From a virus, in the IMG/VR virus record IMGVR_UViG_3300049845_000144, positions 1 through 43,888 of that record: a stretch of DNA of 43,888 bases. One strand, written 5' to 3'. Shown one piece after another: positions 1 to 43,888 of the stretch. Under the pieces are notes generated by a model. It saw only the letters and a list, made by a program, of their open reading frames with translations. It did no database searches and had not been told where the DNA came from. How positions within the stretch are numbered: position 1 is the stretch's first letter; every line of letters starts with the position of its first letter. Both the position numbers and the translations under genes were made by a program.

Positions 1-110
1 AACGTTGAAATGTCAATCTTCAATGTTTGTCCGGATTGCACGAGAGGTAAAAAGTCTCCTGCACCCAGTGCTGTTGCTGGTGTTAGTTGTGATATTTTTT
101 TATCTGCCAT
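1..110 (-). CDS. Partial virion structural protein (N-terminus only)
   Basis: The gene starts at an ATG at 110 and runs off the left edge, leaving 36 codons. A CGGAG ribosome-binding site precedes the ATG. The N-terminus reads MADKKISQLTPATALGAGDF and continues with a 'PLVQSG' stretch. N-termini of the form 'ISQLTPAT...LVPIVQSG' are common in phage tail-fibre and other virion proteins, so a structural role is likely, but the domain that would name it lies outside the window. A late-promoter-like octamer lies about 70 bases upstream. Confidence 0.72.
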   Translation of the reverse strand, partial: MADKKISQLTPATALGAGDFLPLVQSGQTLKIDIST

Positions 111-177
111 ATTGTATTAACTCCGTTTTAGTGCAAATTTTGATATTTGCGGTCGATCAATTGAAATATATTTCCAT

Positions 178-185
178 TATTTATG
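178..185 (-). promoter_or_regulatory. Late-promoter-like octamer CATAAATA
   Basis: CATAAATA on the minus strand differs by one base from the T4 late -10 element TATAAATA. It lies in the gap between the 389-residue gene and the partial virion gene starting at 110. The octamer alone would occur a few times by chance in 44 kb of AT-rich DNA, so its position carries the weight. Confidence 0.5.
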
Positions 186-192
186 GTTAAAA

Positions 193-1362
193 TTAAACAT
201 ACTTCTTAACAATACTCTTGATTCTATCAACCTGACCATCCTTATGTTGGATGTTTTCAACGATACCTTTAACTTTCCTCATAGACTCATTTAAAATACC
301 GTTTGGTGTAACCCCAACACCCTCAAATATAACCTCGTCACCAAAAGTTATTTTGTATGTGTATGTTTGTTTTTCCCTCAAAATATTCAATACAATTTCT
401 TCTGTGTTTTCATTTAGATCTGTTGCTGATACAAACTGCTCCCCATCAAATACATAAGACTCTTTTTTCATGTTATGTGCCCTCAGTGCTTTACGATATT
501 CTGCCATTGCAGCTGCTGTAGCTGCCTTACCTTTTGGTCGTTGTGGTCCTGCTGCCTTTTGTGCAGAACTAACTTTAACTTTCGGAACCATTGGGTTATT
601 GTCTAGTGCTGTGTGTGGTGTTAGTTTAGGTGCACCAGCTGGATGTTCATGTTTATGTGTAATGATTTCTTCTTGATCGGGGTCATAAGACATGCCTCTA
701 GTTCCCTTAACAACACGGGTAACTTTTGCTCTGGCTGCCGCAGCGGCCTGGTCTGCTTTCCTCTTGACACCAGCTTCTTTTTCTTTTGTTGTCATTGTAA
801 ATGATGGGCCGTCATCTGCATCAGCAGTGCGCTTCTTGTTTTTCTTTGGAAACGCTTTATCAAATTCTTGTTGGGCCCAATCAGGTAGTGCCTCATCTAA
901 AATTTCCAATCCCATTTCTTCCGATTCTCTAACCATCTTAACAGTTCCACCGATCTTTTTTGCATGTGCCATTGCACTTTGGCGACCTCTGGCCTGACCA
1001 CCAGTTTCTGAGTGAGTTCCATATGATCTAATATGAACCCCACTAGCATTAAACACACCTAACTTATGAGTTTTACCCTCATCTGGTTTTGGTGAGCCAC
1101 CAGAACTAGACGCACCTGGGTGTGCATATTCGTGTTCAGCAGCCCTTGCTTCCCCGGCCAAAGATTCAGTGACATGATGTTTAGCAATGTAATCTTCTAG
1201 AGAAGTTGGTTTTTCACCCTTCTTTTTCTTTGAGTTGTGGGCCCTAAGACCAGCAATAACATCTGCTGCCTTCAGCCCCGGGATACCTTTTTCCCTTGCA
1301 CTCTCGCGAGAAGCTGCTTTAGCCTCTTCTAATTCTTTGATCCAACTTTCTAGAGTATTCAT
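193..1362 (-). CDS. Putative capsid-targeted, protease-processed internal protein (389 aa)
   Basis: No named family recognised. The protein is charged, low in complexity and rich in Lys, Ala and His. It begins MNTLESWIKELEE, and a similar segment, 'TSLEDYIAKHH', recurs near residue 52. Both resemble the 'SLxxWI' modules of the neighbouring 683-residue polyprotein. The stretch 'GLEILDE' near residue 155 fits the [L/I]-x-E cleavage rule of T4-type prohead proteases. The C-terminal 80 residues look like a small beta-rich domain. The start is fixed by GGAGCTAAAATG, whose ATG overlaps the upstream stop (ATGA), so translation is coupled. Internal head protein is an inference from N-terminus, sites and neighbours. 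Confidence 0.7.
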   Translation of the reverse strand: MNTLESWIKELEEAKAASRESAREKGIPGLKAADVIAGLRAHNSKKKKGEKPTSLEDYIAKHHVTESLAGEARAAEHEYAHPGASSSGGSPKPDEGKTHKLGVFNASGVHIRSYGTHSETGGQARGRQSAMAHAKKIGGTVKMVRESEEMGLEILDEALPDWAQQEFDKAFPKKNKKRTADADDGPSFTMTTKEKEAGVKRKADQAAAAARAKVTRVVKGTRGMSYDPDQEEIITHKHEHPAGAPKLTPHTALDNNPMVPKVKVSSAQKAAGPQRPKGKAATAAAMAEYRKALRAHNMKKESYVFDGEQFVSATDLNENTEEIVLNILREKQTYTYKITFGDEVIFEGVGVTPNGILNESMRKVKGIVENIQHKDGQVDRIKSIVKKYV

Positions 1363-2171
1363 TTTAGCTCCATGTATTTTTGTGTATGTGATGCAAACTT
1401 GGACTTATCCCAGTTTATGCCTGCTTCTGTTGCTTTATTGAACAATCCACCAATAACTTTCCAACCATTAGTAGAATATTTATTACATTTGATGTGATCA
1501 ATTGATTCATTAATGACAACTACTGGATCTTTTGACTCAGTAACAAGACCAACTGAATGTGAAATGATGTTTGCAACTTTCGATTTATTAACTGCTGAGA
1601 ATTTCAAGTTATTGATAATTGCGTGCTCTAACAATGTATCTTCAATCTTACTCATTTCATTTACAACAATGTTGAATTTTGAAAGGTACTTTGTTGCTCT
1701 ATCAAACTCAACCCGATATATGTCAAAATTTTCTGCCAACTGTTTCTCAGATGCACCTAAAAGTTTATCAACACAAACGGCACAAGAGAACAACGCAAAT
1801 TTATCAGATGTTTTTTTGTTCACTAGATTGAACATTTCTGCCAACTCGCGAGTGAAATGTTTTGTTTTGTAGCCCTTGATAATAAACGATTCTTTATAAA
1901 TTTGTGATCGTTTGGCGATTGAACTCTCAGATAGTGTTACATCTTTAACCCATCGCTTGAATGTCTCCCCATCTTTAACTAACGTCACATATGTTGGGCC
2001 GCGGTCAATTATTTCTGCAAGACCTAAATCACATTCAACCATTTGACCGACCTTGAATATTTTTCCACTGATATAAGCTTCTCTTAAGTGGTCAGTTAAT
2101 TTTGGTACAACCTTCTTAACAGGCTCAGTTCTAGAACTTACTTCTAGTAGTATTTGAGATATTTTTTTCAT
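1359..2171 (-). CDS. CTS-bearing virion-associated protein of unknown function (270 aa)
   Basis: The N-terminus MKKISQILLEVSSR has the pattern of the T4 internal-protein targeting sequence: a short amphipathic helix ending in L-L-E, a candidate prohead-protease site. The rest, unlike its neighbours, is an ordinary mixed alpha/beta protein without low-complexity repeats. Residues about 40-75 ('VGQMVECDLGLAEIIDRG') look like a small beta-barrel. No catalytic motif is seen. It ends with an ATGA overlap into the 389-residue gene and follows the 492-residue gene after 25 bases, so it is part of the same late block. The upstream ribosome-binding site is weak (GGAATAA). Confidence 0.72.
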   Translation of the reverse strand: MKKISQILLEVSSRTEPVKKVVPKLTDHLREAYISGKIFKVGQMVECDLGLAEIIDRGPTYVTLVKDGETFKRWVKDVTLSESSIAKRSQIYKESFIIKGYKTKHFTRELAEMFNLVNKKTSDKFALFSCAVCVDKLLGASEKQLAENFDIYRVEFDRATKYLSKFNIVVNEMSKIEDTLLEHAIINNLKFSAVNKSKVANIISHSVGLVTESKDPVVVINESIDHIKCNKYSTNGWKVIGGLFNKATEAGINWDKSKFASHTQKYMELK

Positions 2172-2196
2172 TTATTCCATCAATATAAAAGTTGAA

Positions 2197-3675
2197 TTAC
2201 TTTGTGTGGTCTTTTAAAGATGCCATCTTGCCGTTTGCTTGATGTAACTCTCTTGCATACTTTCTAGCAGCTGGTGCATCATTAAAATGTTGAGTTGCTT
2301 TTTTGTTGTTAGTATGAATTGTGACACCGGCACCTGTTGGGCCGTGATAGTGAACTTCAATTTTATCAACATTATCAACCCAACCTTCGTCTAATACTTC
2401 AACATCTTCTTTCAAACTGTGCAGTGCTTTAATTGCATCCTTTTTTGAATTGTGTTCTGAGTTTGGTGCACCCCAATAATCTTTCTTTTTAACGTCAAAC
2501 GTAGAAATATAATGTTTATCTTCATCTTTATCATGGAAGGCAACATAAATTTTTCCATTCTTTTCTACAGCGGCATGATTATTTTCTGATGGGGTTAAAC
2601 CACCCGAAATCTCAAGCTTTCTTAGTTTGTTTAAAACAGACTCATCTAACTGAAAATCATCAATCTCAACTTCTTCCTTAACACCAGGTAATTCTGGTTT
2701 GCCAATATTGTGCAAGTATGATTTGATTTTGTTTATGTGTGCTTTATGAACTGCAACACCCTTTTCTGTCATCATACCGTGTTTATCTTCTGTCCCGTCT
2801 TTTGGATCAGACATGAAGTGATGTTTTTGCGAACCACTAAATGACTCATCTGGTCTTCTATGAAATAATCCTTGTACTTGCTTTACACCACCGTAATCTC
2901 GGTTACCTTTCCCTGTACCATGCCAACCGTGTATATTAACTGTTCCGTGCACTGGGTGTTCCCATGTATGATCTTCTTGAGCAGATGCTTTGCCGGAGTG
3001 GGCCTTTTTAAACCCCTTAGATTTTAAAATCATATCGAATTCTTTATATGCATTCCTAGAATCAGCGGACATTTGGTCACCGTACGGTCCAGAAGGATAC
3101 CTAGATTCTGATATTGTTTCCTCAGGTAAATTCTTTGCGTCTGTTTTCAATGACTTATCAAATTTGTTCAGATCCTTTTGAACTTCAGACTTTGCATTAC
3201 CTTTGTTGTATGTGTCAGATGTTTCTTTGTTAGCCAACTTCTTCTTAACTAGTGAGTTAATCGTCTCAGCAGATGTTTCTGATTTGACAACTGTATTTTC
3301 GACAAAGTAAGCCTTTCGCGGTATACCCATCTCTGCAATATAAGAATAGTCAGTATCAACTTCTTGCACAGGTTCTTTAGCTACAGTCTTGTCATAATTG
3401 CGGATTTGCTCTAACAAATCAACTGTAACTACTGTGTTTGGTTTTACAAATGCACTTTCGCCCATTTCTTGTCTCCTAAATTTTCTTCCTGCAGCACCAT
3501 CATCGCCCTGTTCTAAAGTCTTATCTGGATGATTGTCAGCGGCCTTTTGTGCTTCACGTCTTTGTGCCATTATTTGCTGTACTTTGGCTCTTGCGGAAGC
3601 TGAAATAGCATCACGTTTAGACTTTTCAGTTTCAACGAATGCTTCTGATAAAATAGTTTTCAATGTCTTTTTCAT
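2197..3675 (-). CDS. Putative internal head polyprotein with CTS and L-x-E sites (492 aa)
   Basis: The frame opens upstream at 3735, but the ATG at 3675 is preferred. It gives MKKTLKTILSEAF, a CTS-like helix ending in L-S-E, and is preceded by AAGAAAG. The body is charged and modular, with candidate prohead-protease sites at 'EIDDFQLDE' and 'EVEVLDE' separating small segments. One His/Gly-rich module ('HGTVNIHGWHGTGKGNRD') resembles a toxin-like or HicA-like small fold by eye, which is weak. The start overlaps the end of the 683-residue polyprotein if the longer frame is used. Function unknown; its place in the CTS block suggests packaging in the head. Confidence 0.68.
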   Translation of the reverse strand: MKKTLKTILSEAFVETEKSKRDAISASARAKVQQIMAQRREAQKAADNHPDKTLEQGDDGAAGRKFRRQEMGESAFVKPNTVVTVDLLEQIRNYDKTVAKEPVQEVDTDYSYIAEMGIPRKAYFVENTVVKSETSAETINSLVKKKLANKETSDTYNKGNAKSEVQKDLNKFDKSLKTDAKNLPEETISESRYPSGPYGDQMSADSRNAYKEFDMILKSKGFKKAHSGKASAQEDHTWEHPVHGTVNIHGWHGTGKGNRDYGGVKQVQGLFHRRPDESFSGSQKHHFMSDPKDGTEDKHGMMTEKGVAVHKAHINKIKSYLHNIGKPELPGVKEEVEIDDFQLDESVLNKLRKLEISGGLTPSENNHAAVEKNGKIYVAFHDKDEDKHYISTFDVKKKDYWGAPNSEHNSKKDAIKALHSLKEDVEVLDEGWVDNVDKIEVHYHGPTGAGVTIHTNNKKATQHFNDAPAARKYARELHQANGKMASLKDHTK

Positions 3676-3691
3676 ATGATCTTTCTTTGAA

Positions 3692-5743
3692 TTATTCTTT
3701 GGCGAAATCTCTTGGGTTACCAGTAACGGCAGCATCTTTAAAGCTCTTCTTTCTCTTTAATGACTCTCTGCTTCTGACTAAATTTAACATGTTCCTAACC
3801 TTTGATTTATCATCTTCACCTTTTCTTACCCGACTAAATCTTTTGTCTATTAATGAACCAACAACACGATCAGATAATTCAGACAATAAAGATGATTCTT
3901 CTAAACCCTTTCCGTACCCGCCTCGGCGATCAGCTTTTCGTTCGTCAGCCCTATCTTGCTCTTCACGCTCTTTTTGTGACGGAACATCTTCGTCATCATA
4001 TTGCTGTGCCTTCTTTGCTGCAATGCGAGCATCAAGGTCAGCTTTGAACCTTTTTTTAGCCTCTAGTCCAGCCTGTGCTTCCTCATGACTACCTGGGCGA
4101 CTTCCGCCACGCGGTCTAGAAGCATGTTTGGAACCTTCTTCTAAATCAGTTTCTTCTTTAACGTTCTTTTTCCCTAATGTCATAACCGCTTTATCCATCG
4201 AAGCAGTACTATAACCATATTTCTTTTGAAAATCCTTTTCCATCTGAGCTATTTTTGTTTTAGAAGGTGACTTAGGAACAATGACCTTAGGTTTCGCCTC
4301 ATCTAATTGTTCTGTTTCTTCATACATCGCACTGGGATCACGACCTTGGGCATATGCACGTCTAACTCGCAAACCTTGTTTGTTTTTCTTAGGTTGACCG
4401 ACGAACAAAAGGCCACCACCTTGATGTGTTGTTCTATCACCAGTTTCATGGTTGATTGTTTCTGCCTCATCGTATGATGTTATCTTTTCTTTTGCTTTGT
4501 GACCTATCTTAGGTGCTAATTCCTCGTGGGTGTATGGGTGCTTCCCATCCTTATGTTGCCACCAACTCTTCTTTTCACCAGGTGTTGATTCTTTGCTGTC
4601 TAACTTATAACCTAGTGAACGTAACTTTTGGTGTAACGGATCGACCGCCTCGGTTAGTTCATCGTCATACTCAACAGATTCATTAGTTTTGGTCATAGCT
4701 TTTTCTATTCTCTTTGATGCTCGTTCGTGCCTTCCTTGCCAACCACTTACGTCTCCGTTATCATCAGAGTTGTTTATTTCCTTATGGGCAGCTGCCATAG
4801 TATCGTGATTTGATTTCCGTAACTTTCCTCGTATGGTTCCTAACACATTAGACCGAACGAACCTACGAACTGAGCTGCCTATCCCTTCATCTAACTCAAC
4901 AGATTCATCAATACCGTGCCAATTCTTAGCATGACCGGTTTGATATACATGCAGCTTCTTTGGGTTCTTTGAATCGCGATGAACGATATGATGGAAGATT
5001 TCTTCATTGCTGCCAGCTTCATCTGGCCCTAAACCCAAATGTTCCTCGTTATCAATACTGTGGTAAGTTCCAATATGCTTTGCTGCAACCTTCTTACCAT
5101 TATGCACATGAGTTATGTTGTGGGCATAAACAATATGAGAAATGTCTCCGATCTTTTCCTTCTCTACTGCTTTATACGCATCTTCGGCACTGATTGACTT
5201 CTTGTGTGCAGAAACTCTTGGTTCTTTGTGATAGTCGCTCCACGACATCTTGCGAACGCGTTTTGGTTTAGCTGCCTTCCATTCTGCATGTTTTGGGTGA
5301 GTTGGATCAGCAGCCGGATGGCGATCAGATCCCATTGGAATAACCTTTGGAGCAATTTCATCTAATTGTTCAACACCTTCTTTAATTATATTTTGCTTTT
5401 CAATCCATTGGTCTAAACTAGTTGATTCTGATCTCATTGAAATACCTCTCTTGGATGCTTTTATTTGGGCTTGCAATCTCATCAACTTATCCTCAAGTCC
5501 CTTTGTTGACTTCCCCGCAGCTCTTTGTTTTTCAATCATTTGTTTTGTCATTGTGGTGTGTATTTGCATATGACCCAATGATTTAGATTCATCTATCTCA
5601 ACACTTTCATTCTGCTTATCATAAAAAGCAGCAATAGCCATCTTTTGAATCTTTTTCTTTGATTTGCCTTTAAATTGTGGTGCATCACTCTGTTGAAAAT
5701 CTTTGATAATATCACCAACAGGTGTGTCCTTTGTAATCGGCAT
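3692..5743 (-). CDS. Multi-site internal head polyprotein (683 aa)
   Basis: Opens MPITKDTPVGDIIKDF and continues with 'FKGKSKKKIQKMAIAAFYDK', a segment typical of T4-superfamily virion proteins of unknown role. The chain is divided by repeated V-E-x-[L/I]-D-E sites: VEIDE (48-52), EQLDE (125-129), VELDE (282-286), ELTE (362-365) and EQLDE (478-482). Each fits the [L/I]-x-E rule of T4 gp21-type prohead protease. The residues after two sites are similar (IAPKVIP, AKPKVIV), as expected for duplicated modules. A CTS-like 'SLDQWIEKQNIIKE' starts near 109. Several modules are Lys/His-rich. Processing into several internal peptides is an inference. The gene follows the virion-like gene at 5810 after a hairpin. 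Confidence 0.72.
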   Translation of the reverse strand: MPITKDTPVGDIIKDFQQSDAPQFKGKSKKKIQKMAIAAFYDKQNESVEIDESKSLGHMQIHTTMTKQMIEKQRAAGKSTKGLEDKLMRLQAQIKASKRGISMRSESTSLDQWIEKQNIIKEGVEQLDEIAPKVIPMGSDRHPAADPTHPKHAEWKAAKPKRVRKMSWSDYHKEPRVSAHKKSISAEDAYKAVEKEKIGDISHIVYAHNITHVHNGKKVAAKHIGTYHSIDNEEHLGLGPDEAGSNEEIFHHIVHRDSKNPKKLHVYQTGHAKNWHGIDESVELDEGIGSSVRRFVRSNVLGTIRGKLRKSNHDTMAAAHKEINNSDDNGDVSGWQGRHERASKRIEKAMTKTNESVEYDDELTEAVDPLHQKLRSLGYKLDSKESTPGEKKSWWQHKDGKHPYTHEELAPKIGHKAKEKITSYDEAETINHETGDRTTHQGGGLLFVGQPKKNKQGLRVRRAYAQGRDPSAMYEETEQLDEAKPKVIVPKSPSKTKIAQMEKDFQKKYGYSTASMDKAVMTLGKKNVKEETDLEEGSKHASRPRGGSRPGSHEEAQAGLEAKKRFKADLDARIAAKKAQQYDDEDVPSQKEREEQDRADERKADRRGGYGKGLEESSLLSELSDRVVGSLIDKRFSRVRKGEDDKSKVRNMLNLVRSRESLKRKKSFKDAAVTGNPRDFAKE
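5437..5439 (-). promoter_or_regulatory. Possible internal start inside the 683-aa polyprotein
   Basis: The ATG at 5437 (codon 103) follows GAGAGG by about eight bases and would begin just before the CTS-like 'SLDQWIEKQNIIKE' module. Independent initiation here would give a shorter product with its own targeting segment. The evidence is weaker than for the internal starts at 11152 and 14423. Confidence 0.3.
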
Positions 5744-5770
5744 TTAGTTATGTCCCATTAATGTTAGTTA

Positions 5771-5806
5771 ATATGGGGTAGCGACTCAATTACCACTACC
5801 CCATAT
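5771..5806 (-). terminator. Hairpin between the virion-like gene and the polyprotein gene
   Basis: An 11-bp perfect stem, ATATGGGGTAG paired with CTACCCCATAT, has a 14-base loop and lies just after the stop of the 270-residue gene. No T-run follows on the minus strand (TAACTAAC), so it may be a weak terminator or an mRNA-stabilising/processing hairpin allowing read-through to the polyprotein gene. Confidence 0.55.
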
Positions 5807-5809
5807 GTT

Positions 5810-6622
5810 TTACGCTTGAACTGTTACAGACTTACCTGCTAATGTACCACCAACAGCAACCGGAGCACTTAGCGCCTTTTCTGACCCATCAGCAGCAACT
5901 TCATATGCTGTTCCATTGTTTAGGTTGAAGTTTGTTGCAGCAATTGCGACGGCTGTTGCATTTGTGTCACCAGCATCTAGTCCGACAGCATAACGGAATG
6001 AATGTGTCAAACCATCAGAACTGGAGTTATACAGCACACCACTCTTTGCTGGAGTTGTTGCACCAGTTAATGTGAATGGATAAGATGCTCCAACTGGTAA
6101 ACGAACTGGCTCACTAGATGTGATCGTGAATGCAATGTAGTCACCTGCCGAAATGTCATAAACGTCTGGACCAGCTTGTGCCACCCATGCACCCAATGCG
6201 AATGTTGCAGGTGTTGCGAAGTCGCCACGAGTCACTGACATATTAGCTTCAGCAAGCATGACTTCAACTAATGTACGGGCACCAGCAACTTTTGACCTTG
6301 CGATACCAGCAGTTGTTTCTCTTAGGTTCCATCCACCAGTATAAACATCAATTCCACCAACAGACGCAGATGTTAGTGCAGCAACATCGTAAGCAGCACC
6401 AGAAGTACCACCAGTAACGGTGACATCTTCAATTAAGTTACCTGCAATCTTCTTAACTGTTAATTTCCTGTCAGCAGACACCCACTTTACAACTTTAGCT
6501 GTGAATCCTGTACCTGTAACTGTTTCTCCGACAGAATAATCACCTGTTCCACCCGCCTTAAATGTGATTGTTCCTTGAAGAACAGATGGGTAAGAACCAG
6601 ATTGTTTTTTAATCATTGTCAT
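5810..6622 (-). CDS. Probable virion structural/decoration protein (270 aa)
   Basis: The composition is rich in Gly, Ala, Thr, Val and Ser, with alternating beta-strand patterns and almost no charge clusters, typical of phage head-decoration or tail proteins. The N-terminal 100 residues contain a Gly/Thr-rich beta repeat ('AGGTGDYSVGETVTGTGF', 'VTGGTSGAAYDVAAL'). No named family is certain. The start at 6622 is set by a strong AAGGAG site five to six bases upstream; a second in-frame ATG lies two codons later. It has its own upstream gap with a hairpin and a late-like octamer, and a hairpin after its stop, as expected for a highly expressed virion gene. Confidence 0.75.
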   Translation of the reverse strand: MTMIKKQSGSYPSVLQGTITFKAGGTGDYSVGETVTGTGFTAKVVKWVSADRKLTVKKIAGNLIEDVTVTGGTSGAAYDVAALTSASVGGIDVYTGGWNLRETTAGIARSKVAGARTLVEVMLAEANMSVTRGDFATPATFALGAWVAQAGPDVYDISAGDYIAFTITSSEPVRLPVGASYPFTLTGATTPAKSGVLYNSSSDGLTHSFRYAVGLDAGDTNATAVAIAATNFNLNNGTAYEVAADGSEKALSAPVAVGGTLAGKSVTVQA

Positions 6623-6651
6623 ATTTTTCTCCTTTTTGTTGAAAATTCGTC

Positions 6652-6669
6652 AGTAACAGGATTGTTACT
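6652..6669 (-). terminator. Small hairpin in the gap upstream of the virion-like gene
   Basis: A 7-bp perfect stem (AGTAACA / TGTTACT) with a four-base loop lies between the 150-residue gene and the virion-like gene. A short T-rich stretch (ATTTTC) follows on the minus strand. It could be a weak terminator or a 5' leader hairpin. Confidence 0.35.
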
Positions 6670-6692
6670 AATCTTATTCCAACTTGTTAATA

Positions 6693-6700
6693 TATTTATC
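6693..6700 (-). promoter_or_regulatory. Late-promoter-like octamer GATAAATA
   Basis: GATAAATA (one mismatch to T4 TATAAATA) lies about 70 bases before the start at 6622, in one of the few sizeable gaps in the late block. It is a plausible late promoter for the virion-like gene. Confidence 0.45.
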
Positions 6701-6702
6701 AG

Positions 6703-7155
6703 TTATTTTTCCTCATCATTGTGTAATGACTCTTTCCATTCCCAAACTGGTGTTGGTTTATAAGGTGCTGGATGTCTCTCATCGTTGTGATTATGAAACA
6801 AATGTACCTGATAAACTTTTCCACCTTCTTTAGCCATCTGAGTCTGAATCATTTTACGAACTTTTCTACCATGATGATCTGTATAAGTAAACCCAGATGA
6901 AGAATGAACTGTTGGATAACCATGTTTATCAACAGTAACTTTATGTACTGACGGATGTGAGTACCCATAATCACCAACATGCTTTCTGTACCATGGATGT
7001 TTAAATAAAGCCTTTGACTTGGTTTTTCCGATTAAATTAAACAGTTCATCAGAACCCATCGGACCGTGTGTTGTGTCCGGTTGAAGTTTTGATTTCTTTG
7101 CCATCTCTAGCAAAATTTCAAACCTTTCTGTTAGAAAATCTGTTAGTTTACTCAT
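6703..7155 (-). CDS. Small CTS-bearing His-rich protein (150 aa)
   Basis: The N-terminus MSKLTDFLTERFEILLEM matches the local targeting pattern, with L-T-E at 8-10 and a second L-L-E at 15-17. The remainder has many His, Lys and aromatic residues ('KHPWYRKHVGDYGYSHPSVH', 'VYQVHLFHNHNDERHP') and no motif I recognise. The ATG overlaps the stop of the upstream DUF7227-like gene (ATGA), so the two are probably co-translated. It is the last gene before the gap preceding the virion-like gene. Confidence 0.72.
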   Translation of the reverse strand: MSKLTDFLTERFEILLEMAKKSKLQPDTTHGPMGSDELFNLIGKTKSKALFKHPWYRKHVGDYGYSHPSVHKVTVDKHGYPTVHSSSGFTYTDHHGRKVRKMIQTQMAKEGGKVYQVHLFHNHNDERHPAPYKPTPVWEWKESLHNDEEK

Positions 7156-8279
7156 ACATGTGCAATTCTTGTTTTTGGATCGTGTGCAACAGCAAAATTT
7201 CCCGCCTTATTAGGATGAACACCTTTCAAATGCAACATTACAACATGACCTGGTTTGTCAAGGAAACGAGCATCCCCGTGACCATCTAAATCATGACTTC
7301 TACCATCACCATCTAATGTTGGATAGTGCTTTCCTGTTTGTTGATCATGCACAATAGTTGGAAGGATATTATGAGGTTTTAATTCTTTCCCGGGTCTCTT
7401 ATTGATTGACCTTGAAACCATTGCAACGTTCCCGCCAGCATCAAGTACTTTTCTGCAATGATGCCAATTTGATTCCTCATGATTAACACCAGTTGAACTG
7501 AATGTTAAATGTAAATTTTTGTGTCCAGGTTCTTTTTTGTTTGCCAGGTTGTCGAGAACTTGCTTGTGTTCCTTAGTGTAGTCATAGAACTGAACATCTG
7601 GGTGTGCTTTACGAAGACCGTGGTACACTTTTTGTGGAATATCAGATGTTGTATTCATGCGAACCGAGTATCCGTAATCACCCGCTTTTTCTGCAAGTTT
7701 CTTTTCTTTGGTTATATGATGATGTAATGCAATTGCCGTATCCTCTGGTGATTTGAACAATGCCTCGGTCTTACGAATTTTGGCATCTTTGACTTGTTGT
7801 GATCTTGCCATTGCACCACTAGTATGAGCAAGACATGCCTCTTTACATTTCGTTGAAGCTTTTGGGCATGTATTGACACCACAAACAATGTGTGCTGGGG
7901 CAAGACTTAAACCCTGCGTGAATATCATTTTACCGTTTTTTGTTCTAATGTGTTCGCCAGTTGAATCTTGAAGTTTATGGTTACCTGCTAAAAGAGAATT
8001 TGGAGCTACCCCGTGGTTAGCTTTTAGTCTAGCATGGGCATTCTTAACCATATCTTTGTATGCTTTTGAACCATGGTCAGGTAGTGCTTCACCGGTGTGG
8101 GGGTTCTTTCCTTCACCGATATTATCGAATGCTCTTTTTACCCTTGCAATTGGTGACTCTTTATGAATTGGTATTGTAGCATCTTCGTTCAACATTTCAT
8201 CTTCATAAACGTCAGACATTAAATGCTCTAGAAACTCATCTAATGGTGTTGAAACAACATAATCTTTGAATGTAATCAT
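7152..8279 (-). CDS. DUF7227-like four-cysteine protein with CTS-like N-terminus (375 aa)
   Basis: Residues about 120-375 match, by memory of the family, a conserved phage/bacterial domain (DUF7227-like). The landmarks are four cysteines C133, C138, C145 and C149 in 'CGVNTCPKASTKCKEACL', followed by 'IRKTEALF', 'VRMNTTSDIP', 'VQFYDYTK' and a late 'DGDGRSHD...DARFLDKPG'. The cysteines suggest a metal or Fe-S site; the function is unknown. The N-terminus MITFKDYVVSTPLDEFLEHL resembles the local targeting sequences, with [L]-x-E candidates up to 'EMLNE' at about 28-32, after which a basic domain starts. Overlaps both neighbours by ATGA. A packaged redox or metal enzyme is an inference. Confidence 0.75.
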   Translation of the reverse strand: MITFKDYVVSTPLDEFLEHLMSDVYEDEMLNEDATIPIHKESPIARVKRAFDNIGEGKNPHTGEALPDHGSKAYKDMVKNAHARLKANHGVAPNSLLAGNHKLQDSTGEHIRTKNGKMIFTQGLSLAPAHIVCGVNTCPKASTKCKEACLAHTSGAMARSQQVKDAKIRKTEALFKSPEDTAIALHHHITKEKKLAEKAGDYGYSVRMNTTSDIPQKVYHGLRKAHPDVQFYDYTKEHKQVLDNLANKKEPGHKNLHLTFSSTGVNHEESNWHHCRKVLDAGGNVAMVSRSINKRPGKELKPHNILPTIVHDQQTGKHYPTLDGDGRSHDLDGHGDARFLDKPGHVVMLHLKGVHPNKAGNFAVAHDPKTRIAHV

Positions 8280-8899
8280 AATGCACCCTCTTTAAACTTT
8301 TTTGTTTTCCCGTCATGATCTACATGATGGGCATGAAATTTTATGTGTGGATATTCTGCTTTAAGATTGTTAAAGTGTTTTAGGTTAGTCTTTGAATCAT
8401 CGTAGAAATGAACGTGGTCATATTTACCAGTATCCAAATGCTTTCTTAATATGACGTTCTTCTTCTCTGCTGGTTTCTGATCACCTTTGATATTTCCAGC
8501 ACGATGTAAATGAATGTCATCCATGTCGATACCGTGCTTCTTGAACTTGTCAAGCACAGGCTTCTTATCGTCAAAATCTTCTCTTGCAGTGTTCATTATG
8601 ATTCGTGATTTGTGGCCACCAGCTTTAATTCTTTTTTGAATCGCTTGGACTTTACGAATCATTGGATGAATTGGAGTGGATTCATCGTGAAACTTTTTAG
8701 AATCTCTAAATTCACTGAAGTCATAATGATGACCATGCTCCAGTTTGTGATCATTAAACTCTTGATTATCGAGAGATCCGACATGGTTTCCATTTTTATC
8801 CTTAACATGAATTTTTGCGTTGGTTTTCATCAATGTTTCGTCTATGTCGAAAACATGAAGGCCCTTTGATTCTAACAGAAATTCTCTAAATGAAATCAT
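8276..8899 (-). CDS. CTS-tagged HAD-family phosphatase (207 aa)
   Basis: The first ten residues, MISFREFLLE, form a CTS-like helix ending in L-L-E. The HAD motif I follows almost at once: 'VFDIDETL' with D18, D20 and T22. Motif II is T104 in 'IIMNTARE', a lysine around 146-147 can serve as motif III, and 'FYDDSKTN' (D167, D168) is motif IV. All catalytic positions of a HAD hydrolase are present, so activity is likely; the substrate (nucleotide, sugar or polynucleotide 5'/3' phosphate) cannot be read. Histidine makes up about 22 of 207 residues, far above normal. Removal of the CTS at E10 would leave the enzyme intact. Confidence 0.83.
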   Translation of the reverse strand: MISFREFLLESKGLHVFDIDETLMKTNAKIHVKDKNGNHVGSLDNQEFNDHKLEHGHHYDFSEFRDSKKFHDESTPIHPMIRKVQAIQKRIKAGGHKSRIIMNTAREDFDDKKPVLDKFKKHGIDMDDIHLHRAGNIKGDQKPAEKKNVILRKHLDTGKYDHVHFYDDSKTNLKHFNNLKAEYPHIKFHAHHVDHDGKTKKFKEGAL

Positions 8900-9360
8900 T
8901 TCTTTTTCGGTGTCATATATGCTCGGTGACTGGCCTCGACGTGGGTTCCGTCAATTAAAGATTTTCTTGCAATTTTACCCAACGATTGCCACCTAGCACT
9001 TTCTTTGTCAGAAAAACTACCTGTTTTGGTTTGAGCATGATGAACCATTTTCTTATCTAGCTCCAACCATTCCTTCTCTAAGTCTGATAATGGCTTCTTG
9101 TGTTGGTAATCATGTTCACGTTGTTTATTGTCGGCATTAACATCAGCTGCATGACTTGTTATCGCATGTTTCTTTGCGGCTTCATATGCAGGAGAAGCAT
9201 TTTTAGTGAAGTCAGTAAATGGGTGTTTGCTGATCTCTTTACCGTCATGATGAACTGTATAGTGCCCGCCACGATCATCATCATTCTCGTGATAATGAAC
9301 TGAATATTTACCTCGCTCAAATGCAGCAGTCTCAGCAATATATTGTTTGAATGAGATCAT
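8896..9360 (-). CDS. CTS-bearing small basic/His-rich internal protein (154 aa)
   Basis: The N-terminus MISFKQYIAETAAFE is the closest match in the window to the T4 internal-protein signal (MKTYQEFIAE), with I-A-E as the predicted cleavage site. Next comes 'KYSVHYHENDDDRGGHYTVH', a short beta segment, then a helical Lys/Glu-rich region. No enzyme motif is seen. The start overlaps the stop of the 528-residue gene and the stop overlaps the start of the HAD gene, so expression is coupled. Probable internal head protein. Confidence 0.76.
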   Translation of the reverse strand: MISFKQYIAETAAFERGKYSVHYHENDDDRGGHYTVHHDGKEISKHPFTDFTKNASPAYEAAKKHAITSHAADVNADNKQREHDYQHKKPLSDLEKEWLELDKKMVHHAQTKTGSFSDKESARWQSLGKIARKSLIDGTHVEASHRAYMTPKKK

Positions 9361-10946
9361 TAATAGTACCCAGGACCTTTCGATGGTTCTCTACTGCGAC
9401 CAGGTTCAAAATAATCACCACCATCAACTTTCTTTAATTTTGTACCACGTTTCTTTCTTATAGCCTCAATTTGTGCATCAATACCTCTGGCAAACTCATG
9501 ATGGTCTGCTAACGACTTATCTTTCATCTTCATAAGTTCTCTGATAGATTTTGAACTTTCGTTTATTTCTGTCTCTTCATTCCACCTACTGTTGCCTATT
9601 TGACCGCTATAGTTTCTGCCATCATCTGTGTCAGTTGGTTCTTCTTGAACAGAAACGGCATTTGGTGAAGCAGATGGTGAATGTGATGGGTTCTCTTTTT
9701 TATGTTTTTTAATTGCAACTCGACAAGCATGTTCTGCGGATCTTGCCTTAACTACATGATGTTCAGTATCCGCCGCGGTTGGTCCATACTCAACTGGCAC
9801 ATCATACGTCTTTAAATCTTTGTGATCTTCCGCCGCATCATAAAATGCTTCTTTCATATGTGCCGGACTCAAGGCACTTTTAGTTACATGCTTCAAATAT
9901 TTTGCTTGATCGGGTGTGATTTCTTTTTTGATCAATCTCATCATTAAGTCGTGGTACCTAGCGCGACTTCTCTCTTTTGTTTTTGGCGTAGAGCCATAAG
10001 TTTTTGACTCTTCAACTTTCTTTAATTTGTCATAATATTTTGGGTCTTCCTTGATGTGATCTCTAGCTATTTCTGCTGCCACCTTTTCATCTGTGGTGTG
10101 CTCCATTTCAATTTTAACACCTTTAGACAATTGGTCTTCAATTTCAGATACAGGTACGTTGTGGTGAGAAGCCAAATCTTCAACACTTAATGTTTTGACG
10201 TCCAGTGATTCTTTTAAGAATCCGATGTGCTCTATATCGTGAACTACATAGCCACGTTTCTTATAAAACTTCTTTGCCCTTTTGATAGCACCATCTTTAT
10301 CTTCTGCATCATGCGGTATGCGAGCTATTCTTTGAATTTTATTCTTTCTGTTTGAAACCGCGGGATCATTAGGATCGGAAACTGTAACTGATACGCGGTG
10401 AACTTTCTTTTTAGCGGCTTCTTGTGCTTTCTTAAATCTACGTTCCCAATCACGGTTTTCGGCATCAGTTGAACCCGAGTCTCTGTTAGGAAACATCTCA
10501 TTTAACTCAACACTTTCTTTCATCGACTTGCGCCAATCATCTTTAGATATTGGGCCTGCGCCGGTGTGATAAACGAAATGGGTGCCACCACGCGTTCCAA
10601 TTCGTGCTTTACCACCCCTGTCAAGAATATGGTTAGCGAATTTTTGTGCACTATCTGGGCTACCTGGAAATGCCTCAATATATTCTCCGCGTTCAGCACC
10701 TTCATACGGGCTTTTGTGCTTTGTAACCTCAATTGCCTCTTTATAAAGTCTAGTTGGAGTATGAACTGCTGCAGGAAACAATCTTTCTGCTTGCTCTTTC
10801 TCCATAACACCAACCCCTTGAACATGAACCGGATCTTTCATTTTAGCTGGTTTAGCTGTCAATGGTTTCTTGGTCCACTTTTTAGCAACATCCTCTTCCA
10901 CTATCAATGACACAATATTGGCAACGTCGTTTATTAAGTTTTTCAT
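9360..10946 (-). CDS. Internal-type polyprotein with DUF5661-like module (528 aa)
   Basis: The N-terminus MKNLINDVANIVSLIVEED is CTS-like, with I-V-E near 15-17. Candidate protease sites recur at 'ESVELNE' and 'ETEINE'. Residues about 252-312 ('LSVEDLASHH...GVKIEMEHTTDEKVAAEIARDH...YYDKLKKVEE') match the DUF5661 pattern found in phage and bacterial proteins, of unknown function. Residues about 80-130 form a separate compact module ('AFPGSPDSAQKFANHILDRG'). The rest is charged and low in complexity. The ATG overlaps the stop of the 708-residue gene (ATGA). Confidence 0.72.
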   Translation of the reverse strand: MKNLINDVANIVSLIVEEDVAKKWTKKPLTAKPAKMKDPVHVQGVGVMEKEQAERLFPAAVHTPTRLYKEAIEVTKHKSPYEGAERGEYIEAFPGSPDSAQKFANHILDRGGKARIGTRGGTHFVYHTGAGPISKDDWRKSMKESVELNEMFPNRDSGSTDAENRDWERRFKKAQEAAKKKVHRVSVTVSDPNDPAVSNRKNKIQRIARIPHDAEDKDGAIKRAKKFYKKRGYVVHDIEHIGFLKESLDVKTLSVEDLASHHNVPVSEIEDQLSKGVKIEMEHTTDEKVAAEIARDHIKEDPKYYDKLKKVEESKTYGSTPKTKERSRARYHDLMMRLIKKEITPDQAKYLKHVTKSALSPAHMKEAFYDAAEDHKDLKTYDVPVEYGPTAADTEHHVVKARSAEHACRVAIKKHKKENPSHSPSASPNAVSVQEEPTDTDDGRNYSGQIGNSRWNEETEINESSKSIRELMKMKDKSLADHHEFARGIDAQIEAIRKKRGTKLKKVDGGDYFEPGRSREPSKGPGYY

Positions 10947-13069
10947 TTGCTGGCCCTTTTCTTTGCTTCAACTTCAGCATAACTGGCTTTCCAATTCGCT
11001 TTGTGTAAGTCATCTAAATGCTTAGTCATGGTTGGGTTATCTTTGTGCTTTTCTTTCACCGCATTCCACTCATTGGCACTTCTATCCCGATCATATGCTT
11101 GAGTTGATGCACCCCAACCCTCCAAAAATTGTTTGAAGTTTGGTTTAATCATTTCTGTCACCTTCTTTCTCGATTTCCTTGGTTTTGGTTGCAATCTTTC
11201 TCGGATAGTGTCACCTATCTTTTTAATCTCGTGATCTTTAATGTGACCAGGCAAGTTAGATTTATAAACAGAATCATCACCCTTCATAATTGAACTTCTA
11301 ATGTCAGACGCATGAGCACCTTCTGGTGTCTTTTCATGACCTTTAACTTCATTTCGTGAAATGACTTTCAGCGATTTGAAGTGATATCCATTACCTTTGT
11401 CATCGAACTTTCCGTTGTTTGCTTTTAATGGTTCACCTAGTGGACCCATTTCATCTTTACCTAATACAACAGTAGCATGTGTTACACCAGATTTGTGTAA
11501 GTGAGCTAAATGATGGAATAGACTTGGTCGATCAGGACTAGCTTGATGAATAATGTTTTTGTGTTCTGGAACTATCTTTTTGAGGAAAGAAGTCTTTTCA
11601 GCACCAGTTAGTGGATTCTTTTTATTGTCCTGTGTGTTGGTTACAATGGCACTTGCTGATCCACCTGTTTGTTTTGCGTGATTTGCTACCGCGCGAACTA
11701 CCTCTGCGTGCATGTTGTGGGGTGGGTTAGCACGAAGGACAGTTGTTGTATGATGAACCTCTTTTTCCTCCTTTAAATCTTTTGCTGCACGTGCTTGGTC
11801 TCTACCGCCACCTTTTGCATTCCAAGCCGCATTTGCCGCATTAAATCCACCGGCGCCACCACGTGGATTCAATTTCTGTGAATTAACCTTTTCATGCGGT
11901 CCGCGTGGTACATATCCCTCAGGTTTCGCTGGAGTGAATCCACCCTTACCGTCTGGTAGTTCGTGTTTGATTGGGTTATGTGAATCTGCCTCATGTGTCT
12001 TTTTCACGTAGTGATTAACAGCAGCAGTCATTGCGTGATGAACTTCAAACGCCTTATTGATTGAGTGTTTGTGTGATTCCACCTCTTGTAGCATACGTTC
12101 CTTCTCTGCACGCTTACTATCTTTACCTTTTTCGGACTTCGCCTTATCAATCTCTTTGTCGTGAGCATCAGATACGAACTTCTTGAAATCTTCGTGTTTC
12201 AATGGTTTGTGTTCTTCACCACCATATTCGCCTTTATTGACTTTGTGATTGACGAACCTATCAGCCAATGCACCATATGAACCGTGACCAACAACATCAA
12301 GGTGGGTCCTAGTCTCAGGATCCTTAATGTGATCGTGCAACACCTTATTGTGGTGAGCCATCTCAGAGTGGTGAATCTTTGGTGCAGCCAAGTTCACGTT
12401 ATAAACATCATCGTGATGCTTAACGTCTTTGCCGTCAACTAAACCGCTTGGCTTATTGAATGACTTATCGAACTTAGTGTGTGATGCAAGAACAATCTTT
12501 GCCTTCTTTAGTTTCTTAATTTCGCGAGGGTCAGTTGTGCTGTTCCTGATAGTGTTTGGTTGCCATGTTGCCTTACCATTTTCGTGCTTAATATCGTTCT
12601 TTGGGTCGGTGGTGTGAATGTCATGCTGAATAATATCCGCATCACCGTGTATTTTATGTGCATGGTCAACCAACTTCGATAGCACTGGGGTTAAATGATG
12701 GCCCTTGCCGTAATGCTTAGCCACATCTTCCTTAGAATATGCTACGCGCTCATTATGAGGAATAGTCTTCGATTCCATTCTACCTTTGTATGCAACACCA
12801 ACTGCATCATGTGGATGCTTTGGGTTGTGGAATGGTGAATCAGGATGATTGCGAACAGTTACAACTGACACACTACCGTCAGTCTTTTTCTGCGGGACAA
12901 TGCTTGGTTTCTTTTGCCCACGATCTTGCATGTGCTTGAACAGCGACATTGCAGCACCGGTTGCATGGGAACCTCTCAATGCGTTGTCTGGCAGATGACC
13001 ATAGTGGCCGTGACTGCCACCAGCCAAAGCCTCATACTTCTCTGAAAGAAACTCCTTGAATGAGATCAT
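10943..13069 (-). CDS. CTS-tagged double nucleotidyltransferase-like protein (708 aa)
   Basis: Begins MISFKEFLSE, a CTS-like helix with L-S-E. Residues about 55-210 follow the plan of a T4-superfamily family (DUF6267-like) with a ligase-type nucleotidyltransferase signature: K-x-D-G at 62-65 ('KKTDGSVSV'), then 'DIIQHDIH' and 'ATWQPNTIRN'. Around residue 450, 'LRANPPHNMHAEVV' resembles the HxGH site of adenylyl/cytidylyltransferases. It is followed by 'NPLTGAEKTSFLKK', 'ATVVLGKDEM' and, near 590, 'ASDIRSSI', which corresponds to the C-terminal S/T-rich motif. The Gly of HxGH is Met here, so activity is uncertain. A C-terminal 69-residue unit starts with a second CTS-like segment. His content is about ten per cent. 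Confidence 0.76.
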   Translation of the reverse strand: MISFKEFLSEKYEALAGGSHGHYGHLPDNALRGSHATGAAMSLFKHMQDRGQKKPSIVPQKKTDGSVSVVTVRNHPDSPFHNPKHPHDAVGVAYKGRMESKTIPHNERVAYSKEDVAKHYGKGHHLTPVLSKLVDHAHKIHGDADIIQHDIHTTDPKNDIKHENGKATWQPNTIRNSTTDPREIKKLKKAKIVLASHTKFDKSFNKPSGLVDGKDVKHHDDVYNVNLAAPKIHHSEMAHHNKVLHDHIKDPETRTHLDVVGHGSYGALADRFVNHKVNKGEYGGEEHKPLKHEDFKKFVSDAHDKEIDKAKSEKGKDSKRAEKERMLQEVESHKHSINKAFEVHHAMTAAVNHYVKKTHEADSHNPIKHELPDGKGGFTPAKPEGYVPRGPHEKVNSQKLNPRGGAGGFNAANAAWNAKGGGRDQARAAKDLKEEKEVHHTTTVLRANPPHNMHAEVVRAVANHAKQTGGSASAIVTNTQDNKKNPLTGAEKTSFLKKIVPEHKNIIHQASPDRPSLFHHLAHLHKSGVTHATVVLGKDEMGPLGEPLKANNGKFDDKGNGYHFKSLKVISRNEVKGHEKTPEGAHASDIRSSIMKGDDSVYKSNLPGHIKDHEIKKIGDTIRERLQPKPRKSRKKVTEMIKPNFKQFLEGWGASTQAYDRDRSANEWNAVKEKHKDNPTMTKHLDDLHKANWKASYAEVEAKKRASK
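11150..11152 (-). promoter_or_regulatory. Internal start (ATG) with ribosome-binding site before a second CTS-like segment
   Basis: The ATG at 11152 (codon 640 of the 708-residue frame) is preceded by AAGGTG about eight bases upstream. It would yield a 69-residue product starting MIKPNFKQFLEG, which resembles the other targeting helices. This suggests a fused or nested small internal-protein gene. Confidence 0.42.
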
Positions 13070-13070
13070 A

Positions 13071-14720
13071 TCAATGACTTGCTGCAGCTAAAACGTTCCA
13101 ACCATGTCCCGCACTTGCAAGGACATTACCTTTTGTTTTTGGACTGTAATGAGCTAACGGAGTGTGTGATCCATCCTTCTCTACTTTATGAATTGTTGTT
13201 CTTTCACCGTTCCTTGTTACTGCATACTTTGTTTTGGAACTATTGAACACTTTTCGCAACGGTGATTCACTTCCGTGTGTTACGGTTGCGCGAGTTCGTT
13301 CCTTCTTATCACCTTGAACGTGTATTTTTGTCCAAGGCATACTAGTTGTTGCAGTCATGTGCTTTTTCAACATAGAACCAATTATCTTATGACCGTCAGG
13401 TTGATTGGTTAAATGACTAATGTGCTTATGTAGTTCTTTTGATAATGCAACTTTGGGTGCCCGACCGTGTTCATTGGCTGTTTTCTCAATTGAAGAATAT
13501 GAACTAACGCCCTCTTTCTTCCTAACCTTATCAATTTCTCTTTTTCTTTCAGCGGCAGTTAAATGACCCATGCCGCATTTATCAGCAACATCTTGACAAC
13601 CCTTCTTTGAAATTTTTGCTGTGTTTAATTTTCTGGTTGGGTGATCTAGATCACCGCCCATATCGATGCCCGGGCCCTTCAATGTGATGTTATTTGACTT
13701 CTTTGATGACTTCAAAGAATAACCTTCATGGTGCTTTTCTGACTTATCGTGTGACAAGTCAGAATTATGAACCTCAACAGCAACGTCAGATGGATTCTCT
13801 TGTGTGTCATTATGTTTTCCGTTAGTAAAACGGCCAATATCACCTGGTTTAGATGTGTGACCAACTTTACTTATTTTTACGTCAGGACCATGTTTTGCTT
13901 TTAAATGTTCCAATGCAGCATCAGCAGCAACTTGACCATGATGTTTTCTTAGTTCTACGTGATCTGGATCTTTACCTTCAGCCAACTTTGCAACTGCTGC
14001 ATGATGTGGTGCAACTTCTGCCTTATGTTCTTCGGAACCATAAGTTCCATGTTGTGCATGTTTGTGGCCTATTAGTCCAATTGCGGTGTGATGTTCTGTT
14101 ATTTTACCTGCTGAATCCGGATCCAACGGTTTGTGTTCTTCATTCAAAACACTTTCTTTTAATTGGTCGGATTCAACATCTTTACCTGATGCTTCCAATT
14201 CTTCTTTAGTTGGGTGCTCGGCATCGTGCCCCCAATGAACCAACTTTGAAATGACTCCCAAATTTTTATTGAAGAAAACAGCATGTCGACCATTTGGATT
14301 ATTGAATAAATGAACATGAACATCGTGCCCATCAGATGTTTTATATTTGTGATGTGGAATTAGGTTGTCAAAACTATGATCATCACCAAAATTTTCCTTT
14401 ATGAATTGCTTAAACTTAATCATATTTCTTTCTCCAAGAGTCTTTGTTTTAGCTGTTCTCTCAATATCAAATCGTTTCCTTAAATCAGATATTGGTGTTC
14501 CATATTGGTCGGTTATTTTGTCACCAACCATTTTTGTTGTTGTTCCTCGCTTAGTCGTAATAGAAAAGTGTCTCTTTCCATTATGTATGTCGATTTTATC
14601 ATGACTTACTAATCCCTTGGAACCTAGTGGACCATCTTTGTATAGGTCCAGTTTTTCACCCGGTTTTAAATCTTGAGGTATCTTTCCCAAAACCTCGTTG
14701 ATCAAAAACTCCAATAACAT
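13071..14720 (-). CDS. Two-module CTS protein with possible nuclease-like segment (549 aa)
   Basis: The N-terminal module (1-99) starts MLLEFLINEVLGK, with I-N-E as a candidate protease site. A second CTS, MIKFKQFIKE, starts at residue 100 with its own ribosome-binding site. 'LKESVLNEEH' near 188-195 is another L-x-E site. Residues about 305-345 contain 'NPSDVAVEV' then 'GYSLKSSKKSNN' (D312, E316, K337), a layout seen in some PD-(D/E)XK restriction-like nucleases; this is only a suggestion. The protein is His/Lys-rich throughout. The start overlaps the upstream stop (TAATG). Confidence 0.7.
   Translation of the reverse strand: MLLEFLINEVLGKIPQDLKPGEKLDLYKDGPLGSKGLVSHDKIDIHNGKRHFSITTKRGTTTKMVGDKITDQYGTPISDLRKRFDIERTAKTKTLGERNMIKFKQFIKENFGDDHSFDNLIPHHKYKTSDGHDVHVHLFNNPNGRHAVFFNKNLGVISKLVHWGHDAEHPTKEELEASGKDVESDQLKESVLNEEHKPLDPDSAGKITEHHTAIGLIGHKHAQHGTYGSEEHKAEVAPHHAAVAKLAEGKDPDHVELRKHHGQVAADAALEHLKAKHGPDVKISKVGHTSKPGDIGRFTNGKHNDTQENPSDVAVEVHNSDLSHDKSEKHHEGYSLKSSKKSNNITLKGPGIDMGGDLDHPTRKLNTAKISKKGCQDVADKCGMGHLTAAERKREIDKVRKKEGVSSYSSIEKTANEHGRAPKVALSKELHKHISHLTNQPDGHKIIGSMLKKHMTATTSMPWTKIHVQGDKKERTRATVTHGSESPLRKVFNSSKTKYAVTRNGERTTIHKVEKDGSHTPLAHYSPKTKGNVLASAGHGWNVLAAASH
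14421..14423 (-). promoter_or_regulatory. Internal start (ATG) with strong ribosome-binding site and CTS
   Basis: GGAGAAAGAAATATG places a good Shine-Dalgarno sequence seven to eight bases before codon 100 of the 549-residue frame. The product would start MIKFKQFIKENF, the local CTS pattern. Either two genes have fused or both forms are made, each with its own targeting signal. Confidence 0.6.
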
Positions 14721-15319
14721 TACTTGTTTATTCCGTAATATTCACCAATTGGGTCATAGTCTCTATAGTACGAATCCCTTGCAGCTTTTTCGATCCGCCC
14801 AGCAGGTTTTCCTGGTTTTTCTATCGCCTTCTTTATTCTACGATCACTAACACGGGATTTTCTTAAATTCTTGTCAGATGGATATCCTGTTGCCATCAAT
14901 TCAGCATCACCTTCTTTTTGGCTAGGTATAACACCTGCCTTTATTGCTGCCCTAATGTGTGCATGTGAGCCCCATGGGCCACCTTTAATTTTCTGACCAG
15001 GTACTTTATAACCTTCACCTTCCTTAAGATCCATGTCTAAAGTATCGATAAAAGCTGATTCTACGATAGCATTGATTTCTGGTTCAGAAAACATTTCACT
15101 ATCGACAATTCCTTGTGCAAATTCTTCCACAACCTTGATATTTTTGTTTCGGCCCCACTTATAAACCAACTTCCTTAGTATTTTTTGGAGAAGGGTTGGG
15201 CCCTGAATTAAATTAGATTGGACTTGATTTTTAACTTTCGCCCTTACAGGAGCTTCACCACTCTCAATAATATTGGTTATAGTGTCAGTAAATTCTTTGG
15301 AAAATGGAGATTTTATCAT
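14720..15319 (-). CDS. Unrecognised late-block protein (199 aa)
   Basis: No family recognised. The first half is helical ('FTDTITNIIESGEAPVRAKV'). The C-terminal half is basic and Gly-rich ('GGPWGSHAHIRAAIKAG', then 'KPGKPAGRIEKAARDSYYRD'), as in many virion proteins that touch DNA. 'SAFIDTLDMDLKEGEG' offers a weak L-x-E site. Unlike its neighbours it lacks a clear N-terminal CTS. It is the first gene after the strong hairpin and late-like octamer at 15346-15388, so it heads the late transcription unit that continues down to 6703. Confidence 0.68.
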   Translation of the reverse strand: MIKSPFSKEFTDTITNIIESGEAPVRAKVKNQVQSNLIQGPTLLQKILRKLVYKWGRNKNIKVVEEFAQGIVDSEMFSEPEINAIVESAFIDTLDMDLKEGEGYKVPGQKIKGGPWGSHAHIRAAIKAGVIPSQKEGDAELMATGYPSDKNLRKSRVSDRRIKKAIEKPGKPAGRIEKAARDSYYRDYDPIGEYYGINK

Positions 15320-15345
15320 AAGTTCACCTTTTAAAAGTTGGTTAA

Positions 15346-15388
15346 ATGCCCCGAGATAATATATTTATGGTATATTATCTCGGGGCAT
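15346..15388 (-). terminator. Strong terminator hairpin after the helicase gene
   Basis: An 18-bp perfect inverted repeat (ATGCCCCGAGATAATATA and its complement) has a seven-base loop. It lies 12 bases after the helicase stop, is GC-rich at its base and is followed by ATTTAACC on the minus strand. It separates the replication block from the late block. Confidence 0.8.
15362..15369 (-). promoter_or_regulatory. Late-promoter-like CATAAATA inside the terminator loop
   Basis: CATAAATA (T4 late consensus TATAAATA) spans the loop and adjoining stem of the 15346-15388 hairpin, about 43 bases before the start at 15319. The same octamer occurs at 178-185 and 18765-18772, and an exact TATAAATA sits in a hairpin loop at 40731-40738. 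Confidence 0.55.
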
Positions 15389-15399
15389 CTTTAGGAACT

Positions 15400-16815
15400 T
15401 TATGAGAAATCTAACCCTGGCGAGTTCATATCTCCTCTTGCTCTCATTGCCTTTCCGAATGTCGAATTGTCAAAAATCGGGGCATCGTCATCGGTTTTTC
15501 CGGTGTCATTCAAGTCGGCAGTTGGATTATCAACATCATACAACTTAAACATAGGTAAATTGATGCCAATAACGAATCTTTTGTAGTAATTAATGTCGTT
15601 GAATCGATTTTTCAACTGTTTGACCATTAATTGACCCAATGCATCCAATTCCTCAGTTCTTATAACTGCAAAGAAAAAGTCCAAGGTCATTGGAAGTCCA
15701 AACGACTCAGATGTGTCAGTCATGTCAATATCCGTATCTGTACTACCCGATCTTGTCGTTTGTGTTGCAGTCAATATTGGTACATCGTACTCAACAGCAA
15801 GACCCCGTAGTTCTTCTGCTATTGCTTTGATGATAGTATATGAATTAAAATTGCCTGCATTCTTATATCGCTGACTCAAACAAATGTTGATGTAATCGAC
15901 ATAAATTATATCAGGTTTGAAATTTTGCTTCAGTTCCAATTCATCAAGCAACGCTTTGAAATGACCAACGTGGGCACCTGCTGTTGGGTACTCTTTAATA
16001 ACCAATTGACCATGTGATTTAGATTTAATCTTATCAATCTTATTTTCAAAGTCAGTTTTCTTTATTTTGACTAATTGGTCGATTGGTAAATCCATCATAT
16101 TACAATCGATTCTTTCTGCAATCCGTTCTTCTGCCATTTCCATTGTTATGTAAAGAGCATTTTTACCAGAACGAATCATACTAGCAGCATGATGACACAT
16201 GAACAAAGATTTACCGACACCGGTTCCAGCCAACAAACACGAAAGTGTCTTTTTAGGCAATCCTCCTTTTGTGATTTTGTTGAACATCTCTAAATCGAAT
16301 GGAATCCTATCTTCCTTTAAATGATAGAAGTCAAATCGACTATCTGCATCTTGAAAGTAATTGTGCCCCACAGATTTATCAAACGAAACAGCAAGTGCCT
16401 CACTCAACAACGAGGGAATTGCCTCTCGATTGTATTTTGTGTTCTTACCATCGTAAATTGCAATGGTAGTCATTATGCTATTGTAAATTGCCTTGTCTTT
16501 ACAAAACTTTTCTGTACGTTGATTCAACCAATCAGAATTGGGTTCAGGGTCTCCGAACCCATCGACAATTTCTGTCGCCATCTCTAATTCTTCTTGTCTG
16601 AGGTCCTTTCGGTCGTCAAGAAACAATTTGAGAATTTTCTTTGTTGGTGGTTTTCCATGCTCGGTAAAGAATCGTTTGATTTCAGCAAATAACAAACCGT
16701 CGAGTCGTTCCGAGAAGTAGCTTTCTTCAATAAATGGTAGAACCTTTCTTGCATATTCAATATTTCCAATTAAACCCTCCATGATGACACTTTCGATTCT
16801 TTCGTTATTGCTCAT
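15400..16815 (-). CDS. 41: Replicative DNA helicase, T4 gp41 / DnaB type
   Basis: A hexameric 5'-3' helicase that unwinds DNA ahead of the polymerase on the lagging-strand template. The Walker A loop is AGTGVGKS at 196-203, followed by 'LYITMEMAEERIAERID', the DnaB H1a-type segment. Walker B is 'DIIYVDYINI' near 305, and 'ILTATQTTR' near 340 contains the conserved glutamine. Length (471) matches T4 gp41 (475). The N-terminal 150 residues fit the DnaB-like N-domain. The start at 16815 overlaps the upstream stop (ATGA) and follows AGGAG. A strong hairpin ends the gene. Confidence 0.96.
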   Translation of the reverse strand: MSNNERIESVIMEGLIGNIEYARKVLPFIEESYFSERLDGLLFAEIKRFFTEHGKPPTKKILKLFLDDRKDLRQEELEMATEIVDGFGDPEPNSDWLNQRTEKFCKDKAIYNSIMTTIAIYDGKNTKYNREAIPSLLSEALAVSFDKSVGHNYFQDADSRFDFYHLKEDRIPFDLEMFNKITKGGLPKKTLSCLLAGTGVGKSLFMCHHAASMIRSGKNALYITMEMAEERIAERIDCNMMDLPIDQLVKIKKTDFENKIDKIKSKSHGQLVIKEYPTAGAHVGHFKALLDELELKQNFKPDIIYVDYINICLSQRYKNAGNFNSYTIIKAIAEELRGLAVEYDVPILTATQTTRSGSTDTDIDMTDTSESFGLPMTLDFFFAVIRTEELDALGQLMVKQLKNRFNDINYYKRFVIGINLPMFKLYDVDNPTADLNDTGKTDDDAPIFDNSTFGKAMRARGDMNSPGLDFS

Positions 16816-17090
16816 GCATACTCCTGTTCTTCATTGATTAAGTCTATATCCAATTTTCTTGGTCTATCCTTGTCAATATACCTCCCTTCATTAGTCCATT
16901 TTACTGGTATCCATTCATCTCCACTATAATACACACCCATAATAGGTTTTTCACCTCCTGCATTGCGTGACATTATTATACATGGAGATCCACCTACTGT
17001 CATTTTTATTTGAAAGTGGTTTTCTCCTATTTCTTTGAAGAACATACCACAAATTTCATCTAATTCAGTCTGTGAGTACGATGGTTTCAC
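16812..17090 (-). CDS. Small protein of unknown function (92 aa), GTG start
   Basis: No family recognised. The frame is open up to a TTG at 17111, but GGGAGG six bases before the GTG at 17090 decides the start (MKPSYSQTELDEICG). The protein is mixed alpha/beta with 'GSPCIIMSRNAGGEKPIMGVYYSGDEW', split by short loops, and an acidic tail. It lies between uvsX and the helicase gene, overlapping both neighbours, so a replication-linked role is possible but unproven. Confidence 0.68.
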   Translation of the reverse strand: MKPSYSQTELDEICGMFFKEIGENHFQIKMTVGGSPCIIMSRNAGGEKPIMGVYYSGDEWIPVKWTNEGRYIDKDRPRKLDIDLINEEQEYA

Positions 17091-17391
17091 CAGTACCTCC
17101 CTTGAAAACAACTTCCTGTCTTGCGATCTGTTCTTCCATAATGGCTAGAAGTTGATCACCGATGAACTGTTCAAATTCTCTGAGCATGCCTTGTGGTGGT
17201 ACTCCTTCAACAATGACATAGTCAAATTTCATTTCCATAGAGCCATCTTCGTTTTCTTGATCGGCAAACTTCATACCATCGTAATAGTATTCCATATTAT
17301 AAAACGGAGATTCCATATCTGATACTTTCAAAACAATATGACCACCAATTGTTTTATCAGAAGGTCCAACCTTAACTTTACTTTCACTCAT
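17065..17391 (-). CDS. Unknown protein between uvsX and helicase (108 aa)
   Basis: Not recognised. The sequence alternates beta-strands ('GGHIVLKVSDM', 'EMKFDYVIVEGV') with one amphipathic helix ('MLREFEQFIGDQLLAIMEEQ') and is acidic. A TTGGAG site precedes the ATG at 17391, which overlaps the upstream stop by eight bases. Conserved placement beside uvsX and gene 41 would support a recombination or replication accessory role; the sequence itself does not show one. Confidence 0.7.
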   Translation of the reverse strand: MSESKVKVGPSDKTIGGHIVLKVSDMESPFYNMEYYYDGMKFADQENEDGSMEMKFDYVIVEGVPPQGMLREFEQFIGDQLLAIMEEQIARQEVVFKGGTGETIVLTD

Positions 17392-17689
17392 GATTAGACT
17401 CCAATGTGATTGATGTTCTCCAGTTATATACTCTAGAGATTTGCAACTTTTCTCCTAAGTCGACATACTCTCCACGACCTGTTAGTCTATCGTACTTGTA
17501 CTTCCTCTTTTGCTTCTTGTAGGATACTTTGACTTCAAAATCCTCTCTTCCGTAATAATTTTTAATCGGTTTAATAGAGTGAATGTTTGCGACAAGCATA
17601 TAACAACTACCATATGATTTTGCAACCATTGCTATCTTGTCACCAACATGCAGTTCTTGTCCAAAATGTCCTGTAGGTTTGTTACTCAT
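17384..17689 (-). CDS. Small basic protein following uvsX (101 aa)
   Basis: Start chosen at ATG 17689 (MSNKPTGHFG) because GAGGAG lies eight bases upstream inside the end of uvsX. The two genes overlap by eight bases. The sequence is beta-rich and basic: 'LHVGDKIAMVAKSYGSCY', then 'YKKQKRKYKYDRLTGRG'. The pattern suggests a small SH3/OB-like barrel, possibly nucleic-acid binding, but no family is recognised. Confidence 0.72.
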   Translation of the reverse strand: MSNKPTGHFGQELHVGDKIAMVAKSYGSCYMLVANIHSIKPIKNYYGREDFEVKVSYKKQKRKYKYDRLTGRGEYVDLGEKLQISRVYNWRTSITLESNHE

Positions 17690-18710
17690 CGTCGTTCTCC
17701 TCATCTTCGATCAATGTTCGTTTTGTTGTTAGCATATACTTATTTTTAACAAACTCTTTGAACGTTTCGTCCGCCACAATCGAGTTCCAAAATTCATATG
17801 TGTTAGTGTCCTTTTCTCTAACATTTTTATCTTCCCCTTTCTTATTATACCAACCATTCTTTGGTTTGGTTACGTGACCAGATTCCAATGCCATGTCGAG
17901 TAGTCCACTGAAAGGATTAATACCTTCGTCATATGAAACTTGAATAGCCAATTTTGACTTCTCTTTTACGAATCGGCTCTTTTCGATATTCAATGTAAAA
18001 TTCCAACCTGTAATTTCTGTGCCGTCTTTTTCTTGAGCTCTTCCGATAATGAAGATTTGATTTGCACTGTAATAAAGACCAGTACCACCACCAACAATCT
18101 GTTTTGGGAACAAACCAATTTCTTGATACGTGTGGTTGACAGCAATACAAGGAATATTTTTGGTTGTTAGGTGAGGGGTAATGATTCGGAACAAAGACTT
18201 AAGTGCTTTTGCTCTTGACATATCAGCAACAGACTTTTCGTCCAATGCATCTTCAACTTCTTTCTTCGACGCAAGGTTACCAATAGAATCAATGAAGATG
18301 ATTACGTGGTCAGATCTCTCAATAGAATCTAAACGCTTTGTTAGATCGAACTTAAGTTGTTCCACATGTTCAACTGGAATATGCAAAATACGTTCAGCAT
18401 CAATTCCATGATCGGCAACATAGTCCGGTGTGACACCATACTCGGAGTCGTAAAAAAGACAAACAGCATCTTTGTACTTATCCATGTATGCTTTGACCAT
18501 GATAAGACACATACTAGATTTGAAATGTTTTGAGGGACCGGCAACAATCGTTAAACCTGATACCATTCCACCATCAAGCCTGCCACTAAAGGCAACGTTG
18601 ATACTAGGAACTGATGTTGGGATAAAGTCTTTTTCGTTGAATAAGACCGATTGTGCAAGTGTGGTTACTTTAATCGAACCAGATGATTTTAACTTTTCTA
18701 AAAGTGACAT
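17682..18710 (-). CDS. uvsX: UvsX, RecA-like recombinase
   Basis: Strand-exchange protein used in recombination-dependent replication and repair. The Walker A loop has the phage form GPSKHFKS (58-65). 'VCLFYDSEYGVTPDY' and 'VIIFIDSIGNLASKKE' are the conserved RecA core segments, and 'KNIPCIAVNHTYQEIG' is the DNA-binding loop region. 'EKSRFVKEKSK' and 'GLLDMALESGHVTKPKNGWY' match T4 UvsX closely. At 342 residues it is somewhat shorter than T4 UvsX (about 391), lacking part of the C-terminal tail, though it keeps a very acidic end. AAGGAG precedes the ATG. Confidence 0.97.
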   Translation of the reverse strand: MSLLEKLKSSGSIKVTTLAQSVLFNEKDFIPTSVPSINVAFSGRLDGGMVSGLTIVAGPSKHFKSSMCLIMVKAYMDKYKDAVCLFYDSEYGVTPDYVADHGIDAERILHIPVEHVEQLKFDLTKRLDSIERSDHVIIFIDSIGNLASKKEVEDALDEKSVADMSRAKALKSLFRIITPHLTTKNIPCIAVNHTYQEIGLFPKQIVGGGTGLYYSANQIFIIGRAQEKDGTEITGWNFTLNIEKSRFVKEKSKLAIQVSYDEGINPFSGLLDMALESGHVTKPKNGWYNKKGEDKNVREKDTNTYEFWNSIVADETFKEFVKNKYMLTTKRTLIEDEENDDE

Positions 18711-18741
18711 ATCTACTCCTTGTGGTTGTTGATTGATTTAA

Positions 18742-18760
18742 AGTCGGGAACTACCCGACT
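18742..18760 (-). terminator. Hairpin upstream of uvsX
   Basis: A perfect 7-bp GC-rich stem (AGTCGGG / CCCGACT) with a five-base loop is followed by TTTAAATC on the minus strand. It lies between the 38-residue ORF and uvsX and could be a terminator or attenuator. Confidence 0.5.
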
Positions 18761-18876
18761 CATTTATTTATGGGTCGCCGCCTTCGGTCTCTTACGATCT
18801 TCCAAAAACTTTCGTCCATCTTTTTACCAAGAATTGATAATGCAATTGTAACACCGACCCCTAATAGGAGGTCCAT
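18760..18876 (-). CDS. Possible small membrane peptide (38 aa)
   Basis: An ATG at 18876 opens a 38-codon frame: a short hydrophobic segment (MDLLLGVGVTIALSILG) and then a very basic tail (DRRRRPINK), the layout of a small inner-membrane peptide with a cytoplasmic positive end. It overlaps the end of the MazG-like gene by 16 bases. There is no good ribosome-binding site, so translation would depend on coupling. Moderate to low certainty. Confidence 0.4.
   Translation of the reverse strand: MDLLLGVGVTIALSILGKKMDESFWKIVRDRRRRPINK
18765..18772 (-). promoter_or_regulatory. CATAAATA octamer upstream of uvsX
   Basis: This is the same octamer as at 178-185 and 15362-15369. Here it overlaps the 3' end of a tiny ORF and precedes a hairpin, so it may be chance; a late promoter for uvsX would be unusual. 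Confidence 0.25.
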
Positions 18877-19118
18877 CGCTTTAGCTTTTCTTCTTTCGCT
18901 TTTGCTGCTGCTTCCACTACTTCCCATGGTATTTCTAACTCCTCACAAACAATACTAATCATCATAATAACATCACCTATTTCTTGAACCAATTTGTCTT
19001 GATTCCGTTCTTGTAATCCGAACCTTTGAATTTTGCAAATAACTTGTGCTAATTCATTACATTCTTCACCAAGAATTATAAGTCTCTCTTGAGACTTTTT
19101 GTTTAGTTTATCTTTCAT
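18861..19118 (-). CDS. MazG-like nucleotide pyrophosphohydrolase (85 aa)
   Basis: A small all-alpha NTP pyrophosphatase of the MazG/dUTPase-2 superfamily. The metal-binding E-E-x-x-E motif is E18, E19 and E22 ('LGEECNELAQV'), paired with E46 and D49 in 'QEIGDVIMMIS', the family ExxD. At 85 residues it is a single-domain form that normally dimerises. Family members hydrolyse (d)NTPs to monophosphates, and MazG is linked to lowering (p)ppGpp in host cells; which applies here is unknown. It follows the polymerase gene after 13 bases, consistent with nucleotide-pool control. Confidence 0.85.
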   Translation of the reverse strand: MKDKLNKKSQERLIILGEECNELAQVICKIQRFGLQERNQDKLVQEIGDVIMMISIVCEELEIPWEVVEAAAKAKEEKLKRWTSY

Positions 19119-19131
19119 TTTTGAGATCCGT

Positions 19132-21639
19132 TCATGTAAAGAAATCCTCTAATGTTGCACGTTCGACAAGATCCCATTTGATTGCAGTTGTAATACCCTC
19201 TAGAGGACTTAGGAACGTCTTTTGAAATTGTAATTCACGATCAATATATTTGTCAAGTTTCAATTCTTTTGGAAGTGTTCCACTACTGTAAAAAGAAATA
19301 ACGTTCTCTTTAATTGGGTTAGGCACTTTCAAATAAACGAACTTGATTTTATCACCGTTTCGTATTTCTGCATACTTACCTAATGAAGATGTATGCTTGT
19401 TAAACAAAATCGATCCACGAACATGAATTGGAGTTCCACTCTTGTAAGTGTTGTTTTGGTACCACTTATCAATGTCAGAAACCGATCTGGGGAATGCAAT
19501 TTCTTCAACCGGTAACTGCATGAACCTTTCTTTAACTTCTACAACAAACTTCCTTAATGCTAATTCACCTTGTTCAAAAATGATAGGTAATGAAGCCTTT
19601 AACTCTTTTCTAACTGCTTGGGGTGTACTGGACTTGATAATATCCATCCCCATAATTTTCAGCTTGTATGGTTTGTAAACCACACCTTCTGAATCATGTA
19701 CCATCATAGCATATCTTTTCTTTGCTGTCCATAAAGCTTTTGATGCAATTGCCTCTCGCTTCATGTCCATTATCTTTTCAAAGCAGTTACACAAATCGTA
19801 CATTTCTTCGATTGATTTTTGAATTACTTGTTTCTGTAACTCTGTACCAACCTTATCCAACGTCTTAACAACACTTTCTACGTCGTTAGGATTCTTACAA
19901 ATTTTTCTAACCAAAGGATCGACATTCAAATACAAAGAGTCGGTGTCACCATATGTGACATAATCTGTGCCCTCTGTTTTTAAGAGTCTATTCATGTAAA
20001 AGTTCAGCCTCTGCTCGACGTGTCTGTCTGATGCCTGACCAGTCAATGTGATTGCCTCACCAATACGAATATCGAAGTATCTAAAACCAGCATTTGTAAT
20101 AGCACCATATCCTGCATTAGCCAAGATCTTTAAAGCCATTTGCAAATTATCCAATGCTGCAATTTTTGGGACTAGTGACTTGTCCTTGGATGTTTCGTAT
20201 TCTTTTTGCAGTTTCAACATATCACGTTTAGCCGATTTACGACCAACCATAAGGAATTCCATCAATTCTGGTAGAATTCCCTTTTTGTCCCTGCGGTACA
20301 TTGATCCGTTTGCTGCAATGGTATAATTTTTATCTTTGATGTAACTAGGCCAATCTTGTGACGTATCTGACCTAGTGTGAACCATCAAATCAACATTCAT
20401 ACTAGACATCATTTCATCTGTAACCAATGTTTCTGGACTCAAGTTCCATTGACGGATAATTGATGGATATAGTGACGCAAAGTCAAATGACATAGTCCAA
20501 CCATACATCCCGGGAACAACATCTTTAACCCATGCACCCTCAAATCCCGCAGCCAATTTTTTACTACGTGGTGGCACCGCAATTTGTTTCTTATCCAAGT
20601 GATTGTAAATGAAAATGTCCCATGTTTTAACTGGACCAAAAACGTCTTTGAAGTTGCATTTAACCAAATATGAAGTTGAAACAATAATGTCGATCAATTT
20701 CATTTTATCATCCAACTCATGGACAGATTCAGCATCCCATGCGTTGTATCGAACAAAAGTATCGTAGTGGTTTTCGTATGAGTCTTGGAAAGAATCACCA
20801 GGTAATTCCAACTTTGTTTTACCCAATTCAATTTGCAAAATAAAGTTCAATGTATATGACTCTTTTGCACTATAGGTTCCGAATTTCTTATATGCGTCTA
20901 GATAGTCAATTTGATTGACACCAACAATGTCATATGTTTGGATTTCTCGGCCTCGAATGTTAATCATTCTTTCCCTAATCATGTTAAAAGGCGATAAACG
21001 CTTTGCATGATCTTCATCCAAGATGCGGACAATACGATTGATAAGATAAGGGAAGTCAAACTGATCTGAATTCCATCCTGACACAATATCTGGGCAGTTC
21101 TGTTGCCAGAATAGGATGAATTCCTTAAGCATAGTTAATTCGTCTCTAAACAACCTATACTCAAATTTATCATCACTGGTCTTGTTGAAAGACTTTGTTC
21201 CGAAAACTACCGTTCTGTTTGATGCCTTGTCATTAATAGCGATCAAGACAATTGGTGATGATGCTGACTGAATATCTGGAAAACCATCATCAGAAATAAC
21301 CTCAATATCCAAGAAAGAAATTTTCATCAAGTCAATATCATATTCGATATTTTCTTGGAATTTGTTATTGATGTACTGATATTGAAAGTCAGTCATTCCA
21401 TGAATTTCAAATCCTTCGACCCCATCATATCGTTTAACAAATTCTCTAGCGTCTTTAATATCAGAAAGTACAACAGGGCTCAAATTGGCCCCATACAAAG
21501 ACTTCCAGTTTGATTCCTTCTTCGATGTTACATACAGTGTTGGTTTAAAGTCATCCCTCATTAAGACAGGATGACCGTTTGAATATCCTCTGTATAATAT
21601 CTTACTTCCGTAAGTCGAGCAATGTGTATAAAACTTCAA
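19132..21639 (-). CDS. 43: DNA polymerase, family B, T4 gp43 type
   Basis: Replicative polymerase with 3'-5' proofreading. The exonuclease motif is 'SFLDIEVISDDGFPD' (D111, E113). Polymerase motif A is 'SLYPSIIR' near residue 392, motif B is the 'NAGYGA' helix near 510 and motif C is 'YGDTDSLY' near 563. The C-terminus ends 'ATLEDFFT', a plausible clamp-binding (PIP-like) tail. At 835 residues it is slightly shorter than T4 gp43 (898). The start appears to be TTG at 21639: an in-frame stop lies upstream, and AAAGGT sits about eight bases before the TTG. A strong promoter lies just upstream. Confidence 0.97.
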   Translation of the reverse strand: MKFYTHCSTYGSKILYRGYSNGHPVLMRDDFKPTLYVTSKKESNWKSLYGANLSPVVLSDIKDAREFVKRYDGVEGFEIHGMTDFQYQYINNKFQENIEYDIDLMKISFLDIEVISDDGFPDIQSASSPIVLIAINDKASNRTVVFGTKSFNKTSDDKFEYRLFRDELTMLKEFILFWQQNCPDIVSGWNSDQFDFPYLINRIVRILDEDHAKRLSPFNMIRERMINIRGREIQTYDIVGVNQIDYLDAYKKFGTYSAKESYTLNFILQIELGKTKLELPGDSFQDSYENHYDTFVRYNAWDAESVHELDDKMKLIDIIVSTSYLVKCNFKDVFGPVKTWDIFIYNHLDKKQIAVPPRSKKLAAGFEGAWVKDVVPGMYGWTMSFDFASLYPSIIRQWNLSPETLVTDEMMSSMNVDLMVHTRSDTSQDWPSYIKDKNYTIAANGSMYRRDKKGILPELMEFLMVGRKSAKRDMLKLQKEYETSKDKSLVPKIAALDNLQMALKILANAGYGAITNAGFRYFDIRIGEAITLTGQASDRHVEQRLNFYMNRLLKTEGTDYVTYGDTDSLYLNVDPLVRKICKNPNDVESVVKTLDKVGTELQKQVIQKSIEEMYDLCNCFEKIMDMKREAIASKALWTAKKRYAMMVHDSEGVVYKPYKLKIMGMDIIKSSTPQAVRKELKASLPIIFEQGELALRKFVVEVKERFMQLPVEEIAFPRSVSDIDKWYQNNTYKSGTPIHVRGSILFNKHTSSLGKYAEIRNGDKIKFVYLKVPNPIKENVISFYSSGTLPKELKLDKYIDRELQFQKTFLSPLEGITTAIKWDLVERATLEDFFT

Positions 21640-21668
21640 ATTTTGTACCTTTCATAACTTATTACATA

Positions 21669-21698
21669 ATTATATCATTCCCCTAATATTTTCGTCAA
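21669..21698 (-). promoter_or_regulatory. Strong sigma70-type promoter for DNA polymerase
   Basis: TTGACG at 21693-21698 and TATAAT at 21669-21674 are separated by 18 bases. Transcription would begin about 20 bases before the TTG start codon of the polymerase gene. It lies in the 73-base gap behind the nuclease-like gene. Confidence 0.85.
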
Positions 21699-21712
21699 AT
21701 TGAGGTTTGGTG

Positions 21713-22393
21713 TTACACCCAAAAATCGTTAACTAGATGATCAGAGTTGGCGAAACTGATATTGGCTCTTCCTGCAACATCCTTTGCTGGAATAACACAT
21801 GCCATTCGCTTGTTGAGGGAAATGAACACATAGATATGTGCTCCTTTTTCGTTAAAATGGTACTTACCTGTTTCTGGGTGTTTTTTACTGCATGAATGAT
21901 TTGTGCCATCTAGTGTAGTTTTAACTTGCACTAGTTGCAGTTGCATATCTTTTTCGATTGCGAAATCATAGTCTTTATGATTCCAATTATCTGGTTCAAG
22001 TACAGAATAACCATGCATCTCAAAATAATTCATTGCAAGTCGTTCGCCGATGTTTCCAGATTGCATTGCAGTTAAGTTGCTATACTTTTTCTCCTTGGGT
22101 TTATTAACTTCCATCCCAAGAAAGCCACCTAAGCAACTAAATGCTTCTATCAGTTTATCTTTGTCAATGTTTTTAGAAACAGATGCAGACCCCTTTGCCT
22201 TAATTCTGTTCTCTCGAACCTTTGCATTTTTCTGTTTCTTAAACTCGTCCCAGGACAATCCCAATTTCTTGGCACGTTTCTTTTCTTGGCAAGTTGTACA
22301 AGTTGTACTAAAATAAACTTTATTTTTTCTGACTGCATATACTACTGGTTTGCCACATTTACAGTTCGGGCGACCTTTCAAATCGACACTCAC
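21713..22393 (-). CDS. Zinc-binding PD-(D/E)XK-like nuclease candidate (226 aa)
   Basis: The N-terminus carries a CxC...CxxC zinc motif (C11, C13, C32, C35) followed by a very basic helix (about 37-75). The C-terminal half has the spacing of a restriction-endonuclease fold: 'GNIGERLAMNYFEMHGYSV' (E117), 'DYDFAIEKD' (D143) and 'LVQVKTT' (Q156, K158), i.e. D-x(12)-Q-V-K, a known variant of the PD-(D/E)XK core. DNA repair, recombination or host-DNA degradation are possible roles. The start codon is GTG, with GGAGAACTAAA before it, overlapping the ligase stop by four bases. No direct family name is certain. Confidence 0.74.
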   Translation of the reverse strand: MSVDLKGRPNCKCGKPVVYAVRKNKVYFSTTCTTCQEKKRAKKLGLSWDEFKKQKNAKVRENRIKAKGSASVSKNIDKDKLIEAFSCLGGFLGMEVNKPKEKKYSNLTAMQSGNIGERLAMNYFEMHGYSVLEPDNWNHKDYDFAIEKDMQLQLVQVKTTLDGTNHSCSKKHPETGKYHFNEKGAHIYVFISLNKRMACVIPAKDVAGRANISFANSDHLVNDFWV

Positions 22394-23658
22394 TTTAGTT
22401 CTCCAAGTTTGTTTGCAACAGTTTTATCAAAGCGAAACTCAACAGCACGGGGAAGGAACAGAGACTTAGTGCTCTTACCCTTCGAGTCGATGATTGCATT
22501 ATACATGACAGTCAAGATCTTACCCATTGTGTTTGCCTCTGTTAGATTCTTGCGATCTTCGTCGCTCCAACCGCTAACATTGACATTGAGTAGACCATCA
22601 GAAGTTTCACATTCGAGCGAACCCATGTATCCTGCATATTTGCCTGTACCTTCATTCCAGCCGACAACAACTAGATCAGCCTCTTCCTCAGCCTTCATTT
22701 TGCCCAAGTCTTTCGTGCGCTTAGGTTGCCACACATGCTTCATATTTTTTAGGATTGCACCTTCTTCCCCCATTGCAAGCATTCGCGCGAAGAAGTCTTC
22801 TGCTTCTTCGAGGTTATTTACAATCTCGGTGTGACAAGGAAGAATTTTTTCCTGATCGGGGGCAGAAACAAAGGCTGCATTTAGTGCTGCAAGTCGGTCA
22901 GTGTATGGGATGGTTTCGGTGAAGTCGACAATGTCCCATGTAATGAAACGCATCGAGTCGGCAATTTCCTCAGTCCCTTTTCCTTTAACTGCTTTATTGA
23001 CAAGACCATTACTGGTCTTGCGGTCGAGTGCTTCGCCGTCCTTGAAACAAACAAGTTCGCCGTCCCAAGTCGCACCAGGCGCCATCATCTTCTTTGCAAC
23101 AGCATCAAACTTGCCCTTGAGGTCAATTTCGTTCCCGCTGCGAGTGAATGCAGTGCAATGCACACCATCAAAATACAGATGGCAGCGAGCACCGTCCATT
23201 TTCATTTGTGCATATGCGGGATATTTGATGCCACTGATGTCTTTGTGTGACAACATAACATCGAAAGTCGGCACAATACCCGGCCACACTTTGTTGGGTG
23301 TTGATTCAGATGCACCACAACGCAAGTCTCGACTAACAACACGTTCAATAACTTCGGCATCATCAACTGAGCAGTTCGACAGAATCCAACCAAGTGTATT
23401 GATGGCTGCATGACCTGTGACTTTCCGAGTTGACAAATCACCAAGTGCGTCCATCGCCGCATTCAGGCTGAGGCCAGGAACACATTTACCTGCAACATAG
23501 TCGGGAATTTTCTTGATCCAGAAATTCAGATACGGATCATAAGCGAGTTTGAACGCTCGCTTTAGGTCGGCATTGTTTTTATTCTTTTCGAGAATTGCAA
23601 TTTTCTTCAGCTTGCCAGGTTCATTGGCAAGCTCTTCAAGGATACTCAGAACAGACAT
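22390..23658 (-). CDS. 30: ATP-dependent DNA ligase, T4 gp30 type
   Basis: Seals nicks between Okazaki fragments through a lysyl-AMP intermediate. The N-terminus 'ILEELANEPGKLKKIAILEK' and 'RDLRCGASESTPNKVWPG' align well with T4 gp30. The nucleotidyltransferase motif I is KMDGAR, with the catalytic Lys at about residue 153. Later motifs are 'TWDGELVCF', 'GEEGAILKN' and 'KMKAEEEADLVVVG' (motif V). The length is 422 residues, against 487 in T4. The frame opens at 23688, but GGAG six bases before the ATG at 23658 gives MSVLSILEEL, matching the T4 N-terminus. The codons look somewhat richer in G+C than those of neighbouring genes. Confidence 0.96.
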   Translation of the reverse strand: MSVLSILEELANEPGKLKKIAILEKNKNNADLKRAFKLAYDPYLNFWIKKIPDYVAGKCVPGLSLNAAMDALGDLSTRKVTGHAAINTLGWILSNCSVDDAEVIERVVSRDLRCGASESTPNKVWPGIVPTFDVMLSHKDISGIKYPAYAQMKMDGARCHLYFDGVHCTAFTRSGNEIDLKGKFDAVAKKMMAPGATWDGELVCFKDGEALDRKTSNGLVNKAVKGKGTEEIADSMRFITWDIVDFTETIPYTDRLAALNAAFVSAPDQEKILPCHTEIVNNLEEAEDFFARMLAMGEEGAILKNMKHVWQPKRTKDLGKMKAEEEADLVVVGWNEGTGKYAGYMGSLECETSDGLLNVNVSGWSDEDRKNLTEANTMGKILTVMYNAIIDSKGKSTKSLFLPRAVEFRFDKTVANKLGELK

Positions 23659-23687
23659 TTGTTTCTCCATTACAAATTGATACATCA

Positions 23688-23716
23688 ATTATAACACAAC
23701 CAGTAATACTACACAA
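23688..23716 (-). promoter_or_regulatory. Extended -10 promoter before DNA ligase
   Basis: TATAAT (23688-23693) preceded by TG in TGTTATAAT forms an extended -10, with a weak -35 (TTGTGT) 17 bases upstream. The -10 region reads GGTTGTGTTATAATTGATGTAT. It thus combines two motifs that recur elsewhere (27257, 32966; and 39899, 43051). An ATTGAT-gt-ATCAAT inverted repeat overlaps the expected start point. Confidence 0.78.
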
Positions 23717-23735
23717 CAAATCAGTAACCTATTGA

Positions 23736-25499
23736 TTATACTTTGGAAATTATGTCCTCGTACTTAACATGAATCGCATCACCTTGACGACCAGATACAG
23801 GTGACACCTCAAATCGACCATAAGTCGGTTTTGCTGAAATTACACCGACACCATCACCTTTACCTTCTCTTCTAAACTTAATTTTGTCGCCTATATGGTA
23901 ATGATCCTCGCTAGATGTACTTTCTTCATCTGGAAGTGTATCGATTCTTGTTCTTGGCGCCATTGTAGTAATCTTTTTACCTTTGAACGGTGAGCGATCA
24001 AAAGTTTCAACATCTGTTTTACCAACTCTACCTTTGATATTAACTTTGTCATCCCTCTTAATACCAGAAGTTGTGGTAAACATTTTAACTAACTTACCAT
24101 CATCTGTTTTTGCGGTGATAATAAATTTAGTTCCACCCCATGCACCCTGTGATTCGTAAGAGAATACACTTATCACTGTTCCATTAACATTAATTTTGTC
24201 ACCCTCATTACCAGCATATTCATCTTTTAAAGTTGACATTAGGCTTTGTTTAGCTTTCAATGCGCCCATTTCTTTCTCGTGCATCATCACACCAGCAGCC
24301 AAATAACCAGTCATCCTTAGTGTATTGGTTTCGGATTTTGCCAACTTACTAATGTTATTCCAAAATTCCTCTTTAGAAGCTTTTGGATGATTTTTCATCC
24401 AATCAATAATTTTTTCTGCCTCTTCCTCTTCTTTTTTCGTGTAATGAATCTTAAAATGCTCTGAATAACTCATTCCTCGAGGAATAGGTGTTGGTGGGTT
24501 GAAATGCTGATTAACTCTCATTGCGGTTGAAATACCACTATAACCGGCGTTTTGATTTGATAAGAAACCATGTTCTCTTGTTGAATGAAGAGATGCCGCA
24601 ACAATAGACTTGGTATCATATGAAGGGATACTGCGGCGGCCACCGCCACCATATTCACTATCTTCGAAACCACCCAGAGAATTTTCTAGGTTGTATAACA
24701 TTTCAGCATAGTTGGCGTAACTGTTTGGATCTTGATGACCCAAGAAATCTTTAAGACAAGATCTACCAACTTCCATGTATTTGCGACCCTTTTTAACAAC
24801 AAACGTCGCGACTCGACGCGCCTTCTTTTTACAATGATCACAAGTCAAGTCATGATCATCAGCAAATCGCATTGGCATCTTGTGCCCCGGTGCTGTTTTT
24901 GAGAGGATAGAAGCTGATCCTTCAAGAGGTTCTCTTTTACCCACAAAAGACCAACCAGCTAGTTTGGGGGTTTCACCATCCAAAGTAACTTTGACAAAGT
25001 CCATGTACGTATCAATTATTGGCATTCCATCTTGATCGTAGTCGGGGTGATCGGGATCAGGGTTCTTTGGTGGAACCTTTTTTGAATAAACCTCACTTTT
25101 GTTTATGGTTATTGGTTTTACATTTAATTTCTTTGCGATCTTATTTAGTTTTTCGATTTTCTTTTCTAACAGATCCATGTTATGCAAAGGAATTTCATAT
25201 TCCTTTGTTTCGATCTTTTCTGGTTCTTGAGAGTCTGGTAAATCTTCGGCACCATTATCATTAACAACAACAGGTGCCTTCTTTTGTGGTTCTTTTTCTT
25301 TTGTTGGTTCTGTAGTGGTTGTAGTCGATGATATTCCCTTCTTACCGACGTATTTTTTCATAGCATCTTCTGTTTTTTTAGTTGCAATGATTTTACCACC
25401 AACATAAACAACCCAAACGTCTCTGTGATCTAGGTATTTTATTGTTCCGTCGGGTATATTGGTGTTTGCTTCCGATAAAAAGTCTTTAAATGAAATCAT
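23736..25499 (-). CDS. CTS-tagged zinc-ribbon/OB-like protein (587 aa)
   Basis: The ATG at 25499 is chosen because GGAGAAAGAC precedes it and the product then begins MISFKDFLSE, a CTS-like helix ending in L-S-E. Residues about 35-120 are low in complexity. At about 218-258, 'DLTCDHCKKKARRVATFVV' followed by 'MEVGRSCLKDFLG' is a zinc-binding domain I recall from many phage and plasmid proteins of unknown function. A Gly/Ser linker follows, then a helical region with 'YSEHFKIHYTKKEEEEAEKI'. The C-terminal half has two or three small beta-barrels ('GDKINVNGTVISVFSYES'). The tag suggests packaging in the head despite the location among replication genes. Confidence 0.75.
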   Translation of the reverse strand: MISFKDFLSEANTNIPDGTIKYLDHRDVWVVYVGGKIIATKKTEDAMKKYVGKKGISSTTTTTEPTKEKEPQKKAPVVVNDNGAEDLPDSQEPEKIETKEYEIPLHNMDLLEKKIEKLNKIAKKLNVKPITINKSEVYSKKVPPKNPDPDHPDYDQDGMPIIDTYMDFVKVTLDGETPKLAGWSFVGKREPLEGSASILSKTAPGHKMPMRFADDHDLTCDHCKKKARRVATFVVKKGRKYMEVGRSCLKDFLGHQDPNSYANYAEMLYNLENSLGGFEDSEYGGGGRRSIPSYDTKSIVAASLHSTREHGFLSNQNAGYSGISTAMRVNQHFNPPTPIPRGMSYSEHFKIHYTKKEEEEAEKIIDWMKNHPKASKEEFWNNISKLAKSETNTLRMTGYLAAGVMMHEKEMGALKAKQSLMSTLKDEYAGNEGDKINVNGTVISVFSYESQGAWGGTKFIITAKTDDGKLVKMFTTTSGIKRDDKVNIKGRVGKTDVETFDRSPFKGKKITTMAPRTRIDTLPDEESTSSEDHYHIGDKIKFRREGKGDGVGVISAKPTYGRFEVSPVSGRQGDAIHVKYEDIISKV

Positions 25500-25522
25500 G
25501 TCTTTCTCCACAACAAGATTCA

Positions 25523-25636
25523 TTATTTATTCTTTTCTTCCCAACGTTTGACAAGTTCACGCACAATATCGATAATAAACGGAGCCACAATGATTAGGCC
25601 CAGAATAATACCAGCAGTTTGAAGTTGTAGTACCAT
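25523..25636 (-). CDS. Small single-span membrane peptide (37 aa)
   Basis: Short reading frame from the ATG at 25636 with AAAAGGACGAATAA upstream. One hydrophobic helix ('AGIILGLIIVAPFIIDIV') is followed by a charged tail ('RELVKRWEEKNK'), the layout of a small membrane protein with a cytoplasmic C-terminus. It sits between the 76-residue gene and the CTS zinc-ribbon gene. Function unknown. Confidence 0.65.
   Translation of the reverse strand: MVLQLQTAGIILGLIIVAPFIIDIVRELVKRWEEKNK
25524..25531 (-). promoter_or_regulatory. Late-like octamer AATAAATA before the CTS zinc-ribbon gene
   Basis: AATAAATA (one mismatch to TATAAATA) lies 25 bases before the ATG at 25499, overlapping the end of the 37-residue gene. 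It could give late expression of a head-targeted protein inside an early block; chance is possible in AT-rich DNA. Confidence 0.3.
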
Positions 25637-25637
25637 T

Positions 25638-25868
25638 TTATTCGTCCTTTTTATTGATTCGCTTAACTAGTTCATTGAGCAACAGAACCATATTACCGTT
25701 TCCACCGATTTGGTTACTATATGCATGTTCAGTCACCCTAAATCTGACAGGGTATGGTATGCTGCCATCATCAGGTGTTACATGCAACTGAAGTACAAAA
25801 TATTCAGTTGACCCATCATTTTGAGAGTGCTCACAAGCAGCAGTATCAATTTCGGCGGTAATTTTCAT
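25638..25868 (-). CDS. Unknown small protein (76 aa)
   Basis: The ATG at 25868 (MKITAEIDTAACEHSQ) overlaps the upstream stop as TGATG and follows GGGAAAA. The sequence looks like a compact beta-sandwich or barrel ('TEYFVLQLHVTPDDGSIPY') with a C-terminal helix ending in Lys/Asp. No family recognised. Confidence 0.68.
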   Translation of the reverse strand: MKITAEIDTAACEHSQNDGSTEYFVLQLHVTPDDGSIPYPVRFRVTEHAYSNQIGGNGNMVLLLNELVKRINKKDE

Positions 25869-26068
25869 CACTTTTCCCAATATATGAGTTCTTGATGCGA
25901 ACACTTCGTGCATTTATAAAGATCCCAGCGACCATAATATGCAGCATGATCAAATTTCAGTTGATGGCTACACACTGCAGATTTACCAACATCTTCTCCA
26001 GCAGAAACCAAGTTCAACTCTCCGAGTATAAAACCATCGTCGACCTTTTCAAAATTATTTTTTGTCAT
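25868..26068 (-). CDS. Small zinc-ribbon-like protein (66 aa)
   Basis: From the ATG at 26068 (MTKNNFEKVDDGFILGEL), the protein contains C...H and 'YKCTKCSHQELIYWEK', a CxxC pair near the C-terminus that with an earlier Cys/His could bind zinc. The frame is open further upstream through the palindromic repeat at 26077-26105, and an ATG at 26086 is an alternative start. Neither has a classical ribosome-binding site, so translation probably couples to the preceding gene, whose TAA ends two bases before. Function unknown. Confidence 0.6.
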   Translation of the reverse strand: MTKNNFEKVDDGFILGELNLVSAGEDVGKSAVCSHQLKFDHAAYYGRWDLYKCTKCSHQELIYWEK

Positions 26069-26069
26069 G

Positions 26070-26306
26070 TTATTTTGCCGGATCATATGATCCGGCCGGA
26101 TCATAGCTTCCATGAATAAAACACCCTTCGCGGCCACAGCCACAAACAGCAACATATTCTAGTCTTTTAGGAACGATCTCACCTCGCTTAATTCGGGCAT
26201 TCTGGACAGATTCGTCATGTTTAATAATTGCCATATCGGTCATCGTATAGAACCGAGAACCACGTCTAGATGTTTTTCTTGACTTTGCAACATTTTCGAG
26301 TTTCAT
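26070..26306 (-). CDS. Small basic protein with Cys cluster and C-terminal GSYDPA repeat (78 aa)
   Basis: Starts at 26306 with AAGGAG upstream; the ATG overlaps the HD-hydrolase stop. The N-terminal half is basic ('SRKTSRRGSRFYTMTD'). 'VCGCGREGC' is a likely metal site. The C-terminus ends in a duplicated six-residue unit, GSYDPA-GSYDPA, encoded by the 18-base-spaced repeat at 26077-26105. The repeat may be a recent insertion that extended the gene. Function unknown. Confidence 0.66.
   Translation of the reverse strand: MKLENVAKSRKTSRRGSRFYTMTDMAIIKHDESVQNARIKRGEIVPKRLEYVAVCGCGREGCFIHGSYDPAGSYDPAK
26077..26105. repeat. Palindrome plus direct repeat (GCCGGATCATA)
   Basis: A perfect 20-base palindrome (GCCGGATCAT/ATGATCCGGC) at 26077-26096 is followed by a second copy of GCCGGATCATA at 26095-26105, 18 bases after the first. 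It is GC-rich in an AT-rich region and stays in frame in the 78-residue gene. It covers the upstream region of the next gene, so an RNA hairpin here could influence translation. Confidence 0.75.
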
Positions 26307-26737
26307 ACCAACTCCTTTAATTCAATATACATTTCATTGTACTTTTTCATTCGAGCGACATCTTTGTCAGTGATACCTTTCAGTCGGCGAATGTCACTGT
26401 TATGCCGAAGGTCGGCAAGTTTAACGGCAATTGCATCTTTGTTGGTTTTAATTCCATCAACATACTCTCGATGCGACTGACCTTTAATTTTTGTCAATAA
26501 CCTCAATGTTTCAACCACTCTGATACTGAACCCCATTGAGTAAAGATCGGTGAAAGTGACATCTGAATCTTCAACAACATCATGCATCACAGCAATAGCC
26601 ATCAACTCCATATCATCTGACTTGAGGTAGTGCATCACTTTCAAAGGGTGCAGAATATAAGGCATTCCACCTTTATCAAATTGACCCATATGTTTTTCAG
26701 AAGCAAGCGCGATTGCTTTCGCTAGAATTTCTTTCAT
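26303..26737 (-). CDS. HD-domain (p)ppGpp hydrolase-like protein (SpoT/MESH1 type, 144 aa)
   Basis: The protein has the motif set of the hydrolase domain of RelA/SpoT proteins: 'HMGQFDKGGMPYILHPLKV' (H30), the HD signature 'MHDVVEDSD' (H52, D53, E56, D57) and 'VKLADLRHN' (K106 to N113). These ligate Mn2+ and bind the guanosine moiety in MESH1 and SpoT. No synthetase domain is present, so it would be a stand-alone hydrolase removing the 3'-pyrophosphate. Start: ATG at 26737 (TAATG overlap with the radical-SAM gene). Family is confident; the (p)ppGpp substrate is inferred from motif similarity. Confidence 0.87.
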   Translation of the reverse strand: MKEILAKAIALASEKHMGQFDKGGMPYILHPLKVMHYLKSDDMELMAIAVMHDVVEDSDVTFTDLYSMGFSIRVVETLRLLTKIKGQSHREYVDGIKTNKDAIAVKLADLRHNSDIRRLKGITDKDVARMKKYNEMYIELKELV

Positions 26738-27222
26738 TATTTTGCCCTCATAAAAACTTCGTCTTGTGGCAGTGGACAATTCTTGAGCCACCGCATACCA
26801 CTTTTAACTTTCCAACCTTCGGAATTCACTTTCCCAGGCGACACGGTAGAGAACATGTTAATTCGGAGAGCCTTGCCCTCAGTATTCACAAGTTCATTGA
26901 ATTTGTTAAATGGGTCAACGTCTTTTCTACTATGTAATGTCACGGTGAGACCATCGACAATACCCAAAATCTCAACCAACGCTTCCGCATCATCGGTTTT
27001 TGCAGTATAAACGTAAATTGGTGCACTAGATTGTGCCCTAATGTCCTTTACGACTTGCTTGATTTTTTCAGGGAAGAGTAGCGGTTCACCACCTGTCAAA
27101 AGAAACTCGTCATAGACGGAATAATCTTCACAAATGGGAAGTGCTGTCAAATCCCAATCTTTATTGCAGCAACCGCGGCATGTTCTGTTACAGTCTGCGG
27201 TTAAAAGAAGTCTGAGTTTCAT
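26737..27222 (-). CDS. Mini radical-SAM protein (161 aa)
   Basis: The N-terminal 'TADCNRTCRGCCN' provides the C-x3-C-x2-C [4Fe-4S] site (C11, C15, C18), and 'FLLTGGEPLLF' is the SAM-binding GGEP motif. A partial TIM-barrel pattern follows ('PIYVYTAKTDDAEAL', 'LTVTLHSRKDV'). At 161 residues it is much shorter than most radical-SAM enzymes and lacks an obvious auxiliary cluster. Possible roles are activase-type or a partner for the neighbouring QueE-like enzyme. It has its own promoter (27257-27286) and is followed by the HD hydrolase gene. Confidence 0.86.
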   Translation of the reverse strand: MKLRLLLTADCNRTCRGCCNKDWDLTALPICEDYSVYDEFLLTGGEPLLFPEKIKQVVKDIRAQSSAPIYVYTAKTDDAEALVEILGIVDGLTVTLHSRKDVDPFNKFNELVNTEGKALRINMFSTVSPGKVNSEGWKVKSGMRWLKNCPLPQDEVFMRAK

Positions 27223-27256
27223 TTAAAAAATCTCTGGTTGTATTCAATGAAATTCA

Positions 27257-27286
27257 ATTCTAACACAACAACCTAGGTTATTGCAA
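27257..27286 (-). promoter_or_regulatory. Promoter before the mini radical-SAM gene
   Basis: TTGCAA at 27281-27286, an 18-base spacer, and TAGAAT at 27257-27262 with TG just upstream (TGTTAGAAT, extended -10). The GTTGTGTTAnAATTGA stretch matches the promoters at 23688 and 32966. The following 35-base leader is AT-rich. Confidence 0.75.
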
Positions 27287-27299
27287 CAGCGGATATAAC

Positions 27300-27785
27300 T
27301 TACTGTTTTTCATAAGGAAACACAAACCAATCCTTGTTGTTATTACGATCAAATGGGATGGAAAAGTAATCGACATTTGTTTCCTGACCTACATTAAACC
27401 AAACAGACGCATATTTGATTGTTGGTTGCGGTGGTGTATAGCACCAATGTAGTTCAAGTGAAGTGTTAATAAAATTTTGAAGTGAAGACATTGTTTTACC
27501 AGAATCAACAATATCTTCAACAAACAAAATATTTTTGCCACCGTTCAAAACTAACGTTCCCCACACTTGGTTCAAATCATTTCCAGCCGCAACGTTGTCT
27601 CTATATGATAAGGGAACACTCCAACAAGGAACCTCAAAATGATGACTAATCATAACAGCTGGGATCATTCCACCACGCATGATTCCGACCACAATATCTG
27701 GCTTGAAAGTAGATTCATCGATTTGTTTAATCAAGCCTTTAACTTTGTGATCGTACAAGTTCCATGTTATATACTCTTTATTCAT
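27300..27785 (-). CDS. Phosphoribosyltransferase (type I PRTase, 161 aa)
   Basis: The PRPP-binding loop is 'LFVEDIVDSGKTMSS' (E90 to T98), and 'VVGIMRGGMIPAVMISH' near 32-48 is the conserved hood/loop segment of purine PRTases. Length is typical of xanthine/hypoxanthine-guanine PRTases (about 150-180 residues). The likely reaction is base plus PRPP to nucleoside monophosphate. The base could be a purine or, given the adjacent QueE-like gene, a deazapurine, though that is inference. AGGAG precedes the ATG. A hairpin separates it from queE. Confidence 0.88.
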   Translation of the reverse strand: MNKEYITWNLYDHKVKGLIKQIDESTFKPDIVVGIMRGGMIPAVMISHHFEVPCWSVPLSYRDNVAAGNDLNQVWGTLVLNGGKNILFVEDIVDSGKTMSSLQNFINTSLELHWCYTPPQPTIKYASVWFNVGQETNVDYFSIPFDRNNNKDWFVFPYEKQ

Positions 27786-27805
27786 GTGATCTCCTAATGT
27801 ACGTA

Positions 27806-27837
27806 AAATCGATCATTAACTGCGTAATGATCGATTT
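27806..27837 (-). terminator. Hairpin between queE-like gene and PRTase gene
   Basis: A 13-bp perfect stem (AAATCGATCATTA / TAATGATCGATTT) with a six-base loop is followed on the minus strand by TTTTACG. It starts next to the QueE stop and is a likely (leaky) terminator. Confidence 0.65.
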
Positions 27838-27838
27838 A

Positions 27839-28732
27839 TCATACACCCACCGTGTTTTTCCAAATGATAGCATGAAGCCTTCCGCTAACATGGTATCCTT
27901 TCTGAATGGCAATGTTAGCAATTTGACTAATAACAGAGCTGTTTTCCTGCTGATCTTTTGTTGCACCAACGGGCATCACATACACCGGAAAATCAACACC
28001 CATGTCTCTTAGTTCAGCAACTCTTTGGTCTAATTCTGTCCAAGATCGATTGTCAGCATTCATAACAAACTTCAAATGACCGTATGGGTTCAAGTCGTAA
28101 TATTCTTTTATAACATGTGGTTTCCAAGCCCTTGAAGGTTTTTCACCAGCCACATTTAACAACTTAGGAGAAATGTTCCAACACAATTGAAAACTTCCGT
28201 GCTTATACCAATCGAGGAAATCTTTACCTATCGATTGCGTACCATTCGTTTCAATTTGAATACATCTAGGACCATTACCATACTCTAAAATCGTTTGGTA
28301 AATATCAACTATTTGTTTTTGCCACAACATTGGTTCGCCACCAGTGAAACAAAGATCCATTTCATTTTTAGTGAACGGATTAATCCAACTGCCTCGGCCA
28401 TCCATTGTGCTACGATAAAGAAAGTCGTTGATTTCTTTTCGGTAGAACTCGTCTGCGTCTTTGTATGTTGTTGCGAGGTGTTTGAATTTCTTAGACCATG
28501 AGTAACCTGAGTCACATCCCTTCTCAAATACAGGAAGGTCTTTTATGCTTTTATACATACTCGCATCAATGAACTGAGGTAGTTCCCAACTAGACTTATC
28601 ATTCGGATGATCTTGCATAAACCCGTTACACTCAAGGTTGCATCCAAAAAACCTAACCCAAATAGACAACACACCAGTTCGGATACCTTCACCTTGAACC
28701 GATCTGAATACAGGCTCACCAATTCTAATCAT
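27839..28732 (-). CDS. queE: QueE-like 7-carboxy-7-deazaguanine synthase (radical SAM, 297 aa)
   Basis: QueE makes CDG, the first deazaguanine intermediate of preQ0/queuosine synthesis. 'EPVFRSVQGEG' and 'SIWVRFFGCNLEC' are QueE hallmarks, and 'LCFTGGEPML' is the SAM motif. The cluster is unusual: C31 and C35 are followed by a 37-residue insertion before C73 in 'GCDSGYSW', which corresponds to the third Cys and the CDxxYSW segment of normal QueE (C-x3-C-x2-C). ATG 28732 is preferred over the upstream frame start at 28750 because of GGAG eight bases before it. No QueC, QueD or FolE is in the window. Confidence 0.88.
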   Translation of the reverse strand: MIRIGEPVFRSVQGEGIRTGVLSIWVRFFGCNLECNGFMQDHPNDKSSWELPQFIDASMYKSIKDLPVFEKGCDSGYSWSKKFKHLATTYKDADEFYRKEINDFLYRSTMDGRGSWINPFTKNEMDLCFTGGEPMLWQKQIVDIYQTILEYGNGPRCIQIETNGTQSIGKDFLDWYKHGSFQLCWNISPKLLNVAGEKPSRAWKPHVIKEYYDLNPYGHLKFVMNADNRSWTELDQRVAELRDMGVDFPVYVMPVGATKDQQENSSVISQIANIAIQKGYHVSGRLHAIIWKNTVGV

Positions 28733-28756
28733 TATAATTCTCCAACTCAAAAATAC

Positions 28757-28785
28757 ATTATATCAGTTTAACTATTTTCTTTCAA
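28757..28785 (-). promoter_or_regulatory. Sigma70-type promoter for the queE-like gene
   Basis: TTGAAA (28780-28785), a 17-base spacer and TATAAT (28757-28762), with TGA before the -10 (TGATATAAT, extended -10). The -35 lies in the end of the upstream 67-residue gene. The leader to the ATG at 28732 is about 20 bases. Confidence 0.82.
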
Positions 28786-28971
28786 ATGTCTGCTTTGAAT
28801 GATCAAATAATCAACCCAGTTACCTGCGCTATCTTCCGATTCAAAAAACCTAAATTGAGACCATTTAAATGTCTCGTTAAATGCATGTACTAAAATCATG
28901 TTGTTTTCTTGATTGACAGACACCTTGAAGACCCAATCGTCTTTTCTAACTGGATCGAGTGAAGTGATCAT
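28768..28971 (-). CDS. Unknown small protein (67 aa)
   Basis: The ATG at 28971 (MITSLDPVRKDDW) is preferred to a TTG at 28983, because the latter lies in the terminator stem. The ribosome-binding site is poor. The product is a beta-rich small protein ('WVFKVSVNQENNMILVHAFN', 'FRFFESEDSAGNWVDYLI') with no family recognised. It lies between hsp20 and queE, with a terminator before it and a promoter inside its end. Confidence 0.6.
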   Translation of the reverse strand: MITSLDPVRKDDWVFKVSVNQENNMILVHAFNETFKWSQFRFFESEDSAGNWVDYLIIQSRHLKENS

Positions 28972-28981
28972 TATACACCAC

Positions 28982-29015
28982 AAAAATCACGGACCAGAAT
29001 TGGTCCGTGATTTTT
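28982..29015 (-). terminator. Rho-independent terminator after hsp20
   Basis: A perfect 15-bp stem (AAAAATCACGGACCA / TGGTCCGTGATTTTT) has a four-base loop, a GC core and a terminal T-run on the minus strand. It begins seven bases after the hsp20 stop and could also act in the opposite direction. Confidence 0.88.
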
Positions 29016-29022
29016 CGATAAG

Positions 29023-29514
29023 TTACTCCTTAGGAAGTGACTTGGCTGGTTTGATTGTCTTAATGTCAGCTTCATCTGCTTCAGAAATGTCCACTTTTCG
29101 TGGTTTCTTCTCTTCTGGAATAATTTGTTCTAACCACACACGAAGCATTCCATTAACCAAAGATGCATTTTTCACAACAATTGAGTCAGCCAAAGTGAAT
29201 GATCTCTCAAATGCACGTTCAGCTATACCTTTGTGAATGAATGTGTCCATTGCTGTTTCGTCTGCAGTGACATTACCTTTAATCACAAGCTCATTTTCTT
29301 TGGTTGTAATGTCGATGTCTGTTTTTCCAAATCCAGCAACAGCCATTTCAATACTGTAGTGATTGTCATCCAACTTACGAATATTGTATGGAGGCCAGTT
29401 AGGAACCTTCTTCCATGCTTCATCAGTCATACGATTGATTTCAGCAAAGAATGGATCAAAACCGACCCAAGATGCTAATTGTGGAAGTGATGCGGATGTT
29501 AGTTTTAATGTCAT
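29023..29514 (-). CDS. hsp20: Small heat-shock protein (Hsp20/IbpA type, 163 aa)
   Basis: ATP-independent holdase chaperone. 'PPYNIRKLDDNHYSIEMAVAGF' begins the alpha-crystallin domain. 'DIDITTKENELVIKG' and 'FERSFTLADSIVVKNASLVN' with 'GMLRVWLEQIIPEE' complete it, ending in the conserved G-x-L and an I-x-P-like motif. The length is that of IbpA homologues. Small heat-shock genes next to the clamp/regA cluster are common in T4-superfamily phages of marine bacteria. It is flanked by hairpins on both sides, so it is probably transcribed with its own regulation. Confidence 0.93.
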   Translation of the reverse strand: MTLKLTSASLPQLASWVGFDPFFAEINRMTDEAWKKVPNWPPYNIRKLDDNHYSIEMAVAGFGKTDIDITTKENELVIKGNVTADETAMDTFIHKGIAERAFERSFTLADSIVVKNASLVNGMLRVWLEQIIPEEKKPRKVDISEADEADIKTIKPAKSLPKE

Positions 29515-29544
29515 AATAGTCTCCTTAGACGACTTTTAATGTAA

Positions 29545-29589
29545 CCAGACCCCAATTGGGCATCTGGTATTTGGGAACCATTCCCAAAT
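29545..29589 (-). terminator. Tandem hairpins before hsp20
   Basis: Two adjacent inverted repeats occur: ATTTGGGAA/TTCCCAAAT (29569-29589, three-base loop), and CCAGA..CCC-AATT-GGG..TCTGG (29545-29567). A following TTACATTAAAAG has few T's. They form a likely terminator or mRNA-structure region between the 118-residue gene and hsp20. Confidence 0.55.
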
Positions 29590-29594
29590 TCATT

Positions 29595-29951
29595 TTACTT
29601 CTTAACCTTCTTTACTTTTGTCTTTTTGGCAACTGGTTCTGTTGCCGTAACTTCTTCTACAATAGGTTCGACAACCGTATTAACAGGGACAGGTGGAATC
29701 AACTCCTTATCCTTAGTTATCACAAAAGACAAACTTTCAGCTTTCTTATACAATGCAACAAATGGATTTTCGTCCTCAACATATGGAACATTTACGCTGA
29801 AAATTTCTTTCTGTTCTTTGTCACCTTCTTTTGCGAAGACAGCAATCCAAGCGTTCCACCCTTCTTCTTTTGAACCCCAAATTCTCTGGATCCTAAAATA
29901 GGCATCCTTGTAGGTTACGGCTGGTGTTTTATATGTTGCAGTTATTCCCAT
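29595..29951 (-). CDS. Unknown protein with Lys-rich tail (118 aa)
   Basis: Not recognised. The first 75 residues look like a compact beta-rich domain ('AYFRIQRIWGSKEEGWNAWI', 'EIFSVNVPYVEDENPF'). The end is a Pro/Val/Glu linker followed by a Lys-rich tail (KKTKVKKVKK). It starts three bases after the 60-residue gene, with AAAGGAATAACAA before the ATG. Small phage proteins of this layout are often tail or assembly factors, but nothing specific supports this. Confidence 0.68.
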   Translation of the reverse strand: MGITATYKTPAVTYKDAYFRIQRIWGSKEEGWNAWIAVFAKEGDKEQKEIFSVNVPYVEDENPFVALYKKAESLSFVITKDKELIPPVPVNTVVEPIVEEVTATEPVAKKTKVKKVKK

Positions 29952-29954
29952 TTG

Positions 29955-30137
29955 TTATTCCTTTGGTGCCTCTTTGTTTTCTGGCTCTGGAGCAGGTAGC
30001 TGTGGTGCCGCCTGCATTTGTAGTTTCTGAATCAAAGCCATGCTATGTTTTGCTGGCAGTTCACTAAGTGCACCAACAATTAAATTTGCTTCAGTTACAG
30101 AAACTTCTAGTTTAATAAAAATGTCCTTCTCATCCAT
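29955..30137 (-). CDS. Unknown small protein (60 aa)
   Basis: AAGGAGATTCATTATG gives a firm start. One amphipathic helix pair ('SVTEANLIVGALSELPAKHS') is followed by a Pro/Glu-rich tail. The helix segment resembles short phage proteins of unknown function. It lies directly after regA and before the 118-residue gene and is probably co-transcribed with them. Confidence 0.68.
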   Translation of the reverse strand: MDEKDIFIKLEVSVTEANLIVGALSELPAKHSMALIQKLQMQAAPQLPAPEPENKEAPKE

Positions 30138-30148
30138 AATGAATCTCC

Positions 30149-30547
30149 TTATCGTTTACTTCCTATTGAATATTTAGCTACCAACTGCCAATCGTTTTTC
30201 TCTTTATACGGTAAAATCTTTATGTTGGACAGGTTTAGTCTGTCACTGATCATATTTTTATTTATGACAGTAATCAAACCCCATTCCTCTAGTAGATTAA
30301 TAATCGTATTTCTTCGTTGCCTATCTTCTTCACTAAAGGTTGACTCTTTTCCATCTAGCAAAAACATCTCTTTAAAGTGGGTTATGTAATAGCGACCCCT
30401 CTTATGTAAGATATGACAAGACTGATATAATTTGCGATCTTTTTTGGACGCAACACCAATTCTCGTCAATGTTTCTTTTATCTTGAGAAAGGTATCTGGT
30501 TCATCAATTATAACTTCTACAAAATTATCTAAATTTGGCTCCATCAT
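30149..30547 (-). CDS. regA: RegA translational repressor
   Basis: RNA-binding protein that blocks ribosome access on early mRNAs. 'PDTFLKIKETLTRIGVASKK' and 'LYQSCHILHKRGRYYITHFKEM' match T4 RegA almost residue for residue, and 'EWGLITVINKN' and 'QLVAKYSIGSKR' complete the fold. ATG 30547 (or 30544) is preferred over the GTG at 30553 because AGGGTGG would then act as the ribosome-binding site. The gene overlaps the end of gene 62. In T4 regA precedes gene 43; here the polymerase is about 9 kb away. Confidence 0.95.
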   Translation of the reverse strand: MMEPNLDNFVEVIIDEPDTFLKIKETLTRIGVASKKDRKLYQSCHILHKRGRYYITHFKEMFLLDGKESTFSEEDRQRRNTIINLLEEWGLITVINKNMISDRLNLSNIKILPYKEKNDWQLVAKYSIGSKR

Positions 30548-30908
30548 TACCACCCTTTTTATTATTTTCTCTCAGTTTTTGAAGTTGTTCTTCACTCATT
30601 AGTGCAGCATATTGTGAGGCAACTACTGCATTAACATTATATATGCGAGAGAGTAGGTCGATAATTTCTGGAGTTTCTGATTTCTTTTGCCACTTACCGA
30701 ATCTTTTACCTTTTGGAATTCCTTCCTTGTAAAAAGTATATTGAAGATCTTTATCAAGAGAAAACCTAGAGTTCATTTCATTCGCAAAGTAGATTGTTTG
30801 TGGATGAAATGAAAGTGCCTTATTCACAATCCATGGTGCATAATCCTTGAGGTCAAGCTCAATTTTTGTCTTTTCGTTTAAATGATTTACAATATCAAAT
30901 GGAGTCAT
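30525..30908 (-). CDS. 62: Clamp-loader small subunit, gp62 type (127 aa)
   Basis: Partner of gp44 in loading the sliding clamp. Identification rests on 'IPKGKRFGKWQKK', which matches the 'VPRGKRYGKWAK' core of T4 gp62, on 'DLLSRIYNVNAVVASQYAAL', and on position between gene 44 and regA. It is short, 127 residues against 187 in T4, lacking most of the N-terminal segment. It overlaps the 78-residue gene upstream and regA downstream, so translation is coupled. The ribosome-binding site is weak. Confidence 0.85.
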   Translation of the reverse strand: MTPFDIVNHLNEKTKIELDLKDYAPWIVNKALSFHPQTIYFANEMNSRFSLDKDLQYTFYKEGIPKGKRFGKWQKKSETPEIIDLLSRIYNVNAVVASQYAALMSEEQLQKLRENNKKGGNDGAKFR

Positions 30909-31131
30909 AACATTCTGGTTGTATCCTGATCATATTCTTTTCGTCATTTAACTCGACAAATTTAACGTCCATCATTATTTGAATGACAACAATGATTGCT
31001 TTACTTCTCAAAACACTAGCGTCAATATAATTACCGAGAATGGATCTTGTCAAGTCAAAAAAGTCGGTGATACTTAACCATTCACCCCTTGTGGTGACTT
31101 TACACATTTCTTTAAATCCGTTCATTTCCAT
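30895..31131 (-). CDS. Extra small protein between genes 44 and 62 (78 aa)
   Basis: T4 has no gene here. The ATG lies inside the end of gene 44 (ten-base overlap) and the stop overlaps the gene 62 start. The sequence is helical ('WLSITDFFDLTRSILGNYID', 'VLRSKAIIVVIQIMMDVKFV') with a short acidic/beta end ('ELNDEKNMIRIQPE'), a winged-helix-like pattern. It may be a detached N-terminal part of the short gp62 or a separate accessory factor; the sequence does not decide. Confidence 0.65.
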   Translation of the reverse strand: MEMNGFKEMCKVTTRGEWLSITDFFDLTRSILGNYIDASVLRSKAIIVVIQIMMDVKFVELNDEKNMIRIQPECYDSI

Positions 31132-32069
31132 TGTGGGTCGCTCATCATTAGTTCAGTACAGAATGCCGCAGTATTTATTTCTTGATCAGCACAAAATGCC
31201 GCTTGATATTGATACTGCCCAATTAACATAATCAACGCAGGCAAAGATTTATTCTCTAAAACAGAGTCTGCTGTGTCATAAACAGCTCGATAAAACTGAG
31301 CCGAATCCATGTCGTTATTTGCTACCCATTTACGCATGTCATTGAACTTTTTGTTTTTCAATGCTGCATAAAGTTCTTTGATTGACTCCGCTGTGAAATT
31401 GACTAGAATACCCGAGTCAATGCTGCCTGCAGCAGAATATCGCTGCAGTTCATTTAAACATCGTCTGAAATCAGGGAAGAATTTATTAACAACCTCAGCA
31501 ACAACTTTTTTGTCGTACTGAACTTTCTCTGCTTCCAATATTGTGCAAACTCTTTTGAAGAAAAGAGCAGCCAAATTGGCACGTTCTGATTTTGGGATTT
31601 TAAAGTCGATAACTGAAGATCGAGAATGTAGCGGCTCAATCAAACGCGTTTTGAAATTACACGTCATAATGATTGAGTGATTCCCCGCAAATTCCTCAAT
31701 GAAGTTTCGCAAGGCTCTTTGGGCCTCTGGACTAAGAGAATCAGCCTCATCCAACAGAGTTATCTTTTTACTATCTGAAAAAGAGACTGTTGATGCAAAC
31801 TTAAGAATTTGAGTTCTTATGGTATCAATGCCGTTGTCCATACTAGCATTGATAACCATAAAGTCTGCACCGAGCTCGGCGGCGATGCACCTAGCTAAAG
31901 TCGTTTTACCTACACCAGCGCCGCCAGAAAATAACATGGTCGGTATTTTACCGCTTGCAACATAACCTTTAGCGGTATTTCTTATCGACTCAGGTAAAAT
32001 ACAATCATCGATTTTTGTTGGGCGGTATTTTTCCACCCAAACGTGGTGCTTGTCGTTTCCTGTAACCAC
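31122..32069 (-). CDS. 44: Clamp-loader large subunit, gp44 type (AAA+ ATPase)
   Basis: 'WVEKYRPTKIDDCILPES' opens a classic clamp-loader AAA+ protein. Walker A is SGGAGVGKTT (48-57), Walker B is LLDEAD (105-110), and 'IIMTCNFKTRLIEPLHSR' carries sensor 1 and the SRC-like arginine region (here SRSS). Length 315 matches T4 gp44 (319). It begins with a GTG seven bases after the gene 45 stop. Acts with gp62 to load gp45 at primer ends. Confidence 0.95.
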   Translation of the reverse strand: MVTGNDKHHVWVEKYRPTKIDDCILPESIRNTAKGYVASGKIPTMLFSGGAGVGKTTLARCIAAELGADFMVINASMDNGIDTIRTQILKFASTVSFSDSKKITLLDEADSLSPEAQRALRNFIEEFAGNHSIIMTCNFKTRLIEPLHSRSSVIDFKIPKSERANLAALFFKRVCTILEAEKVQYDKKVVAEVVNKFFPDFRRCLNELQRYSAAGSIDSGILVNFTAESIKELYAALKNKKFNDMRKWVANNDMDSAQFYRAVYDTADSVLENKSLPALIMLIGQYQYQAAFCADQEINTAAFCTELMMSDPQWK

Positions 32070-32075
32070 GATAAA

Positions 32076-32738
32076 TTACCCGAAAGTTGAAGTTGATTCT
32101 GTCGCAATATAAACAGCCAATTTCAAAGAAGAATGACTAAATTTTGAAATTCTCTTACTGGAAATTTCAACCTTATACGAACCACTCGGAAGCTTTAGTT
32201 TCTCAACCTTGATCATGATCTTGAATTTCTCTGCTGTTTTTGTCTCCAAATCAACATCAAATGAATTGCCTGTTGGATTCTTTTCGTCAAATACACGAGC
32301 AATAATTTTCTTACCGTCACCAATAAATGCAAGATCTTCAACAGTCAAAATACCAGCCATCTTCTTTAGTGAGTTGAGGTTGTCCTCTGACAACTCAAAA
32401 GTTACTTCTGGTGTTGGCATTGTAATGCTCTTGTTCGGGACAGTTAAGAGTGTTTCGTCTGCATAGACGTATGTAACTTTGGACTTACCTTCTTTAATAG
32501 TCATCGACTTGTCCGAAAGTAGAAGATCAGGTTTTGTGAAGTTACCAATCACACCCAGCAACTCATTTAGGTTGAACACCGACACTTGCTTGTCAAATTC
32601 ATCTTCACCTTCGTATTCAGCAAAAATGTCGCCCGCAGGGCCCTTCGTTGAAAACTTCTTCCCTGGCTTGATCAGCAGGTTTGTATTGATTACAGCAAAT
32701 GCCTTCAAAATATCAATTGTTTCTTTAGATAGTTCCAT
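32076..32738 (-). CDS. 45: Sliding clamp, gp45 type
   Basis: Trimeric DNA-polymerase processivity clamp, in T4 also a late-transcription co-activator. 'ELSKETIDILKAFAVINTNL' and 'DIFAEYEGEDEFDKQVSVFN' match the T4 N-terminus. The end is 'LKLAVYIATESTSTFG', with the F-G terminus seen in T4. 220 residues against 228 in T4. AAGGAGATATTATG fixes the start. If the late octamers in the window are real promoters, this clamp is the expected activator. Confidence 0.95.
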   Translation of the reverse strand: MELSKETIDILKAFAVINTNLLIKPGKKFSTKGPAGDIFAEYEGEDEFDKQVSVFNLNELLGVIGNFTKPDLLLSDKSMTIKEGKSKVTYVYADETLLTVPNKSITMPTPEVTFELSEDNLNSLKKMAGILTVEDLAFIGDGKKIIARVFDEKNPTGNSFDVDLETKTAEKFKIMIKVEKLKLPSGSYKVEISSKRISKFSHSSLKLAVYIATESTSTFG

Positions 32739-32747
32739 AATATCTCC

Positions 32748-32939
32748 TTAACCAGTTACTTCTTCTTTAACGATTTCGTAATTTCCTGTCTCAGTATCAA
32801 TAATCACCGGGATGGAAACTTCATATAATGCATAACAAAAATTTCTTAATGCTACATCTGACAGACCCAACTCCTCACCTTTTTCCCACATAGACTCTTT
32901 ACTAGAATGAACATAAAGGGTGGTTTTAATTTTAGCCAC
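32748..32939 (-). CDS. Unknown small protein upstream of the clamp gene (63 aa)
   Basis: The frame begins with an ATG at 32957, but AGGAG six bases before the GTG at 32939 and the predicted transcription start near 32959 favour the GTG (MAKIKTTLYVHSSKE). The sequence is alpha/beta: 'KGEELGLSDVALRNFCYALY' then 'SIPVIIDTETGNYEIVKEE'. No family recognised. It lies nine bases before gene 45 and shares its promoter. Confidence 0.68.
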   Translation of the reverse strand: MAKIKTTLYVHSSKESMWEKGEELGLSDVALRNFCYALYEVSIPVIIDTETGNYEIVKEEVTG

Positions 32940-32965
32940 AATAACTCCTAATTTCATTTAGAATC

Positions 32966-32994
32966 ATTTTAACACAACCATCATATTAACTCAA
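32966..32994 (-). promoter_or_regulatory. Promoter for the 45-44-62-regA operon
   Basis: TTGAGT (32989-32994), a 17-base spacer and TAAAAT (32966-32971), with TG before the -10 (TGTTAAAAT). The GGTTGTGTTAnAAT block is shared with the promoters at 23688 and 27257. It heads the clamp/clamp-loader cluster. Confidence 0.78.
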
Positions 32995-32996
32995 AT

Positions 32997-33242
32997 TTAA
33001 CTTTCAACAGAGGAAAGTAAATCTTCCTCTATTTCTGCTAGAGGTTCAGAAGTCGAAATTGGTTGCAGAATAACCCCCGCGTTAAGTAGCAACTTAGCTA
33101 AAAGATCCGTTGGTTGGGCTGGCCAAGTTTGCATTGAGTTCTTAAACTTCCGACCTTGATGTTTTTCACCAGCATCAAAATTGATTTCCTCAGCCATCCG
33201 GCGCCACATCTTGTTTTTATTCTTACTTGTTTTTGCCATCAT
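32997..33242 (-). CDS. Unknown basic protein (81 aa)
   Basis: AAGGAGTTT before ATGATG sets the start at 33242 (MMAKTSKNKNKMWRRMA). The N-terminus is strongly basic. The middle, 'GRKFKNSMQTWPAQPTDLLA', and the acidic end 'EPLAEIEEDLLSSVES' look like a small adaptor. It overlaps the end of the DUF3310 gene by 20 bases. No family recognised. Confidence 0.68.
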   Translation of the reverse strand: MMAKTSKNKNKMWRRMAEEINFDAGEKHQGRKFKNSMQTWPAQPTDLLAKLLLNAGVILQPISTSEPLAEIEEDLLSSVES

Positions 33243-33474
33243 AAACTCCTTTTTCAATGTTATCAATTTCTCTTTGAATGTACCAAATAGCCTTTTTCAA
33301 ATCTTTGACCGAACTTGAACCTTCATCATCTTTCAAACCATTCCTCCAACAATACTTGATTGCATTGCCCATACAGAAATTGTAGTGTTCTGTAATCTCA
33401 ATACATTCAACTCCACTGGGGTGACTAGTGTAATGTTTTGGGTGGTTAATTGGATCGTTTACTTGCTCACTCAC
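33223..33474 (-). CDS. DUF3310 family protein (83 aa)
   Basis: 'NDPINHPKHYTSHPSGVECIEITEHYNFCMGNAIKYCWR' contains, in separate short pieces, the DUF3310 hallmarks: P-x-H-Y, E-C-I-E and N-A-I-K-Y-x-W-R, followed by 'KDLKKAIWYIQREID'. This family is very common in tailed phages; the function is unknown, with a link to nucleotide metabolism suggested by some annotations only. The start is GTG at 33474 with GGAG seven bases upstream. Overlaps the upstream stop (GTGTGTGA region). Confidence 0.9.
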   Translation of the reverse strand: MSEQVNDPINHPKHYTSHPSGVECIEITEHYNFCMGNAIKYCWRNGLKDDEGSSSVKDLKKAIWYIQREIDNIEKGVYDGKNK

Positions 33475-33851
33475 ACACTTTCTCCTTTCAGTTCTTCTCT
33501 TAGTTTTTCAAATAGCCGAATTTTCTCTTCTCTACTCTTAGCCAATTTTTTAAGTTTAGCATCCTCTGCCTTTTTCTTAGCAGCAGCTTTTCTAAGTTCT
33601 TCTTTTTGTTTTTCTGCAGTAACAAAATCAGTCCAATCTTTCACCGTCTTTTTGATAAAAGTTTTTTGTTCTGGCATGACAACAACAGTATAGTCGTACT
33701 TGTACTGTGCTGCAATCAAGGTCCTATAAGTTTCATCATCAACTTCTTCCCAGTCGGTTATGCTGCTTGCAACAACACTATAATCATCTAAATCACGGTA
33801 TCTTTCAGAAAAAATCACAATCGCGAGTTTCACTTTATTTTTAACCTTCAT
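33471..33851 (-). CDS. Unknown protein with C-terminal coiled coil (126 aa)
   Basis: The N-terminal 60 residues look alpha/beta ('KLAIVIFSERYRDLDDYSVV'). The C-terminal half is a long, highly charged Lys/Glu/Ala helix ('EKQKEELRKAAAKKKAEDAK'), a predicted coiled coil. It overlaps the 68-residue gene upstream by 11 bases and the DUF3310 gene downstream by four. No family recognised; a scaffold or adaptor is possible. Confidence 0.72.
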   Translation of the reverse strand: MKVKNKVKLAIVIFSERYRDLDDYSVVASSITDWEEVDDETYRTLIAAQYKYDYTVVVMPEQKTFIKKTVKDWTDFVTAEKQKEELRKAAAKKKAEDAKLKKLAKSREEKIRLFEKLREELKGESV

Positions 33852-34047
33852 TCACCACCTCAACTTTATTGGGAACAGTTCTGTCAACTATCAAATGTGC
33901 GGGCACAACGGCGAATCGTGAATACACACCATTAATGTATGCGCCGACACCCAAATCGACAATACAAAAAGGTCGGCCGGAAATCTGTGACTGACCAATC
34001 ACAGATCCTCCGACCTGACCATTAGAACTTTGGATTGTTACATTCAT
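33841..34047 (-). CDS. Unknown beta-rich small protein (68 aa)
   Basis: Lies three bases after rIIB. The sequence 'GGSVIGQSQISGRPFCIVDL' followed by 'GVYSRFAVVPAHLIVDRT' alternates hydrophobic residues like a small beta barrel. No motif or family recognised. Probably co-transcribed with rIIA and rIIB. Confidence 0.68.
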   Translation of the reverse strand: MNVTIQSSNGQVGGSVIGQSQISGRPFCIVDLGVGAYINGVYSRFAVVPAHLIVDRTVPNKVEVVNEG

Positions 34048-34050
34048 CTA

Positions 34051-35076
34051 TTAGTATGAAATATAATTTGTTTCCAAATTGTTTCCATAAACTAAATTTT
34101 CTAGAGCAGCAACTGTGCAACTCAAATCTTCGGCGACCCATGATCTAGGCGTAAACTTACCACGACTAGTTCTGAACACACCATTGTCCGCGTCAAAATA
34201 GTAACCATGGTTAGCCAAATCTTCCCAATCAACTTTATTACGAAGATCCTTCGGGGCCACTTTTGCAGAACCGTCCGAATTCACAACAGATGTTTTGTTG
34301 TAGTCGGCCTTAGACAAAACATCGCGCCACTCGTTGTCTTTAACTTCTCCAACAACTTCATACTTGCAAGCGCGGCCTTTTGCATTATCATAGTCGCTCG
34401 GAATAGAGACAACGTCAGCTGGGTTAACTTTAACCAACATACAACGGTCGTCATTCCGATTAGATGAACCATACGACGACAAATAACCCTTACTACAGAA
34501 GTGCAATCCGCGACTGCAAGTGTTGTGGCGGTTGTCGTCAACTGCAAACCGAGGCATTTCTGGCTTATCACCAACCATATTCCTGATTGTCTTGGAATAA
34601 ATGTCCATGTAGTCATTTCTGACGATCTTGTACGCAATGAAATGACCATCAGTTGTGATTGGCAGTTCGGACTTATCCAAGAACAAAAACAGTTCATCAA
34701 CCGCAACCTTGCTTGGATTACTGTAAAGGTTGCTCAAGAAATTAACCAAAGGTTGTGCATCGAAACCTTCATTAACCAACTTGGTGATGCGTTTTACAAC
34801 AACATCAGCCAAAGGCCACTCTGTGTTCATAACAGTTACAGTACCAACTCCATCGTTGATGGAAATACTGAAGTTGTTGTTACCAACAAACTTTGCTGCA
34901 AAGTTCTGAACAGTAACTTTAACGTCCATTTCCTCAGCTTCATCGTACAACCCATCGATGATCAAATCTTTGAATTCACCAAAGCGAGGATCATCTTCAT
35001 AAATTGTAACTTTGTTGCCATTTGAAATATTGATCAATGTGATTTGATCGTCATTCATAAAATATGAGTGTGTCAT
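34051..35076 (-). CDS. rIIB: rIIB-like protein
   Basis: In T4 rIIB works with rIIA at the membrane and affects rapid lysis and growth on lambda lysogens. The family signature is clear in the C-terminal half: 'GHFIAYKIVRNDYMDIYSKT', 'HNTCSRGLHFCSKGYLSSYG', 'KVNPADVVSIPSDYDNAKGR' and 'CKYEVVGEV'. Length 341 against 312 in T4; the extra piece is a C-terminal segment ('GYYFDADNGVFRTSRGKFTP'). AAGGAGAAGTAAATG gives the start, 12 bases after rIIA. Confidence 0.94.
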   Translation of the reverse strand: MTHSYFMNDDQITLINISNGNKVTIYEDDPRFGEFKDLIIDGLYDEAEEMDVKVTVQNFAAKFVGNNNFSISINDGVGTVTVMNTEWPLADVVVKRITKLVNEGFDAQPLVNFLSNLYSNPSKVAVDELFLFLDKSELPITTDGHFIAYKIVRNDYMDIYSKTIRNMVGDKPEMPRFAVDDNRHNTCSRGLHFCSKGYLSSYGSSNRNDDRCMLVKVNPADVVSIPSDYDNAKGRACKYEVVGEVKDNEWRDVLSKADYNKTSVVNSDGSAKVAPKDLRNKVDWEDLANHGYYFDADNGVFRTSRGKFTPRSWVAEDLSCTVAALENLVYGNNLETNYISY

Positions 35077-35087
35077 TTACTTCTCCT

Positions 35088-37196
35088 TTAAATTCCCACA
35101 AGTTCGACGTATTCCAAAACGTCCTTTTTAGCAACAGAAGTGTAATCCATATGCTTCAACATCTTATAAGCATTATACAACTTTTGCTGAATATTGTCAA
35201 TTGAAAGTGTTACACCAGTTGTAGTTTTCAGTGGAACTTTGATCAACCGAGAAATGTCATAAATGTACGCATAGTCATTCGATGTCTTGACGTTGCCTTT
35301 CATTGACAGAATCTTGGAAAGTTCATCGTGCACTTCATTCCAAACGGTGTTCGCCTTCGCCGTTTTATCCATATTACGAATAGTACTCAAAAACTTAACT
35401 TTTGGATCGTATGAAACGTCCAATTTATGTTTAAAATCTGCAACCTGTTTTTCTTCAACAAACTGTGTAGTGTTCAGTTTGTCAAAATCTGTAAGAATGT
35501 GATCCTCAATAGACTTGGCATATTTCGGAATCTTCTTTCCATTTTTAACAGCAATAACTGTTACTTCCCTACCATGATCTTTAAGGATCTGCAACATCGA
35601 CTTTTGCATTTGAGGAATTGAACCAATTGTTCTTGCATCATCAAATTCAACTACAACAACGGTCGACTTTTTATCAATGGTTGATTCATCCACTCGAATG
35701 AAAGAGTTTTTCTTGATCATCCAAATATTACTCTTCATTATAACTCGACTAGCTGCTGGTGGTTTCGGAAGACTGGATGCCCTCACAATAAATCGTTGCA
35801 GTTCAGTTGGAAATTTTGCATGTTCATTAGTAATGAGAGCAAACTTACCTGTACCTTGACCGAGCTTATACTTAACCCTTGCTGATGCACCACGCACATC
35901 AGCAAGAACAATCGAAATACGATCAAGGAATGCAATCTTAAACCGAATGTTGTATGTTAGGTTACCTACAGAGTTGTGATTCGAGTTCAAGATGATTGCG
36001 TACGTTTTCCAACAACCAGTTCCTGTTGTGAATTTGGTAGTCGACTTGCCGTTGCACAACTTCATTTCTAACCCACCCAAGGCCGCTGCTGAAACCTCAA
36101 CGTTGAAGTGTGACAGATCTTCAGATCGACTTACACCATACTTATTACCTTTGATGAATGCAAAGATGGAAGATGAGCTAATATCATTGTAACCCAAGAT
36201 ATTTTTACTTGCCTCGACAACCAACTGTCGATAATGAAGAGCGTCGGTTGCACTTGCGAGATGTGTATCGACTCTGCTTTTAATTTCTGTGTAAATACGA
36301 CTCAACTTGGTTCTGATCGAGTTAAGTGTGTGTTTCGTATATTGCAACTGCTCACGAGAAAGCGAAGTTTCCAACTCACCAACCGGGAAATGAACTTCAA
36401 TATCCATCCCCAAAAGTTCCAAGAATGGTTCATTCTTCATTTCGGCCCGTAGAACATCGCGGTCGACACCATACTCTCGCTGAGTCGTGATAAACTTAAT
36501 ATTGTTTCTGTAATATGTGCTAGGACCCAAATTCCAATCGGTTCCTTGCAACACAACCTTTGTAGGAGTGATCCAAGTGACATTGTAATTTTTGATGTTG
36601 GGTTTTACGGTATAATGTTTAAATACCGTTTTAAGATTATCATTCCAGCTGAAAATTCGGTTCGGGTTGACTGGAATAACAACTTCAAGTCCAGAAGGAT
36701 CAGTATTCTTTTCTTCATATCGAATCCTGGTCATCGAAGGGATACCGTTTGCATCAACAACAATGAAATACTCTTTCAACTCGCCATTGCAGCGAGAAAT
36801 AATGTTCCAAGTCGATGTTACGGCAGCAGGGCTTTTAGAACCCAATCCAAACGCACCGATTGCAACATTCGAACCAGATTTGGTCGATTCGCCATATGTG
36901 GTCAAAAGACGATAAACAGAGTCTTCATCCAGACCAGGACCATAATCACGGAAGCGGATATGTGCGTCGAGAGAAGTAGGCATTGTCAAATCCCACGGTT
37001 TATCGACGTTACCATTCAGAATGTGAGCATCAAGGCAATTAGCACCAAGCTCATACAGAACAGCAGCTTCTTTATTTGAATAGAGGGACGAGGACAACAT
37101 CGAGAACAGCTTTGCACTGTCTTTACTGATGCCAAACTCAACTCGGTTGTTTCCAATGTTGGTTTTTACATCAGTCCTAGAATTTACTAGTTGCAT
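35088..37196 (-). CDS. rIIA: rIIA-like protein (GHKL ATPase N-terminus)
   Basis: Membrane-integrity / rapid-lysis protein in T4. The N-terminus has GHKL ATPase motifs: N-box 'ELGANCLDAH' (E49, N53, D56), G1 'DYGPGLD' (D84, G86, G88) and G2 'GAFGLGSKSPAA' (G114 to G119), preceded by 'YGESTKSGSN'. All nucleotide-binding positions are kept, so ATP binding is likely. Length 702, near T4 rIIA (725). The last 250 residues are unannotated and helical near the end. A consensus promoter and CCGGAG site precede it. Confidence 0.94.
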   Translation of the reverse strand: MQLVNSRTDVKTNIGNNRVEFGISKDSAKLFSMLSSSLYSNKEAAVLYELGANCLDAHILNGNVDKPWDLTMPTSLDAHIRFRDYGPGLDEDSVYRLLTTYGESTKSGSNVAIGAFGLGSKSPAAVTSTWNIISRCNGELKEYFIVVDANGIPSMTRIRYEEKNTDPSGLEVVIPVNPNRIFSWNDNLKTVFKHYTVKPNIKNYNVTWITPTKVVLQGTDWNLGPSTYYRNNIKFITTQREYGVDRDVLRAEMKNEPFLELLGMDIEVHFPVGELETSLSREQLQYTKHTLNSIRTKLSRIYTEIKSRVDTHLASATDALHYRQLVVEASKNILGYNDISSSSIFAFIKGNKYGVSRSEDLSHFNVEVSAAALGGLEMKLCNGKSTTKFTTGTGCWKTYAIILNSNHNSVGNLTYNIRFKIAFLDRISIVLADVRGASARVKYKLGQGTGKFALITNEHAKFPTELQRFIVRASSLPKPPAASRVIMKSNIWMIKKNSFIRVDESTIDKKSTVVVVEFDDARTIGSIPQMQKSMLQILKDHGREVTVIAVKNGKKIPKYAKSIEDHILTDFDKLNTTQFVEEKQVADFKHKLDVSYDPKVKFLSTIRNMDKTAKANTVWNEVHDELSKILSMKGNVKTSNDYAYIYDISRLIKVPLKTTTGVTLSIDNIQQKLYNAYKMLKHMDYTSVAKKDVLEYVELVGI

Positions 37197-37233
37197 TGTT
37201 TAATCTCCGGATAGATACGAATTTGATATTATT

Positions 37234-37262
37234 ATTTTATACGTTTTTATATTTATTGTCAA
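37234..37262 (-). promoter_or_regulatory. Consensus sigma70 promoter for rIIA-rIIB
   Basis: TTGACA (37257-37262), a 17-base spacer and TAAAAT (37234-37239). The -35 lies in the last codons of the 95-residue gene. The expected transcript starts about 30 bases before the rIIA ATG, with CCGGAG in the leader. Confidence 0.87.
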
Positions 37263-37524
37263 GAATACCTTTAAGACAGACGACATATTCTTTTGTTGGT
37301 TGATCCAACGTTCCAAAGTCAGTGAATCGACCATCAACGTGTTTTAATTCGTCCCAGCGTCCCATCGAGTCCATATAAATGATATTTTTCCGACCATATT
37401 TCTCGAAAATTTCTTTGGTGACATTTTCTGCGTCATTCGTTACTGATTTGTTGCCTAAATCATTATCAACCAGAAACACTTTGGTTGGGGTAACAGCAAC
37501 AACTGTGTAGTCAGATCGGTTCAT
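37237..37524 (-). CDS. Conserved small phage protein upstream of rIIA (95 aa)
   Basis: 'VVAVTPTKVFLVDNDLGNKSV', split by loops, then 'VTNDAENVTKEIFEKYGRKN' and 'IIYMDSMGRWDELKH', is a pattern I recall from many phage hypothetical proteins (xTNDAExV...YxDSxGxWDEL); no function is known. The ATG at 37524 overlaps the upstream stop (ATGA). The gene ends where the rIIA promoter begins. Confidence 0.78.
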   Translation of the reverse strand: MNRSDYTVVAVTPTKVFLVDNDLGNKSVTNDAENVTKEIFEKYGRKNIIYMDSMGRWDELKHVDGRFTDFGTLDQPTKEYVVCLKGILDNKYKNV

Positions 37525-37709
37525 TTGTTTTCCGGTACAAAAACTGATTTAGGAACAGCGATAACCATACACTCTTGATTCCTGGGCAAAGTCCTCTCAC
37601 ACTCTGTAATAGCTGCCTTTGCTTGTGCATGATAAGAGCTAGGCACCAATGTAAGAAACAAACCAAGAATAAAAGCACCAACAATACATCCACCAACAAA
37701 ATTTTCCAT
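37521..37709 (-). CDS. Small membrane-anchored protein (62 aa)
   Basis: Start at ATG 37709, set by AAAGGAAATAAA upstream. The N-terminal hydrophobic helix ('MENFVGGCIVGAFILGLFLT') acts as a membrane anchor or uncleaved signal. A short outer segment with two cysteines follows ('ECERTLPRNQECMVIAVPK'), which could form a disulphide in the periplasm. Similar small proteins are common in phage early regions; function unknown. Confidence 0.75.
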   Translation of the reverse strand: MENFVGGCIVGAFILGLFLTLVPSSYHAQAKAAITECERTLPRNQECMVIAVPKSVFVPENK

Positions 37710-37726
37710 TTTATTTCCTTTTAATA

Positions 37727-37921
37727 TTATTTCTTGAAACAACCAGTTGAACGAAGTGGCATGTAATTCCATTGTTGAGGTGATGTTTCTTTCACACTCA
37801 TTTCAATATGTTTCCTGGCAATTTCACACGTTTCAAAATTGTGAAACTCCTGGGTCAGGGTGGTCATCCCACTTTGAGATGTCCAACCGCCGAACAACAT
37901 GATTAGTACATATGTGGTCAT
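37727..37921 (-). CDS. Small secreted/membrane protein (64 aa)
   Basis: The N-terminus MTTYVLIMLFGGWTSQSG is a short hydrophobic segment that may be a signal peptide. The rest, 'FHNFETCEIARKHIEMSVKE' to 'LRSTGCFKK', contains two cysteines and looks like a small periplasmic domain. ATGA overlap with the upstream gene. No family named; it is one of three consecutive exported-looking genes. Confidence 0.7.
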   Translation of the reverse strand: MTTYVLIMLFGGWTSQSGMTTLTQEFHNFETCEIARKHIEMSVKETSPQQWNYMPLRSTGCFKK

Positions 37922-38154
37922 TTTACTTTCCTATACATGCTAGTGAATGATTCAATGGTCCTGCGTTCGTCACTAAAAACAGAACTACCCATTGCATACC
38001 GAACCCAACCTTCTTTTACTTCTCGGATTCGTACCGGTTTATATTTACCCGGAAACGGATCACCTTCATCAAACAACTCCCACAATTCGTCTGGTTTTGG
38101 ACCAACGTCTTGAGGTTTAACCTCTTGTTTGAAGAAGTCAAAAATCTTAAACAT
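37918..38154 (-). CDS. Unknown small protein (78 aa)
   Basis: AAGGAG precedes the ATG at 38154. The sequence MFKIFDFFKQEVKPQDVGPK continues with 'LWELFDEGDPFPGKYKPVRI' and a short beta end. Strings like 'DPFP...VRIxEVKxGWVRY' occur in phage hypothetical proteins. No membrane segment or catalytic motif. It lies between the lipoprotein gene and the secreted-type genes. Confidence 0.7.
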   Translation of the reverse strand: MFKIFDFFKQEVKPQDVGPKPDELWELFDEGDPFPGKYKPVRIREVKEGWVRYAMGSSVFSDERRTIESFTSMYRKVK

Positions 38155-38157
38155 GAT

Positions 38158-38412
38158 TCATTTCTCCTTGGATGCAAAGATCAGCGTCTTTGCGGTGACA
38201 ACTGCGTCGTTGCTCATTGCTTCAGCGACCCAAATGTTGCCCGACGTGTCACGGATAATAAACTGCCAGTCTTTACCCGGAACATTGACAATTTCATCCG
38301 ACTTGAACTCTGCCCGAATTGCCTCGCGCACTTTCAATCTATTATAACCGTCACCGCACGCGGCCAGGACAATACCACAACCCACGAGCAGCAATACTTT
38401 TGCTTTGTTCAT
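38158..38412 (-). CDS. Small lipoprotein (84 aa)
   Basis: The signal peptide MNKAKVLLLVGCGIVLAACG has a textbook lipobox L-A-A-C with the lipidated Cys at 19, followed by G-D, which could favour inner-membrane retention. The mature 66-residue domain ('DWQFIIRDTSGNIWVAEAMS') resembles a small beta fold. Phage lipoproteins of this size include superinfection-exclusion proteins (for example T5 Llp) and o-spanins; no spanin partner is seen here. The role is an inference. Confidence 0.84.
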   Translation of the reverse strand: MNKAKVLLLVGCGIVLAACGDGYNRLKVREAIRAEFKSDEIVNVPGKDWQFIIRDTSGNIWVAEAMSNDAVVTAKTLIFASKEK

Positions 38413-38421
38413 TTTTTCCCT

Positions 38422-38631
38422 TTACTTAACAGACACGATAACGCCGTCTTTGATTTCGGCGGTCAGATACCAGCGATGCGGTTCGGGATAATGCGGACCC
38501 TCGAGGTAAACTGTTCCATTGCGAGGTTCATTTCCACCGAAAGGTCCTGGTTGATAGATACCGATCTTTTCGCCAGCCTTAATGGCACGTTTCAGAGCTG
38601 CAGCAGATTTGAAATTAGTTGTGGTGTACAT
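38422..38631 (-). CDS. Unknown small protein (69 aa)
   Basis: 'MYTTTNFKSAAALKRAIKAG' is an N-terminal helix, then 'KIGIYQPGPFGGNEPRNGTV' and 'HRWYLTAEIKDGVIVSVK'. This arrangement occurs in many phage hypothetical proteins. No function known. It lies nine bases before the lipoprotein gene. Confidence 0.74.
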   Translation of the reverse strand: MYTTTNFKSAAALKRAIKAGEKIGIYQPGPFGGNEPRNGTVYLEGPHYPEPHRWYLTAEIKDGVIVSVK

Positions 38632-38642
38632 ATTACACTTTC

Positions 38643-38993
38643 TTAAGGAAAGACGTTATAGAAATTCATTGCATCAACTTTGTTGAGGTACCCGCCACGT
38701 TTCAGAGCAGTTGCTGGCAGATTTTCTAGCAACCAGTTATCGATCATCAAATAATCAACGACTTGGCTTGTGGCTTCGACAAACAGAATTGGGTACCCAC
38801 CGATAACATCGATAGTCAGACTGATGCACACCGGGCGACGTGACAATCGACCTACAATCACCGTTTCACCTAGTTGATTACCGCGCCAAGATTCGGTTGC
38901 ACTGCTCCACAGGTACTGTTTTTCAAAAGATGTGGCTTCAACTACACCAATAACTTTATCAAAATCAGGAAGGATGCTAGTCCATTTACCCAT
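38643..38993 (-). CDS. Unknown protein (116 aa)
   Basis: No recognised motif. Beta-rich middle ('GETVIVGRLSRRPVCISLTI', 'GGYPILFVEATSQVV') and a helical C-terminus ('YLMIDNWLLENLP'). The 'DYLMIDNWL...L' segment is reminiscent of small phage proteins of unknown role. It lies two bases after the 124-residue gene and before the 69-residue gene. Confidence 0.72.
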   Translation of the reverse strand: MGKWTSILPDFDKVIGVVEATSFEKQYLWSSATESWRGNQLGETVIVGRLSRRPVCISLTIDVIGGYPILFVEATSQVVDYLMIDNWLLENLPATALKRGGYLNKVDAMNFYNVFP

Positions 38994-38995
38994 GA

Positions 38996-39370
38996 TTAAA
39001 TCTCCTTGAATCCGAATGAATCGACATAGAAAGTTTTACCTTCACCGGTGACCATGATATCACCAACCGAAGTGCTCCGCGGATGACTTTTATACAAGTT
39101 CAGTACATTGGGATTCTCTTGCCAACTAGAGTCAATATGATTAGAGGTAGAGAATGCATGTTCGAGGTCATCAACTTCGACGTCGGCAACCTTGACATAT
39201 GACATATCTTGCTCGGGGTTTTTCGTAGAATTTTCTTCCCAGGCTTTGCAGATGGCAAGCATTCGAACTTGCGGATCAAAACCAAACAGAATTTGGTCGG
39301 CAATGGTCGGCTTACCAGTCGAAAACTGTTGCGACCTCGGAATTGTGAAATGGTATATAGTAACTTTCAC
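38996..39370 (-). CDS. Unknown conserved phage protein (124 aa)
   Basis: Regions 'MKVTIYHFTIPRS', 'VADVEVDDLEHAFSTSNHID', 'HPRSTSVGDIMVTGEGKTFY' and 'VDSFGFKEI' are familiar from hypothetical proteins of large phages and plasmids ('RSTSVGDI...VDxxGFxEI'). No function is known. The ATG at 39370 overlaps the stop of the upstream gene (ATGA). Confidence 0.78.
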   Translation of the reverse strand: MKVTIYHFTIPRSQQFSTGKPTIADQILFGFDPQVRMLAICKAWEENSTKNPEQDMSYVKVADVEVDDLEHAFSTSNHIDSSWQENPNVLNLYKSHPRSTSVGDIMVTGEGKTFYVDSFGFKEI

Positions 39371-39564
39371 TGCGGTTCTCCAGGAACGTTAGGAACATCA
39401 AACGCGGATTTTGTTGCCGCTGAGGCCAACTGTAGCATGATCAATGATCCCACAGACTTGACCAGTTTGTTTTCGGGTGTGACTGCACGCTTCGATTCAT
39501 CTCGCCAAACAGCAGATAGGCGGATCAATTCAGAAACAAATGCGTCAGCATCAATAACTTTCAC
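39367..39564 (-). CDS. Unknown small helical protein (65 aa)
   Basis: 'MKVIDADAFVSELIRLSAVW' opens a helical protein ending with a Pro-rich tail ('DVPNVPGEPQ'). No motif or family recognised. It lies 12 bases after the acidic protein gene and overlaps the 124-residue gene. Confidence 0.68.
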   Translation of the reverse strand: MKVIDADAFVSELIRLSAVWRDESKRAVTPENKLVKSVGSLIMLQLASAATKSAFDVPNVPGEPQ

Positions 39565-39576
39565 TGTTAATAACTC

Positions 39577-39867
39577 CTAGTAAGACTCGTAGTCGTACAT
39601 ATCACGGTCATCAAAGATGCCGTAATCTTCATCAGTGCCCCAACCAGCCGAGCGCAACACATCCGCGTCAGCTTCTGCATCGGTCATTCCATCACCGATT
39701 TCGGGGTCAGCATTCATTTCGTTTTCGGCATCCGCCCAGTCAGCGGCATCTCGAATATCGACACCTTCATACACGGGGCCTTCGGAGACATTGGTCATGT
39801 CATAGACATTATAAACCACACTCGAATCCGACAGAATCTCGGACAGCACTGCATAACGATCAGCCAT
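39577..39867 (-). CDS. Very acidic small protein (96 aa)
   Basis: 27 of 96 residues are Asp or Glu and only four are Arg, with no Lys, giving a net charge near -23. The N-terminus ('YAVLSEILSDSSVVYNVYDM') is foldable; the rest is acid-rich with aromatic residues ('DEDYGIFDDRDMYDYESY'). Strongly acidic small phage proteins are sometimes DNA mimics that block host enzymes, but the fold cannot be read. It is the first gene after a promoter (39899-39926), with CGGAG before the ATG. Confidence 0.78.
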   Translation of the reverse strand: MADRYAVLSEILSDSSVVYNVYDMTNVSEGPVYEGVDIRDAADWADAENEMNADPEIGDGMTDAEADADVLRSAGWGTDEDYGIFDDRDMYDYESY

Positions 39868-39898
39868 TTTACTTCTCCGTTACTCAATCAATACATCA

Positions 39899-39926
39899 AT
39901 TATATCAAAACTGATGTAGATTACAA
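39899..39926 (-). promoter_or_regulatory. Promoter cassette before the acidic-protein gene
   Basis: TATAAT (39899-39904) with TGA before it (extended -10) and TTGTAA (39921-39926) 16 bases upstream. The downstream leader TTGATGTATTGATTGAG closely matches those at 23688 and 43051. Confidence 0.76.
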
Positions 39927-39957
39927 TAAGGTTAGTAACTAATTGATTGTTTTGTGT

Positions 39958-40140
39958 TTATTCGACTTTTCCGTCGAAAATATCAGCAAGATGCAGTGCC
40001 AGTTGTTTACCTTTTTCATCTAGTCCAGAGAAAACAACAAAATCACCGACTTTAGTTTCGTCTCGGAGATATTCGAGTGTAGTCTTCTCACTCTCAACTG
40101 GATCAGACAATTCATCAAAGTAAATTACATGCTTAATCAT
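39958..40140 (-). CDS. Unknown small protein (60 aa)
   Basis: The ATG at 40140 (MIKHVIYFDELSDPVESEKT) is chosen with GAGG upstream, overlapping the end of the CTS gene. A short alpha/beta protein: 'VGDFVVFSGLDEKGKQLALH'. No family recognised. It is followed by about 90 bases of non-coding DNA with a promoter. Confidence 0.65.
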   Translation of the reverse strand: MIKHVIYFDELSDPVESEKTTLEYLRDETKVGDFVVFSGLDEKGKQLALHLADIFDGKVE

Positions 40141-40141
40141 T

Positions 40142-40699
40142 TTAGTCGTACCTCGCTCCGTGACCATCAGGATGTCCCTTAATCACTTTTGTGCGTTCAT
40201 GTCCACCAATTAGACGATCATAATGGTCGTCACCGTGTTTCCTAATTATCTTTTTACCTGTCAATTCTTCTGCTTTATCGGAACTGACGGTCGGCATTTT
40301 ATGCTTGTCATAAACTTTTTCCATAGAATGACTCACCTCACCCCATGCACGTTTATCTTTGTTATCATCTTTGACAATACGATGCAATGAGGCTTTACCT
40401 TCATCAGTTCCATTTGTACCAGCTGCAATCAACTTTCGACCGCGTTGTTTTTTATACAACGAAACACTTAATGCCTTACCTTCCTTTTTGTGCAATTTCA
40501 TAATCACATGCGGGTCGTGTAAGTCTTTATGGATTGCCTCATGTTCCTCTTTTGAACCTGAACCTAATCCACCATAACCATCAACCGACTTGTATGAGTT
40601 TCGCAACATTGTATGCACGTCATCTGCATGTTTGCGTTTTAGATCAGGGTCGGTGGTTGTTATGTACCGTTCTGATATAAACTGAGAGAATGATTGCAT
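40142..40699 (-). CDS. Isolated CTS-bearing internal-type protein (185 aa)
   Basis: The ATG at 40699 gives MQSFSQFISERYITTTD, an I-S-E targeting signal like that of T4 internal proteins (MKTYQEFIAE). The frame also opens four codons earlier, but GGAAAAC fits the 40699 start. The body is basic and His-rich ('EEHEAIHKDLHDPHVIMKLH', 'KKIIRKHGDDHYDRLIGGHE'), like the late-block CTS proteins. An exact T4 late octamer TATAAATA lies 32 bases upstream, although the surrounding genes look early. Likely a relocated internal head protein. Confidence 0.8.
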   Translation of the reverse strand: MQSFSQFISERYITTTDPDLKRKHADDVHTMLRNSYKSVDGYGGLGSGSKEEHEAIHKDLHDPHVIMKLHKKEGKALSVSLYKKQRGRKLIAAGTNGTDEGKASLHRIVKDDNKDKRAWGEVSHSMEKVYDKHKMPTVSSDKAEELTGKKIIRKHGDDHYDRLIGGHERTKVIKGHPDGHGARYD

Positions 40700-40725
40700 A
40701 ATGTTTTCCATGGTTAAGTATGCCT

Positions 40726-40745
40726 AAGACTATTTATAGAGTCTT
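40726..40745 (-). terminator. Small hairpin carrying the late octamer in its loop
   Basis: Six-bp stem AAGACT / AGTCTT with an eight-base loop, overlapping the end of the 87-residue gene. Its loop contains most of TATAAATA. It is weaker than the 15346-15388 hairpin but has the same layout. Confidence 0.45.
40731..40738 (-). promoter_or_regulatory. Exact T4-type late promoter TATAAATA
   Basis: TATAAATA is a perfect match to the T4 late promoter element, placed 32 bases before the start of the isolated CTS gene (40699). It overlaps the stop region of the upstream early gene. Confidence 0.7.
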
Positions 40746-40997
40746 TCTGATCAAGCCATCCTTAAACATGATCATTTCCAACAAAATTGATTTAGTACAT
40801 GTCACTTCATAGAGGATTCTGTCACCTTCTTCAGAACCTTTATATTCATAATCTTGAACTTGTCGTTCTCGGAACCACCAAGAAAGAGAAACTTCTTCCA
40901 TCCATGTTTTTCTGTTTCCTTCCCGAGGAAATGAGACGACAGTCGTAATGACTGCGTCCATATTCTCATTTGTGGTGAATTCCATTTCGGAGATCAT
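40734..40997 (-). CDS. Unknown protein (87 aa)
   Basis: 'MISEMEFTTNENMDAVITTV' followed by 'WMEEVSLSWWFRERQVQDYE' and 'RILYEVTCTKSILLEM' is a beta-rich, Trp-containing small protein. No family recognised. The start overlaps the upstream stop (TGAGATG spacing), and its end contains the late octamer of the next gene. Confidence 0.66.
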   Translation of the reverse strand: MISEMEFTTNENMDAVITTVVSFPREGNRKTWMEEVSLSWWFRERQVQDYEYKGSEEGDRILYEVTCTKSILLEMIMFKDGLIRKTL

Positions 40998-41317
40998 CTC
41001 ACAACCTCCATTAGTTTGTCATCAATTATTTCATCGGTAGAATCATCATTCAGATCACCAGGTCGAATCGGCATCAACCAAGCATCAGGAATTACATTCC
41101 CAGTACCCATTCTGTTATCCAAACCGACGGCCGGTAACTTTCGGTCAACTTCCCAGCAACATGAGATGCTTTCTGCTCGGAGTTGGCCAGCGGCCGAGTT
41201 TAAAATAGGAAATAAAGCAGACGGAACAAACCTAATACAAGTTACGATTTTACCTTCGTTCCCTACCATCGACTTGATGATCATTGCCATATCACCTTGC
41301 TTGCAGCGTGGCATCAT
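40994..41317 (-). CDS. Conserved small phage protein (107 aa)
   Basis: 'MMPRCKQGDMAMIIKSMVGN', 'GKIVTCIRFVPSAL', 'SISCCWEVDR' and 'IPDAWLMPIRPGD' follow a layout known from phage and prophage proteins of unknown function (MPRCKxGDxAxxI ... WxVD ... PDAWLxPI). It looks like a small beta-barrel. The ATGATG start overlaps the stop of the 51-residue gene. Confidence 0.78.
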   Translation of the reverse strand: MMPRCKQGDMAMIIKSMVGNEGKIVTCIRFVPSALFPILNSAAGQLRAESISCCWEVDRKLPAVGLDNRMGTGNVIPDAWLMPIRPGDLNDDSTDEIIDDKLMEVVR

Positions 41318-41469
41318 TCTTCCTTTCGAGCCTCTTCCCTCATTTCAAATGCATAATCAAAACCATCCCAGTTATCAACTCCTGCAGCTTCTAAGTAACT
41401 GAGCCATTCAGAATCTTTTAGCAGTTGCTCATATACTGATTTAGGTATGGTTACAGTTTCTTCTGCCAT
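41314..41469 (-). CDS. Small acidic protein (51 aa)
   Basis: A short frame from ATG 41469 (an alternative ATG lies one codon upstream) to the TGA at 41314. The product MAEETVTIPKSVYEQLLKDS continues with 'EWLSYLEAAGVDNWDGFDYA' and an acidic end. Segments like 'L..AGVDNWxGYD.A' are common in small phage proteins. Both ends overlap neighbouring genes in ATGA style, supporting it as real. Function unknown. Confidence 0.75.
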   Translation of the reverse strand: MAEETVTIPKSVYEQLLKDSEWLSYLEAAGVDNWDGFDYAFEMREEARKEE

Positions 41470-41771
41470 CATTCATCTCCCTTGGGTATGGTGATTGAGA
41501 TCTCCGGAACATGTACGAACGCGTCTGTTCCTAGGGCTTGAGAAACTTCTTTTGCAGTAATACTACCCACAAATTTAACTTGAATCGGATCAGTCCAGCG
41601 ATTGCCCGCATCAAAACCCGCTAGACTAATAGCAGCAATTTTACTGCTATCAACTTGAACCAGCATTGACAGTGCTCCATTGGCCCAAAACACCGAACCA
41701 TACCTATAAGTCGTTTGACTATCAGCGGGGCCCAGGCCCACGAAATTAATTTTTGTAGATCTCGGTTTCAT
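41469..41771 (-). CDS. Unknown protein, paralogue of the next-but-one gene's C-terminus (100 aa)
   Basis: GAAGGAGTTAAAATAATG gives the start at 41771. 'YGSVFWANGALSMLVQVDSS', 'AGFDAGNRWTDPIQVKFVGS' and 'ITAKEVSQALGTDAFVHV' align with the C-terminal half of the 141-residue protein at 42102-42527 ([13 protein letters not shown]). This is a beta-rich module common in phage proteins of unknown function; here it exists alone. Overlaps its neighbours at both ends. Confidence 0.75.
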   Translation of the reverse strand: MKPRSTKINFVGLGPADSQTTYRYGSVFWANGALSMLVQVDSSKIAAISLAGFDAGNRWTDPIQVKFVGSITAKEVSQALGTDAFVHVPEISITIPKGDE

Positions 41772-42100
41772 TATTTTAACTCCTTCAAATGTTTGCAATC
41801 ACCGCGAAAGACAAAGCCCTGACAGGTACAAGTCTTTTCGACAGGATCAACATAATACACGTCGCCTTTGGAACCAACCACCTCAATCAAGGCCGGATCT
41901 TTTTCGACAACTTTAAATGGGTTATTCGACAACATCTTGAATGTCCGATACCGCTTACTGATTTGCAATGGACTTTTCAGATAAATCGGCTGTTTGGTTC
42001 CGGCTTTGATGTAAGCCAGAACCTTGTCACCATCCATCAAGTAGATGTGATTTGGAGTAGGTTCTTTCCACTCAGTCGTCTCTTGATAGACATTCGGCAT
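41771..42100 (-). CDS. SWIM-type zinc-finger protein (109 aa)
   Basis: The C-terminus '[20 protein letters not shown]' has the SWIM pattern C-x-C-x(n)-C-x-H (C91, C93, C102, H104), a zinc fold that binds DNA or protein. The N-terminal 85 residues ('[20 protein letters not shown]') look like a small beta domain presenting the finger. The stop overlaps the next start (TAATG). Role unknown; a host-interaction or regulatory factor is possible. Confidence 0.82.
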
Positions 42101-42101
42101 T

Positions 42102-42527
42102 CTATTCTACCTTGACAAATTCACCGGAGTGCTTTCCGACCAGCTTTTGGAAGTCGGCCGCAGACGCATTCCAGCCAGATTCTTCTCGGAAAACCATTTT
42201 TACTTTCATAGGTTCAGTCCAGCGATTTCCGTCCCTGAGGTTGATCAGATTGATTTTGTCGGCATCAACTTGAGCAAGAACAAAAGTGTCGTCTGTCCAT
42301 CCGTTGGAATACTTGAACTTTGTACCCATGGGGATCCAATTTTCTTTGACGCGGTAATCGACACCGCACCAATTCCACATGGGATCGTCCACTTCATACC
42401 AGCCAGTTTCGGTCGAAACTCCATCACAGTTCCGACATTCGATAACGGCACCGCGGAGATAAGCTTCCATCACTTTGATCATCTCGCGGGTTCGAGTTTC
42501 ATATACTGCTCTAACTTCGGGTTTCAT
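42102..42527 (-). CDS. Two-part unknown protein with Trp-rich and GNRWT modules (141 aa)
   Basis: ATG 42527 follows GGAGG in the end of the previous gene and gives [20 protein letters not shown]. The first part ('[19 protein letters not shown]', '[13 protein letters not shown]') matches small phage proteins ending in W-x-W...YRVK. The second part ('[20 protein letters not shown]', '[17 protein letters not shown]') is paralogous to the 100-residue protein at 41469-41771. Function unknown for both modules. Confidence 0.78.
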
Positions 42528-42528
42528 T

Positions 42529-42726
42529 TCAATATGCCTCCATAAAATATTCGACAGCATCCCGGACAGCTTCCGCCGGGCTTTCACCACAATTGTATGC
42601 AGTCATGTATTCGTAGTCAGGAAGATCCGACATTCCCAGCCCGTATTTCTGCACAAGGATTCGATTAACTCTGGCTTCCCATATGGGAAGCGGAAGCCGA
42701 TTTTTCGGAATTTTCCGAGGTTTCAT
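42529..42726 (-). CDS. Conserved small phage protein (65 aa)
   Basis: A basic N-terminus ('MKPRKIPKNRLPLPIWEARV') is followed by 'DLPDYEYMTAYNCGESPAEA' and 'VRDAVEYFMEAY'. The 'DLPDYxY...Y..G.SPAEAAxxAxE' layout is known from many phage hypothetical proteins. It ends one base from the next start. No function known. Confidence 0.77.
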   Translation of the reverse strand: MKPRKIPKNRLPLPIWEARVNRILVQKYGLGMSDLPDYEYMTAYNCGESPAEAVRDAVEYFMEAY

Positions 42727-42738
42727 ATGTCAATATCC

Positions 42739-43023
42739 TTAATCATTGAAGACCAGGACAACCCAGTTCGCCAGGTCCGGATATTTCCGAGCCGATTCAG
42801 GAGTCAAGTTAAACGACCAGGCGGTAATGTCACCGTCGCCGTTATACATTTCAGTCATGAGGTACCACTTCACCGATTGACCAGTGCGATGCGACACCAT
42901 CTCGAAGCCCATATCGCAGGCATCAGGATAAATGCGGTCAAGTTTGAAGTTACCCAAATCACTTGCATCAGCGACGAATTCACGGGTTTTCGGGTTGATG
43001 CTGAAAAGTTTGGAATTGAACAT
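42739..43023 (-). CDS. Unknown conserved phage protein (94 aa)
   Basis: 'MFNSKLFSINPKTREFVADA' begins, then 'RIYPDACDMGFEMVSHRTGQ', 'VKWYLMTEMYNGDGDITAWS' and 'LANWVVLVFND'. This beta-rich pattern with 'D.Gf.lvS.rTG....w' is familiar from phage small-protein regions; no function is known. It is the first gene after the promoter at 43051, with GAGAGGAC before the ATG. Confidence 0.76.
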   Translation of the reverse strand: MFNSKLFSINPKTREFVADASDLGNFKLDRIYPDACDMGFEMVSHRTGQSVKWYLMTEMYNGDGDITAWSFNLTPESARKYPDLANWVVLVFND

Positions 43024-43050
43024 TTTGAAGTCCTCTCAATCAATGCATCA

Positions 43051-43078
43051 ATTATACATCGACTAGGAGTTTATTCAA
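43051..43078 (-). promoter_or_regulatory. Promoter cassette before the 94-residue gene
   Basis: TATAAT (43051-43056) with TTGAAT (43073-43078) 16 bases upstream. The downstream leader TTGATGCATTGATTGAG is almost identical to that at 39899 (TTGATGTATTGATTGAG). Confidence 0.74.
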
Positions 43079-43281
43079 TCTGGTTCGTAATCCATTGATT
43101 CGTTGGCATATTCCAAATGCCATTGTGGTTGACCATACGGAAACCACTCACGTTCGCACAACTTACATCGATTCTCTGATGGAGTTGCTTCAAAGCGGTT
43201 TTGAGTAACTGCATTAACACCTCGACCACACCACGGATGTGGATGACCATCAAATTGTTCTACGTGCAGATGAACTTTCAT
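43075..43281 (-). CDS. Small putative zinc-binding protein (68 aa)
   Basis: 'MKVHLHVEQFDGHPHPWCGR' and 'ENRCKLCEREWFPYG' provide one Cys plus His residues and a CxxC pair, which could form a zinc site. The start overlaps the upstream stop (TAATG). Similar Cys/His small proteins ('H.WCGR......C..C') occur in phages, function unknown. Its end overlaps the promoter of the next gene. Confidence 0.72.
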   Translation of the reverse strand: MKVHLHVEQFDGHPHPWCGRGVNAVTQNRFEATPSENRCKLCEREWFPYGQPQWHLEYANESMDYEPD

Positions 43282-43514
43282 TATTCGGGCCGCGCGTGGC
43301 GCTTTAGAAAACCCTCGATCAAATCAATCGACTGCATATAATCTTCGACCGACTGAGAGCACATATCAATAATAGCCGAGCCAGCATCAACTTTTTGTTT
43401 TTCCAGTTCGACCTCGACAGCATTTATGTGATTTTTAATGGCCTCAACTCCATCTTCTAATGCTTTTCTCAGAGCATCACTCACATAAATTTTGTTCAAA
43501 CAAGACATCATCAT
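43281..43514 (-). CDS. Unknown helical protein (77 aa)
   Basis: AAGGA precedes an ATGATGATG start at 43514. Long helices, 'SDALRKALEDGVEAIKNHIN' and 'AVEVELEKQKVDAGSAIIDM', suggest a helical bundle or coiled coil. No family recognised. It overlaps neighbouring genes at both ends. Confidence 0.68.
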   Translation of the reverse strand: MMMSCLNKIYVSDALRKALEDGVEAIKNHINAVEVELEKQKVDAGSAIIDMCSQSVEDYMQSIDLIEGFLKRHARPE

Positions 43515-43699
43515 TCCTTCATGTTCTTTTCAATTGCCGCGGCGAGTTCACCAAAGGCTTGGGCAATCATTATTTCACATAAACCGATCATACCCATACC
43601 TTTGTCACCAACTTCTTCACTGTTCTGTTGGTGCTTATGTTTCAGTTTATGAAGATCCATAACCAAACCATTTAAATCGAGTTCTTGTCTCTTAAACAT
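43511..43699 (-). CDS. Unknown helical protein (62 aa)
   Basis: ATG 43699 (MFKRQELDLNGLVMDLHKLK) follows AAGGAACAAACTG. The longer open frame upstream is the out-of-frame end of the previous gene. Helical, with His/Lys/Gln in the middle ('KHKHQQNSEEVGDKG') and 'AFGELAAAIEKNMKE' at the end. Function unknown. Confidence 0.66.
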   Translation of the reverse strand: MFKRQELDLNGLVMDLHKLKHKHQQNSEEVGDKGMGMIGLCEIMIAQAFGELAAAIEKNMKE

Positions 43700-43888
43700 C
43701 AGTTTGTTCCTTAATAGAATCAGCAAGAATATTAAAAAAATTCCGAGCGTCGGCTTGAGCTTCTTCCAAAGATTCACAGCGGGCACCAAATTGTTGCCGA
43801 CCGTTCCGCGCTACAGTAATGGTTGTCCGAAATTCATATTGATACGGAGCCTTAGTTTTAAACAGACCAGTCGTACCATATCGGGTAA
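43692..43888 (-). CDS. Partial unknown protein, C-terminal 64 residues
   Basis: An open frame enters from the right edge and ends at a TAA at 43692-43694, overlapping the next start by eight bases. The visible part ('GTTGLFKTKAPYQYEFRTTI', 'ARNGRQQFGARCESLEEAQA', 'ARNFFNILADSIKEQ') looks like a small alpha/beta phage protein of the kind annotated hypothetical. The start is outside the window. Confidence 0.7.
   Translation of the reverse strand, partial: TRYGTTGLFKTKAPYQYEFRTTITVARNGRQQFGARCESLEEAQADARNFFNILADSIKEQTDV

Follow-up and report, generated by a model that had tools for sequence, protein, structure and literature searches.

T4-type capsid-targeting tags likely mark a set of head-cargo proteins in a marine phage fragment, some of them perhaps polyproteins

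Results

About ten unrelated proteins of a T4-like phage bear a common N-terminal tag, and some of them are chains of small modules. We consider it likely that these tags are T4-type capsid-targeting sequences on head cargo, with several of the products perhaps being polyproteins. The DNA analyzed (43,888 bases from IMG/VR, hereafter the window) derives from a marine T4-like phage and encodes a gp41-type helicase, UvsX, a B-family polymerase and DNA ligase, all on the minus strand. Cyanophage polymerases are 44% identical to the B-family polymerase of the window, and Megablast of its first 25 kb against cultured phages returned no DNA match.

The tag was defined as M-x-x-[FYLIWM]-x-x-[FYLIWM]-[LIVMF]-x-E within the first 40 residues, or in short form M-x-x-φ-x-x-φ-[LI]-x-E. 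This rule matched 8 of the 66 predicted window ORFs, compared with a mean of 0.2 for shuffled N-termini, and eight matches were reached in 0 of 2000 shuffles. We surveyed 81 sequences, namely the window together with helicase-anchored loci, and found the motif at 42 of 1887 near-N-terminal methionines versus 8 of 5224 internal ones (P = 2e-17). The motif was thus about 15 times more common near N-termini, and this bias was also seen when the window was left out (P ~1e-13). A sequence-only reading of this DNA had quoted nine N-terminal or internal peptides and placed them between 193 and 15319. All nine are present on the minus strand and seven lie in that range; MISFKDFLSE and MQSFSQFISE lie outside it, in genes 23736-25523 and 40142-40711, respectively. 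That reading had overlooked the tagged gene at 193-1362.

The cluster, on the minus strand, begins with an untagged gene for a 199-aa protein (14720-15319). It is followed by a gene for a 549-aa protein (13071-14720) that starts with the looser variant MLLEFLINE and has an internal tag, MIKFKQFIKE, at residue 100 (14394-14423). The next product (10943-13069, 708 aa, tag MISFKEFLSE at 13040-13069) contains a domain with K-x-D-G and E-G/K motifs followed by an NMNAT-like cytidylyltransferase domain; in cyanophages these two domains are encoded by separate tagged genes. An AlphaFold model of the domain preceding the cytidylyltransferase (pLDDT 80) gave no significant fold in the PDB, and hence a ligase-like reading of its motifs is unproven. 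A 528-aa multi-module protein (9360-10946) has a looser N-terminus, MKNLINDVANIVSLIVE, that ends in SLIVE, the linkers ESVELNE and EETEINE, and a DUF5661 module (10008-10181). Two smaller tagged proteins are encoded at 8896-9360 (154 aa, MISFKQYIAE, tag at 9331-9360) and 8276-8899 (207 aa, MISFREFLLE, tag at 8870-8899), the latter resembling a HAD phosphatase by a polynucleotide-kinase profile. A tagged HAD-like ORF (MIGFKEFISE) with similar motifs, its kinship judged by eye, is present in the relative G012.

Further along the cluster are a GP88-family protein (7152-8279, Pfam PF17338) with the looser N-terminus MITFKDYVVSTPLDE, a tagged 150-aa protein (6703-7155, MSKLTDFLTE, tag at 7126-7155) and an untagged 270-aa protein (5810-6622) with a weak head-closure-like (Hc2) match, which is possibly a virion surface or neck protein. 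A 683-aa multi-module protein (3692-5743), in which we recognized no N-terminal tag, starts with a module that we call IKDF and has LxE linkers at E52, E129, E286, E365, E482, E536 and E622. In the multi-module protein encoded at 2197-3735 the tag MKKTLKTILSE is at residue 21 (3643-3675), and the internal linkers end in QLDE and VLDE. The last two genes encode tagged proteins of 270 aa (1359-2171, MKKISQILLE, tag at 2142-2171) and 389 aa (193-1362, MNTLESWIKE, tag at 1333-1362), the second with several internal LxE sites. Residues 27-91 of the 270-aa protein match a small domain that, in cyanophages, lies C-terminal to the cytidylyltransferase; in the window this domain has its own gene and its own tag. 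Of the two tagged genes outside the cluster, also on the minus strand, 23736-25523 encodes a member of a PHROG of unknown function with its tag at residue 9 (25470-25499), whereas 40142-40711 has its tag at residue 5 (40670-40699). Searches of Pfam and NCBIfam assigned almost no names to the tagged window proteins.

Many of the cluster genes overlap their neighbors by about 4 bases, a pattern expected from one transcript. The cyanophage late-promoter motif NATAAATA (PMC2984593) occurs 10 times on the minus (coding) strand of the window and 0 times on the plus strand, with 5 of the 10 in intergenic DNA, which makes up 7% of the bases. One sequence that fits this motif, CATAAATA (15362-15369, minus strand), lies 43 bases before the first cluster gene. 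The only exact T4 late-promoter core in the window, TATAAATA (40731-40738, minus strand), lies 20 bases before the tagged gene at 40142-40711.

The rule identifies head proteins in T4

Mutants of the T4 capsid-targeting sequence showed that targeting depends on residues 4 and 7 and processing on residues 8 and 10; the cut by gp21 falls after L/I-x-E (PMC9026906). The window pattern agrees with these data at all four positions: the N-termini of the eight matching ORFs are hydrophobic at 4 and 7, have L/I at 8 and E at 10. As a blind positive control, the unfitted rule was applied to T4, where it matched 5 of 262 ORFs. These were ipII, ipIII, alt, the uncharacterized 61.1 and gene 24, whose product is annotated as being cleaved by gp21. 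Thus, four of the five T4 matches are known gp21 substrates or internal proteins. The start MKTYQEFIAE, which had been attributed to T4 internal proteins, is indeed that of IPII and IPIII.

It had also been proposed that the set of packaged proteins is much larger than in T4. By the same ORF scan, rule matches per 100 kb numbered 18 in the window, 3.0 in T4 and 2.9 in the cyanophage S-CREM2, so that the density is about 6 times that of T4. However, this figure comes from a 44-kb fragment that may be a local hot spot, since a 210-kb relative has 8 matches in all.

Tagged proteins are found in cyanophage virions

The virion proteome of the cultured Synechococcus phage S-CREM2, determined by mass spectrometry, comprises 52 proteins (PMC10665884). 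We translated all 219 annotated S-CREM2 genes and applied the strict rule from residue 1. Six genes matched, and the products of five of them are among these virion proteins (Fisher P = 0.003; P = 1.7e-4 after removal of named structural genes), although this result rests on one dataset and six tagged genes. The five are an SAM hydrolase (MKDFDSFLEE), ORF13 (MKDLHSFLTE), an APH-like kinase (MKRFDAFLTE), ORF136 (MQTFSMFFSE) and a cytidylyltransferase (MKNFSSFLTE). By the same protein list, the association of a looser form of the tag with the virion was not significant (P = 0.08). The S-CREM2 authors considered that the enzymes are perhaps borne in the capsid or perhaps contaminants, and noted that abundant proteins may co-purify (PMC10665884); a tag common to these enzymes argues for packaging over contamination.

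A Cas9-like nuclease detected in the virion (S-CREM2 ORF12, L184 7704-10313) is encoded beside tagged genes and has LRFASFMAE at residues 17-25; judging from this position, the annotated start may be wrong. The cytidylyltransferase family T4-GC190 was also found in S-SM1 virions (PMC3037559). The S-SM2 member of this family starts with MKSFFQFLSE, and the 708-aa window protein contains the same cytidylyltransferase domain. ORF137 and ORF160 of S-CREM2, both among its virion proteins, share modules with the multi-module proteins. We also observed that ORF160 (L185 28342-29235) has GATGFTGAAAPEGPVAGYDPLMGK, a sequence very like that with which the mature major capsid protein begins, GADGFTGAAAPGGPNAGFDPVMIG.

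The matches in T4 and the detection of tagged proteins in S-CREM2 virions make it very probable that these tags are capsid-targeting sequences of the T4 type and that the tagged genes encode head cargo. Packaging by such a tag, as the sequence-only reading had proposed, is therefore well supported by comparison.

Tag spacing and the prohead protease are conserved in relatives

We aligned 22 proteins, picked by homology only, over the first 430 residues of the 708-aa protein, with which the others shared 20-27% identity. Two tag residues, M1 and E10, were nearly invariant, as were the K-x-D and E-G motifs. The homologue of 23736-25523 in the 210-kb relative starts with MKTYKEFIVE, near that of T4 IPIII, and the pT24 homologue of 40142-40711 starts with MVNISEYLEE. 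Thus, on homologues in separate lineages the letters of the tag differ and its spacing is kept.

A prohead protease gene had been expected elsewhere in the genome. None of the genes of the 44-kb fragment matched one, whereas gp21 is encoded by four long relatives and by the 210-kb relative. In four gp21-encoding relatives, the major capsid proteins have LFE/A-, LFE/D- or FLGE/A-type sites near the N-terminus. Given gp21 in five relatives and these sites in four, the specificity of the protease appears unchanged, with the window phage being judged by its relatives.

Modules and LxE linkers

The tagged proteins contain 73 [LI]-x-E sequences compared with 43.7 expected from composition (z = 5), and the excess sits in acidic linkers such as ESVELDE, EGVEQLDE, EETEINE and EDVEVLDE. 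This richness is explained by the proteins that adjoin the helicase in relatives, which are strings of small domains in varying order. At shuffled-module starts, LxE was found in 35% versus 21%. This modular, polyprotein-like build of several products was absent from the sequence-only reading.

The IKDF module is a mobile unit of 35 residues (GDxIKDFQKSDAPQFKGKSKEKR..MAIAA). A copy in the window, GDIIKDFQQSDAPQFKGKS...MAIAAF, is encoded at 5621-5731 on the minus strand and is flanked by LxE. Scans of IMG/VR with the single sequences of the 708-aa (10943-13069) and 683-aa (3692-5743) proteins found no relatives, whereas a short alignment of the IKDF module used as the query recovered 409 candidate stretches. 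In 33 of 40 non-redundant IKDF proteins with enough upstream sequence, [LIV]-x-E was present within 22 residues upstream of the module, compared with 29% at random positions (P = 6e-12). The junction is mostly x-x-E/K-[LIV] and is alike behind an internal linker or an N-terminal tag; examples of the module directly behind a tag are MKSFKEHLNE/KLSPGADVGDW (L119) and MISFFELRE/KLKKGADVGDY (L092). The gp22 of a relative shows EEVLDE/K, and T4 gp22 is cut by gp21 at several places. In an AlphaFold model of an 880-aa multi-module relative (pTM 0.32), seven of nine LxE sites were of low confidence, as was half of the protein.

The module is also present in the cultured phages P-TIM68, Sf-CH8 and SynMITS9220M01, and weakly in Agrobacterium phage Atu_ph07, in which it adjoins a gene annotated as a prohead core protein. 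In SynMITS9220M01 (L190 2907-4807), the module is divided at its first residues between overlapping genes in different frames, which would reflect a sequencing error or a frameshift. In G012, the gp21-gp22-gp23 cluster includes a gene (L082 2401-2874) for a protein, perhaps of the prohead core, that has an LxE start and an IKDF module. Like the 683-aa window protein, proteins of the relatives L099, L110 and L153 have the module at their start and no tag. Such proteins suggest that the IKDF module itself may bind the prohead core, and its gp21 neighborhood in G012 and Atu_ph07 fits this possibility.

Discussion

Our model follows that of T4. Residues 4 and 7 of the tag, aromatic or aliphatic, would bind the protein into the prohead core, and residues 8-10 ([LI]-x-E) would be the cut site of a gp21-type prohead protease. 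The freed cargo would stay in the head alongside the DNA and would probably enter the host with it. One tag would bring a whole multi-module polyprotein into the head, where the prohead protease would cleave its internal linkers.

For this last part of the model, the chances seem to us evenly balanced that several products are polyproteins whose modules the same protease would free at [LI]-x-E linkers inside the head. The fuller scheme, in which one tag or the IKDF module as an alternative core binder would bring in a polyprotein whose modules are cut apart and each delivered into the host, we put at slightly below even. The tag could also be real while the internal LxE linkers are acidic disordered spacers, so that the multi-module proteins act uncut in the manner of polyvalent proteins. 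Injected proteins with several domains of this kind are known (PMC5512222), and LxE, being short, is common in any protein. However, internal linkers and N-terminal tags alike place their final [LIV]-x-E at the same spot before a module, and LxE is enriched at module boundaries, leaving the uncut alternative possible but somewhat doubtful.

Another view is that the tagged proteins help to build or size the head, as do T4 IPIII, gp67 and gp68, and are mostly expelled and inactive in the next host. The IKDF protein of G012 favors this view, being encoded within the gp21-gp22-gp23 cluster at what we take to be, by gene order, about the position of T4 gp68. Against it, many of the cargo domains look enzymatic (cytidylyltransferase and HAD in the window; SAM hydrolase, kinase and Cas9-like nuclease in S-CREM2), as would suit proteins acting in the host, and the tagged S-CREM2 proteins stay in mature virions. 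We therefore regard a purely head-building role as unlikely. Five window genes start with MISF or MITF, so some tags may be copies of one another, and the tag might have no relation to the head, being instead a relic of duplicated genes or exchanged start regions, or an amphipathic helix of a general kind that serves membranes or assembly. This is already disfavored and very improbable, as the rule picks out T4 head proteins that are internal or cut by gp21, as well as S-CREM2 proteins present in the virion, and as homologues in separate lineages keep the spacing of the tag while its letters differ.

The window is thus richly equipped with a device that is already known, the T4 capsid-targeting sequence, and the sequence-only reading was right in substance. 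As in T4 IPI, IPII, IPIII and Alt, a 10-residue N-terminus with the required residues at 4, 7, 8 and 10 precedes unrelated cargo, and a late-type promoter motif is close by. In contrast to T4, cargo in the window is larger and denser per kilobase, includes multi-domain proteins and internal LxE linkers, and is encoded by genes clustered downstream of the gp41 helicase. The virion-associated proteins of S-CREM2 and S-SM1 have the same kind of tag and the same cytidylyltransferase family, but are encoded by separate genes, whereas the window has one fused gene (10943-13069).

Polyvalent proteins (Iyer et al. 2017, PMC5512222) are likewise mosaic, multi-domain and proposed to enter the host with DNA, and their authors liken them to polyproteins. 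The window proteins also combine several unrelated domains in one polypeptide, and their modules are reordered between proteins. Polyvalent proteins often embed peptidase domains, whereas the cuts between small modules proposed here would be made by the prohead protease; Pfam and PHROGs identified no embedded peptidase or other hallmark polyvalent domain in the window proteins. The ejection proteins of phiKZ and SPN3US (protease gp245) resemble the arrangement proposed here in that many head proteins are cut during head maturation. The SPN3US protease has A-x-E specificity and mostly long propeptides (PMC10052503), whereas the window tags are about 10 residues, end in [LI]-x-E and include no A-x-E-type motif with a long propeptide.

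The available portions of the S-CREM2 and S-SM1 virion papers mention no targeting tag, and a literature search outside subscription journals found no paper describing a cyanophage tag or LxE-linked polyproteins. What is new is that the tag can be tied to the virion proteome in cyanophages, that the enzymatic cargo is so broad, and that some of it is probably organized as polyproteins. The ten-residue rule, checked on T4 and on an independent virion proteome, flags packaged effectors among hypothetical T4-like genes. For GP88, DUF5661, the IKDF module and the domain preceding the cytidylyltransferase, it offers a testable prediction of where and when they act, namely within the head and as infection begins. 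Should the linkers be cut, this would represent a phage delivery system in which polyproteins are split inside the capsid, and it would provide a natural template for packing several proteins by means of one tag.

Two further observations concern genes outside the cluster. Between 26303 and 28750 of the window, reading by eye revealed Radical-SAM-like proteins, one of them with motifs resembling those of QueE (7-deazaguanine synthesis), as well as a phosphoribosyltransferase-like protein; together they may hint at modified bases. T4 gene 61.1 (NC_000866 18966-19130; L217 67-231) encodes a 54-aa protein that starts with MKTFKEFIKE, a perfect capsid-targeting sequence, and its product may be an unrecognized internal protein.
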